A stretch of 64,000 nt of DNA from assembly GCF_026151205.1 (NCBI RefSeq), contig NC_087080.1:3573096-3637095 (forward strand), in the 5' to 3' direction. This document shows, one piece after another, positions 1 to 64,000 of the stretch. This DNA comes from Bolinopsis microptera. Its lineage: Eukaryota; Ctenophora; Tentaculata; Lobata; Bolinopsidae. A model generated the notes under the pieces. It searched no databases, was not told where the DNA came from, and saw only the letters and a program-made list of their open reading frames with translations. The position numbers were made by a program, and so were the translations under genes. Each line of letters begins with the position of its first letter. Position 1 is the first letter of the stretch.

Positions 1-159
1 AAAGCTATGCAACGTGAGACATTTACCCTTTTCTCGAACGATTTTGATAAAATATAGGCGTGGGCAAGTATAGTGGCGAGGTGACTTTAGTGTAGAAAGC
101 TCAAAAAAGCGTACACAACATACTACAACTAAAACACGTAAAACAACTTTTTCTTCCAG

Positions 160-3100
160 GAAAAGAGAAATCACTCCAGAGTGCAATACATTCCAGCCCC
201 TTTGTGGCCCACAACAGATCTATAGTTGTCCAGGAGGCCACGGACACTAAATCTAAGGTTTCCTGAATATCAAAAGCTTTTTAATTGCTACGTCTGGAGA
301 CTTCATTTGAACATTTGAACATTTGAAGATACAGTAGACAATAAAAAGATTCAAATACAAAAAGATGAAATAGCGACACAGATATTGAATTATTGATATA
401 TGTATGAAGAATCTCTTTATTTAATTAAGTTCGAATTAAAACAATTTTCTGTTTCAGTTACAAGAACTGCTAAATGAAACTGATCGTAAGATGGCAGAAG
501 CGAAGGATATGTTCGGGGACCACGGCTATAAGTATAGAGTTATACCAAATGTTACTAGTGCACCAAGGTTCAATCACAGGTCAGTAAATCTATCATCTAG
601 CGCTTAATTTCATGTTTGGTCATTCTTACGAATATCTTTTTAATTTGGTGGTGTAGTGTAAGTATTGGTTTCTCTCTCTCTCCCCCCGCCCCCCCCCCCC
701 CCTCCTTAGTGTAAAAGAATGCCTCTCATTTATCGAGGACATTATTTTTACGGGTTTACTCATGGGTTGCAGAATCGTTCATATAGAACCGATTCTCCAA
801 CCATCTAAAAACTACTTTTAAGGAAGGGTACCCCCAAAAGATCTTGAATCTATCCGGCGGAAACATTCCACCGGATTAGTAACACCGTTTTGAACATTTT
901 CTTGTGTTTGACATACGTCAATGGTTTCTGGTCTGGTTTTGGTTTGTTTTTGCATTTAAAGTATTCGAAATAATTTTAAATTCAGGAAACGGTATTTCAT
1001 TTTGAGGTTTGTAGTGACGAATTTTAAACTTTTATGTCCATGACAAGAATTTATGTCGAAAAAAGAAGTTCTGGAGAACCCGGGCATTGATCCCGGTGGC
1101 CGGTACCTCTCACATGCTAAGCGAGCGCTCTACCATTTGAGCTAGTCCCCCTTGCTGCACTTGAATCTGAAGCAAGAAGTATTCTTTAATTAAAACTTGC
1201 TTTTCATGTACTGCGTACACCATGTATGTAGATTGTGCATTTTGGTGTCAAATGACATTAAGTGATCATTGGAACATAAAGTTTAAGATAGCAGGACTGT
1301 CCTTACAGAACGTTTATTTCAAAGGTTATTCGACTTATAACCTTAACATCCCAATACCTTCTCTTATATTTACAGCGGGGTTACCGTCTTATTAGTTACG
1401 AGCACCTTCATTTGAATTATCTTAAATTTCGCATATTTTAAAATCCGCTTTTTAAACTCACCGCTTTAGGACATAATACATGTTACAAGACATAATATCA
1501 TGTCTCTAATATCTTAATAAGACGCACTAGACCACTAGTGGGTGGGTACCTCAGGAGAAATTCCTATAAATGTCGTGTATGAATCATAATATGTATACTG
1601 ACATATTGTACATCAACCGTTCAAAATTTAGCCGTACTTTTAACTGTCAACGCTAATTATCTTAATAATGAAAGGTAGACATAATATCATAGATAATCAA
1701 TAAATGTGCGAAAAAAAAAGAAGTTCTGGAGAACCCGGGCATTGATCCCGGTACCTCTCACATGCTAAGCGAGCGCTCTACCATTTGAGCTAGTCCCCCT
1801 TGCAGTACTTCAATGTGAAGCAAGAGTCAAGACGCATTATTTCTATTCTTTGTATCGATTAAAACTTATAATGTAATATAACTTGATTTTCATGATTTTA
1901 TGTAGATTGTGCATTTAGGTGTTAAATGACATTAATCAGTAGTCAATGACTAGACAGGGTTATTGAAAGTGATCACTGTAACAGAATAAAGTTTAAGATA
2001 GCAGGACTGTCATTAAAGAACAAATGTCCGCTTATCCAAATTATTATCCGACATAAAACCTTAATATTTCAATACCTTTCTGTGTATGGCATGGCAGGAG
2101 TGATTATCATAAGCAAACATTTAAAAATTTAAATGAAGGTCTTCGTAACTAATTAACCGTTAACGCCGGAGTCAATATATAATTAAACAACGAACTACTT
2201 TTTACGTGTTTTTTGTTCCTCTCGTTAAATACTAATTTTATGTTAATCGTATTATTTAAGCTCTGTTAAGTTTACCACTCCTCACTAAAGGAAACAGCAC
2301 TTTGTGTGTATAGCAAAATATAGTTCACCAACTGTACATAATTGAGTCATACTTGTAACTGTCAACACTGATTATCTTAATAATGAAAGGTAGACATAAT
2401 ATCATAGATAATCAATAAATGTGTCGAAAAAAAGAAGTTCTGGAGAACCCGGGCATTGATCCCGGTACCTCTCACATGCTAAGCGAGCGCTCTACCATTT
2501 GAGCTAGTCCCCCTTGCTGTACTTCAATGTGAAGCAAGACGCATTATTTGTATTATTTGTATTGATTAAAACTTGTAATGTAATATAACTTGATTTTCAT
2601 AATTGTATGTACATCATGTATGTAGATTGTGCATTTTGGTGTTAAATGACATTAAGTGATCACTGGAATAGAATAAAGTTTAAGATAGCAGGATTGTCCT
2701 TAAAGAACAAATGTCCGATTATCCGACATAAAACCTTGATATTTCAATACCTTTCTGTGTATGGCAGGAGTGGTTATCATAAGCAAACATTTAAAAATTT
2801 AAATGAAGGTCTTGGTAACTAATTAACCCGCAGTCAATATATAACTAAACAACGAACTACTTTTTACGTGTTTTTTGTTACTATCATTTACTAATTTTAT
2901 GTTAATCGTATTATTTAAGCTCTGTTAAGTTTACCACTTCTCACTAAGGGAAACAGCACGTTTTGTGTATAGCGAAAATATAGTTCACCAACCGTACATA
3001 ATTTAGCCGTACTTGTAACTGTCAACACTGATTATCTTAATAATGAAAGGTAGACATATCATAGATAATCAATGAATGTGTCGAAAAAAAAGAAGTTCTG

Positions 3101-6100
3101 GAGAACCCGGGCATTGATCCCGGTACCTCTCACATGCTAAGCGAGCGCTCTACCATTTGAGCTAGTCCCCCTTGCTGCACTTCAATCTGAAGCAAGAAGT
3201 ATTCTTTAATTGCAACTTGCTTTTCATGTACGTCATGTATGTAGATTGTAGATTGTTCATTTTGGTGTCAAATGACATTAAGTGATCATTGGAACAGAAT
3301 AAAGTTTAAGGTAGCAAAACTGTCCTTACAGAACGTTTATTTAAAAGGTTATTCGACTTATAACCTTATCCTCCCAATACCTTCTTCTCTTATATTTACT
3401 GGGGGGCTACCGTCTTATTAGTTACGAACACCTTCATTTGAATTATGTTAAATTTCGCATATTTTAAAATCCGCTTTTTAAACTCACCGCTCCAGGACAT
3501 AATACATGTTACAAGACATAATATCATGTCTCTAATATCTTAATAAGACGCACTAGACCACTAGTGGGTGGGTACTACAGGAGTAATTCCTATAAATATC
3601 GTGTATGAATCATATGTATACTGATTACTGTACAATAACCGTTCAAAATTTAGCTGGTTTGTAACTGTCAACACTGATATATTATCTTAATAATGAAAGG
3701 TAGACATAATATCATAGATATTTAATAAATGTGCGAAAAAAAAGAAGTTCTGGAGAACCCGGGCATTGATCCCGGTACCTCTCACATGCTAAGCGAGCGC
3801 TCTACCATTTGAGCTAGTCCCCCTTGCTATCCGAAGCAAAGTTTTTGTATTAATATCAGCCGCGCGCTCCATTTATACTGCCCCTTGCGCGCTTTTTTTG
3901 GTACCCTGCCTCCTGGCTGGAAATAAGGAATGACCACAAAGAGGATTACTGGAAGGAATCTTGTAATTTCATTCATTCTGATACAGTTTTGTCTTATTTC
4001 TTTGTTTTTAGTGTTACTAAGAAGCACTATATAGCAGCTCTTCACTTCTTCACTTCTTCTTCTGACTGGTCGACTGTAACTTGTAAGCCTCCCTTAAGGT
4101 AGCTTTCACCCCGACTTGTTCAGTAAACACGATCTGTTTCAGCCCGATTACCCTCGCCCGCACCATGGTTGATGAGAGCTCATCTCCTCCTACAGCCCTG
4201 AATGACACTCAGAAGTTAGGAGTAGTAACTGTGGAGACACTGCCTCCTGAAACTAGTACACTCGACCTGACACGGATCAGACAGCTGTTAAACCAGGGTA
4301 AATCTCAGCTGCTTTGTTCTGAAGATAGAAATATTTATTTATAACGATTCTGTCGCTGTGATAATTGAGTACATTGAGAAGCTCAATTTAGTGTAACTAA
4401 TTACATTATAACACTGATACTTAGAAACGTTCAATTCACTGTGTTTGAAAAAACGCGACGAGGATAATCGGTTTTCATGAGCTTAGTGCTTACTTGTCAA
4501 CATACGTCCAGTTATAAAGCGCTATTCAGGATCCTCACTGTAGGTCGACACTGAAAGTCGGCTGAACAGTGAGTACCGACTACAGTGTCAACTTACAGTA
4601 TGATTACCGTTCATGATAATACCGAATAGAATCATTTGTAATCAGCGAGCCCAAATTGTTTACATTTTTCTGTTCTGGCACTGTCTCTTGAAACCCTAAC
4701 CCTCATTAACCACTGTCATACTCCTTATCACATGTTCCTGATTACATGTTCGCTCCTGAAAACCGCCTGAAAAAGAAAAACCAACGACTTAATTCCTCAT
4801 GATATTCCGTCAAACACGGTCTAAAATCAGTCAGCTGACAGCTCTAATTACAATTCCATTTAAATAACTAATCTCTAAATTCCACACGCTTGTTACTTGA
4901 GTGTATTGACTCTGTATCACGTTATTGTACTGCTTGGCACGTGGAGCCTGTATTTAAATCAGTAGTAGAGAGCGTGTACAGTGTGATAGATGGTCCACCT
5001 ATTCTAGGATTAGCATAATGGCTTGGTTCTCCCTATACCCTCCCTATACCCTCCTATACGCCCACGTTTTAGCTTCATCTAAGGTCAAGATGGCTAATAC
5101 ATCAGGAGATCAGTTCCTTAGGATTTAGCTCATCACTCGCTCTCACTGCTCTCTCTCTCTCTTTACGTTTACTGCTGTCACACGTACCGTCACACGTGTG
5201 CTTTTAATCCTGTACACACCCTTTTCAGTGATTTGTAACTTTCGAATTTTCGGTGAATTACTCGTCTGTTTTGGCTTGGAAATGACCTTCCTTTAATGTT
5301 AGTGGCAAGTAGCAACATACAGTGAAAGTGCCTTGTTAGACTGATTTGACACTGAAATCCCAGGAGAAAGCCTCATTTCAGTAGCTGTTATGCCGTTACA
5401 ATGTCCACGGAGAGAGTAAAGATTGTAGACAGCCAGATCAGTGCATGTCTAGATCACTATCTGCTTGTAGCTTTACTGACAGTTTTCCCAAGAGATTGTC
5501 AATATGTCTTTCCTGTCCTCATTAATCATAATGCGGGGATTGTTTAATTTGTCTAATGGTTATTATAATATATTACAATATATTAATATATTAACCCATA
5601 GTTTACCAAGATCGAGCAAATAATTCGTCTGTCTTTGCTTAGAATCCAGTTAAAACTTCCACGCAGCTTAGCTGACATGTCACAAAGTAAAATTTAATAC
5701 ATCAAATCCCACGCCTTTTCAAAAATCCGCCATTCTGTCCTTCCCAACTAAATTTCCCTCCTTCCCAACTAAGTTTCCTTCCACCACATATTACTCTATA
5801 ATGTAGAATTAGTGTCCAGGACGTCCGGCGATGCTCCCTCACTCTGTCCCAATCCCCGGCCCTTCTCCAGTCGTTACCATAACGGACACGAAACATGATA
5901 GTTGCCTCTTCGAGAACGTAATGAGATTATCCAGCTATTCTAAAACTCTGACCCTGGGACACGTCGTGCTACCCTGTTTGGAAGGGGGTTTCGTCCAATT
6001 TATATTGTGTATTTGTGTTGTGCGTGGTGGTTTTCTCTTTGTTTCAATGTGTTGCTAACGTTAGTTTGGTGTTGGCACAGTATAATGTATTTGTTGGCAA

Positions 6101-9100
6101 ATTGCTATCGATTTAAATCACACATGGCGCTCTTTCGTTCTTATTCTATTTGAATCTAAATGATGACTATCGATCTGAGCTGCCGTTGTAAATTTTCTAA
6201 TAGTTTTTAATTTGAAACTTGTTACTGAGTCTAGAAATCTTAACAATTATTCCGTTTAGAAAAGGAGAACTGTGTTCTGACGGCTCAGAATACATTGATC
6301 AACTCAAATTTGGTCAACACCGCGACTGCAGTAAAAATTAACAAAGTTCTCGACTTCAATGAAGACATTCCCTCGGTAAGAATAATAATATTATTCTTTA
6401 ATTAATTTTTGAAACTCCTCCCGTATTTACCGAGTTTACTCAGGTTTCATCTCGAAATGATAAAGAGATAATTAATTCCTGTTAAACTTATTTTAAGTAG
6501 GAAGTATTAATGGTGGAATCTGAGATGGCGGTTGCCATGACCAGTATTAAGCATAGCAACCACATTACAATTAAAATAACTCGCCCGAACAAACACCTAA
6601 TGTTCTTTTGCTATTTTTGTTTGATATCAATCCGGGTTCACGCAGTGTTGTCAAGTGTAGCTGTATTTCTGACAGAAAAAAATAGCTGAACCACTTTATT
6701 ATGTAAATCAGGTAAGAATGGCCGATAGATCAAGAAGAAAAGTGAGAATAGGAGACACTCAAAAAGCTGCAGCAGCAGGAGAAGCTGAAGCTCGAGACCA
6801 TTGGTCTCCCGTTCCAGTCGAAGTTAATGTATGTTTATTTAAAGTTTTAAATTTTAAACCAACTACGTTTTGTGCTCTTTAAAACGCCATTTGTGCCCTT
6901 ATTGATAACGGTAACTTTTAAGATTAACGATCACTACATGGTTACTGATACAACCATTACCCGTTTATCACCTGCAAAGCTAGTCTTTACATTGGAACAT
7001 TGTCTATACCTTGTGGATGTCTAGTAGTCCACTGTGCTAGACATCTACAATGTAATTACAAAACTTGGTGGTTAACAAATCCAGGGTATCTCTCCCTGGA
7101 TACGGTGTCATTTGTCCCTTTGTGCTGAGGCCCCAGGTGTGGCCTGGCTGCCTGGCTGCCTAGCTGCCTAGCTGCCTGGCTGCCTGGCTGCCTGGCTGCG
7201 GGCTAAAGGCTCTCGTTTTCCGAGTGGTTTGCTTGGCAATATGGTGTTTGGCTGGCAGCGTATTTTAAAAATTACTAAAGAAAAAACCTTTTTAAAAGAA
7301 AGTGCAGTCAATCCTGAAACAAATTGATAGTGCACTTAATAACCTCCTGCCATCTAATTTTGATCAAGCATTTCTCGAGAAAAATGAAAATTGCTTGCGG
7401 AGTAAAACTGTCTTTTTCTTGCAGACTAACCACGTGGTTATGAGTAGTAAACCAGAAAAAAGTAACTCGTTTGAGGCGTCCCCGCCGCGACTCAGGGAAA
7501 GCAGCTCGGAGAGTCTCGTGTCACCAAGCAGGTACTGACTTTGTAGTTCAACTAGTTTCTAGGTTTCTTTGTATGTTTGTTTCAGCTCACTTCATTAGAC
7601 GAATTGGACGGTGGATCTTCTTAGCATTTTCATTAGATTTTCATTACATTCGTGCTGCGGACTTCTAGTTCGAACTCTCATTCACTTAGTTCACGGTCCT
7701 TAACTTCATGCTGACTTTAATAGTCTCCCATTATTAATTAACATGCTAATTACATAATTCATACATTATTCGTACTACCTTGTGCTAGTCACAAAATAGG
7801 CTGAAATATGTGGTACTCGTCAAAGTTAAGACAAGATTAAGACCTAGCTGGTAAATACGAAATCAAACTCCTAAAACTAAAACTTAATGCCTTTGTTATG
7901 TGCGCCGAACATTCGTCAGGATTCTCAGGATTAAGGTATTTCATAGAAAAATCACCTGAACAGAGTATAACTGGCTCTCTTACAAGGCTTTAATAAAGAA
8001 TAATCTTCATGTTAGACTCTACAATACAATGAGTTGTGGAACTCCAAATCGCTATAATCACCAACATTAAAGTTGATAATTCACCTAGACCAGTCCGCTG
8101 TCTGTAACTCTACTTGTTAAGGAGATTCCATATCTCATCTCAAGCTGATTTCTGCGAAGTTTGCTGTTTCTTTTGTTCTGTGAATCTAGTGAGATGTCCA
8201 TGTTGTCACGTATTAAATTTCGTCTTAGAATAAAGAAGCAGCAGAGTTTGAAGAAAAGAAGTCCGAAGAGTGATGGTGGGAGTGATTCAAAAGACGATAA
8301 AACTAAAACTAAGAAAAGGTACAATAAAAGAAAACTTTATATTTTATCATTGATCATGGCATGAATCTCCTTATTTGGTTTGATCTCGTTTCTGTTGATA
8401 AAAATTTCAATCTATTCGATGATAGCCAGCAAAGTTCACCCGTCAAACTTCAAAGTAATTATCGCGGACAAAAGTGGCAGAGCTATTGAATTACCTGCTA
8501 TAACATCTCCATGATTAAATCTGGGAATCGGTTCTATGAGGGATCAGGGGACTGAACATGAAATTTCTAACAACATCAACTTTGATTCTTCAGGGTTGAA
8601 ACATTTTCACATCAATTGTTTTATGACACTTATTTTATCGACAGCGTGAGTCACAAGTTTCTTAATTACTTGAATTTGCCGCAAATTTCTTCAATGTGTT
8701 CGGTATTTCCACCACTGGAAACAGAATTAGAAAATCTATCTTTGTGCGATACAAAATAACTTTGATTGTGTTTCCTTGTGCCTGTAGCTTGTTTGGGTTA
8801 TTTCTGACTTGTGCGATATACGTTCAATGTACTCATGCAAACAAAACAACCAACACTTAACTTGGACTCTACAATCATGACCTTATATTAGCCTATTTTA
8901 GTGCAAGTTATGACACGTGTTTATTAGCTGCTACTTAAACATACTTAACAAGTTACTGATTTGCACAATGACCCCCAACATATTTTCTGGCTCTATGCTT
9001 CTTTCTTGCTCATTGTTTCAGTTTGCGAGCTTTTGAAAGCTTTATATTGCAGTAGTGGGCCTCGTAACATACCATTAACCATTATTGTGTGCAATAGTGT

Positions 9101-12100
9101 AATATCTTGATTGTTATTATAAACTGCGATTTGTTGCTTGTTATCTATAATTACATAATTAGTTAATTACCTTGTTATTATTATTTTGTATGATATGGGT
9201 TGTAGACTGTACGATAACTTTAGTGACTATCACACTATCACCATTGTAGTCCAGTGACCAATACAACTGTTTAAATAGTGGTATAATCATAATTATAGGT
9301 GGTATAATAATTATTATAGTAATTATAGTGTAATTATAGTGATCATGTGATTACATTCTAGAAGGAAAGATATCAAATTAATCGCGTGCATGGACTATGT
9401 AAAAAGATCAATCCTAACATGTGATTAAAAGTTTTTCATATAACTATAAGAAACAGATATTGATCAAAGAACTTGCTGTGCTTCACTTGCTTGTTAGTTG
9501 TTATAATACTTATAATATAAGTACCGACTGACTCAGATCAAAAGTTTTAAATCGTATTAAAACGGACACAAACGGCATTATTTTTCAATTGCTTTTGTTC
9601 TTTGGTTCTGACTTGGCAACCTTATGCAGTTATTTCCTTACTTTAGTATTCAGTTGGTGATATTTTTGAGAATTCTTATATTTATTATATAATATAATAA
9701 ATATAAGATCTTTGGTTATATATATAACCAAAAATCTTCGTATCAGTATAAGATATTTTATCCTCTAACAGTTTAAACTTTATTTGGAGTTAGGAGAGTA
9801 ATAGTTTAAACCTTGTAAGGAGTTGATAGCTTGTATAAATGTTATATTTCTTTGAATATTTAAGTGCGTTTATTTGGAGCTTCGTTGGCTTTCATAATCC
9901 CAGCGTTACCTCAAATTTGGGTGTTATGTTCGCCGTCCTAAAATTTGTATTTCTTAGTCATAAGAAAGTAAGATTAAACTGTAAATCATATTTATATTAA
10001 TCAGTTAATCAACGATTTTAATATTTCTGCCTCTAGGTTAAAAACTAAGAATGCTGATTCAATTTTTCTGTCTCCTTTTCATCAACATCCTGACCTGCAA
10101 AGCCTACATCACACAACAAGAAGTCTGCAAGTCTAACGTAGTCGTGAGAGCTGTCATCCTCCCAAAGAGCACACTTCACCACGGACATGGAAAACTAACC
10201 GTCCCAAAATTCTACAGACTCTTCGAGATCAAGATACAAGAAATCTTCAAAGACGACCTCAAGACTGGATGGTACGAAAACAGCGTACACTCTGCGATAA
10301 GCAAAGACACCTCCTTCAACCCTGATGCGGATGGATGCGACATTCCTGTCAGCAACAAGCCAACAGAAGCGCTCCTCTACTTCGACAGTTTGGGCAAGGT
10401 AAAAAGGACCTGCAAGTACTGGAGTGACGTCACAAGTTTCGAGAAGAAAGCTCTGAGGAAGGATCTGTACGACTGTGACTGTGATTTGGACCGTTGTTTT
10501 GATCCTGTGAGTAGAAAGAGGGGCAAGCCTGACTGTGATATGAAGAAGATGAACATGATCCGGTGCACGAGGGATGCTGACTATAAATGTGTCTGGAAGG
10601 GAGCGCAGAAGACGTGCCTTGCTTGCAATAGTTACAGTCCAGCCAAGAAACATTGCGCTAGTATGTGGTTCTGATGAGATCTAGGGGGCTACAACTTTCT
10701 GGAACTTTCTAGAACTTTGCACCTTCTTACATAAAATGGAGAGATGTGGCTAGAGTTTTGAGAAACTATAAGTATAGGTTACGACTGCACTGATAGGAAC
10801 TGACTTGGTCTTCAAAAAAACAACTTAGAAAAGATGAAGAGATTTTAATGATTACTTTTCTTTGTAAGTTATAAGTTTATGATAATTCCTCTGAATGCCC
10901 ACTTCTAAATCGTTGTATTTTAGTCATTGCTTCGTGTCTTAAGTGTAGAAAATGTGCAAGTAGTAAGCATGATATTTCTGATTAATAAATTTAATATTCT
11001 ACAGTTTTGAAGTAAACTACATTATCATATTATTATATTATGTTTTGTAGTTCATTAATTATATTATGTTTAGGCAAATACGTTAAAAAGAGGAAAATAT
11101 GATAGTTATTTATGTAAAATTCGTTTAAATCTGCCAATGACGGTCTTAAGCTCGTGTCCTCAACCGTGCGTTTTATTTGTGTATACATAATGAGTTTTCA
11201 TTGCTGTATTGAGTATTGACGGGTTTCCGATATTGTGGCTTCAAATTACTAGTTATAAAGCCAAAAAGATAAAATCTTAAATTTCGATTCTTGTTAGGAG
11301 AGAGTAATCTTGTTCACCCATTAAAATCCACATAACCAGAACAATCTAACCTAACCAGTGGGCTCAGCCAGTCGCACATAATTGAGAATAGAAAGAGTTT
11401 GTTAATGGTGAAGGATGGAATTATATATCTGGCCCCGGTTGATATTGGATAATGATATGCCTGGCTCCAGTTGGTTCCAGTAGATTTGTCATGTTGCTTT
11501 ATGACGGGTTGATGGGATTGTTTTATAGTTTGAATTATAATTAACCAAATAAACTTGGCTCCAGTTGTTATAATACATAAAATAACATAATATTATTATG
11601 TTGCTCTTTCCGGTCACTATCTTAGTACCTCATTCAACTCCTTTAATCACGGTCATCCGCTACATGTCTTTGATCTACAACAAATGCAATAGAATTGAGT
11701 CTGAGGCTTTGAAATTCAGCCAGCCTTAACTATAACTTTATGTCAGTGATTGTGTTAAGATGCTACATGATGCTGCTAACTATCGAGCATCACAATCACG
11801 GGTATTGAGATGTTGCCAAGTCACGTGATCACTTATAGGTTATAAGGTTATCGCGGATAATTTGGTCATTTAAAACTTGGTTTCTTTTAGCGTGAGTTGT
11901 CTCCAGTCGTGGATATTATAGCTCAGTTAATTAGTTATGCATAATTTAACTTATCGATTAGAATTCTTGGGATTTTATCGACCAGCCATCCACCGAACCC
12001 AAAAAAGTTTGTTGTAGCATTCTTCTGATATACAATCGCTCGATTGTTCGATTCATTACGCAACAAAAATTACGAAATAATAGAACCCTAAATTGCGTAC

Positions 12101-15100
12101 AGAATGCTATTTCAGTTTCCTTGATACGTAGAATTTATTCCTGACCTTTTATTCTTAGAATGAAGTCGCACAATGACGTTAATCTGTCCGCAATACCTTA
12201 TTATCAGCTTCTAAGATCAAATTTTAATCATCTGGATTAAACTTAGATTATCACAATGGGACTAACAAGATTATTCTCAGATTATCGGCTGTTTAAAGCT
12301 AATTGTGATCGCCCCCGCCCCTCACCTATACAACCTATTATATTCTCTTCACATTCCTCTCCCAGAATTCTAATCTGACAGGAGGTGGGCCTACCCGTAT
12401 TCTTCAGTTTGAAACAATTCTCGAATTAGAAGTCTAAAGAACAATCCAGCGGAATTCCTCTGAATTTCTCACTTTGTATCACACTTTATAACTGTATTAC
12501 TAATATCGTTTACTGGATTATGGCTTCTGAACAGTGAACACCCTAATGATTGTGACGATCGCTGTGACGTCAAAGGTCATGTATTTTCACCTAATTCGTT
12601 AATTTCAAACTTAACACTTACGTCAGCCTTGAACCAACTTCGTATAAATAGGGCGGATGATATCTTGTCCTCATCAGATTTGGAGTTGTGACTTAAGTTC
12701 ATCTGAATCAGTTCACTCTGTGTTTAACCTTAGTTGTTTTTTTGCCCCGTTGTTCATTGCATGTTATTTTACTTCTTAATGGTTTCCTGGTTTTCGTGCT
12801 ATTGGGTACATTCGGTCATCAAGTTATCATATGGTTTTAAATGCTAGTTCAATTTATTCTAAAACGCTTTTACTCATAAACGTTTTTATTATTTAAATAA
12901 TTTTGGAGGCATTAAATTATTAATTATATCCCCTATTATCAAACAAATTTCTTGAATCAATAACCAATCCTACCTCTAGGTCACAATCTAGAAATGTTGA
13001 CTCTTTTCTGTCTCCTTTTCATCAACATCCTGACCTGCAAAGCCTACATCACACAACAAGAAGTCTGCAAGTCTAACGTAGTTGTGAGAGCTGTCATCCT
13101 CCCAAAAGACTCCTTAATCGGACAACTCACCAAACCAACTGTCCCTAGATTCTACAGACTCTTCGAGATCAAGATATTAGAAGTCTTCAAAGATGATCTC
13201 TCTACAGGCTGGGATAACAACAGTGTGCACTATTCGATAACCAAAGATACCTCCTTCAACCCTGATGCGGATGGATGCGACATTCCAGATAGCGACAACC
13301 CTACTGAAGCTCTCCTCTACTTCGACAGTTTGAACAAAGTAAAGAGGCAATGCAAAGTTTGGACGGACTTGACAAAGTTCGAGAAAAAGGCTTTGAAGAA
13401 GGATCTGTACGACTGTTCGTGTGATTTGGACCTGTGCTATGATCCTATCACTAGGACGAAAGGCAAGCCTAACTGTGATAGAGCGAAGATGAACATGATA
13501 CTCTGCACCAAGGGGCAGCACAACAACCAATGTGTGTGGAGAGGTTCCAGGAAGACTTGTCTTTCCTGCAATGCGTACAGCAAAAGAAAAGATTTTTGCA
13601 AACAACCTTTTAATAGGTGGAACTAGTTCGAGAATTGAGATCTACGAGGGTTGGAAGTAAGGTTAGGCGCAGAAAGTTTTCCAACGAAAAACTGTCAGTT
13701 TTAGTGTTTAGATTTTATTGTATTGCTGTATTTATGAATTTGTGGACAATTTATTTGACTATTTATTCTCAATGTTTTTAATTCTGTTTTCCGATTCCAT
13801 TAGATTTAGGCTTACTTAGGATTACTAGAATGACCATTTGCATTATATATGCGTTTTTCTTGATGCTCATAATTGCAATTTTTCAAAGATTTTGATTTTC
13901 GCATGCTTGAATGTTGAAAATTTGTTTACAATGTCAATTGTTAAGTTCTTTTAAAGACATGAATTGTGTGTTTTCCTTTTCACTTATCGGTCATATCATA
14001 TGGAAAAAGATCCACTCACAAAACTCAATATGAGTAAACTTTTATAGTAGACTCAATATGAGTTTACTATAAAAAATAGCTCAATACTAAACTAATATTG
14101 TGTATATTTTTTAACAATCTAAAATTCTAAATGTCTACAAAAATCTTGGAAAAAGGCTAAGCTTGCAAATTAAATTATCAGATGATGATACTAAAGTTAA
14201 CTAATACTTACTATACAAGTAAAGTTCGCAGTATTTAATACAATCAGTAGTCAGTATACTAACCAACATTTTGAACTACGTACTATAAAAGTTTAAAAGT
14301 TGATTCTAGCGCGGCAAAAAAAACACTGAGCTATGGGACCATCAAAACTTGCTGCATTGATATAACTGGATCATTCACTGGTAAAACTTACCTTGATTTA
14401 AACTTACAGAACTTCGCAAAAAATAAATAATATCCTAAATAAATAATGCTAAAATTGTGCAGGACACCAGAGAAAAAGCCGACTTCTCCAGTCCAGATCG
14501 TATCTAAAAGTGCACCACCACCGCACAGTGCAACGTCCCCAAACAGTGCACCACCAGCAGATAGTGCACCTAAACTGGGCGACAGTTTTACTGAACACCG
14601 CTACCCGTCCTTACTGAAGGTACCTGCTATCAAGGAGGATGAAGACTCACCTATTGATAATGGGTTAGTACTTTAAAAGCAGGTTACTGGTAGTACTGTA
14701 GCAAGGAAGTGCTGAAACCAAAGATTTCTGTGCTAGTAGTTCGTAGTTTAATATCACAAGTGCTGAATATCTGGACTGGTGTCTACACCTAAGCCTGCTG
14801 TCTGCTGAAGTCGCATCAGTTCGCATATCTAATAGTAATCTGGATCCCCAGAGCAGAAGAGGTTGATCCAATAAGGGCATCAAGGAGTCCCTCAGGACGG
14901 AAGATAAGTCCTCGGAATAACCTGGTGAACATGGCAACTAGCCCGGTACCTACTCCACGTCCGGTCTCTACTCACAGCATGGCTACTTCTCCTGTCAGAG
15001 GTTTGTTATTATTCTTCCTATTGAGATGTTAAAGGACCAGTTAACTGAAAAATTTGTAGTCTCCAATTTGGCTAAGATTTAAATCAGCTGTGACAAACTG

Positions 15101-18100
15101 GTAAAGAATCGTATCGCCGAAAGAACCAACTCTCTAGCGTACGTGTAACGCGTGTTATTGCAATAATAAGCTGTGGCCTCGTGACGTCACGAAGTCCCTC
15201 AGTGCGCGCTGGCATAGCGTAATACGTTGCAAATGTTTATCGTTGTCATTAAAACACATGTAACTCACTCAAATTTTAGAATTATGACTATTACCCTAGT
15301 TCTCCCAAATCCTTATAGTTTTGGCTATCATCCTAACTAAAGGAATAGCTGATTGGATGTACAGTGCTCACGTCATGATTTTAAACAGTGATATAGCTTC
15401 TTGAACAGTGGCGGGTGAATGTAGGTTAGAAAGTTTCTGCTATTACAGTTCTTATGTCATATGTGATAATTTCGGATTGTTTTCATTGCTTAATTACACA
15501 AGCAGCCAGCAGGGAGACTGTACCGATTATTTTTCCCCAGTCCATGAAACTCTAACGAATTTAGAAAGGATCTAGATAAGTAGGAGTTTGTTCAATTCCG
15601 AGAGCAATTATATTTATAGCATAGCGAAATTTCTAATTTTAATCCGCATGTGTCAGCCAGTATAGGAGACAAGAAGTCTGGCTACTTTACGGCCGTTCCT
15701 CTGGAACCATCAGTAGAAGTAGCTTCTATCAGAACAGTGCCGTGGGAACAGAATTCCCGCCAAAATACCCGGTCTACCAAATAGTAATACAGATTGGAGT
15801 TCGAGTGTATGGTGTGCGGTGTGTTTTGAATTAGACTTGCGGCTTACCTAGTTGTTATCCTAATTGCATTATCATCGGTACATACTTACTTTGTTACTTT
15901 GTTACTTTGTAGGGCTTCATAGAATCCTCTATCGGGCCATCGAAAAAGTCGACCCCCCGGACAGTGTAGAAACTGTTTTATCACCACTCCAATCCAGCAA
16001 GGAGTTTCCATTCCGACGGTTGTATCCTGGAGCTGGAGGCTCGTCCGGAAATGACTTCACGAAGTTCGTTAAAGCTGCTTTGAATTGCATAGGATCCTCG
16101 ATGGTGTGCATATGTGTTGGGATTACATTCCATAATCGAGGTCCGGTTACTGCAAATGAGTTGTCATGTAGTGCTTGATTACGTTGACTGCTGGACTTAG
16201 CTATACTGGGCACAACTGCTTTTTGACCATGTCTGAGAGTCACCGAGAACTGGATACCAATATCATTAGGGCACTTGCAATGCAGAACTTTCCACATGTT
16301 AATGATTAAATATCGTTCTCTTCTTCTTTGCAATGACATCAGATCTAGGGCCTTTAATCTCTGCCAGTAGTTGAGGTGCATTATTAAATCAAAGTTCTAA
16401 ACAAGGGATAGTTTAAAAAACAACGCCCAAGTCTAATCTTTCCCTAAAACAAAAACTAAAAATTAAAAACTTCATTGCAATTTCCGCCAATATCTCTTGT
16501 CATAACTCAAATTACGGAGATAATGCAGGTCAAAGATATTATTTAAATAAAGATTTCTTTTACATAAATCATGCACAATCAGCGAGAATAGATTGCTTTG
16601 GGGTCTTCCTCTTCTCCCTGGTAAGTCCAGTGTATTGATGGCAAAAATGAGGGAAGAAAACGCTGGTCCGTCAATAGGACCCCGCAAAACATGTCCTAAC
16701 ATTCTCCACCGACTACGGGCCACTTTTTCTGACAATGGTTCAGCATTGCAGCGTTTATACAAGTTTTTGTTGGAGATGACTCCTGGGTACTTTATATTCA
16801 AAATAGTGCGAAGATGTCTGCGGTGAACAACATCTTGTTTTTCAAGGATTATTTTGGGGACGGCCCAACAGGATGAGTTGTACATAAGAACCGATACGAC
16901 TAAAGCATTATACAGTATTAGACGTTTGTTTAGGGGCAGTTTATCACTCCAGGCCTTCTTGTAATTGTTAAAGGCAGCATATCCCAGGTTTATGCGACGC
17001 TGAATATCAGCTTTGCTACACAAGACGGACCCTAGAGTGATACTTTTCCTCCATGCTTCATTCCCCGACACTAATTTTCCATCACTGTCGACTTCACCCG
17101 TACTAGCTAAATAAACATGAGTGAAGTCCGTTTTGTCTTCATTGACAAAGAGGTTCCATTTCTCGAGTATAGCTGTTGCCTGGGTCAAAATAGCTCTCAA
17201 GTTGTCTTCCTCTTCATCATTGAAGTCAACATCATCAGCATATTCAGTGTCAAGTGGAAGGCCAGCAATAGTAATCGGGGGGATCGGCCTATCTAAACTG
17301 ATTGTTATAGTCCATCTAAGTTCATTCAAAGCACCAGCCAAGACAAGGGTGAACAGACAGCCGGATAGACAGTCACCTTGGAAAGCTCCAAGGAGACTTA
17401 AAAACTCGGCTGAAAGAACTCCATTTACCTTCACCCGTAGCTTTGTGTTGGACAACAACAACCGGACAATCCTCAGCTCATCCTCAGTACAGCCACACAG
17501 TTTCAGGAGTTCAAGAATCGTAGTGCGTTTGATCGTGTCAAATGCACTAGACATATCAATGCCCATGCGATGATACTCCCATTTCTTTCTTTGGACAACT
17601 GACAGTAGAACTCGCTGACACCAAACAATGTCAGCACAAGAACGAGCGCGTTTATATGCGCACTGCCATGGACCAGTGAAGGCGTTCACTTTTTCTTCTA
17701 TCCTTTTAAGAGTAGCCATAGACAGAATTTTTCTGGCTGCATTGGACAAGGTGAGTGGACGTAAATTCTTCAGAGGACCAATAGGTTTTTTTGGCTTCTG
17801 TAAGGGTGTTATAGTAGCCTCTCCAATGGAAATGGGGAAAGTATGTGTCTCGAAACAACTGTTGATGATTCCAGCATAATGTTCATGGACTGTACTAACT
17901 ATAGTTGAGGTGCATAACATAAATAAAATACTGGTAAGTTTAAATACCAAGTGCAAACGTGTTCAGTCGATCGACCCACTGAACAACTATAGAACTTCCA
18001 AGACCCTATTATTCTTTGGCCATATATTACGGCACGATCGATTGTTAGATGGTTAAAGTTAAACGACATTTCACGTAAAACATTGTCGCCACAGGTTGAT

Positions 18101-21100
18101 CATGGACACTAACAGCTTAATTTGAGATAAATGACTTATGAGTTTCTCTAAAGTTAACTCTAAAGTTGTGCAGTCCAGTCATTTTTGGACATTTATGGAA
18201 ATGAACCTGCAAATGTTCAGATACTAACGAAACTTTGCACAGACCTTCCCGAAGGTGTGAATAAACGATTTTCGTTTGGAGACATTTTTTTGACAGTGGA
18301 GAAAACCCAGGAGGGCCACGCCCATATTGACCCAATAACGTAACCGACCCCTTGCTTCTGAAGGTCGTAGAGACTTCGAAATAGGCTTAAACGAAGCCGC
18401 ATATGCATGTTTATATAGGAGTTATTGAGCAACACATGGCCTAAAATCCATACTTTTCGAGAAATTCGCCAAAAACCATTTTGGGCGTGGTGCTGAGCCC
18501 ATTTTCGATAGGATTGTGATAGAGTCTTTAGACAGGGTGCAAAAGAACTGCAATTAGCATATTAACATATGACTTACGAACAAACATATGCCTTAAAGTG
18601 CTTACTTTTTCAGTTATTGGCGAAAAACTGATTTTCGGTTCCAGAAATCATGCAAAACTATGGGTATCTGGTAAATTGGGCTATGAAGGCCCTAAAGGTT
18701 TTTAAATGTGTGCAAATTGTGCAGAATGGCCATGTTTATATACAACTTATGAAGCAACATGTACCCTAAATTACTTACTTTTCGAGTTATTCGGGGAAAA
18801 ACATTGTATTATGTCCATTTTCTACCTGTAAAATACAGTCTCACGGGCTCCTCTGCGCGCGCAAGGGACTTCGTGACGTCATCGCCAAAATAATACAAAC
18901 GCTATTTACACGCGTTAGAGAGCAGTTAGAGATTTAGGAATTTTGACTCGTTGCTTAGTTTGTTATTTGTCACAATCTGTCAAAATATGAGGATAACTTT
19001 TTTTTCAGTTAACTGGTCCTTTAAACTCATTTCTTGAGTCGTAGTACGGGTTTTTTGGAATCGTGGAAAATCGCCGTTCTATAATAATTATACTGCAGGA
19101 ATACTTGCCAAATTTATTATGGCATCGTATCTAGATTGTTTGGGCACCAGGTCTATTCTGATGACAGTTTTCTTTTGAATGGAATGCGAGAATAGTTTTA
19201 ATATTCCGAAATAACGATTATACCCTCCCTTCAGCTTTACAGGGACCCGTAAAAGGACTAGCTATTGAGAAAAAAGAAGGACACCATTCGTATGACAGAC
19301 AATATACTGATCAAGAGGTATTGGTTCTAGATTTTCCAGTTTTCAATTAGCTGTCAAATGGCGATCATTAGCTATCAATTAGCAATCATTAGCTATCAAA
19401 AGGCAATTATCATCACTATTCGTCATTTATCCGATAATTATTATATTTATGTACTGGTGAGAATTGCAAGATACTTAAAAAATCTCTCACCAAAATTTCA
19501 ATTTAACTTTGTCATAACGGACAGAACAAGGAAAAGAGATTGTACTGTAGTGCCATTACTATGTGTATATTCCCCTAGTTGATAATAAATGCGGAGTCGA
19601 AACTAAAATATGTAGGCGACAGTCTTGCTTCTTTTTTGTTTGTTTGAGAAGCACAGTTATTTACAAATTGCAAAGTTTGCAGTTCAGAAGTCTGAACGAG
19701 TTTGTGTTTTTGGTCCTTCTCCTCCTATAGAGTATTCTGTGCAGTGTACCGTGTTACTATAGAGTACTTTAATACTTTCATAACAAGCTAAAACAGTGTT
19801 AGACAATTACTCCAGTCTAAATCAATTAATTGTTAACGTTTTTAGTATCAATAAAAAGACGATGACCCTTAGTTAAAGTGTCAGGATAAAGTGTTGCGGG
19901 ATAAAAGACCAATCAGCTATAATTCTATCATCACGTTTTAATTTCAGCTAAAAGATCGTCTAGAAAGCCTGATAGTTGGTGGACACTACCCGTTTGCTAG
20001 AGTTGAACAGAAGTCCTATGCTATTGCTGATCCTGATGGCAACAAGGAGGATAAAGAAACAGATAAACAAGTCGGTACCTGGATTCGTGCCAACTTTCCC
20101 AGCGTAAGTTTGTTTAGAACTGTCGCTAAGAATAAGATCACTAAAAATAACATCGTTATTAATCATCAAATAACTGAAGAGTGGATAGCTATAATACCAA
20201 CTTTTAACGTCTGTTATTTGAGGCATCATGTAGCCGGTGGGCCCGACATGATACGACACACCTCGACACGTCGGGGTTTTGTCGGGGTTTTGTCGGGGTT
20301 TGTCGGGGTTTGTCGGGGTTTGTCGGGGTTTGTCGGGGTGTGTCGGGGTGCGTCGGGGTTTGTCGGGGTTTGTCAGGGTTTATCGGGATTCGTTAATAAT
20401 GGATGAAAAGTGATTGGAAGTTGCCTAAAGAAGATTGATCAATGGTATAATGGCGCAGGAGGGTCAACCTGAAAAAAACAGTGCTTGACCCTCCTGCCCC
20501 ACACATGGATCAGGAGGCTCATTTCAGAAAAAGAGTGCTTGACCCTCCTGCCCCGCACATGGATTACAGGGGTCATTTGAAGCCACAAGACCATGTGCAC
20601 GTATCACTACAGCGCGCGATAAGTATGCGCGTGATTACATAAAATCTTACCGCGCGAAGAGCGAGAGTTGGTACAATGTGGCACACGAGTCACGTCAGGC
20701 AGTAGTTGATAAAGTTTTTAAAGTTGTTTTTAAAATATTGAATTATTTAGTACATTGAATTATGTAGTAGTGTCAAATTACCTGGGAACTGTTTGATACT
20801 TTGATGCTGAAATATTGTTATTTTATTTCTAAAAACATCAAGTTCTTGTTTTGGGAACTAAGATCTCTCTCGAATTGATCTTTTTTGGACATTGATTCAT
20901 TGTACTTTAGAAGGCATTGTGATTGATTTGGAGAGTTTTGTAAGGTTTCATAATTTTTATGTAAGTTTTGTTTTGAAATTTTTTGATCGATAGATCCCAA
21001 AAGTTCCAAACTTGTCTTAACTGTCCAATCTCCACTCCTTCCCGCCCTTTACTCCTTTACCGCAATGCCCAAATATCGTGAAAGATGCACACATTGGGAG

Positions 21101-24100
21101 TGTGGACGTTGCCGCTTTGAGAACAAAGGCCACCTCAGAAGCACATGTTCAAGTTGTGGTGCCCCAAAGTCTGAGGGGACCTCAATCCAAGTATATGGAG
21201 ACGAGTGGAGGTGCAAGTCTTGTGCCTATCCCAACTTCTCCTACAGGAAGAATTGTAATAAGTGTGGGAGAAAGGAAGAGACAGAAGAAGAGAAGAAGGC
21301 GAGAGAGGATGAATGGGATAGGAGGGTGAAAGAGGCTGAGGAGGAAGCAGTAAAGACCAGGATAGAAGATGCTGAGCAGCTCATAGATGACGATGAGAGG
21401 GCTCTTGAGCTTGGGTGGCCTGTGGACTGGAGAGAAAGCGGTCATTATAGTGACGAAATGCTAATGCTGATCATGGACGAAACAGCGGAGGATAGGGAGA
21501 AGCAGAGGGAGAGGCGTAGGAAGAAGAAGGAGCTTGAGGGAGACGCTATTCAGAAGGAGATTGAAGGTGAAACTGAAAAAGAGATGGATAAGGAGGGCGA
21601 TGATAAGTCGCAAGGAGAGAATGAAAAACATTGAGTACGTAATGAGCGGATCTATGTTAATATACTGGCCAGTACATTACCAATTATCATATTTTGATAT
21701 CATTATAATTGTGATGCAATATAATAGATATTACATTGTTTTTTATTATTTTAACAATAACAAAAGGCTACACGTTAAATCTTCTTACATTGGGTTGCAG
21801 TTTTTAGTGTTCGACACATGTAGAAAATTATCAATGATAATTAAGAATATTTGTTTAAATTTTACAAATTGCATGATATTTTGGCCTTTGGGATACGTGT
21901 ACTTCTAAGTTGTATAATGCCTTGTAAAGTACATTTTAAAAGTTACTTAGTATTAGTAATACTTTTGAAACTTTCAACAACTTTTATACGTATGTATGTA
22001 TGTTTTTAAAAATACATGATACAAATTTTATTGTTTTTATTCAGCATCGCTTGTTTCATTGAATTGGATTTAGGCAAGTATTGGTAAGGAAGTGAACCGA
22101 TGCGGCGTAGCAAAGCCTGACGCAACACTCCTTTCTTTTCATCCTGTGGCTCTTACTGTCTCCCACTCTTGCTCTTTTGGTCTCTTGCGCTGCGCTCTTG
22201 CTTTCTCACACTCTTGCAGTCCCGTCCGGTATCGTACTCTTCTCTCGTGCTCATAGCTTCATAGTGCGTATTAGATTATTATTATACTGAGTGCACAGTT
22301 TTAACAAGAATTGCGCCCGTTGTTTCGTTTTGGCGGACGCTAGATTTCCATTCACTATAACTATAAATATAAGCTCTAATCAGCTCACTTCATAATAATA
22401 ATATACACAGAGTACATTATACTACGCATGCCATGTACAAATTGGGCTTATTACCTAATACTGTACATAACATAGCATACATTAAAATACACTCGCGCCG
22501 CAGTTTTAATACTTTCAACACTACTATATAACAAATAATTTGAGGATGTACAATGAATGCACAATGACCATGAATCTCTAAACTCGTTGGCAATGGGGTA
22601 GCCTGTGTGGAACCTGCAGGGGTGGTGGAACAGAAGACTTGCTGATGGCCCTGCTTGAGAGTTGAGTACTTGTTGTGCTGTTGTTATGTAAACACACTTC
22701 ACTCATCCTCACAGTCATCACAGTCACCACACCTGGAGGGCTCACAGCATTGTGTATTCATGGTGCTCCCTCCGGCCATCATAAAAATAGTAGTGTTGAA
22801 AGTATTCAAATTGTATCTTATCTGTCTTATTGAAATATACCCAGATTTGATATTGACTAATTAACACCCTTTCAGCTTTGCTATTTGGGCTTCCCAGCCC
22901 TCACCTTCCACAACATCCTCCATACCATCCCTCACATCATCAACCCTATCATCTCACTCTCATATCAATCCTGTCTATGTTGGTCTGTCAGTGTGTCAGT
23001 CTATAGATTCTTATTATGATTATTTCTATATAGCTATGATATTTCACATCCTTCACGTTGCTCATTATTATACTCTATACTACTCTTCTCTCTCCCAGGT
23101 CCTGAGGCCTGTCTGACGGGACACCACCCCGAACAGTCCACCGGCTGCCCCCGCCTCTTCTCATAATCATGGTACACGATAGATCTCTACGTAATGCTCG
23201 TCCTCACAAGGCTCCACCCAACGATCCAAATAACAGCCTCTACGACTCACCTCAATCAAGAGTTTCCCTCTACAAGGAGCAGCTGAAGTGTAACACCGAA
23301 TCTCCTACTGTCATACCAGAAAGCCCCATTGATGTTACTGGAGACAAATTCTTTGATGCAGAGAGCCTTGTCCCCAAAACCCCATCAAACCAGGGTACTC
23401 CTAGTGCAAGTGCCAAGAGCACACCTTCTCAAAACAAGAGAACTCCTACCCAAAACAAAAAGAAGTGTCCATGCAAGAAGAGTGACAAAAACTCAACCTA
23501 CATCACCTGCAACAAGTGTCAACAGCAATGGCATAATAGGTGCAGTAATCTACTCGGCCTTTCACCATCAGATATTAAGAAAATGGAACTGTGGGAGTGC
23601 CCAAGCTGTTATGTCTGTCCCGCACTTAGTAAGGTACCTTCATCCCTCTACGCTGACATCCGTTCAACTAAGGAGGTTGTCACTGCATTATGTCTTAGTG
23701 AACGCTCTTCAAACCAGGCGTTGGTTAATGATGATGTCACAGAGAAACTGAACATGCTACAGCAAGAGATAAAAGGCCTCCGTGAGTCTGCCTTCCAGAG
23801 AGTTGACCAGCCACACCCAGAGAGCACGACCCTGTTGACAGCTGAAGCTGTCACTAGCATCCAAAACAGCCTCTTACACCTGACTGAACAAGTCACATCC
23901 ATGAAGTCGTCGCTTGGCAACAGAAGCAGCAGCCCTCGGCCTCCACCAAACAGGATGCCACAGCCTAACCATGGTCCTGGTCCCACATCCCCTACCCCAC
24001 CTAATACCGCTTCTCCACACACAAAGAAACATGTGACACCGTGCAAGCCCTATGAAATGTATGACCCTCTAGCCCTTACACCAGAACTTAAGGAGGAAGT

Positions 24101-27100
24101 CCAAGCGTTCATCAGTGGTAACTGTAGCGAATTTACTAGTGTTGGTGAGAACTCTCGTGAAGTAATGTACTTTGGTGACTTCTCGTATAGGTACACTGGC
24201 ACTGAGCACCCAGCAAGAGAAATGCCGCACGTGCTGAAGAAGCTTCTTGAAACAATTGTTCCTAAAATACCTTCTCCAGTGAATGATAGGAATACTAAGA
24301 TTAACTCGTGTCTCATTAGTAAGTATAGCTCTGGTGCTAACCACATTCCAATGCACAGAGATGATGAGCCTGTGATTGATCCCGAATCTCACATCCTCAC
24401 GATCTCACTAGGAGCTGCCCGTACCATGTCCTTCTGCAATAATGATGATAGCCAATCAGAAGATCTCCCCCTTCAGGACAACAGCTTGTTAGTCACAACG
24501 AGATATGCGCAGGACTTTTGGAAACATGGGATCCTCCCAGACGAGAATGTCTCCACAGAGAGAGTGAGCCTGACCTTTAGACATATTTCTCCTCACTTCA
24601 TCAATTCGACCATCATTCTGGGTGATTCAAACACCTCCAGGATGACATTTGGTGACTCAGTAGGTACCTTTGGTCGTTGGGTTTCTGGGAAGCGTGTTTT
24701 GGTAGGTCACATGGAGGCTCTCCCTGATGCAATTGAGATTGGCCCTTACCGTAATATTGTCATCCATACTGGAATCAACAGTATTAACTCTCGGTCTCAT
24801 CCACGATCAGAAGCCTACCTCCTCCATGTCCTCGAATCCAAGTGCAGAGACATTACTGAAACCTACCCCAAATCCAAAATCCACTTGTCAATGTTACTTC
24901 CAACTAGACTAAACTCTCTAAATAGAAAAGTTGAAAGCTTTAATCGGGGCATCCTCGATGTGTCTTATCAGCAAAGAAACATTTTTATTATTGATAACTC
25001 TATTTTTGGTCGCCAGCTCTCTGATGAGTATGGCAGATGGGATATTGCTGCAAATGGCCCTCTTACCTCAGATATTGTCCACCTTGGTAAAAGTGGTATC
25101 CGTAAATTTGCTGCGAATATTAAGGAATCTGTAGCTGGCAGAAGGAGTAGCCAGTCTAGAGCACGTTTTAACACCAGTCAGGGGAACTTCGGCGGAGCGG
25201 TAGCGGGTGGTAGGCGCCCACCATAATTATGATGATCAAACAACCACAAATTACTAAGAATGTTTGCAAGGGATGCAATAAATTTATCTCAACACACCAC
25301 AAAATTTTGAACTGTAGCTCCTGTGGAACAGTTACTCACTCTAAATGTGCCAAAAATCTCTTCCAATACAGCCACACCAATGATAGCTGGCAATGCTACA
25401 TCTGCATCGCCAGCTTACCACAACGGTACTGCCCATTTGCTTCTGCACTTATACGTGACAAACATGACCCAGTCCACCTTGATGAAATTGAAGATGTTTC
25501 TGAAATCAATGAAATCCATAAAAGCTGTAAAAATTATGATCATAAAAGCTTTAAGAACCTCATAAAGCTGTATCATAGAAATGGGCAGAACCTTACTGGT
25601 ATTTTTAACAATATTGATGGAAATGCTGCAAATTTTGATACATTTGTCACAGAAATCTCACAGTACAGTCATCCACTCTCGTTTATTGGCTTGGCTGAGA
25701 CAAATATTGATGCAAACCTCAAAGACCTGTATAGGATACCCGGTTATCTCTCTGAATACACCAATAAATTACGTGACAAATCTAAAGGTAGTGGAGTGGG
25801 AATTTACATCAATGAGTCACTTACTTACACCCGTATTGATAAACTATGTATGTGTACCCCTAACCTTGAATCAGTGTTTGTCTCCATAACAAATGTTGGC
25901 AGGCCCCAAACAGTTGGCGTCCTATACAGACCACCTGGTGGATCTGACAAAGATGCCCTACACGAATTTGAGAGCCTTCTTAATCAGGTTCCTGATAGGA
26001 ACGTTATCCTGCTTGGAGATTTCAACTTTAATCTATTTAATAAAGGCTCTGCCAGCTTTGAAAACATTTTATATGGAAATAACTTCATCCCACTTATATC
26101 ACTGGCAACGCACCATAAACCAGGCTGTGTCCCATCGCTTATTGACAATATTCTGACAAACTCCACTGACAATATTGTGTCAGCTGGACTACTGGATACC
26201 AGGGTTTCGCATCACTCTCCAATTTTCTGTATTCTCGAATGTAGCATGCCTGAAGAACCAGAACTTGACCCTTGTAAACCAAAATATGACTACTGTGAAT
26301 CTAATATGAACAAGTTCTTAGAAGATATTCAAACAAATTTTTGTGGGCAGGTGTGCTACAACGTAGAAAACTTTGAAATTTTTGCAAATAAGATAAAACT
26401 TTTGATCGAAGAAAACTTTTTAATTGAATCTGAATCGTTCAAAAAGTCAAAAAGAAATATGATTGCAAACCCTTGGATCACACCAGGGATCATTGCATCA
26501 GTGAAAAAGAAAGAATATCTTTACAAGCAGTGGAAGAGTACAATTAAGGAACCCAACCCTCTTGGAGACTCTGATCTATACTTAACCTATAGTAAATTCC
26601 GTCGACAGTTAAAATACATTATCAGATCTGCCAAGAAATTGTACTATTGCAGAAAATTCTCAAAAGTCTCAGGTAATATGAAGCAAACATGGGCACTGAT
26701 CAATGAACTGAGAGGAAAAACAAAAACTGGAATTAAGGCCTCGTTCAAAATAGATGGTAGTTTAGTAAAAGACAAACGTGTCATATCGAATGGCTTTAAC
26801 ATGTTCTTCTCTTCCATTGCAGGTAAACTTAATGCGAAGCTCTGCTCCTCCAAACCAATAAGTCGTGACACAGCTTGCCAGAGACCCCTTGATTATAAGA
26901 ACTATTTTAACAAAAGAGTCACCAACAGTATGTTCTTAAACCCCTGTGATTCTGAGGAAATCGAAAAAATTGTTAAAACCTTCCAGTGTGACAAGGCTAG
27001 TGACATATCAATAGCTGTTCTTAAGAAATGTTGCACAACAATCTCTAGGCACCTAGCTGGTTTCCTAAATTCATTCATGAAGCTGGGTCTATTTCCAAAT

Positions 27101-30100
27101 ATTCTCAAAATAGGTAAGGTTACCCCAGTATTTAAAAAAGGAGACCCACAGCTGTTTGACAACTACAGGCCTATATCCATTCTACCTATCTTTGGTAAGA
27201 TATTTGAAAAAGTAATTTACTGCCGACTATATAGCTTCTTTACTTCACATATGGTCATATACGATAAACAGTTTGGATTCAGATCCAACCACTCAACGGC
27301 ACATGCCATCAATTACTCCATTGACCACATTCTTAAAAACCTAGAAAGTAAGAATCATGTAATTGGCATATTTATTGACTTAAGCAAAGCGTTTGACACA
27401 ATCGACCACAGAAAATTACTTGTCAAACTTGAACACTATGGCATAAGAGGGCCCTGTCTTGGCCTAATTGAAAGCTATTTGTGTAACCGACAGCAGTATG
27501 TTGATTTCCAAAATACACACTCTGATCACTGCAAAATTGAATATGGGGTACCACAGGGATCAGTTCTAGGCCCTCTCCTCTTCTTACTCTACATTAATGA
27601 CATTACTAACTCTAGCCAACTTGGACACTTCATACTGTTTGCAGATGACACAAACATATTTGTTGCTGGAAAAACTGAAAAAGAAGCCTATTTTAATGCT
27701 AATAAAGTACTTGAATCTGTAAATAACTATATGGAATCTAACTTGCTGCACATTAACCAAAGCAAATCGGTCTACATGTTGTTCAGACCTGGCAGGTACT
27801 CGTCCTGTGCACGTGCTCGCGAATATGGCTCTGAGAACTCACTCACGTTATCAGGCACCACACTTACACAAGTAGATAAAGTGAGATTCCTTGGTGTTAT
27901 CATAGACCATGAACTATCCTGGGAACCCCAACTAGATAACATAAAAAGTAAACTAACTACAAGTATAGCTATAATTAAACGTATTATGAAGTTTATTCCA
28001 GAAACAGAGTACCATAAACTGTATGACTCCTTATTCAAGTCTCATATGAGCTACTGTATCAGTAGCTGGGGTGGTGTCACACCTCATAGACTATCTAAAC
28101 TGTTCTCCATCCAAAAAAGATGCGTACGCCTTCTATTTGGAAGCAAACCAAGCTTTGACCGGGCAGAGTACTATGAAACATGTGCACGTGCAAGACCATA
28201 CAGTGAACACATCGCAAAAAGGAGCTTTGCTTTGGAAAACACTAAGCCAATTTTCAATACCGAGAAAATCATGTCAATCCACAACCTGTACATCCAACAT
28301 ATATCCACTGAACTGTTTAAAATCTTGAAACTGCATCAACCCATCTCTCTGACAAGTTTATTCCAAACAAGTTCCAGAACATGTAGCCAAACTATGCGGG
28401 TCCCCCGACACAAACTTGACATTTCTAAACACAATTTTGTCGTCAAAGGTACGACTATATGGAACAGTTTGATTGATAAAATATTCGACAAATGCACTCC
28501 TAATGAAAACAATGTCATGGTCCCTGGCTCTAGTAAATTTTCCGACCTTTCCTCCCCCATCTCAATTATCAAGAGCCGTATCAAAAAGCTGTTACTGGAA
28601 ACCCAGCAATTGACAACACCTGGGCGTGAAATTGAGTGGCTCCCCCTAAATAGCTGGGGCATTGAACCAGCTTAGTTGATCAGCATCCCATCCCTTGCAT
28701 ACAATTAATTACAAAAGCGCTAATTATACCTGTTTCAAAAGCATCCTGTCTGGAAGTTCCCTGACTGCCGTGTGAATCTTTGGATCTATTTTTGGCTCTA
28801 TTTTTATATTGATATGATTTTTATATACCTATATATCCATCGCATAATTTCCATGTCCGCCTGAACAAACCTGGCACCATCAAATCTTACCTCTAGAAAC
28901 CCCAGAACAAATCAAGCCTAGTCTGAATTCAAAACTAGTTGACCAGCTACGTACAGTTTCCTGGACAACTGGAACCTTTTTGGGCCATGCACAAGCCAAT
29001 AGCATGTATGGTCCTGCAGTGGGGTCTCCTTGTCCTTGGATCTGTGTTTTGATCCGTCTTTTCTTAAAATTTTCAATTTGTGTCACTTAGACTCACCTAT
29101 TAAATGTTAATCGACACCACTGGTCCTAGTTAGATTTAGCCAAGGCACGACTACTCAAAAGTAACAGTTAAATAGGTGTGACATACTATTATATTCTTAT
29201 AATTATATCATATGAATTGATTGCACTGCTAATAAATAAAATACTTTGTTTTACTAAAATACTTTGTTTTTACATTCATTGACATTTTTTTTTTTTTTTT
29301 TTTGGTCGAGGGCGCTCACTCTACCTCCCCGGATTAGCAAGGAGGCTACGTCCGCCTTGTGGCTAACGTCTGATGGAGCTCCTTTGGACTGCAGGCTTTG
29401 TACCTTTTGCTCTGCTTGGCATGGGGTTCGCAGAGCCCGGTACGTCCAAAAGACATAACATAGTTATGACCCGGTGGATCGGCGATGACCCTAAGGTTAT
29501 CTGCCATAATGATCCGTCATCGAGAGACTCCATAGAACCCGTCTGGAGTCAGGTGTCGAAACACCTTCCCGGAAAAGGTAGTGCGTTACTTCGAGGAACT
29601 ACCACCGCATTATGCTAGCGGGCCTGCCCTGGTGATCCTCGAGGTTGAGTCGTGCTTTTAGTATTTAGGAGGATCGAGTTGAGATGATATTAAACTCGAA
29701 CCCTGGTGTGATGTTCCTTTGGTTTATCTTTGGTTTCACGTATTTATCTTTTTGACGTCATGTGGTGCCGTTTGTGAAGTAGTCTATAGTTGCTCGTGAA
29801 AATATGTTCGTGCGCGGTATTTCTATGCTAGTTTGACTTGGCGCTTTCCAGACTCTTCCTGTTGTAGAGCTGAGAGCTGAGAGCGCTCACTTTGGAGTTT
29901 TAGTGATATTCCGTGGTTTATATGGTTTTGCGGCTGGTTCAATAATGTCATTTTTCCATGACTGGATGGGTTATTTTGTCCACTTTCCGTGGCGGAGTAG
30001 ATAGTGCCAGTCTCTGTGTTTGAACTGCTGATGTGATTGAGTGAGTGAGATGCTGCATTGCTACTGGCTGACTCGCCAGCAGCAATGCAAGTCCAAGAAG

Positions 30101-33100
30101 AAAGAAGGAGAGACACTGTCCGTTTTCTGGGTGAACCACCACCGACAGTGCTCCCACTTCTGTGGGGCTGAGGGTGTTGGCTCCAAGAACCAGCCGTGAG
30201 CGAACAGCGCCTGACCCCCTCTGTGGTTAACTTGAGAATAATAGGACTATGCCATTCTCCAGGCCAATCCGTTCAGTAACCAGCTGACCCAGCACCACCT
30301 CTGATGGAAGATGTGGTTCGGATTGGACTTCGCTAGGATTTGTCAGTTTTTCTGTATACACTAATGCTCCCTCGAGGAGAGACATGAGCCCCGGAGAAAC
30401 TGACCAAAAAAACGTGACAAGGATTCTCACCCTATTCATTGACATGCTAGCTATATATACATTAAATATCCGCAAGCAATACTCGCGCGCTGCACTGCGC
30501 GCTAGTTGTCATGGTAACTAACGGAAGGAAGGAAGGACTGACGACATATTTATATCCACTTAAATTACCTCGTTATGAGAGCTCCAGAGTATTATTTTCG
30601 TCAATTTGATACCGAAATTATTGGGCAAACTGACATAATCCGACATACCCTGACATATCTCGACACGTCGGGATATGTCGGGGTCTGTCGGGGTTTGTCG
30701 GAATATGTCGGGGTCTGTCGGGGTTTGTCGGGGTTTGTCAGGATATGTCGGGGTGCGTCGGGGTGCGTCGGGGTGCGTCGGGGTTTGTCGGGGTTTGTCG
30801 AGCCTGGAGGCTACATGATGCCTTATTTGATTTATTGATAAATTCAATCATCCGGTCGTTAAATCATTGTCAGATAACTAGTTATTCTTCAGTGGTACCA
30901 CGTGGTACTTAATTCAGTGATTCAAGATGTAATGTGTCTTACATTTTAGTAGAGGCTCTTACGGGCAAAAAGACGTGTTTTCTGCTACGAGTTTAGAGAC
31001 CTAACCGCTAATTGGACACAATAGTATGATGTCTAAGGATCGATAATATGTTAAGAAGTATAAATTTGGCCTTATTAGTCACGTGCTATACCAATGCGCG
31101 TTTTAAACTTTGACAGTCTATTACTCTAAGGCAAATAAAGTAATTATATCCATATTTTGTCAGCAATAAGATCACATTATTTTCTATTTAGTGTGAAAAT
31201 ATGAGCTAGAACGGACATAATCTCGCTGAGTTATAGCTGTTTGAAATTTATGATGAACGCGCGGGTGCCAATTGATAACAACTAAATGCTTTTGCGCGTA
31301 GTGCGCGTCGAAAATTTGGCAAAAACGCTTGCGGAGTGACAATATTCAAACTTCGATTAAGTATATGAAGTGGGTACTTCTCGGAAAGGAAAAATTTAGG
31401 CAAACACGATGTGACTATTTTTGGGTTGATTTAATACAACTGCAAAAAATTATTCAAACTTAAAGCAAAAAAAGTCAAAATTTTTACCACTTTTTTGGAT
31501 TTTTACCTCAGAACAAATAGAGGGATTTGTTTTATTTTTATACAATCTTGTGCGGCTGTCTTTTAGCTATCTTTATGCAAGTTTTGCCGACATGCCAACA
31601 AAATTAACTTGCTCAAAATATCAAAAAACATGGTTTTTTGGCCTATTTTTGGCCCAAAAATCGGTTTTTTGCGATTTTACCCCAGAACAATCAGTCCAAT
31701 CATCTTGAAACCACTTTCAATCGATTCTACGGTCAAAAATACGTCTAGTAAGGTGTATCTGGGGTCCCTAACGTATCGAGCAGACAATGCCCGTAAGAGC
31801 CTCTACTATTTAGGTAATCCAATAACCAGTTTTACTGCAATAAATTGTCATGGTAGCGAGATAGGGCTCAACCTAGTAAACATTGGCGGGAATGATTGAT
31901 TCCCTCCTTCCTTAGGTTTGCTCTTGCAACTTTGTAACAATGTTTGTTTGTATACCTCCTATTTGACCTAGTCAGTGTTTCGTGAGTGTTAAAAACAGTC
32001 AGTCGAAGTCACTTATATGATATTAAATCTTCATATTTTTCATGTTTAAGTTGATTGCCACGTACTGTGTAAATCGAGCATAGGAACGTGATACCCAGAA
32101 GTAATTCAGAAGTGTAACATGTTCATTATTCCAAAGTTCATTAATAATAAGGTAGATTCAATTTACAGTAAGGTAGATTCATTAATAATAAGCTAGATTC
32201 GATCCTGGCAAATTAATGTAATTTTTCGTCGTCAATGGCTTTCCTTTTCTTTAATGGGGCCCCTCATCTAGTTGTAGTTCCCAAGCTTGGTCAAAGTTTA
32301 ACATTTTTGTCGTGTTATTTTATATTCACCATTGGTATTAGATCAGAATGTTTCTTAGCCAAAGATAAGGTATCTAAAGATAAGGTTTCTTAAGATAAGG
32401 TTTCCTAGTGTTAATGAGTTTTGAGGTGATTTACAGATGTCATTCCATCGTGTCCCAACTACGACTACACGTAAGTTAATCGACTCTGGAAAAAGTTCAC
32501 TGTTGTGAAAATGTCTTTGTTTTTAAACTGTAATTCCAGTTTACTGTTCATGACCGCTTACTGCGAGGATTCCAGTAGCCCTGGCTCCGGTAGACCTTCT
32601 ATTTTTAGTACAGACAACATTAATCGGAGATGCATGATCCCATTAATAAATTATCAATACAGTGTACACTGTTCTTCTACACCTGCCTCTATGACAAAGG
32701 ACTCGCAACATTATTAATAACTTGATTATTAATAACTTACTGCATATTTTTTAACGAAATTTATTGTATGATAACGTTTTCGTAATTTCAGGAAGGAGAG
32801 AATCTTACATTTGAGGACAGTTCACCTCTGAAAGGAGCCGCTCTGGATCTTGAACTAAAACTCAGAAAATACCAGTCTCAAATCGGCGACAAACCAAACA
32901 AAAAGAACGCCCCAGTGAGTCTGCCTTTTTAAGTGTCTAACACTCATAACATCCATAATCATAACATGCAGATAAAATTTATCTGCCTATCATCAATCAT
33001 GAAAGATTCCAGACGTGTAGTGTTATTGAGTCCCATTCAATGATTCTTTCAAGAGAATTTAAGTATTTTTCTGAATAGACTCATTGATAACAATCTTCTA

Positions 33101-36100
33101 ATGTTTAAATATTCCAAACTTATTTTTACAGATGGGTGGTTTCAGTGGATACACGTCCCTGTTGTTGAGGTCTGTATCAACTATGATAGGCTATTTAACA
33201 GAACAGGAAGGGAACACATTGGACGAAAGAGGCATGAGGAGTGAAGTAATTGAAACCATGTCAGCTTTGCAGAATACTGTGGAAACGCTGTCGACTGTAA
33301 GTGGAGTTTGTACTCAAATTGTATAGCTGTAACATATTTCCAATGCTTTATGTCTGAGAGGATTTTGCGTCTCGTTCATAATGGTTTCGGCTCTTTGTGA
33401 CGGAGCACTCAGAAACGAATGGAGTCCGTTATTTTGTGCTATTATTGTCACAGTTTAAAATATTAGTAAACGTAGCGCGCGAAGACCCACGAATTCACGG
33501 GCGCGTTATTCTGTTGTTAATTCTACTCGGCCCACAGTTTATACTCGCGTGACAGCATGCTTAAAATATTTTAGAGATGTCACACTGATTTTATAATAAA
33601 AAGGCGGGAATTTAAAATGTGATCGATGTGGGACGGTAATTTGAAACTATCAATTTATTTCCTATTCCTTTAAGAGGGAAAAGGGTAATGTTATCTCTGA
33701 GCTGTTCACTGACATAATTAGGATTCCATCATTCCATGTCGGACCTATACTGTCCCGGCCCAGTGCCCACCCTCTTTCTTATGTTTAGGCTGTTACAGTA
33801 GGTAGCATTATGATGCCGACAATAGAAACAGTGTAAAATTAAGATTCTTGTTTATTGATGACTTGGTTCATTTTTGGCCGCGGACAACTTTGGGCATCTC
33901 GCGGCAGTTTCAAACTTCATAACCTTGAACTCCACTGGCGCCTGCATGTGGTCAATGAACTAATGAATAACACCATTTGTCAAATTTATCAAACAAATCT
34001 AAAAAGTTCATCAAGAGCAAACCATTACAAAATTAAGAATTCGATTTAAAATAATCATTATCATCATAACAATTCAAAAGAAACCTTACTACACACTATC
34101 TACAAAATTCTTGTAATTTTATCAAACTACCTACACCCTTCACTCCGCACACTTATCCAAACTAAAACCAACACTATTATCTCCCTCAAGTAAAGGCACT
34201 GTTTCGTCAACCTGCTTACATTTACACCAATCTGTAACCGCCATTGTTTCTGGCATGTGTTCCAAACTGTCCGGTAACATCCGCCCCTTCGTTTCTGGCA
34301 ACTTCATGCACAGTACCATCATGTACAACACTATTCCGATTTCAACAGAGGTTATGATTATTTCATCTTTATCAAAGTTTTCGGCTCTCGAGAAGTTCTT
34401 GGCTGAGCTGAGTATTCCACCGAGTGCAGCGCCGGCAGTTGCTAACCCCACTGCTCTGGCTCTGAGGGGGGTTATGTGCACTTCCAGGGAGTATAGTGAG
34501 CTGAGGTACACTAAACCTGGAGCTACTATCCTGAGGTGCAACGTAATTAGTATTGTTTATTATTAGGTAATTATTAATTAGCACCAAAATAAACCCGAGC
34601 TTCTACAAAATTAAAGATCGTACAGTATAGCAAACTCACCTTATAATGTAAGAGCTGACTTCAGAAACTATGTGTTTCCTCATTGTAATCCCCATGCTTA
34701 GCAGCATTACAAGCGCCACCAGGATCGCTCCCAGCTCCAACACCACAGTGGGTCGCCTCCCTACCAACTTGCACAGCAAACCCGTTAACACAACTCCAAC
34801 AAGGTTAACACAGCCACTTAGTATAAAGTTGATGGCTCGAGCTTGTTCGGAGTTCTTGAAACCGTACCGTTGGTAGCTGTGCTGGGACATGATAGCGTCC
34901 ATGGAGGTCTGTGTGAAGTCAACTAGAAGGTAAAAGCTCAGGATGCTCAGCTGCAGCAGGATTAACGTTATCATTCCTGAGGAATTATTATTTTATTTTT
35001 ATTGAAGGCCTGTTGCAATGAAATATACGTATTATCCTATCTAGTTTCTTTAGAAATTAAATCCACCCTTGTAATCTGACTAACGTACTTTACATTTATA
35101 TTTTGCTACGATGAAGGTTGTATTGAAATAAAATGTGATCTACAACAGTACACCATAAGATTTAATCACTAAATAGTCTACTCACTAGATTTTTTAAGAG
35201 TAAAGAAGTCCCTGATACTGTACTGCTCATCCTCTGGTTGCGGAATGTCCTCATATTTGGGCATCGCCACCTTGCTCTGGTACGCTATCTTGTTCAGCAT
35301 GTACTGGGCTCTGTCTTTCTGAAGGGTTTTAACAACTTTAAGAAACGGTAGATTTATTTTGTCTCTTAAATCTTAATCCATAAAATGTGGAGGGTGCTTA
35401 AAATAAAAGTCATAAAAGAGTAGTTGCACAGCAAAGTAGTGATGACAAAGTCTGGTATTGAACTTACCTTTTGTTTGATAAGGAGCCACCTTAAGGACTC
35501 ATCAATACACAGTACGTAGATAAGCAAGAGTAAAACATTGAAGACAACCACACACGCCACCATGTCGATATACCGGTGAAATAACATACTCAGCAGTCCG
35601 AGTACCATCGTACCTGTAATCAGGACATCAGGTATTGTAATCAAGCCAACAAACACTAACTATGCGCACTATGCGTCGCAGTGTTTTGATCATATCTCTA
35701 TTTTCTAATCTCTCTCTAATCTCTGGGTTATGGATCACATATTGGTCATAAAATCTCTTCACTGGTCTTGGTTCTTACCGAAAGAGAAAGAGCACCAAAT
35801 GGAGGCGAGGAAAGTGTGTCTGAACTCAACTTTAAGGCCCTCTATAATCAACGTCCCACAATTCACGAAGTACCCGATACACAGACCAGTGAAGTATCTA
35901 CGGATAATGGGCGTGTCAGTTGTCACTTGCTGGAAAATATAAAAATAGATTTCTGTAGAATACAATGTTTCTTCAGAATTATGCACCAACACTCAAAACT
36001 CGAAAGATGAAAGATCATATCAATGTAGTCATGATATCACCAATTCTACATATTGTAACATTATCTTGAGTCATGCATTAGTGTGTACTGTGTAAGCTAC

Positions 36101-39100
36101 CTTAAAATGAGGAATCCGATATAACTCCTGACTGCAATGAGTAGTGACAGAGACAAGGATTCCATGAACAGGAAGAGTATGAGCGAAGTCTTCCTTCCGA
36201 ACTGATCTGATACATATCCTGCTAGAACACAACTTGGCAGCATGCCCAAGTAGAACAGTATTTGAGGCAGGCATTGCTCCCTGGAATAAGTTATTATTCA
36301 AATTGAAAATATTTTATTTTGATATATACTTATATAGATGATGACGCAATCGATACGAATTCCCTCAAAGGTTGTAACTATCTTGTACGAACCACATATG
36401 ACAGGGGTAACTGACCAGTAATCGTGACAGAGAAGGTTGTAAGTACTGATGACAGTCTCCAGGGGATAATTGTACTGCCACAAGGTCTGATCTGCTAGTC
36501 TGCACACGTCTGTAGGCTCACCGTTATACACTATACAATTGCTCCTATCATGGTTCCATACGCAGACCTGTAATATTATATCGGTCGATCCTTCCGTCTG
36601 TTTGAATCCTTTCTCCCTATTCTTGAGTAGACTTTAAAGTTTTCAATTCATAAATTTAGATTGTTACCACTTACCGAAGTTTGGATGGAATTTAGACTTA
36701 CCTCTGGTTCTTCGGTAGTCACGATCTCTAGAAAGAGAACAAATGAAGTAGGGATGGCCGCCAAAGACAGAGAAAAGAGCATGAAAAACTCATTTGCCCC
36801 GAATACATGTCCAACACGCTTTATCACATCGTCCATGTGGCGATGGAGGCGATAGAACGGGTCTAAGGAGTGAAGTGAGTTTTTTTACTACAACCTACAT
36901 CTCCTTGATCATCTATCTAGACGGAGGTATCTGGTTTAAAAAGCAAATCAGAAAAAGTTGTATAGAGATGATTGCATAGTAAAAAAGTTTCTCAGCCGTA
37001 GTTTGACGGCTATTAGACACAAAGAAAGGAGTAAACCAATATTCAAACAGATGGTAGCAGGAAAGTGTGAAGTTGTCAAAGTATGGCGGACAGTTGTCAA
37101 GGTAACTGTAGTAAATAATTGTGTTCAACATAAGGGGTTTAGAATTCAGAATCTTTAACAAGGATGTTACAAAAGACTGAGACACACGGCGATAAAGATC
37201 ACCGACGAAGCGCTTGAATCTATTCATTATATTAATAATTTAACTATTGTTTTGTAAACTATAAATTAATAACCGTTCCATTAAACGTGAGATAACTATT
37301 TTGCTAAGTGTAAAGAGCCGCATAGAAATAATAAAGGCGGCACGTATAGTCTGTAAAACTACATACATTAACCTAACCTGGGCCCTAGACCTGTCCTGGA
37401 GTGAACAACGTATTCTATTCTAAAACACCTGGTCAAATTGTACATATCAACTTCGTAATTGTGTTTTAGAAAACGAGTTAACGAGATTCGAGTTTCAACG
37501 TTACTTCAGTTATCGTCGGATGTAAAGCTGATTTGGCTAAGTGGCTAACAGTTTCTGGAAACTATGAGAAACTATAGTCCAGAAAAAACATGCACCACCG
37601 CATCAAAACGGGAGAAAGAAAATCAGAAGTCTTGCTGGAAAATGCACATTCATTTTATCGTTAGTCGATGTAGATTGAAGAGAATGAAGGTCGGCTAGAC
37701 TAGCTAAGGGTTTCAAAACAACATGGAATTTTGTTGGCTTAGCACACACCACACAGACTGTTACCGTATACATCATGTAGATAGATATATAGATATATAG
37801 ATATTATATATATAATCTTATACAGCGACTTAGATTAATAAATGTGTTGAGACAATAATAATGCTCGCGTGTGCAGTTATTGTTAAGCACGATTTAATTA
37901 TATTATGAGAAATATTTGAAACCACCCATCTTAAAAGCCCGACCAATCAACTTGCAAACTCGAGTTATCAAATTGTTGAATTAAGCAAATTGATATTTCG
38001 TTAACGCGTTACCAGCTACCACGCCTATAATCGAATGGAGGGCCGAGGGAGATTAAACTATCGCACATAATACCAAAGTTTACCCGCCGTATTACAGAGA
38101 ATAGAGAGGGATTAACCTATCCTACCCGTAACTCAACTGTTGCCCCTAATACCAAACTACCGAGTGCTCATTGCCGCCCCAACTAAAATCATTGTTGTTC
38201 GCCGTCTTAATACTACTGTAACAAGTCGGCGTAATTTGCTAAAATGAGCGGCGAACGGGGAATTTCGACTATGACACGCAAGACTCCACAATAGTAACGA
38301 GGTTACTAACTTAAGTGTGTTTTGTTGTTTGCAATTCCAGGCGTGTAGCATGGGATTGTGTGTTATTGATAATAACAATGTTGTGTAGTTAAAACTGTAA
38401 ATACTGGTAACTTTGTGAGGTGTTAATATCGAATTGCAATGATTGATACTTTAAGCAATATTAATCGACTAATACGTCGTGTGAATTAGCTAAAAATGTC
38501 GGCCCCGAAAAATTAGTAGGATGATAAGACAATATCAAAGAAATTATTATTTATTAGTTGTTGTTTGACATTCCCAGAGAATGCTCAACTGACCAGCTGA
38601 AGAATGTTGATGACAATAGAAACAATTAATTACTATTTACTGAAACACAAAGTAGTTGTACATTACACAAAATACGTTAATAACGTACTCTCTGAAAAGT
38701 ATTTTCCACACAAAGCATACAATAAAGTAGTGTACAAGTTAATTGCAGATTTGAACGGATTCTAGTGTTGACTGTTGTGCAATGTTACCAATGTGTAACT
38801 GCCAAAAGATCAAGTGTAAAATGAATGTTGCAAAAAAGCTTTTGCAAAATACGTTCAAACGGCGAATAATTCATCAATCTCCGAATTTTAAAGCAAAGTA
38901 AAAGTCTGACGATGCGTACATCTAGGAAATGCATGCAATATGTGAGAAAGAAAAAGCTGATACCACAGCATAACGTTAGGGAGGAACTAAATTTGTGGCC
39001 TATCTACTCACGGCACTATTTATACTTTTATAGACAGTGATGTAACAGTTGTTCCATGAACCCAACACTCACGTGTAGCTAACATCCGCCTCTTTCTTTA

Positions 39101-42100
39101 CTGTGGTAATGGTGTTGTGTTTACAAGCTTTATCTGGCTCTTTTCAATGATATCATATAGAAATAATATGTTTACTATCGGTTCGTCGGTCGTTGGTTCA
39201 TCAATTATAGGAAGTTTTAGGATTCAGACAAGCTGACTAAAGGATCTTTTAAAAATAATGTTGGGAATATTTCTTTAGTAAGGTGTAATAACTACTTAAT
39301 TTCAACTAGCATACCGAAGATTCCTCCACTAACTATTTCATATATCAGGAACTATTATCGTGCAGAAAGGACCTGTCGGAGACCAAACAGAAAGTTCAAG
39401 TAATGGAGCAGGATTACAGTTCAACTCTGATGTTCCTTATAGATAACTGCGTTCTAAAAGATCCTTCACTTCAAACCCCGCTCAGAGCTGAACGTATGTT
39501 CTAAGCTTTTAATTTATAATCTAGATTACGAGTGCTTATCAAAGATATATATATAACGATACAAATTAGACGAGCAACTTATGACTGTTATCCTGATTTA
39601 TCGAATCAAGGCGCGCGAAATTATGGGGCTCGAGTAGTCGATTAGTGGCTGTAATTGCTCCAACTTTCATGGGTATATCTATGAAAGCTTATGAAGTTAA
39701 AGTTAATAAGAGGCTAGGCATGATATTAAACTTGATATGCAAGTTGTGTTAATTTACAACACATAATTTGCTCATTAAAATATGTTATCCTCAATCCTCC
39801 TCAGATTTGTATTTCAATTATTACCTCTGGTTTTGGAATTAATAAATGGTGATATCTTAATATCTTAATAATCCGTTCCCCCACCAGGTATAGAGCCGCT
39901 CCCGACTGTGATCTCCCCCTTCACCAAATCTCCCCCACAACCTCCTCCAGACACTACCCCCGATCTGTTGACCTTCACTCCTCACCCTAACAAATCTGAG
40001 AATCTGATGGAGTTTACTCCCGGTCAAGCTGACGGTCAGACTGCACAGACGGACTCTCTGGTTCAGATCACACCTGAAACTTCGGAGCAGTATTTACAGT
40101 ACCTTGAGGAAAAGACAGAGGCACTGAGGAGTGGTCTTGATGACAAAATAAACAAGATGAACAAGCGCGAGGACAGAAGTGTGGACAGAGGTGCGGACAG
40201 AAGTGCGGACAGAAGTGCGGACAAAAGTTTTGTGTCGATAGAAAGTGAAAGTCCTGAGAAACCCGAAATAATAGATAACGAAAAGAACTCTCTTTTAGCT
40301 CAGAACAAGAGCAATTTATCCTGCATGAATTTTTCAAATCTAACGGAAGATGGTTTGGATTTAAGCCAAGATCTGGATGCTCTTATCAATAGATTGAAAC
40401 AGATGAACGCTCAAACTCTTGCAGTTACCTCTCAGCAAATGGGTCTTACACCGAGGAAAGCTGACGCAGATGTCATCGAAAGCGTTAAAAATATCAAGGA
40501 TTTGCTTGACGTTGAGCAGACTAAGCCGCAGGAAGCAGCGACGAGAGTCATTGAATCCTACAACAGACAGTCTGATTTTAGTCCTTCCCAGCTGCTACCT
40601 GATGTTCAGGAAAGTACACCTAACTCTGATAGTAAGCATTCCAAGCGTTCCAATGAGCTCTCAGCCCAGAGTCTGCACCCTGCAGAGGTTAGCCCCATCT
40701 TTATTTCCCCTCCTGATGTAAATAGTGCTTCTTCTGGTCGAATTTCTGGCGAATATATCGGCTCATTTTCTGGAACTGAACCGGTAGCAGTGAGACCACT
40801 GACTCCAAACCCGCTGTCTCCTCGCCGAGTCGAAGAAGAGATAAGACGATCAACTCCTGACTGTAAAATCTCAGGTACTCCACCTAATGAGACTCATTCA
40901 GTGTCATCTAGCCCCCCTGGAAGCCCCTCCAATTGTCTGGATGTCTCTTTTTCGGACACAAGCCCCACAATTTGTCGCTCCTACTCCTCCATTTTACAGT
41001 CCCCCTCCGCATTCTCTCCCCCTACCAAGGAAGGAAACGAACCTTCCTCGACCGAATCTTCTCCTAAACATGACAAAACAGCTATGATAAACGATTTCCT
41101 GTCCCACAATCCTCACTACCTAAAGAAGATATCAGAAAGCCTGACCAGTGCCTCTCTCCCATCCTTCCCAACTTCACCAACTCAAGTCTCCACCGCGAGG
41201 TTAACTAAGGATGACGGGGTACCGAATGAGACCGAGAAATCACCATTTGTCAAACCAACTGGTGGTAGTCCAGGTGATTATCTTGAAGGATTATAATGAT
41301 TGTTTTGGAAGATCTTTATTTTCTTTAGATACGGACTAAATTAACCTTTTTTGATTTGACAGGATGATCCCAATCTTCCACACGATAAGATAATATCGTA
41401 TTTTGTATTCAGGTGTACCGGAGGCCGTAATCAGAGGATCTGTCTTCAAAAATATCGCCAAATTCGAGAAGAAACTGGAAGAAGCAGAACTGGAGCGAGA
41501 ACGCAGCATCTCTCCCAAAAGGTCCCCCACACGGAGAGGAAAGGGGTCGATAAAAAGGGCGACGAGAAGTGCATTGTCACCGGAGAGGAAGCCTAACTCT
41601 CCTAAAGTCAAACATCGGGTGTCTTGGGAAGGAGACTTAAATGATCAGGTTGGTTTTCAATTTGTTGTAAATGCAAATTGTTCTGTTTTTAACCTTAGTG
41701 TAAAATTCTTGGATTTTGCAATTTACATATTATGAATCTTATATTGCTTAACCTTTGTCGCCGTCCAGTTTTGTTGATCTGCATATGTCTGTAGACAGAA
41801 ATGGAATATAAAGCAGGAATTTGAGACAGCTGTGTGGAATGTGTGGAATGTGCGGTGATTATGTGAGGGTGGGTCGTGAGGTATTTTGAAACGAGTTGTT
41901 TCATGAACAAGAGCAGCAATTTATCTGATATTTGTATTTCTGTGAACGGTAGAGGTATTCGGACTGAGTGAGAAGATTAAAAGCCCAAGTTTTTCCTTTT
42001 TCATCCCAACAAGCACTTCATTTTTACCAAATTATCATTTCTACTACTATATTTCATCATAAGGTAATCATAAGATAATGATGAATGATGATGATATTAT

Positions 42101-43405
42101 AATCGATTATTCGAAATAAAACCAAATGTTAACATTCTCCAATATCAGGATTCTCCACCACCAAAAAACAACATCAAACCTACGAAAGGGGTTGAACAAC
42201 AAGAAGAAGAGTCGGAAATAGTGATGAAACCTGACAGATCTCTGCTTCCGGAACGACGCATTCCTGAAAAAACTAAAGATGAACGAAGAGTCACCAAAAA
42301 GACAGTAAACGGCCGGAAATCTCCAGAGGAGAATACTAATGGGCGGGCTCCGGAGAAGGCAGTCCAGGGAAAACGTGCACCTGAAAAGAAGAAGGTGGCA
42401 AATGGATCGCATCCAAAAAATGGGTCAACACCGTCGGCTGCTGATCCCAAGGGAAAGAAAGACACTCCTCCACCTCCTCAGAAACAAGAAGGAGATGTTA
42501 AGTCAACAGGGAATAGAGAGCCGAAGCTCTCATCTCAATCATCAGGTACTTTTCAGATTGGGTAGTCGTTATTTCGGGAATTATGTTACGATTGTCACGG
42601 TAATTCAAATATCCCCTAATGCTTTAAAATGGATATTGGTGGACAAAATCATGCTTGGTATTTTACTTGATAAAATTTTATAACCATACTTTGTTACCGT
42701 ATGTATAATTACTTCAGTATTTTGAACATAAATTATGCCCATTTATCAATTATCATGGTCGATAGTCATTGAGTAAATAACTTTAGGAATTCGGGACATC
42801 AAGATGATAATTTTGACAAGCAGATAATTTTGATGCTGTGGTTGGGCAACATCTAACAGCCCTTTCGGTCAGGTCTATATTTTGAAGAAAATCATTACAG
42901 CCCTCTAACAGCCCTCTAGCAGCCCTATAACAACCAGCTGTTACGGTAACAGCCCTCTAACAACCATTTTAATGGGGGAAATGCCTAACAGTGCAGCCCT
43001 CTAAAAGCCCTGTAACAGCTTGCTAATGATCATTTTAATTGCATTTCTATCAGCCATCTAACAGCCCTTTCCAGTCAGGTCTATATTTTCAGTAAATTCT
43101 AACAGCCCTCTAACAGCTAGCTAATAGCCATTTTAATTGCATTTCTAACAGCCATCCATAAGCCCTTTCCGGTCAGGTCTATATTTTCAGGAAATTCTAA
43201 CAGCTCTTTAACAGCCGGCGCTTACTTGTGATTTGCTATGACTATTAGCCAGCATTGTACTTATTGGCCCCTGTGATTGTTTCTTAATCTAGATTTTAAC
43301 TCCCCTTCCTCTGTAGGCAGTGACCTCATGGACAGGCTGATGTCGATGAACGACGCGAAACTAACAGAGTTGGTCACAACCCTCAATAGGCTCAGTGAGA
43401 GATGA
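160..43405 (+). CDS. SPICE1: SPICE1-like spindle/centriole-associated protein, 5' partial, 18 exons
   Basis: Exons: 160-257, 458-579, 4143-4297, 6260-6375, 6712-6828, 7425-7531, 8190-8318, 14463-14663, 14852-15000, 19235-19317, 19948-20103, 32792-32914, 33132-33296, 39349-39493, 39888-41273, 41413-41648, 42149-42545, 43317-43405. Every junction is GT-AG and every phase agrees, giving 1,323 residues and TGA; the first exon or exons are upstream. Family call: exon 2 (LQELLNETDRKMAEAKDMF, then PNVTSAP) resembles the conserved N-terminal segment of vertebrate SPICE1. Exons 12-14 (LDLELKLRKYQSQIG, then GGFSGYTSLLLRSVSTMIGY and a coiled coil) match its central coiled-coil block. Known role of the family: centriole duplication and mitotic spindle/centrosome integrity. 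The predicted protein is much longer than human SPICE1 (about 855 aa, from memory), mainly because of the 461-residue Ser/Pro-rich exon 15. Its introns host several other genes and transposons. The splice model is inferred; the name rests on remembered similarity. Confidence 0.72.
1072..1151 (-). tRNA. tRNA-Ala (AGC), variant copy with 7-nt insertion
   Basis: Read on the minus strand it starts GGGGGAC and ends GTTCTCCA, forming a 7-bp acceptor stem with G-U pairs. The anticodon context CTTAGCATG gives AGC (Ala). Unlike the other four copies (73 nt) it carries 7 extra bases between the anticodon arm and the T arm, giving an unusually long variable region for a class I tRNA. It may be a pseudogene. 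It lies in an intron of the SPICE1-like gene, antisense to it. Confidence 0.7.
1727..1799 (-). tRNA. tRNA-Ala (AGC), copy 2
   Basis: A 73-nt cloverleaf on the minus strand: acceptor GGGGGAC/GTTCTCC plus discriminator A, anticodon AGC in CTTAGCATG, and T arm CCGGG-ATCAATG-CCCGG. The B-box-like GATCAATGC fits GWTCRANNC. Directly downstream on the minus strand is a T-run (seen as an A-run on plus) suitable for pol III termination. Confidence 0.88.
2441..2513 (-). tRNA. tRNA-Ala (AGC), copy 3
   Basis: Same 73-nt sequence as copies 2, 4 and 5, with anticodon AGC and a T-run terminator just 3' on the minus strand. Intronic and antisense to the SPICE1-like gene. Confidence 0.88.
3099..3171 (-). tRNA. 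tRNA-Ala (AGC), copy 4
   Basis: Identical 73-nt tRNA-Ala(AGC) on the minus strand, followed by a pol III T-run. It belongs to the ~650-715 bp repeat that carries all copies. Confidence 0.88.
3751..3823 (-). tRNA. tRNA-Ala (AGC), copy 5
   Basis: Identical 73-nt tRNA-Ala(AGC) on the minus strand with a downstream T-run. It is the last copy of the array, about 320 bp before the next host exon at 4143. Confidence 0.88.
4298..6259 (+). other. Intron of the SPICE1-like gene, no gene seen
   Basis: AT-rich sequence between exons 3 and 4 with a short CCCTATACCCTC repeat near 5032-5062. The open frames at 5702-5896 and 5831-6058 have no domain and overlap on opposite strands. I see nothing else to annotate. 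Confidence 0.6.
7137..7202. repeat. Short tandem repeat, about 8-bp unit CTGGCTGC/CTAGCTGC
   Basis: About eight imperfect units of (C)CTGGCTGC and CTAGCTGC in the intron before exon 6. A microsatellite only. Confidence 0.8.
9675..9732. repeat. Two adjacent AT-rich perfect palindromes
   Basis: 9675-9707 has perfect 16-bp arms around one base (CTTATATTTATTATAT and its complement). 9711-9732 is a second perfect inverted repeat centred on TATATATA. They lie upstream of the first TIMP-like gene. A foldback or replication-slippage origin is likely; no function is claimed. Confidence 0.75.
10051..10674 (+). CDS. TIMP-like secreted NTR-domain protein, copy A
   Basis: This 207-residue single-exon ORF has a hydrophobic signal peptide (about 1-18, MLIQFFCLLFINILTCKA). 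The mature part aligns by eye with TIMPs: EVCKSNVVVRAVI (TIMP: FCNSDLVIRA), FYRLFEIKIQEIFK (TIMP: YQRYEIKMTKMYK), then a Cys-rich C-terminal part with CVW and CLAC like CLW...CLP. TIMPs are extracellular inhibitors of metalloproteinases. The canonical N-terminal Cys-x-Cys that chelates the zinc is missing: only C16 or C26 is available (CKA at 16-18). Inhibitory activity is therefore doubtful. An acceptor-like CCTCTAG lies 14 bp before the ATG, as in copy B, suggesting a non-coding first exon. It is nested in the SPICE1-like intron on the same strand. Confidence 0.78.
   Translation: MLIQFFCLLFINILTCKAYITQQEVCKSNVVVRAVILPKSTLHHGHGKLTVPKFYRLFEIKIQEIFKDDLKTGWYENSVHSAISKDTSFNPDADGCDIPVSNKPTEALLYFDSLGKVKRTCKYWSDVTSFEKKALRKDLYDCDCDLDRCFDPVSRKRGKPDCDMKKMNMIRCTRDADYKCVWKGAQKTCLACNSYSPAKKHCASMWF
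10984..10989 (+). promoter_or_regulatory. Polyadenylation signal for TIMP-like copy A
   Basis: AATAAA about 310 bp after the stop codon, the first canonical signal downstream of the gene. Confidence 0.45.
10990..12560 (+). other. Spacer between the two TIMP-like genes
   Basis: No ORF or recognised element. It is AT-rich, with TGGCTCCAGTTG-type short repeats around 11430-11570. Confidence 0.5.
12565..12650 (+). promoter_or_regulatory. Core promoter of TIMP-like copy B: CRE, AGGTCA half-site and TATA box
   Basis: A perfect palindromic CRE (TGACGTCA) at 12565-12572 is followed at once by AAGGTCA (12573-12579), a nuclear-receptor-type half-site. A strong TATA box, TATAAATA, lies at 12643-12650. 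The start codon is about 340 bp further on, and an acceptor-like CTCTAG sits just before it at about 12974-12979. The model is TATA, short non-coding exon, intron, coding exon. The motifs are visible; factor binding is inferred. Confidence 0.55.
12994..13626 (+). CDS. TIMP-like secreted NTR-domain protein, copy B
   Basis: This 210-residue ORF is paralogous to copy A 2.9 kb upstream, with a signal peptide (about 1-16) and the same conserved blocks (EVCKSNVVVRAVI, FYRLFEIKI, GCDIP, CVW, CLSC). The first ~100 bp after the start codon region is almost base-identical to copy A (one difference seen over 13015-13105) while later parts differ much more, which suggests gene conversion or strong constraint. 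Like copy A it lacks the Cys1-x-Cys3 motif of active TIMPs. It is a coding exon behind a probable 5' UTR intron. It is nested in the 8319-14462 intron of the SPICE1-like gene, same strand. Confidence 0.78.
   Translation: MLTLFCLLFINILTCKAYITQQEVCKSNVVVRAVILPKDSLIGQLTKPTVPRFYRLFEIKILEVFKDDLSTGWDNNSVHYSITKDTSFNPDADGCDIPDSDNPTEALLYFDSLNKVKRQCKVWTDLTKFEKKALKKDLYDCSCDLDLCYDPITRTKGKPNCDRAKMNMILCTKGQHNNQCVWRGSRKTCLSCNAYSKRKDFCKQPFNRWN
15929..16381 (-). pseudogene. LINE ORF2 C-terminal fragment
   Basis: The frame reads RLKALDLMSLQRRRERYLII, then IWKVLH-like sequence, AVTGPRLWNVIP and FKAALTNFVKSFPDEPP. This is the post-RT C-terminal segment seen in many CR1/Jockey-type LINEs. There is no RT domain in this frame, so it is a 5'-truncated insertion. 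It lies immediately downstream (minus strand) of a different RT fragment, and the two do not look like one element. Confidence 0.65.
16472..17956 (-). pseudogene. Non-LTR reverse transcriptase fragment, 5' truncated
   Basis: A 494-residue open frame. After about 24 unrelated residues it enters RT: PLQKPKKPIGPLKNLRPLTL, a palm segment with GIDMSSAFDTI, AFQGDCLSG, and the catalytic YADD. It ends with the thumb/C-terminal segment RSRWRMLGHVLRG and PGRRGRPQ. Endonuclease and ORF1 are absent, so this is a 5'-truncated copy, but RT is uninterrupted over this span. It differs in family from the LINE at 23-29 kb (YADD rather than FADD; different C-terminus). Confidence 0.75.
18290..18840. repeat. Degenerate ~160-170 bp tandem repeats inside the TTAA element
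   Basis: Three related segments each contain a CATGTTTATATA or ACAAACATATG block, a CCTAAA block and (C)TTACTTTTCGAGTTATT, near 18400-18470, 18570-18630 and 18730-18800. Confidence 0.55.
20219..20400. repeat. GTCGGGGTTT decamer array with a short inverted arm
   Basis: About 12 units of GTCGGGGTTT (with GTCGGGGTGT/GCGT variants) at 20269-20389. They are preceded by three inverted units (CCGACATGAT, ACGACACACC, TCGACA) and by AGGCATCATGTAGCC. It lies just after host exon 11. A sister array is at about 30.63-30.83 kb. Confidence 0.8.
20471..20575 (+). repeat. Two direct copies of a ~60-bp segment
   Basis: AGTGCTTGACCCTCCTGCCC followed by CACATGGAT occurs twice (about 20480 and 20537), with a related AGGAGGGTCAACC inverted upstream at about 20457. 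Confidence 0.7.
21065..21634 (+). CDS. Intronless protein with two RanBP2-type zinc fingers
   Basis: 189 residues. Two C4 fingers of the RanBP2/ZRANB type are clear: WECGRCRFENKGHLRSTCSSC (about 12-32) and WRCKSCAYPNFSYRKNCNKC (about 49-68), each with W-x-C-x2-C, a central N and C-x2-C. Such fingers bind single-stranded RNA or ubiquitin. The rest is a highly charged Glu/Lys coil with one W-rich stretch (LGWPVDWRE). It has an open start in an AT-rich context and no introns, and is nested in the large 20104-32791 host intron on the same strand. It may be a retrocopy or a lineage-specific gene; no poly(A) tract or flanking repeats were found to settle this. Confidence 0.6.
   Translation: MPKYRERCTHWECGRCRFENKGHLRSTCSSCGAPKSEGTSIQVYGDEWRCKSCAYPNFSYRKNCNKCGRKEETEEEKKAREDEWDRRVKEAEEEAVKTRIEDAEQLIDDDERALELGWPVDWRESGHYSDEMLMLIMDETAEDREKQRERRRKKKELEGDAIQKEIEGETEKEMDKEGDDKSQGENEKH
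23169..25226 (+). CDS. LINE ORF1: PHD-like finger + AlkB-type dioxygenase + SGNH esterase
   Basis: 685 residues. About 98-150: PHD-like zinc finger (starts CPCKK at C98/C100, then YITCNKCQQQWHNRC and WECPSC). About 190-290: coiled/Pro-rich linker. About 295-475: AlkB-like 2OG-Fe(II) domain with iron ligands H396 and D398 (HRDDE) and H453 (KHGI), the 2OG-binding R465 and the AlkB signature R465-x5-R471 (RVSLTFR), plus the typical LTISLGAARTMSF strand. About 483-665: SGNH/GDSL-type hydrolase with GDSN at 485-488, HTGIN at 533-537 and a terminal DIVHLGKSG block. PHD and esterase domains are known in CR1-group ORF1 proteins; the AlkB domain between them is the unusual part. It probably acts in the LINE RNP; substrate unknown. 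Confidence 0.82.
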   Translation: MVHDRSLRNARPHKAPPNDPNNSLYDSPQSRVSLYKEQLKCNTESPTVIPESPIDVTGDKFFDAESLVPKTPSNQGTPSASAKSTPSQNKRTPTQNKKKCPCKKSDKNSTYITCNKCQQQWHNRCSNLLGLSPSDIKKMELWECPSCYVCPALSKVPSSLYADIRSTKEVVTALCLSERSSNQALVNDDVTEKLNMLQQEIKGLRESAFQRVDQPHPESTTLLTAEAVTSIQNSLLHLTEQVTSMKSSLGNRSSSPRPPPNRMPQPNHGPGPTSPTPPNTASPHTKKHVTPCKPYEMYDPLALTPELKEEVQAFISGNCSEFTSVGENSREVMYFGDFSYRYTGTEHPAREMPHVLKKLLETIVPKIPSPVNDRNTKINSCLISKYSSGANHIPMHRDDEPVIDPESHILTISLGAARTMSFCNNDDSQSEDLPLQDNSLLVTTRYAQDFWKHGILPDENVSTERVSLTFRHISPHFINSTIILGDSNTSRMTFGDSVGTFGRWVSGKRVLVGHMEALPDAIEIGPYRNIVIHTGINSINSRSHPRSEAYLLHVLESKCRDITETYPKSKIHLSMLLPTRLNSLNRKVESFNRGILDVSYQQRNIFIIDNSIFGRQLSDEYGRWDIAANGPLTSDIVHLGKSGIRKFAANIKESVAGRRSSQSRARFNTSQGNFGGAVAGGRRPP
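25229..28675 (+). CDS. LINE ORF2: PHD-like finger + AP endonuclease + reverse transcriptase
   Basis: 1,148 residues. About 12-57: second zinc finger (CKGCNKF, CSSCGTVTHSKC, WQCYIC). About 115-335: apurinic-type endonuclease (FIGLAETNID, the GDFNFNL motif with D264, and SHHSPI). About 620-900: RT (KKGDPQLFDNYRPISILP, GIFIDLSKAFDTIDH, YGVPQGSVLGPLLF, and the catalytic FADD at 804-807). The C-terminal part ends AWGIEPA-like before TAG. Order and motifs fit CR1/L2/Crack-type LINEs that use target-primed reverse transcription. No frameshift or stop is seen. Confidence 0.88.
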   Translation: MMIKQPQITKNVCKGCNKFISTHHKILNCSSCGTVTHSKCAKNLFQYSHTNDSWQCYICIASLPQRYCPFASALIRDKHDPVHLDEIEDVSEINEIHKSCKNYDHKSFKNLIKLYHRNGQNLTGIFNNIDGNAANFDTFVTEISQYSHPLSFIGLAETNIDANLKDLYRIPGYLSEYTNKLRDKSKGSGVGIYINESLTYTRIDKLCMCTPNLESVFVSITNVGRPQTVGVLYRPPGGSDKDALHEFESLLNQVPDRNVILLGDFNFNLFNKGSASFENILYGNNFIPLISLATHHKPGCVPSLIDNILTNSTDNIVSAGLLDTRVSHHSPIFCILECSMPEEPELDPCKPKYDYCESNMNKFLEDIQTNFCGQVCYNVENFEIFANKIKLLIEENFLIESESFKKSKRNMIANPWITPGIIASVKKKEYLYKQWKSTIKEPNPLGDSDLYLTYSKFRRQLKYIIRSAKKLYYCRKFSKVSGNMKQTWALINELRGKTKTGIKASFKIDGSLVKDKRVISNGFNMFFSSIAGKLNAKLCSSKPISRDTACQRPLDYKNYFNKRVTNSMFLNPCDSEEIEKIVKTFQCDKASDISIAVLKKCCTTISRHLAGFLNSFMKLGLFPNILKIGKVTPVFKKGDPQLFDNYRPISILPIFGKIFEKVIYCRLYSFFTSHMVIYDKQFGFRSNHSTAHAINYSIDHILKNLESKNHVIGIFIDLSKAFDTIDHRKLLVKLEHYGIRGPCLGLIESYLCNRQQYVDFQNTHSDHCKIEYGVPQGSVLGPLLFLLYINDITNSSQLGHFILFADDTNIFVAGKTEKEAYFNANKVLESVNNYMESNLLHINQSKSVYMLFRPGRYSSCARAREYGSENSLTLSGTTLTQVDKVRFLGVIIDHELSWEPQLDNIKSKLTTSIAIIKRIMKFIPETEYHKLYDSLFKSHMSYCISSWGGVTPHRLSKLFSIQKRCVRLLFGSKPSFDRAEYYETCARARPYSEHIAKRSFALENTKPIFNTEKIMSIHNLYIQHISTELFKILKLHQPISLTSLFQTSSRTCSQTMRVPRHKLDISKHNFVVKGTTIWNSLIDKIFDKCTPNENNVMVPGSSKFSDLSSPISIIKSRIKKLLLETQQLTTPGREIEWLPLNSWGIEPA
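29281..30230 (-). mobile_element. Probable poly(A)-tailed retroelement remnant, minus strand
   Basis: A run of about 21 T at 29286-29306 followed by GC-richer sequence (GGTCGAGGGCGCTCAC...) looks like the 3' end of an antisense retroinsertion that landed at the tail of the LINE. No long ORF or RT motif is readable. The left end is clear, the right end (about 30.2 kb) is a guess from base composition. Confidence 0.35.
30620..30830. repeat. GTCGGGGTTT decamer array, second locus
   Basis: Strict 10-bp period at 30668-30800 (about 13 units GTCGGGGTTT, GTCGGGATAT, GTCGGGGTGC). It is preceded by four inverted units (TGACATAATC, CGACATACCC, TGACATATCT, CGACA) and followed by GGCTACATGATGCC, the reverse complement of the sequence that precedes the first locus. 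Confidence 0.82.
30947..31808. mobile_element. TA-flanked inverted-repeat element, 858 bp
   Basis: GTAGAGGCTCTTACGGGC at 30949-30966 and its exact complement at 31789-31806 are each flanked by TA, the target duplication of Tc1/mariner-type elements. Similarity between arms continues weakly further in. The 96-aa open frame inside (31609-31899) runs past the element and shows no transposase motif, so this is a MITE-like non-autonomous copy. Confidence 0.68.
34140..36836 (-). CDS. SLC22-type organic ion transporter (MFS), nested antisense
   Basis: Eight exons on minus: 36702-36836, 36389-36567, 36101-36280, 35779-35897, 35468-35613, 35186-35318, 34640-34976, 34140-34530. Phases agree throughout and give 539 residues, normal for SLC22. 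MDDVIKRVGHVFGANEFFM leads into TM1, followed by a large Cys-containing extracellular loop. The loop-2 MFS signature GYVSDQFGRK is intact, as is ESLRWLLIKQK (SLC22: ESPRWL) after TM6. The second half has GRRPTVV and PETKGRMLP, the usual SLC22 ending. These proteins carry organic cations, anions or zwitterions across the plasma membrane; the substrate cannot be told. The donor after the second exon (TC|GTACAA) is weak, the rest are good. It lies in the 33297-39348 intron of the SPICE1-like gene on the opposite strand. Confidence 0.82.
37228..39348 (+). other. Intronic sequence upstream of the SLC22-like gene, no gene seen
   Basis: AT-rich, with a TAGATATATAGATATA microsatellite near 37780-37812. 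Any promoter of the minus-strand transporter should lie at its left end, but I see no definite core element. Confidence 0.5.
39888..41273 (+). other. Exon 15 of the SPICE1-like gene: large disordered Ser/Pro-rich exon
   Basis: This 1,386-bp exon enters in phase 1 (C|GT = Arg) and leaves in phase 1 (CCA G|gtgatt); the next exon supplies GT to make Gly. It encodes about 461 residues with many TP/SP sites and Ser runs, typical of a disordered, phosphorylated linker. A short tetrapeptide repeat (DRSA/DRGA) at about 40170-40225 comes from a 12-bp tandem repeat. If unspliced, the frame would stop at 41294-41296 (TAA), so a shorter C-terminus by intron retention is possible but not shown. Confidence 0.7.
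42840..43215. repeat. AACAGCCCTCT short repeats in ~100-bp higher-order units
   Basis: Many AACAGCCCTCTAACAGCC variants occur within larger units that each contain TCAGGTCTATATTTT (about 42869, 43074, 43172) and TTTTAATTGCATTTCTA. It lies in the last intron of the SPICE1-like gene. Confidence 0.75.
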
Positions 43406-43730
43406 GACTCCAAAATACTGAGTACAGGAAACTGAGGAAACTCCAAGAGAACTGCAATGCTTGGACTCATGATAGATATTTCCTGATTGCATGAAAAATA
43501 ACGATATCCTCGAGTCAGAGTCAGAGGCTGACTTGAAACTTTATAGTACGATATTTATAATGTCCCGGAATTTGTTAAGATTACTTTCTGATTTGTATCT
43601 AAGTTCCGACTGACAAATGACGATCATATGACATACCTTATATTTGCAATAATTATGGGAGCAGTATTTTAACTTAATATGTGTTGTATTTAGATTATTC
43701 TGTACAGGAGTATGTAAATTAATAAAATGT

Positions 43731-43736
43731 GGTTTA
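43731..43736 (+). promoter_or_regulatory. Polyadenylation signal of the SPICE1-like gene
   Basis: AATAAA lies about 325 bp after the TGA at 43403-43405 and is the first canonical signal downstream. The 3' UTR is AT-rich with no competing ORF. Confidence 0.45.
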
Positions 43737-44614
43737 GTTCCACTTGATGAGTTATGACTATTATCACCCCCTTCTTTATCACAGCTATTTCATTTCAGAA
43801 CTATGATACCCACAGTTTGAGTTATGTGATGCAGATATTTTAATTTAGTTTATTCATCAAGTTATTGATGAAATATTGTGTTATTATGAGCGCCTTAATA
43901 GAATGAATTAAACTGAAGGTTTCTGTTTAATAATAAAATGAACTTGCTAACATGCTATAGAATATGACTCTATATTATTCATCTAAAATGGGCTATCATT
44001 ATTTAAAAAGCCAGCTAAAATAAACACGTGGACGTGTCACACGACAGGCATCACCTCACAGTACTTTCAATTTCAAAATACAATATTCAAGTCTCAATCC
44101 TGTCAGCATAATGTCTGTCATTTGGAAATTTGCCAGCAAGCGTCCTTTATGTTGCACACGGATGAATTGTATTCCGGTGTGACTTGCATCTGAAGCTTGA
44201 CGTTGGTTGCGATTGATGGGTCAGGAGGAGAAATCATCAAATTTCATATTAATCGACATAATTTTACTGCTGATTAATTTAATCTTAAGTCCAAATCCAA
44301 TTTCTTGTCACGTCCAAGTTTAATAAGTACTGGATCGAAGCTATGAGGTTGCTAGAAACAGACAGCACAGAAAGCAGAGTAAGCGGAAACTTTTCGCTTT
44401 GACGCACTGCTAGCTCAGCTTATGAGAGGGAATTAACAATTTTAGTTAATTTGAAAGTGACATCTACAAGCACAATCTAGAGTGATCTTCTTGCTCATTG
44501 CTAGTGTACGCAATTCTGCTTGCCACCCCGTATCCAGACACTTGCCACATCTTTAATGCTAGTAGGCTTGTGTGTCCCTTCATGCTACCAAATATTGCCC
44601 ACCTGATATTATAC

Positions 44615-44720
44615 TTCACGACAATTTACCTGGGGACCCCAGGCTATAATGCTCATAAACATGACACATTCCGAATAGAGATTTGGCGGAATCAGGAATG
44701 ACAGGCTGAGCGCCGCCCAG
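44615..44720. repeat. Dispersed repeat copy, inverted relative to 52.81-52.91 kb
   Basis: Contains ACCTGGGGACCCCAGGCTAT, TTTGGCGGAAT and TGACAGGCTGAGCGC. The complements of the same blocks in reverse order lie at about 52812-52900 (GCGCTCAGCCTGTCATTCCG, AGCCTGGGGTCCTCAGGTAA). Family unknown. Confidence 0.7.
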
Positions 44721-45210
44721 TAACACGACAATCCGTTGCAATACAGGGGTTCCCCGGTTCCAGGAAACCCACTTCCCGATACTCCTGAAACTTGAAAAAA
44801 TTTTACACCCGATTTGGTCAATATCTAGACTCTCTGCAAAATTTCAGAACTCTACCTCAATTTTAAGATGGTTTTAAGGCACCTGAATATGGTGATTTTT
44901 TGTTTCTTAAAAAATTCCACATAACTATTTCTTATTCCTTTCATCTTTGACATTGAATTAGAATGTTTTGAACTTAAAATATGCCTGCTGAACGACTTTC
45001 GATGAGTCTTAATGCATGCAGTCCAGCGGAGGCAGTTTTAGTATTAACATTTATACCTTTCACTGCTTTTCTGCTATTATATATAACTAGAAGTAGAAAG
45101 CCCGTTACGTGGTCACTACGTACATGGAGGAAGTTAATATACTAATAGTATATATATAATATAATAATATTAATACTAATAGTACTCTTTGGTAGTTTTT
45201 TTTTCGCATA

Positions 45211-45279
45211 AAAAAATATCCGTCACAACCGGAGACACAGCCGAATCGGCTGTGTCTTCGGTTGTGACGGATATTTTTT
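45211..45279. repeat. 69-bp near-perfect palindrome
   Basis: 34-bp arms around a single A at 45245 with about one mismatch (AATATCCGTCACAACCG... and its complement). A similar half-arm occurs at about 46080 (AAAAAATATCCATCCC), so the hairpin belongs to the repeat family duplicated in this region. Confidence 0.85.
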
Positions 45280-45555
45280 TTCTTAATCGGCGATTTTTTT
45301 TTCTTAATCGGCGATTAAGATGTAGCTCGCACTGAAAGTGAACACAACGTAATCACCACAAAACCGATAAAAATGACGCTCGCAAATCTTTGCACGTGTA
45401 CGTGCACGTTCAACACCGTTACCATGGTTACTATGCAACTTCCTATTTTTCATCTAATTTGCACGTGGGCGGTCGTATAAAAACAATTCTTTGAATTATA
45501 ATATAGACTAGAAAGCCCGTGGTAACAGGGATGAAGATTGAAGCTAGTAGTATTC

Positions 45556-46060
45556 TTTGAAAGCAGGAATCGACCGGGAGTCCCGGTACCGGGATTGGCA
45601 ATTTTGAGCTATCCCGGTCAAATGCTGATTTATGATCCCGGTCCCGGTTAATTCAGGATTCTTCATCTTGGTCCCGGTCAATCACTCAAATTTGCCGGGA
45701 TTTTGACCGGGATCTTTTACATAATTTCATTCACTGTGATTTTAAGTTTTTCCTTTCATTCATTGTGAATTTCATCTTTAAACATCCTCTGAGCCAAATA
45801 AAACAATGTTTAAAATTGCTAAACAAGTTTGAGTAATAAAATTAAATTATGATCATGAATTAACCAGTAATCGACCGGAATTCCCGGTACCGGGATTGGC
45901 AATTTTGAGCCATCCCGGTACCGGTCCCGGTCAAGTCACATTTTTTATCCCGGTCCCGGTCAAATGCTGATTTATGATTCCGGTTAATTCAGGATTCTTG
46001 GTCCCGGTCCCGGTCCCGGTCAGGCCTGAAATCATGTCCCGGTCGATTCCTGTTTGAAAG
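45556..46060. mobile_element. hAT-type MITE with perfect 8-bp target duplication
   Basis: The element spans 45564-46052 (489 bp). Both ends are CAGGAATCGACCGGGA / TCCCGGTCGATTCCTG, perfect 16-bp inverted repeats starting with CAG, typical of hAT. It is flanked by TTTGAAAG at 45556-45563 and 46053-46060, an exact 8-bp duplication. The interior has two related ~300-bp halves full of CCCGGT hexamers. No coding capacity. Confidence 0.92.
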
Positions 46061-46929
46061 AAATTTTTAATCGCATCAAAAAATATCCATCCCAAGTCCC
46101 AACCGAAGATACAGACGATTTAAATGTTAAACACTTTAAACGCTACGTAATTATGAATTACCACAAAATGCTGTTCCGACAATCTTTGCACTTGCACGTG
46201 TGCATTACAACACCGTTGCGTATTGCTATGCAACCGTTTGGTTTTCACCTAACTTCCTATTTTTCATATAATTTGCACGACGTGGGTGGTCCTGGTCGTA
46301 CAGACAAAAAGGATTGTCTTAATTATAGTAGAGATACTATTACTAGCATTTAGCAACTAGGTATCCATTTAATACTACTTCCCCGTAATATTTGGCCATT
46401 GCATGATGTAATCATGTAGAACATGCAAATAAAGATCACTCGCGATCTGATCAATTTCATTCGCAGCTACTATAAATACCATTGGTATAACTATAAGCAA
46501 CACCGCAGCGGCTCAGCCGACTAGTTCCTCAGTTTCTATCTTTCACTTTCTGGACGGAACTTTTAATTACTATAGACATAGTTTGGAAAGCTAATAATGA
46601 TATTGGCATTGCATCTTTGTCTTGAGACTGAGTTTATTTGTAGTTGTACCCTGGAAGTGGAATAGGCTATAGATTAGATTTAGATCATAGATGAACAACG
46701 AAAGTTTTAAGAAAAACTGGAATATTCATTAATTAGAGCCAAAACTTCTTGCTATAAGTATAACTATAATTAGTATAGTCTTTACGGGTTTACCCAGCTT
46801 GCTAGTATATGGTACCCTTCTTGTACGTTTACAGGGATAATACTAATAGTAATAAGCTAATAGACTAGTCAAAAAAATGCGAGCGGAAGAAATTATGATA
46901 GGCGCGAACCAATCACAGTGCTGGCAAGC

Positions 46930-47035
46930 ACGAGCGGTGTCTTTATTGGGGGTATACTATGTACCCCCTTTACTATTGTACCCCCTTTACTATTATACCC
47001 CCTTTACTACTATAACCCCTTTGGTACTCGTCGGA
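46930..47035. repeat. Imperfect CCCCCTTTACTATT(A/G)TA tandem repeats
   Basis: About four units of 15-16 bp with TACCCCCTTTACTAT at 46962-47025. Microsatellite-like; the open frames across it come from the repeat. Confidence 0.7.
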
Positions 47036-47045
47036 AGCCTCTTTC

Positions 47046-47102
47046 GTGCACGCGAAGCGTGCACTCCGGCCGGAGGCGGCGGCCGAAGGCCGCCTCCTCC
47101 GG
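47046..47102. repeat. GC-rich double hairpin with GAA loops
   Basis: GTGCACGC-GAA-GCGTGCAC (47046-47064) is a perfect 8-bp stem around GAA containing GCGAAGC. It is followed by a 15-bp stem with one mismatch around GAA at 47070-47102. The composition (nearly all G/C) contrasts strongly with its AT-rich surroundings. Confidence 0.85.
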
Positions 47103-47450
47103 CACGAGTTTTTCAGGCATTAAGACTCATCGGAAGTCGTTCAGCAGATTTATTTTTAGTTCAAAACATTCTAATTTGATGTCAAAGATGACAGGAATAA
47201 AAAATAGTAATGTTGAGATTTTTAAGAAATTTGCATAAAATACTCGCCAGCACTGTTATACGAAATTCGGTAAAAAACCCAAAATCGCCATATTCAGGTG
47301 CCTTAAAAACCATGTTAAAATTGAGTTAGAGATCTGAAATTTTTTAGGGCGTCTAGACGTTGACCAAATCGACTGCAAAAAAAGTTTCAGGTTTCAGGAG
47401 CATCGGGAAGTGGGTTTTCTAGATCCCCTGTTTTACGATAGATTGTCGTG

Positions 47451-48491
47451 ATACATACATATATTCAGGGATAGACGCTTTGCCAGTCAATTGTAGCCTG
47501 TATTTAATTGTCCATAAATTCAAAAGTATAAAAGATACAGCCATTTCCGACCACAGGTTTTGCAAATAATTGTTTATACTTTAGTTTACATTGTATAAAA
47601 AAATTATATGCCGTCATAAACACCCCTTGATGACGTCATCAAGTTAACCATTTTTAAAACTTGATTTTTGACAAAGTAATAACTTTTAAAATTAATTTTA
47701 AACCATTAAGGAGTAATTTTATTCAAAGTCTGAGGAAATTTTCATCTTAGATAATTGTTCAAGCATTCTGAAAATCTACCGGAAAGTTTTTCTAGCTTGC
47801 TCCTTCATAAAGATATTCGTCATTGAAGTTTGTGCTTTTTTGAAGAATTATTTTATAAAAACGTCAAATTTGCGATTTAGTATTCTCTGATGTTGGGCCA
47901 TGCCTTGGATTGTGGAGCTCAGTTCTGCTTCCTATAGGTAAAAATTGTGCATTAGGCTAGTTTTAAAGTTGAAAATCGAAAAGTTGCACACGTTGGGACA
48001 CGCCCAAATTGATAGAAAATCGCTAAAATCACTGAAAATTGCTGTTTTCGTCATTTTCTGTCAACTTTAGAGTGCCGTTGTGATAACAGTTCTTCTTGAA
48101 ATACTTTGAAACTTTGCATGCTTATCAAGCTATATATAAAACAATTACATGCAAAAATTTACGGCGATTCAATATTGGATGCTCACGCAACGTCTGCTCA
48201 AAGTTTGCACGTGCGAAAGGTGAGAATTTTGCTCATTCGTGATTTCCAACAAATTCTGCTTTGCCACGACAGTTTAATGTCATTATATATGAATTTAATG
48301 CCAACTTGAATGAGTATTAAATGGCATATTCAGTCAGTGATCGACCGATATGCTTCCCTAAACACAAGGAAATGTTTTTAAAGGAAAAATTTCGAAATCG
48401 TTGAAACTTCCTCCTTATTAATGAAGATATCAGTTTATATTTCGACTTTATAAAGTACCCTGACATTATAATCAAAAAGAGATGATATTTT
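47451..48491. other. Spacer between two elements, nothing recognised
   Basis: AT-rich, no repeat structure or coding signal that I can support. The 67-codon frame at 48106-48309 has no recognisable motif. Confidence 0.5.
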
Positions 48492-48993
48492 ACCAAAACC
48501 CATAATCATGGGTAGAGTGGACCGCTGTCAGTGTCTCTCTTTCCCAAACAAAAGGAATTGATATTACTTTGATTGACCGTTCTCAAATGTAAAATGATAC
48601 CGAGAATGAAATCGGTCGCTCGCTTTTCCCATTCATTTACAATTGTAATAGATTAAGAAGAACTACCCAAAGGCAGCTGTACTCGGCAATGAAGATTCAA
48701 TAAACTTCAGCTAATTCAATAAGTAATACTAATAACTACCACCCTTACCCCGAAATACTAGGTATCGACCCGAACGCAACCCAAAGAGATTTTTACAGCA
48801 TCTGATTGATGTAATCAATCGAAACTTATTACAATTCGTAAGCCGTGAATGAATGGGAAAAGCGAGCGACCGATTTCATTCTCGGTATCATTTTACATTT
48901 GAGAACGGTCAATCAAAGTAATATCAATTCCTTTTGTTTGGGAAAGAGAGACACTGACAGCGGTCCACTCTACCCATGATTATGGGTTTTGGT
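48492..48993. mobile_element. 502-bp fold-back element with perfect 146-bp inverted repeats
   Basis: 48492-48637 and 48848-48993 are identical inverted copies (outer end ACCAAAACCCATAATCATGG). The loop is about 210 bp without an ORF. Outside the arms, faint similarity (ATGA..TTT before ACC) continues, so the true termini may be a few bases further out. No target duplication is obvious. Confidence 0.85.
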
Positions 48994-49605
48994 CAAATTC
49001 ATTAATTCGTAATTAGTATTATGTATTACTATTACTAATTGTGAAGTTTGAACTGGTGCACGTTGGCGTTTCGACGCGCCACGTGCATTATTATGCTAGC
49101 TTTGCTCCTAAGAGGAAGATTCGGAATAGTCTGTAGTACTAGTACCATAGGTTAATGATGGCTATAAGCTTTCCAGGGTGGAACCATGGACCGGGTACAT
49201 CGTCCATCAATCCTGCTAGTGCTAACTGTATTTTGGATTAATAATTGTATTGGCTTTACTCCTGGAGTCCGCGTCGTCAGTTCACTCTAGCTATAAATAT
49301 AAACTTAATTTCGTGATTGCGGCCCGTGGCCGATCATTATTGTTATCACAATGGTTTCGTGTGTGCTGTATAGTATAATGCAAAACAAATCTTCTTCGGG
49401 CAAACCCATTTCAGGGCAGTGTTAAAGCTAAACACTTCTGTTCGCAATTTCCGGCTCGTTCTGCTTCTAGATATACTATTATTACTATATCATTACTGTA
49501 TATAGTGACCTAGTAGTAGTGTGACGGTGTATACAAATGCTTATAAATATAAATTATAATGGTAGAAGCGTTTATAATCAAGAAAACTGCAGTGGAAAGT
49601 CCGTC

Positions 49606-49628
49606 TTCCCCCCCCCCCCCCCCCCCCC
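49606..49628. repeat. Poly-C / poly-G tract
   Basis: About 20 consecutive C, a homopolymer whose length is likely variable or poorly assembled. Confidence 0.8.
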
Positions 49629-49895
49629 TTGACGTTTTCCCTGGAAACACTTTTCTTTACTGTTTACGATTGATGCTACCCTGATCTGGATCATAATGAA
49701 CCGAAATTATTATTATATTTATACCCGGCTAACTCACTAAGCACCTTTCAAACTACTTACTTTAGTGCAGCCGGATTAGATAGGAACAGTCGTGCTTTAG
49801 TACTAATTGTATTTAGTCATTACTGTTCGGTTACGTTCAACGTTACTATTTTGTATTTTCAATTTTGTTTCAAATATACTTAGAGTTAGCTGTTA

Positions 49896-50064
49896 GGACT
49901 TCACATATTACGTAATCAGCCGAGGGGGGAGGGGGGTTTCCGAATGATTATGCTCGCGCTAGTGTAATTTTGAAACAATAGCTATGTGTAAAACTGATTA
50001 CGGAGGGGGGGGGGGGTAAAAATTGTTTAAAAAATGATTACGTAATATGTGAACGACCCCTTAA
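49896..50064. mobile_element. Small MITE-like hairpin element
   Basis: TTCACATATTACGTAATC (about 49900) and GATTACGTAATATGTGAA (about 50037) are perfect inverted ends; extended ends read TTAGGACT and AAGGGGTCG on the complementary side. The core holds two G-runs. Confidence 0.65.
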
Positions 50065-51693
50065 ACTATTACTCTTATATAAGCTCTGCGAACAGGGCAC
50101 GCGAGTCGCCGGGTAGGTAGGTTACACTTACAAATAAAACCTACTATGATACTATTCACGGGTACAGGGTTGCTGATCCTGGCTTCAGACGGTTTAGAAT
50201 TACGTAGAAGCATTTCAAATTCTGCATTCTGGAAGTTTGGTGATTAAAGTTACGTTTGTGAGGGATATGACTTTTAAATAATTATAATCTAAATCTCGAC
50301 TCTATCAATAATAATTTAGGGCCCCTGACGAAAAAATTGACTAACTTTCTTATATGTTATAAATATATGGTCTTCTCACGTAATCGAAACAGTTTTCACT
50401 GATAACTCGCCAAGGGAGCATTTTAACCCTATTTTATGTGAGGTGATTCTGAATCAGCGTTCAAAAATACTTATACATTGAATGAAGTTGATTTCAATTC
50501 CTTTTAGACAAATTTCGACATTCGAGTGTCTGTGTACACGTAAAGTGATTGAGCTTAGCACTCGCACGCTCGACCTTAAAATTAAATAGACTGCACTGTA
50601 CTTGTAGCAATGGAGCACTGTCCACGATGTGATGAACGATTGTCAATGTCATCAATATGATCAATGATTTAATGAAAATCGATTGCCAAAATCTCATTTA
50701 TTAGAAATACTGATATTATGTAAGTCGGGCGAAGTAAATTTGAAATTCGTGATTAAATGATTTTAGAACTTTGGTCACTTGAGTCAAGTCTTGACCAGCT
50801 GTGTCAGTGTAACTTATGAAACACTCCCACTAAATCGCTCGCCCAGTTTTTAAAAGATCTTGTAAGTTGTGTACTGAGTGTATGATACCGAAAGTAACAT
50901 TAAGTTTAACAATGTAACATCAATGAAACATCAAAGTAACAATGTAACATGACAAAGTAACAATGTAACATCAATCGATGTATTTTTGGACACTCATTCC
51001 GTGACCAAAAACAGTTTTGGTCACGTGAAACACAGCTGATAAAACACTGATTAATTTCTCCCGAAAAAATCATATCATGCTGTAAATAGCTTTAAATGTT
51101 TAATTTGCGAAGTTCGTAGATTCCCCTAGCTCTACAGGGTCATCAGTTCCGAGTTCGACCGCCTTTGTTTTACAGTACTCTACATTGTAGCTGTGTTCTG
51201 AAGGAGCTAGCTGAGATTACCTAGCTTGCTAGTCTATTGCTCGCTCCTCTCACGTATATGATATAGGCATAGTATATGGTATAGCTTCCTGTTCAGGAAC
51301 AAGGAAGCTTGAAAAGAGCGCCGCGCACAGGGACTGCCAGGTAATGAAGGAGTTTCCTAACAGTATGAGCAATGAGTAACGCCTAAGCATAAGATTTTTG
51401 ATCTTTCAGCACAGGCACTGAAGTTTCCTATTATTCGGCTCAGTTATTGCGTTGTCTATAATACAGTTTCTTACATGTAAATACTCGGCTGTATCTTCCC
51501 ATGTGATCAAGGATATTTTTGATGCGATAAAAATGACTATCAAAAAATACTTTTAGCTTCCTCCCTGTGCCGTGACCACGGGTCCTCGGCCGGCCTTTTA
51601 GTGAATCTAGTTTATATTATGATTCGAAAGTTTCTCTTTTGTCTTTGTGTGTACTGTGTACGACCGCCAACGCGAACGTGCGGAAATATATTA

Positions 51694-52036
51694 AACGTTC
51701 AACGTTGCCATGCACTATGGTTTGAACAAATTCCATTTCAATGTCGCTCGTTCAACAATCATGCCGCATTGTTGGGCGGGAGAGTTTTAAGACGCGCTAA
51801 AATTGTGTTAGAACTCTTCTGGAATGAATGAATTACGACCGCTCATTTGCAAATTAGGTACAAATTTAATGAAGTTAAACCTTCAACGTTGCCATGCACC
51901 ATGGTTTGATGGTTTGGACAGATTCCATTTCATAAATTCAATGTCGCACGTGTAACAACGGTGCATTGTTGGGAGAGTTTTAAGACGCGCTACATGATTC
52001 TGTTATAGTTATATTAGAACTATTCTGGAATTAATG
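51694..52036 (+). repeat. Direct duplication of a ~150-bp segment
   Basis: CAACGTTGCCATGCAC, ATTCCATTTCA, TTCAATGTCGC, GCATTGTTGGG and GAGTTTTAAGACGCGCTA occur in the same order at about 51700-51830 and 51888-52032 with small indels. No gene recognised. Confidence 0.8.
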
Positions 52037-52804
52037 AATCAAGTTACTCAACTTTCTTTTTATATCCTCCACAGTTCACAGGGATCACCGAAAAACTTGT
52101 GGGGTCTAACTCTAATTGTTGAGAATGAACAGGAATTTTTTTTGTTCATGTTGTATCGCTATCGGGCAACCTTTGAAAGTGCAAAATAACCAGTCCGGTG
52201 CAAAATATTTTGCTACAAGTGTTAGTGTTACCACTGAATATAGCAAATTCACCTTCAGCTTCCAAAGTAACATAATTTGAATTCATGCTCACCATTGCAT
52301 TAACATTAATAAAAATAAAAGGGGTTAATTGTCAATATTTGCCACTAAATTTGACAACCTTTAATCGATTAATATTATTTTTAGAACAGAACGAGGTATC
52401 AGAATTTGGCTGGGTGACATATGTCAACAAGACGAATTTCTTATGTAGGTTATGTCTTAATAAAGTTATATTTGATAATGGACATGAACAACAGCATAAC
52501 TACATCACCAGCCAGTAGTACCGGATCACTGATCATATTGGAATATGGTGGGGCGTGGGCGACATGTTACCCGTATAATATTTCTTTGAGGGGCAGCGTC
52601 ACAAATCTACAATTCTGCGGATTGAATATCAAATATGTATTATTGACTATGGCGACCTAATCGGTTAATTGCTGACACATCGACGCGACAGGTGCTACGA
52701 TTTCTTTGAGACTGGATTAGAAAATCTGTACGGAGTGTTGCAGTGACCAGTACGTTGTGTAACACCCCTGTGAGCATGGGTGCCGTCCTGTCACTTTTGT
52801 TATA

Positions 52805-52910
52805 GTTACGAGGGTTACTGGGCCGCGCTCAGCCTGTCATTCCGCCAAATCTATATGTTAATGAACATAATAGCCTGGGGTCCTCAGGTAATTACGAGGG
52901 TTGTTACTGA
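52805..52910. repeat. Dispersed repeat copy, inverse of 44.6-kb copy
   Basis: Shares GGGCCGCGCTCAGCCTGTCA-type, TTCCGCCAAATCT and AATAGCCTGGGGTCC blocks with the complement of 44615-44720. Confidence 0.7.
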
Positions 52911-52919
52911 GAGTGAGAC

Positions 52920-55150
52920 TAGGATCAGTAATAGTGTACCTGCGTACGTAGCTCTAACACTAACATAAAGTTCCAATTAAGTACATTTGAATTGTGTATA
53001 ATTGGCATTGCGATTGAAGTTGTACTAAAACTGGAACTTATATTAAAACTGGAACTTATCCTGTTCTAGATGGAAATTGTACTCTGATAAACTTCGTTTA
53101 CATAATAATAATATTACGTAAGAACCTTTAATTAGGGTGACATGAGTGACACTTGTGAATCTATCGCACACCAACATTTTCCTTCTTGCTTGCAGTTAGT
53201 TTTATACAGTTTCTGAAGTGTGTGATTCAGCTTGAAGTTGATGCCTCAACTGCAGTCAACACTCAAAGTAAAGATTGGCTTGATACCGACTGTGGCAAAC
53301 CTTGTATTATTTATTTGAGGTGAACAGTGAGACAAACATTGTGCAACATAATAATATGCTACATAAGGGTATACTAAGAGTGAGAGTTAGTGTGTACTAT
53401 AAGTGCGCATTTTAAGTGAATTGCTTTACCCATCGACGCTAGGCTGGTAATTATACTGCAACTGCACCCTCAACTGTGTGGCCAGCATCTCCTACTCAAC
53501 AACATTACTCATATCACTACCCCACGTGTACAACTACCCACGTATAAACACGTTGACACAGCCGTTGCAAGCATGCTTAATCGTCGTCCCTACGGTTTGC
53601 GGTCACGTAGACAATCAAAAATATTTAAAATAACACTGGACCCCAACGTGAGATATTTATTGATTTGAGTAAAGGAAACTTCTCGTCCTATTCCTAGCAC
53701 TCTTTATGTTTATTTTATTACATTCGTGCAATGTTTTTTAATGCAATTAATATGTAAGTTGTAAAGGAAACAACAGTGACCTTTCGGTATGCAATCGCTT
53801 TGATTGTTCATGTAATATCAATATGTAGCTCTTCACTGTGAATGACTTCATTTTATAATACTTTTGGACACGAAGGGAAACTTCATTTTAATTTTTAGAT
53901 TATGTTCTGTGAAATGTCAGATCTGAGCTTGGTGAGTTGGAGCTGAGAAAAAAAGCTTGATTTTTCCTGTTATTATAATTGTATGTTCTAAGACTTTGTC
54001 ACAAAATATTTGCTAGTAAATCAATAAGGTGTTTCTTCCGTATATTTCATGTTTACCTGGATCTGAGGGAACTACAGCCCAGAATCCTACTGTGTAGATT
54101 TTCATCCTACAACACGTATTATAAATGCAAGTTTCTTTCTTCGCCGTATTTCTTTTTATTTGCATTTTGTGATTGTTTCTCCCGTTTTTCTTTCCTTGCG
54201 TTGCAAGCCCTGTCTCTTGTAAAAACAACCACTTTTGTAGATACACACAGTCTCTACGCCTTTATCCTCTGGTTCCTAGGGTCAGCTGACTCCGGGAAAA
54301 TTACCGATTGCCAAGGTTTGATGCCTAGGCAGTCGAGACCTCTTATTGACACCCGATATAATAATTTGTGTACGTTATACACAAATTAACTTGTTTAATT
54401 CAATCACGCCGAAACATTCGCCAAATTTGCCACACTAATATGATGTCTCTAACTTATATGCTGTATCTAATTCAACTCCCACGGGGATGATGCATGCAGA
54501 TCCAGCTGGATGTCAATTTCTTCGAATGGGAGAACCTCTCAAATGGATCTTATGGCAGTTTTATTATCTAATCATATTTTACAGCAATGTACCTGTAATA
54601 CCCATGGCAAATTCAACCAGATTGAACTATGGTGTTAGATTAAGTCATTCTGATATCCAATCCAGTGAACGATTTTATCATTGAACCTTAAGTTGACATG
54701 GTTGACATGTCGGGCGTCGCACCCTTACAGTTAATAAAGATTTTTGAGAAATGGAGTAGAAGGATTTGTGCTAGGGTTAATTTAGCAGAGAGCTGCACTA
54801 GGTTATATAGAATTGAATATTATTTTATCAAATTTTTTTACAGATCTATTATTTTTTAATCGTCGGTCATATTATGGTTTCTGGTCGTTTCACGTCTCAA
54901 GCAATAAAAATTGTCTTATAGTAGCTGCAAAGTGCAAGTGCAGTTAATGGCAATGCTATAATAAGCCCGCCAATTGACTGAATGATCAGTCAATAAGAAG
55001 GCGGTATAACTTCATGATTTATCGAAAAAAAGACCAATCCAATTCTACCAGTCGTCTTCTAATTCTAATGATGAGCAAAAAGGGTTAGTATTGGTAAGGT
55101 AAAGGGGGTATAACTCATCAACAAATTGCACCACATCTTCGAATTGTTTA
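52920..55150. other. Intergenic spacer, no gene supported
   Basis: AT-rich. Several 60-136 codon frames exist (for example 53979-54389) but lack domains, splice-consistent neighbours or compositional coding signal. Confidence 0.5.
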
Positions 55151-55168
55151 TTGTAGTTGTACGATTGG

Positions 55169-55324
55169 GCGACATCCGTCCGACAGCGACATCTGTCTGA
55201 CAGCCGAATTAGGGATTTCGTTTTTTTCTGGTACCCTGAGTCGGACAGATGTCGCTGTCGGACAGATGTCGCTGTCGGACAGATGTCGCTGTCGGACAGA
55301 TGTCGCTGTCGGACAGATGTCGTG
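55169..55324. repeat. 17-bp array GTCGGACAGATGTCGCT with inverted arm
   Basis: Five near-identical 17-bp units at 55240-55324. About two inverted units lie at 55170-55203, separated from the array by a 36-bp loop. The design (short inverted arm, longer direct array, GTCGG core) is like the decamer arrays at 20.3 and 30.7 kb. Confidence 0.85.
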
Positions 55325-55457
55325 TTATCAGTTGTACTGCTGAAGTTAGGATTTCATAGAACCCCAATCATGTAATATTAGTTATCAAAAGATTGCAGCT
55401 GCAAACTTCGAAAAAGTTGACCTTAAAATAATCTGAGCATAGCAGCGTTTATCGCCG

Positions 55458-55700
55458 TGATGATACGGTACCCGTCTGTTGGGTATAATATTTACTAAAT
55501 AAATAATATTAGATCATTTTAATCATGGTACTCGGCGACTTTATATATCAGCTCCGGCAGCGTTTCAGTAGGTCGTAAACTTTATTTATCATCGATAATT
55601 ATATTTTACGACCTAACACGCTGCCGTCGCTCAGTACTATTTAAATTATGATGTAATATTTATTTAGTAAATATTGTAACTATCATAAGGGTATCATCTC
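55458..55700. mobile_element. Hairpin MITE, about 240 bp
   Basis: An inverted-repeat structure over almost the whole length: GATGATAC...TAATATTTACTAAATAAAT on the left, its complement ATTTATTTAGTAAATATT...GGTATCATC on the right, with GGCAGCG/CGCTGCC and GGTCGTAAA/TTTACGACC nearer the centre. Confidence 0.75.
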
Positions 55701-56469
55701 TTAATTTTAAAGATATGGGCTGCAAGTTCATTGTATCAAAGCGTTATAGATTATAGCTCTCCCTATAAGTATAAGGACATTTTTCTTGGGAATGATTTTT
55801 TGTAAAATGACAATGATTTTGATAATGAGTTTTTTGCTTAACTTGCAGCAACCTGTCGAGACAATTTTAAATTTGTTCCGCGGCCGGGACTATTTTAATT
55901 TCCTAATGAAAGTTTTGATTGTCTCTCCTTTGTGGTCATTAGCCAGCGAATACCAGCAAACTAAAATTTTATTTTATTAACATCTAGTCTACTCGATGGT
56001 TTCGTTTCCTGATCCTGCAATGAAGCTTAACTATATCTAAAAACGTATTTTTTATTAAATACTTTAGTCTAGACAAAATCTTGAAGATGCGTTAGTGTTA
56101 GGTTTTGTGATCTAAGGTATTCAAAAAGCGTTCATACCTTTATTATCTGTGATCATCCCGGTAAAAAATTTAGAGATTCTTACCATTTTAACTTTCTTTA
56201 ACAAAAATTTATAATTCCTTAAAATTTAAGGAATTCTAAATTTTTGTTCGCTGTCTAATTAGCTGGTTGGTTGTTTACACGTTCCAGCTGTCCTATTGGC
56301 TGGTTGGTTGCCTAATTATACGTCACGGGATTTGACTCGGGATAGGATTGATAAAATAAAATTCATTATTTCATTTCATAATCGAGAACCGACAAATTGA
56401 ATGGCGAGTTTTACTTTATCTATCATTATCTTAGTCTTGAGTCTTGAATCCTTGATCTCAGACGACGAC

Positions 56470-56592
56470 GATTGAAAGTGGGTATAACGATTGAAAGTGG
56501 GTATAAAAAAGTGGGTATAACAAAGTGGGTATAACAAAGTGCCAAGTGGGTATAACAAAGTGGGTATAACAAAGTGGGTATAACAAAGTGGC
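56470..56592. repeat. GTGGGTATAACAAA tandem repeat (14 bp)
   Basis: About seven units of AAAGTGGGTATAAC with variants at the left end (GATTGAAAGTGGGTATAAC). It lies about 200 bp upstream of the GPCR start codon. Confidence 0.85.
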
Positions 56593-56787
56593 TCTTATTA
56601 CTTTGCGATCAGGACTTACGGATCGACCTGGTTCGTCTAGTAACAACATGAGTTTGCGCTTAGAAATCTGGTTTTATTTTTACTTGTTGATTTTATGAAT
56701 ATTGTCGTCGTTATGTGTTATTTTGATCATGCCAATTTATGTCACTTCAAAAAATAATACGATATGCATCTAGCCACAGGAGAGAAA

Positions 56788-59700
56788 ATGGATAATCATG
56801 CCATGGCAGGCCTTGTGGTACCACTAACAGTTCTGGGGATCATTGGAAATGGATGTGTTCTGTTACTCGTGTTTAGCAAAAATATGTTCAAATTGAATAG
56901 TGAGTTTTAGTTGTAGTTCTACTTTATTTTAATCTTAATTGCACACTCATAATCTTGGGTGCCGATGAGAAGAATTGATTATATTAACCAATAATTCTCA
57001 ATTTCAATTTTTCAAATACTTGATAATATGTATAAAGACGGTCTACGGATCAATACACCGATACCCTTAAATAAAGTTACATAGTACATTGCAAAATCAA
57101 ACAACCCCTATTCTCAGATGGTCTGTGTTTGCTGGTGCATCTTAGCATCATCGACTTCTTCAGGAGTTTACTTTGCAATCCACTGGTCATACACGCCCTC
57201 ATTTTCGGTAATTACAATATTCTGAAACCTTTTTGATCGCTTGATTACAACGAATTCAGATTGACAGATTCAAAAATTCTTTATCTTCTTAAACCAATTA
57301 TGTAGTTAAGTAGCAAGTTTTTTAGTAACGGAATACTCCTAGGTTTTTGGCCTGGTGGTGAAACTGGAATCATCTGTAAGATTTACCCTAGCCTTGTTCG
57401 AGTATTATCCTACACTTATATCGTTACTTTGGTTCTCATCGCTGTTGAACGGTAAATATTTGGAAACATTTTGGTAAATAGTTAGGGCAAGAATAGCATA
57501 GTCTGTGAATGAATTTGTAAATTTGTCTTCAAAACCGTCTTAAAATTTATCAGTCTTCCTAAATTGAAAGCCTTGAGTTAACAGTTAACACCATAAATTT
57601 GGTAAATAACGGCGTCCTTACATCCATACATACTGACTCTTATTTTTTGATATATGTTATGAACTACAAAAAACGAGTATATTATAAAACTTTATTATAG
57701 CACACCATGGTGTTTAGTAAATGATTCTATTATAATAGAATTACCTTACCACCTAGCTTATATATAAGCTAGGTGGTAAGGTAGTTTGGTTTATATCTTA
57801 CTGTAAATTTCAACAAGTGAACCCCATCTGATTAATATTATTTTCTGGGAAGTAAATAGTTAGATAAGTTGATATTTCGGTCGCTAGCGATGATTAAATT
57901 TTAGCCATTCAGGGTTACTTCTGTATGCAAAATCCAATCACAAGTTCGTATACTGTCGTCTACGATGATAGAATTGCAGTTCAGTGCAAAGTTTACTATT
58001 TATGGTATCATTACCAGAGCAAGATAACCATAATATAACAGATAACTACAACCTCTATTTTCGATCCTAACCTCAACCGTGCTAGATCTGAAACGTAGTT
58101 CAAAACAGCTGACACATAAAATTCCGCCCGACTTCCAACCCAATTACACTGCAGAAAATCATATATATTCGTTAACCTGTTGAACTCCTGTTCCATCAGA
58201 TTGGCTCTGGTTAAACTCTCAATAAGGAAGATCTGGAAAATTCTCCGAAAACGAAACATGCTGATTGCATCTGTAGCTGCTTGGTTCATTGCAGCGCTCT
58301 TTTCGGTTCCAAAGGCTTTTTATCTGCGTATAAGGTAAAGTTCAGTCGCTTTACTCTTTATCTATAATGTTCATAGTGTTAATTTTCAGTCAATATCAAA
58401 TATGAACGAAAAGAATCTGAATTCTGATCATGAAAATAATCAGTACTCCACTCCACAGGTTTCTCAAGCACATTGGGATGTGTACTTATTTTGGGTATGA
58501 TAAGATGGATACGACTCATCTGGCCCTCGTGTACCTGGATAAAATATTTCCTTTAACATCCCTTCTGATATTAGTTTTCAGCTACTCCGCCTTTCTCCTC
58601 AGGGTAAATTCCTACAATACTGATATGAATAGTTCTTTATTTCTGTCAATGGCAAGGGGAGTTATTTTTTGTTATTCTGTCAGACATCAGTTTCGCTTCC
58701 AATCCCGTCAAGCACAAGACAGCTCAAAAAGATTGGCTTTCGTGATCCTTATCTAAAGATATAGCATCCTAAAATTAACGTATCCATTCAACATTGCATA
58801 TAATGACAAATAATATCAAAGACTCTTCAGCTTCAATCGATTTGCCTACTTTCACGATTAATTGTCAAGATGTATAAAATAAATCTACCACAGGTCAATA
58901 CAATGCACAAACCAAAACTCGCAACAATCGCTAAGGTTAGTTTGATAATAATAGACGATAACCAAAACACTTACTATTAGTTGTGCATTCAAACTATATG
59001 ACACGATATAAAGATATAACAGAGTTATTAATTAATTGGTGGATTTTTAGGGAAGGGTTAAAGGTGCGGACAAAACGCTTGATGCTTGTTATGAAAAGGA
59101 TGAAAATACCACAAAGAAACTCGTCGCAGGTATAGCAAATGAATATGAATATAAATTGTATAGTAGTCTTAATCAGTATTGTGCTTTCAGTTTTAGTTTT
59201 AAAATGTAGGGCTCTCATCCCAGTTCATTTTGTAACGGAGATTTATATTAACAGGAAACGATGTAACAGAGTCGATATATTTTAATGTTGCCATGGGGTG
59301 GCAAGTCCCCATACATCGTGGTCCGGTAGTTTCATTGCGTCCTAATATACTTTTAAAACGTTTTTTCTTTTTTCTAAAGGACATAAATATCCAGTGCAAA
59401 CTTATTTATTTATACTAAAATAGTAAAATCAAATTCCTTTAGAGTTGGGTAACTGGAAGTTAGCAGTGAAATCGAAGAGGTGTGACGCATATGAGCTACA
59501 ACCATGCAGCTCCCGTTCAAATTCAACTTCGAGGGGCAAACTCCAACCTGAACCACCTAGAAAGGAATCACGGTCACATTTAGCCTCCAAACGATTCAGA
59601 AGGACTTGTATTATGATCAGCTGTGTTCTTGCGGTTTTTCTCATCACTTGGTCCCCTTATTTCTTGCTGAAGATCTTGTTTTTTGTTGATCAGAAGCACC

Positions 59701-59900
59701 CTATGACTAAGAGCCTTTTATTCCATCAGATTGCTTACATAACGTCGATACTGCCACCAGTTTTAAATCCAATGTTATACATATATAAGTTTCCAGCCAT
59801 AAAACAACATTTCGGTAGAATCAAGCAGACTGTAGTTAGGAACAGTGAAGCACCAAGAACGAGTGTTGTTGCTAGAAAGAATATCGTCGTTTTCTCCTAG
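56788..59900 (+). CDS. Class A (rhodopsin-like) G-protein-coupled receptor, eight exons
   Basis: Exons: 56788-56899, 57118-57207, 57343-57451, 58200-58334, 58459-58603, 58894-58935, 59051-59129, 59443-59900. Phases agree and give 389 residues. TM1 has GIIGNGCV (GN motif), TM2 LSIIDFF (LxxxD), and TM3 begins with a Cys (GIICKIYP) that can pair with C in GMCTYFGYD before TM5. The TM3 end reads AVERLALV where most receptors have D/ERY. TM6 has ITWSPYFL and TM7 NPMLYIYKF (NPxxY). A long charged third intracellular loop spans exons 6-8. It resembles peptide-receptor types; the ligand cannot be told. The first ATG gives a very short N-terminus before TM1, so an upstream exon is possible. Confidence 0.82.
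57725..57783. repeat. Two adjacent perfect palindromes in a GPCR intron
   Basis: 57725-57740 (TTCTATTATAATAGAA) and 57742-57783 (21-bp perfect arms, TACCTTACCACCTAGCTTATA and its complement) sit one base apart in intron 3. Confidence 0.88.
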
Positions 59901-60534
59901 TTGTAGAAGAGATGATAATCGTAAATTAGTGTCTTTTTTTCTCAGTATATATTGTGTTCTGTTACTCATTTTGCGTGTTTTCAGTTTCCCTATTCATGAT
60001 TATTTTCTGTTGAAAATGTCTAGTGATTACGAGTGTTGCGACATGGGAAAATCTTTCCAGGAGTCAGGACCCAGGTAAAGGAAATATCACTACATCATAT
60101 TAATGTAAATAAATGTATTTAGTTGTAGTTGTGAAAATAGTTTGAAAACTTTGTTTACCTGAAATGAGCATTTTCCCTTGTCACAATTAATTTATACACG
60201 GAATTACTAGAAAGTTTCAACAGAAGTATAATGATCATGCGACTCATTAACAATGCAATGTCCCTATTACATCCGGATAGTACATAAATATCATTAGACT
60301 TAGGCGAAGAAACCATAATTTTCACGGTTGGAAAATATATTTTGAGCCTGAAAAGTGAAAATACCCCAGATGAAATTTATCATTTATGAATATTATTTAC
60401 GAATTTCGTGGATTATACATTGCTGTTTTGGGTCTGTTAATTTTCTGTATGCAAACTTGAAACTGTTCAATCATCTATACAGTTTTTATTCATGATCAAA
60501 TTACGAGCGTTTAATATTAATTCTGTACGGGAGC

Positions 60535-60765
60535 AGGACTCTAGACTCTAAAGCGGGGGACTCTAGAGGCAGAGCGGGGACTCTAGAGGCAGAGCGGAGG
60601 ACTGTAGAGTGTAGCTGTAGAGCGGACTTGGTCGGAAGTAGGACCCTAGAGCGGAGTCAAATCGCCAGGGTAGGACTCTAGAGCGGAACTCCCTTACAGG
60701 ACCCATACTATGAGGACTCTAGAGCGGTACCCACATGCAGATTTTAGAGCGGTTAGAAATTTAGG
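60535..60765. repeat. Imperfect GACTCTAGAGCGG repeats
   Basis: About nine variants of GGACTCTAGAGCGG(A), including two GGGGACTCTAGAGGCAGAGC units, in 230 bp. Degenerate short satellite. Confidence 0.75.
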
Positions 60766-60942
60766 AACGTGATGATCGAGGAGTCCTACATTACTTCTGT
60801 ACATTTGGAAGTCCATTGAATAAACTTATCGACGAGCAGCGATACATTTGGAGTACAGTCAACTGTTCAGTATGGACTATGGGCTTATTTAATCAAACCA
60901 TTGGAACAACAAAACTTCGATAAAACTATAATCAATAATAAG

Positions 60943-62568
60943 AGACCCACCTTTTTAGTTTTTTGAAATAGTTGTGGACACAACAAGAAAATTGAGAATA
61001 ATCTTGTGCGAGGGTAGGGACCCAGATGTCGTTTCTAACCCAAATAAACTTTAAGGAGGCTTCTCATCAGTAGCCGCACCTCCTTACTCGGTTTCTGAAC
61101 TGGAATTCTATGGGCTTCCAGACGGCCAGACCGAGTATTACCATCCCATCCTTCTAGAGTTCATCACAAGTAGCACCCACCTTGAAGATCTTTGACACCC
61201 AGACACACCCCATTGGCGAACAAACTTTGGATATAATCTTACATGCTCCCGAAGGAATCCCTGGTTTATGGTCTTTCTCATCGTCACCAGCACTTTCACT
61301 AGGTCACAAGCTCTTTCACTGAAGTCATCAGCCCTTTCACTGAAGTCATCAGATGTGACTCTGATCAACGGTATAGTTGTGGACACAACAAGAAAATTGA
61401 GAATAATCTTGTGCGAGGGTAGGGACCCAGATGTCGTTTCTAACCCAAATAAACTTTAAGGAGGCTTCTCATCAGTAGCCGCACCTCCTTACTCGGTTTC
61501 TGAACTGGAATTCTATGGGCTTCCAGACGGCCAGACCGAGTATTACCATCCCATCCTTCTAGAGTTCATCACAAGTAGCACCCACCTTGAAGATCTTTGA
61601 CACCCAGACACACCCCATTGGCGAACAAACTTTGGATATAATCTTACATGCTCCCGAAGGAATCCCTGGTTTATGGTCTTTCTCATCGTCACCAGCACTT
61701 TCACTAGGTCACCAGCTCTTTCACTGAAGTCATCAGCCCTTTCACTGAAGTCATCAGATGTGACTCTGATCAACGGTATAGTTGTGGACACAACAAGAAA
61801 ATTGAGAATAATCTTGTGCGAGGGTAGGGACCCAGATGTCGTTTCTAACCCAAATAAACTTTAAGGAGGCTTCTCATCAGTAGCCGCACCTCCTTACTCG
61901 GTTTCTGAACTGGAATTCTATGGGCTTCCAGACGGCCAGACCGAGTATTACCATCCCATCCTTCTAGAGTTCATCACAAGTAGCACCCACCTTGAAGATC
62001 TTTGACACCCAGACACACCCCATTGGCGAACAAACTTTGGATATAATCTTACATGCTCCCGAAGGAATCCCTGGTTTATGGTCTTTCTCATCGTCACCAG
62101 CACTTTCACTAGGTCACCAGCTCTTTCACTGAAGTCATCAGCCCTTTCACTGAAGTCATCAGATGTGACTCTGATCAACGGTATAGTTGTGGACACAACA
62201 AGAAAATTGAGAATAATCTTGTGCGAGGGTAGGGACCCAGATGTCGTTTCTAACCCAAATAAACTTTAAGGAGGCTTCTCATCAGTAGCCGCACCTCCTT
62301 ACTCGGTTTCTGAACTGGAATTCTATGGGCTTCCAGACGGCCAGACCGAGTATTACCATCCCATCCTTCTAGAGTTCATCACAAGTAGCACCCACCTTGA
62401 AGATCTTTGACACCCAGACACACCCCATTGGCGAACAAACTTTGGATATAATCTTACATGCTCCCGAAGGAATCCCTGGTTTATGGTCTTTCTCATCGTC
62501 ACCAGCACTTTCACTAGGTCACCAGCGTTAAACCATTTTAGACCCACCTTTTTAGTTTTTTGAAATAG
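60943..62568. repeat. 405-bp tandem satellite bracketed by 29-bp direct repeats
   Basis: Units start at GTTGTGGACACAAC at 60971, 61376, 61781 and 62186: three full 405-bp copies and one truncated at about 62526. The copies are almost identical (one difference seen, AGGTCACAAG versus AGGTCACCAG). Each unit contains internal CTTTCACTGAAGTCATCAG sub-repeats, an AATAAA and a small AGGAGG...CCTCCT inverted pair. The whole array lies between two identical 29-bp copies (60943-60971 and 62540-62568, core ACCCACCTTTTTAGTTTT). Confidence 0.9.
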
Positions 62569-62569
62569 A

Positions 62570-64000
62570 GAGATCAGATCCAAAATGGATCGTTAAACCA
62601 TTTTAGATTTTTTGTTTCAAATCAAGAAATAAGAGTGTAAATTTTTCTGTCATGTGACATGTCTTCATTTCAATTTTACGTGAGCAGTAGAATGTAAAAC
62701 CATGAACCAGTTCGACAGTAAACATATAAGATAGGTAAAGATATTGGCCGCTCGCTAGGAACAAGTTTTAATTTATTTTGCATGCTGCGTACTAGCTGCG
62801 CTGCGCGCGCGCGTCTAACTTGAGCGCAAAGCTCATTAAAATCTACAGTGCCGCGCGTTACATTGAGTCTAAAAAACGTGTGCAGTTCAGAACTTGCACC
62901 TCTAATGTAACATTGAACTACGTCAACGGCCAATTCAATAATTAGTGGAATTGGAGCGTGAACAATGTATAATGACAAAACAGTTAAAACAATAAGTCCT
63001 TACGAATGTTTAAATAAGCATTCTATTCATTAACGAGGGAACTGAGAAGAGCAATGTTGAGCGCAAGATAGATGTTCATTAAATTCGCCTCTACTTTTAC
63101 TTCCTACACGGCGTATCGTCTCAACTCGAGTTTACATTATTATTTCTCAATAACATGACGTCATTGGAATGTGATGGAATGCTAACAACACGGTCACTAA
63201 ACGCTCTTACTGTAGTATCAGTGGTAAATGACTATGAGTGTAAAGAATGTCTAGTGCTTTACACTACTGGTTAAAGTGAAGTGGCCGATCCTCAAGTTGT
63301 TGGTCGTTACACTAACGAAATGAAACTAGAAACATTATCATTTGCGCAAAAACAATGGTCATATTAACATGCAGTAGTATTTTCAATAATATGCGGATCT
63401 GAACAACATTTACGGAAATTAAACTAGTAGTTACAGATTCTGTTCCTGTCAAACTCAAACCTAAATATCTGATTATCTGAAAGCAAATTTCCAATTCTGA
63501 AATCATTAAAATATTCTGTATTATTATGAGTAAAAAACTTATTAATCTACAATGATTACACATAATTAAAAACAATCACGTAAAAATTGAAAATGAATGT
63601 ATAAAAATAAACTGTTGTCAGAATTTAATTAACTGAAGTCAGAAAGTTCTCATTCCAATCACGAAAAACGAACTAAAGCCTTACTTGATCACATTATACT
63701 TAGCGGTGTTATTTTTAAGTTAGAGGTATTATTTACAAGAAAATAATAAGTATAAAAGAAAATTAAATCGTTGTGTTCAAAGATGTTCCATAACGTCATT
63801 ATAAATCGATTATATGGGTAATGGATAATGAATCAATCTAAAGTCAGTAGTCACTATTTACTGGAATAGCTCATGAAAAAAGTAATGTATCTGACACATA
63901 AAAATGTGATAATATGACTACGCATATTACATAATGTAAATACTCGTGGTCAGTTATCTTTACAATTTATCAGTCATTCAAAAGCGATTTATTGCAACAT
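62570..64000. other. Right-hand end, nothing recognised
   Basis: AT-rich with a CGCGCGCG patch at about 62798-62812. No ORF with a recognisable domain, RNA gene or element boundary. Confidence 0.5.

Follow-up and report, generated by a model that had tools for sequence, protein, structure and literature searches.

Our analysis of a 64,000-nucleotide stretch of the Bolinopsis microptera genome (contig NC_087080.1, positions 3,573,096 to 3,637,095; hereafter the window) revealed a full-length LINE whose ORF1 runs, in order, through a PHD-like finger, helices, an AlkB dioxygenase and an SGNH esterase. AlkB domains of this kind occur at about 320 places in the genome among the matches listed and, among the loci examined, in eight LINE ORF1 families that belong to several distant reverse transcriptase (RT) lineages. 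In this comb jelly AlkB might be a common tool of selfish DNA, present in the packaging proteins of several LINE lineages, exchanged with Helitrons and acting on the exposed copying intermediate, a proposal that we make tentatively and that may well prove wrong. The position of the AlkB domain between the finger and the esterase, which a preliminary description had read from the letters, is backed by HMM, profile, fold and conservation (Table 1).

Table 1. Features of the AlkB-bearing LINE, with positions in the window
Feature	Coordinates	Strand	Basis or remark
Full-length two-ORF LINE (family 1)	22505..29270	+	about 6.77 kb; aligned to 8 stitched copies, 98-100%
5' untranslated region	22505..23168	+	common to full-length copies
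ORF1, 685 aa, intact	23169..25226	+	
PHD-like C4HC3 zinc finger, ORF1 aa 100-147	23466..23609	+	eight ligands complete: C100/C102/C114/C117/H122/C125/C144/C147
Predicted helices, possibly coiled coil, ORF1 aa 158-180, 188-210, 225-248	23640..23912	+	AlphaFold model, low confidence there
AlkB-type 2OG-Fe(II) dioxygenase, ORF1 aa 290-475	24036..24593	+	Pfam, profile, predicted fold
H396-R-D398 iron ligands	24354..24362	+	H and D invariant in 12/12 aligned ORF1s (a set that includes several close copies)
H453 iron ligand	24525..24527	+	invariant in 12/12 aligned ORF1s, several of them close copies
R465-x5-R471	24561..24581	+	R471 in 12/12, R465 in 11/12 of the same ORF1 set
SGNH/GDSL esterase, ORF1 aa 480-656	24606..25136	+	profile, predicted fold, residues S487, N537, D635, H638
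ORF2, 1148 aa, intact	25229..28675	+	
PHD/C1-like finger, ORF2 start	25265..25405	+	Pfam Prok-RING_1 3.1e-4, C1_1 4.9e-4, PHD 0.012, all below cut-off
Endonuclease Exo_endo_phos, ORF2	25610..26194	+	Pfam E 2.2e-7, above cut-off
Reverse transcriptase RVT_1, ORF2	27140..27904	+	Pfam E 6.1e-39
3' untranslated region, ending with repeated AAAATACTTTGTTTTACT-like units, without poly(A)	28676..29270	+	6/8 copies end at 29270

The features by which a LINE is recognized are present: ORF2 combines an endonuclease with an RT, and the copies have a common 3' end and 5' truncations of varying extent. The copies of family 1 are near-identical, that is, recent. Three of the eight have the 5' end in common within about 2 bases and five begin further in; those that reach position 29270 start at 22505, 22506, 22964, 23096, 24242 and 24662, and the remaining two are without the last 0.7 kb. 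No string of more than 6 bases was common to the flanks as a target site duplication in the seven copies with both ends that were compared. Both frames are intact and ORF2 begins two bases behind ORF1, as had been described before. By its ORF1 content (a PHD finger and/or an SGNH esterase) the element is of CR1/L2 type, with its RT compared within this genome in an internal tree; short 3' repeat tails are known from the CR1/L2 clades.

Identification of the AlkB domain was confirmed by sequence and predicted fold. Residues 338-471 of ORF1 match the Pfam family PF13532 (2OG-FeII_Oxy_2) with an E-value of 2.5e-21 and 77.2 bits (cut-off 31.2), ALKBH2 is matched by sequence at 2.1e-10, and the predicted double-stranded beta-helix fold superimposes on ABH2 with Z 21.3 and an rmsd of 2.1 over 175 residues. 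A Foldseek comparison with viral proteins returned AlkBs of giant viruses and plant viruses, as expected for such a domain. The hallmark residues H396, D398, H453, R465 and R471 were borne out at the positions named in the preliminary description, and the metal and 2-oxoglutarate residues proved intact in 40 of the 41 element domains that are complete by a pattern check, a set of best-scored matches biased towards intact domains (48 rows minus 4 duplicate views and 3 host genes removed by hand). The 2OG-stabilising pair N-x-Y is more variable: Y386 is present, N is replaced by S384 in family 1 and by T in three other representatives, and it is thus absent from 4 of 9 element representatives, whereas it is present in several sister families, in LINE8 and in the host genes. 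Behind the metal ligands stands an acidic residue (H-x-D-x-E), as E175 does in ALKBH2 (passages of PMC3985658 and PMC12795828). It is present in 11 of 11 rows of an alignment which, like the profile built from it, has the host gene L050 without its C-terminal part (the trees have it whole).

The flanking ORF1 domains are recognizable with differing clarity. The finger matches the Pfam PHD family at E 0.007, below the cut-off, and the PHD finger of BPTF at 2.4e-4. A Pfam search of this ORF1 copy returned no family over the esterase region, and related LINE3 ORF1s match Lipase_GDSL_2 below its cut-off. A profile built from 12 ORF1s, several of them close copies, matches the solved LINE ORF1 esterase 4c1b at 8.2e-5, and the esterase's own predicted model (pLDDT 82) resembles GDSL/PAF-AH-like hydrolases with Z up to 18.9 (2hsj). 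Catalytic S487, D635 and H638 and the oxyanion residue N537 are all there and are invariant in 8 of 8 aligned ORF1s.

The domain is not a peculiarity of one copy, the case in which the earlier reading would have amounted to a random fusion. Nor was that reading refuted by the HMM search or by the H/D/H/R residues of other copies, the two remaining tests set for it. Among the matches listed, AlkB lies 2.3-6.7 kb upstream in 71 of the 150 best RT matches, as against 1 of 150 in the downstream control; for the other 79 none lies upstream among the AlkB matches listed, a count in which 5'-truncated copies also look AlkB-less. Two presumed AlkB-free LINEs were ruled out as such: locus L072 carries AlkB and SGNH, and a second search found AlkB upstream of the RT family of frame 1128. 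No LINE demonstrably without AlkB was found among the loci examined and the matches listed. Since the AlkB-bearing LINE families are only 38-52% identical to one another in ORF2, the domain is, judging from sequence, old within LINEs. The AlkB domains of the other families are 28-41% identical to that of this ORF1. A profile search of viral contigs with the ORF1 profile returned no relative.

Wherever a pair of copies differs enough to be informative, AlkB shows purifying selection. Its omega is 0.13-0.18 in LINE1 (3-8 changes per pair), 0.17 and 0.20 in LINE2, 0.19 in LINE4, 0.14 in LINE5, 0.05-0.06 in LINE6, and 0.15 and 0.19 in the Helitron, and it mostly lies below the value for the 5' portion of the frame. 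The range of 0.05-0.20 in informative pairs, which answers the call for a dN/dS comparison across copies, has one exception, a LINE2 pair with an omega of 0.54 on 3 changes; in two further LINE2 pairs AlkB has 2 nonsynonymous and no synonymous changes. The esterase part of LINE2 is tighter than AlkB (omega 0.05-0.06, two informative pairs).

A single open frame at locus L055 contains matches to Helitron_like_N (3.2e-22), AlkB (4.6e-21) and, below cut-off, Lipase_GDSL_2 (8.3e-6), and also DUF6570. By its Rep/Helitron_like_N domain this lineage is classed as a predicted Helitron. In the AlkB tree the element domains without LINE6 are separated from the ALKBH2/ALKBH3-like host genes L050, L051 and L052 plus LINE6 (support 99/97), so that the comparison with host ALKBH genes proposed earlier sets the element domains apart from them, LINE6 excepted. 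Helitron AlkBs fall in one set with those of LINE1-4 and LINE8 (90/94), and the AU test still allows LINEs 1-5 and 7 to form a clade that excludes Helitrons (p 0.138). The position of Helitron AlkBs among LINE ones suggests that the domain moved between element classes.

The best explanation that we can offer has, in our estimate, somewhat less than an even chance of being right: we infer that the ORF1 AlkB is an ALKBH2/3-like demethylase acting on the nucleic acid intermediates of the element itself. Adducts of the N-methyl type such as m1A and m3C block copying. A LINE ORF1, an RNA-packaging protein, would have gained AlkB between its zinc finger with helical segment and its SGNH esterase, and the domain, carried in the ORF1 ribonucleoprotein, would strip such adducts off the copying intermediate. 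The substrate would be RNA, cDNA or an RNA-cDNA hybrid in LINEs and the rolling-circle DNA strand in Helitrons; single strands expose the base face where adducts form, and one activity could then serve both element classes. Repair of the RNA template, proposed in the preliminary description, may form part of this mechanism and is insufficient alone, because AlkB is also carried by Helitrons, DNA transposons that replicate by a rolling circle and are not known to copy through RNA. ABH2 probes duplexes with F102, and loss of this residue from the element domains was considered and dropped, as a check alignment places F there: F of this ORF1, LINE2, LINE5 (F or Y), LINE7, LINE8 and Helitrons aligns opposite F102 in a poorly aligning loop, with V and G of the V-F-G base-probing hairpin not retained beside it in this ORF1. 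The ALKBH3-like host gene L052 likewise has F opposite F102, so that this column does not discriminate duplex from single-strand preference, which slightly lowers the odds for the repair mechanism.

Escape from host methylation marks, likewise raised before, is an unlikely alternative in which AlkB would remove host marks from element RNA (m6A, m1A) or DNA (6mA) and thereby evade silencing or decay. Such an eraser could serve RNA and DNA elements alike, the PHD finger could link the ribonucleoprotein to chromatin, and a plant Gypsy AlkB protein demethylates m6A in single-stranded RNA in vitro (passages of PMC9289625). The fold search does include C. elegans NMAD-1, ALKBH5 and FTO, but these rank below ABH2 and ABH3. 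Two observations weaken the m6A version in particular: in sequence and profile searches ALKBH2/3, not ALKBH5/FTO, are the nearest solved relatives, and ALKBH5 lowers rather than aids L1 activity in human cells (passages of PMC7873242). Chains named DNA N6-methyl adenine demethylase reach only E 0.48-0.74.

It is more improbable still that the fold has been repurposed, binding RNA or DNA or helping ORF1p to fold while catalysis is dispensable. ORF1 proteins in general are nucleic acid binders, and the missing N of N-x-Y would fit this; a binding-only fold, however, should lose its iron and 2OG ligands, which persist in nearly all complete domains despite their low identity. Little chance is given to counter-defence in trans on host nucleic acid or protein, where the targets might be host RNA sensors, tRNA, or host DNA alkylated where the element inserts. 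AlkB homologues do act on DNA, RNA and protein (PMC12494543), yet purifying selection on the copies of one family is most easily explained by action in cis. Chance fusion or misassembly found no support beyond the fact that PHD and esterase alone make an ordinary CR1/L2-type ORF1; copy number, conservation across many families, selection and presence in two element classes led us to reject this nearly negligible possibility. Of all parts of LINEs, ORF1 proteins are understood least. A catalytic domain of known chemistry offers a concrete, testable job for them, and the recurrence of the AlkB-SGNH pair in Helitrons suggests a requirement common to elements with RNA and DNA intermediates. If the demethylase reading is true, transposons of both kinds would have a common element-encoded system of nucleic acid repair (or unmarking), which raises the question of which alkylation or methyl marks ctenophore germlines place on mobile elements.

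Among known systems, the type IV (esterase) and type III (PHD) ORF1s of CR1/L2 elements (PMC4120745; ZfL2-1 esterase, PMC3905857) likewise belong to two-ORF elements with PHD or SGNH in ORF1 and an endonuclease and RT, and according to passages of these papers some L2 elements probably have a PHD finger at the ORF2 start, the place of the PHD/C1-like finger here. The terms "AlkB" and "oxygenase" are absent from both texts, and passages of them do not include the combination of PHD, AlkB and esterase among the described ORF1 types and place esterase-type ORF1s only in vertebrate groups. Among the papers listed that name both AlkB and Helitron, titles and abstract openings mention no such domain, and the records returned by our literature search, as far as their text extends, do not describe AlkB in any LINE or Helitron. 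With Helitrons L055 shares Helitron_like_N and DUF6570, to which its frame adds the SGNH-type and AlkB domains. Human and host ALKBH2/ALKBH3 resemble the element AlkB in fold (Z about 21), HxD...H, Rx5R and the acid after HxD, whereas the element domains except LINE6 stand apart from L050, L051 and L052 and vary in N-x-Y. The AlkBs of plant RNA viruses occur in a viral replicase context, unlike that of LINE ORF1, and to our knowledge no PHD or esterase accompanies them. Those of Alpha- and Betaflexiviridae and Closteroviridae also belong to a mobile RNA replicator, where AlkB in a multidomain protein is proposed to repair genomic RNA (passages of PMC9289625). Ty3/Gypsy elements of Phalaenopsis orchids are retrotransposons with an AlkB-type domain too, and passages of the same paper describe an LTR element of one lineage with a separate extra ORF that is ALKBH5-like, whereas here AlkB lies inside ORF1, is nearest to ALKBH2/3 and is found in many LINE families and Helitrons of an animal.

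An AlkB-type 2OG-Fe(II) dioxygenase, placed by the preliminary description between a PHD-like finger and an SGNH (GDSL-type) esterase in ORF1 of the LINE1 family, was borne out by both profile and predicted fold. ORF1 matched Pfam 2OG-FeII_Oxy_2 (PF13532) above the cut-off (E 2.5e-21), its closest solved relative by sequence being human ALKBH2 (2.1e-10), followed by ALKBH3. A profile built from 12 ORF1s led to ALKBH2 (3e-17) and also to ALKBH3, ALKBH8 and E. coli AlkB, to the LINE ORF1 esterase 4c1b (8.2e-5) and to PHD fingers (from 2.4e-4). Mean pLDDT of the AlphaFold model (12-row alignment) was 60 overall because ORF1 has disordered parts; the AlkB region reached 74-94 by blocks, with a single dip to 63 near residue 375. 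Foldseek with the predicted AlkB model returned ALKBH2 (ABH2) in first place (4.5e-14), and VIA-align gave Z 21.3 and rmsd 2.1 over 175 residues for this pair. The esterase, modelled alone (pLDDT 82), resembles GDSL/PAF-AH-like hydrolases (Z up to 18.9). The finger has all eight ligands present; wherever it was recognised in an ORF1, its Pfam score stays under the cut-off.

The hallmark residues read from the sequence recur among copies: H396, D398, H453 and R471 were invariant in 12 of 12 ORF1s and R465 in 11, several rows being close copies. The fetched loci, best-scored and thus favouring intact domains, held 48 complete AlkB domains; sorting by hand set aside four duplicate views of a locus and three host genes, and the pattern HxD...H...Rx5R was kept in 40 of the 41 element domains. 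The exception, L048, had no endonuclease or RT match beside it in the fetched 6.1 kb, and may be a copy that lost its remainder or a gene domesticated by the host. At the first position of N-x-Y, LINE1 has S, and LINE2 and the loci L062 and L063 have T; N is kept in L043, L065, L053, L055, L072 and the host genes L050 and L051. Nei-Gojobori style comparison of copy pairs over the AlkB part of the frame gave omega of 0.13-0.18 in LINE1, where changes are few, 0.17 and 0.20 in the LINE2 pairs that are informative (two; another LINE2 pair, with 3 changes, gave 0.54), 0.19 in LINE4, 0.14 in LINE5 (dS 1.7), 0.05-0.06 in LINE6, and 0.19 and 0.15 in Helitrons. Omega is undefined in pairs lacking synonymous change, and between-subfamily pairs are saturated or nearly so. 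Towards the 5' end of these frames omega is as high as 0.66; the LINE2 esterase part (0.05-0.06) is tighter than the LINE2 AlkB.

Features of the window and of loci fetched from the same genome
Feature	Position	Strand	Description
LINE1 full element	~22505 to 29270	+	Ends set by comparison with eight other copies
ORF1	23169-25226	+	685 aa, intact
ORF2	25229-28675	+	1148 aa, intact
Stretch directly 3' of LINE1	29274-30445		Opens with poly(T) run; flanked by two ATTCATTGACAT copies, at 29274 and 30434 (spacing 1.16 kb); probably a separate poly(A) retroposon that went in antisense, right at the LINE1 end
Decamer GTCGGGGTTT arrays	20270-20387; 30667-30800		One each side of LINE1, ~10 kb apart
Second RT fragment	16472-17956	-	RVT_1 2e-18; very distant, 22% identical to LINE1 RT over aligned part
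TIMP-like open frames	10051-10674; 12994-13626		Neighbouring; Pfam TIMP 1.4e-7 and 4.2e-6
Tandem repeat	60968-62526		405-bp unit, 3.8 copies, 99% matches, inner 21-bp period
LINE1, LINE2, LINE3 (L043-type, L046, L047), LINE4 (L060, L065)			PHD-like finger, AlkB, SGNH; ORF2 with RT (broken in L046)
LINE5, LINE7			AlkB, SGNH match under cut-off; no PHD match; more distant RT, ~30% and 36% identical
LINE6			AlkB, weak SGNH match; very distant RT (25% identical)
LINE8 (L072)			AlkB, weak SGNH match; SGNH catalytic residues align
LINE2 copy (L040/L028)	C12:12222331-12225819		ORF1 frame runs upstream to ~1163 aa, joined in-frame with other sequence
L048	L048:546-1721		392-aa PHD-AlkB frame without esterase; first R of Rx5R is G
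Helitron-type frames	L055:2883-9500; L064:1648-6501; L058:745-3348		SGNH and AlkB ahead of Rep domain
Helitron_like_N matches	C11:3834408, 3846209, 3856595		Whole-genome search; three of equal score, 10-12 kb apart, one strand; possibly a tandem Helitron array

The domain extends far beyond a single copy. The genome (264.65 Mb, 232 contigs) was searched for ORF1, PF13532, RVT_1 and Helitron_like_N, which yielded at least 84 ORF1 matches (65 of 1449 candidates scored), those listed comprising near-identical copies, one family at ~40% and another at ~30%, and at least 151 PF13532 matches (150 of 588 scored) in frames of many sizes. Representatives picked from these listed matches were typed as LINE1-LINE8. 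The LINE8 locus L072, considered as an AlkB-less control LINE, was ruled out by the presence of AlkB; a search with its domain added at least 150 scored matches, out of 765 candidates, that do not overlap with the 150 typed PF13532 matches. The typed union of the ORF1, PF13532 and L072-AlkB searches covers at least 320 distinct places, at least three being host genes. Among the 150 best RVT_1 matches (6531 candidates), at least 71 have a same-strand AlkB 2.3-6.7 kb upstream, and one has AlkB downstream, the control direction; for the other 79, none was found upstream among the matches listed. The 71 are a floor, since both counts comprise listed matches only and many LINE copies are 5'-truncated.

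AlkB also occurs in Helitron-type frames with long, repeated Pro/Ala-rich linkers. L055 is a single open frame with Lipase_GDSL_2 (8.3e-6, under cut-off), AlkB (4.6e-21), DUF6570 (1e-13) and Helitron_like_N (3.2e-22). The fetched part of L064 carries GDSL (4e-11, above cut-off) and AlkB (1e-17), with Helitron_like_N further along in an open frame of equal length (3226 aa); in L058 the AlkB part alone falls within the frame read. AlkB precedes SGNH in the LINEs, and SGNH precedes AlkB in L055 and L064. Nine of the 41 Helitron_like_N rows in the genome (51/51 candidates scored), at ~8 loci, have AlkB 3.6-4.5 kb upstream; among the matches listed, none lies upstream of the remaining 32.

The host carries an ALKBH2-like gene (L050, 3.9e-60) and two ALKBH3-like genes (L051, 2.5e-39; L052, C5:22266892, 1.6e-27), and ALKBH3 seems to be duplicated. 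A 25-row AlkB tree, including human ALKBH2 and ALKBH3 and without ALKBH1, ALKBH4-8 and other animals, separated LINE1-5, 7, 8 and Helitrons from host genes and LINE6 (99/97), with Helitrons in one set with LINE1-4 and 8 (90/94). Without L072 the first split stood at 99/96, and Helitrons paired with LINE4 (82/77). LINE6 may represent a second capture of AlkB, a reading that leans on a long branch. A branch also sets the five host rows apart from everything else (87/83; 100/99 without LINE6), so that the element AlkBs, with that of LINE6 among them, may all go back to one origin. Uniting LINE1-5 and 7 without Helitrons was not rejected (p 0.138); uniting all LINEs, LINE6 included, without Helitrons was (p 0.019).

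As to function, ORF1p would deliver a demethylase to nucleic acid of the element itself. Polymerases are blocked at m1A and m3C, and rolling-circle replication is how Helitrons are copied; repair of exposed copying intermediates fits LINEs and Helitrons alike. The main rival is that the element AlkB erases host marks. Judged by sequence, the domain is closer to ALKBH2/3 than to ALKBH5/FTO, and the acid after HxD is kept; in ALKBH2 this acid, E175, adjoins the base (PMC3985658, PMC12795828). For m1A/m3C, the substrate of ALKBH2 is duplex DNA and that of ALKBH3 single-stranded DNA (PMC3985658), and ABH2 opens duplexes with the hairpin residue F102 (PMC12795828). Loss of the F102 equivalent was not borne out by a check alignment, in which F stands at this column in LINE1, 2, 5, 7, 8 and Helitrons, or at the residue beside it in others; an ALKBH3-like host gene likewise has F there, so the sequence does not tell strand preference.

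The description of LINE1 as an intact ORF1 with a full ORF2 closely behind was accurate, the stop and start lying near each other (TAATTATG). Among the eight other copies, stitched by coordinate before comparison, the 5' end is common to three copies within ~2 bases and the 3' end at 29270 to six, with a tail of repeated AAAATACTTTGTTTTACT-like units, not poly(A). Five copies begin further in, each at its own point, and such varied internal starts are typical of target-primed reverse transcription. Two copies (C13, C11) miss the final 0.7 kb, and no target duplication above 6 bases was found around LINE1 copies. ORF2 has an N-terminal PHD/C1-like finger, an endonuclease (2.2e-7) and an RT (6.1e-39); RNase H was absent among Pfam matches up to E 0.1.

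A literature text search pairing AlkB with LINE, ORF1, Helitron, Nematostella and ctenophore gave, in titles and abstract openings of the papers listed (a search that did not extend to preprints, most subscription journals, Repbase or Dfam), no report of AlkB in Helitrons or LINE ORF1s; the word was absent from two LINE ORF1 papers searched by term (PMC4120745, PMC3905857). Plant RNA viruses are a precedent for AlkB in mobile replicators, as is an orchid Gypsy element (PMC9289625). In its anatomy, LINE1 itself resembles, by description, the CR1/L2 group as portrayed in PMC4120745.
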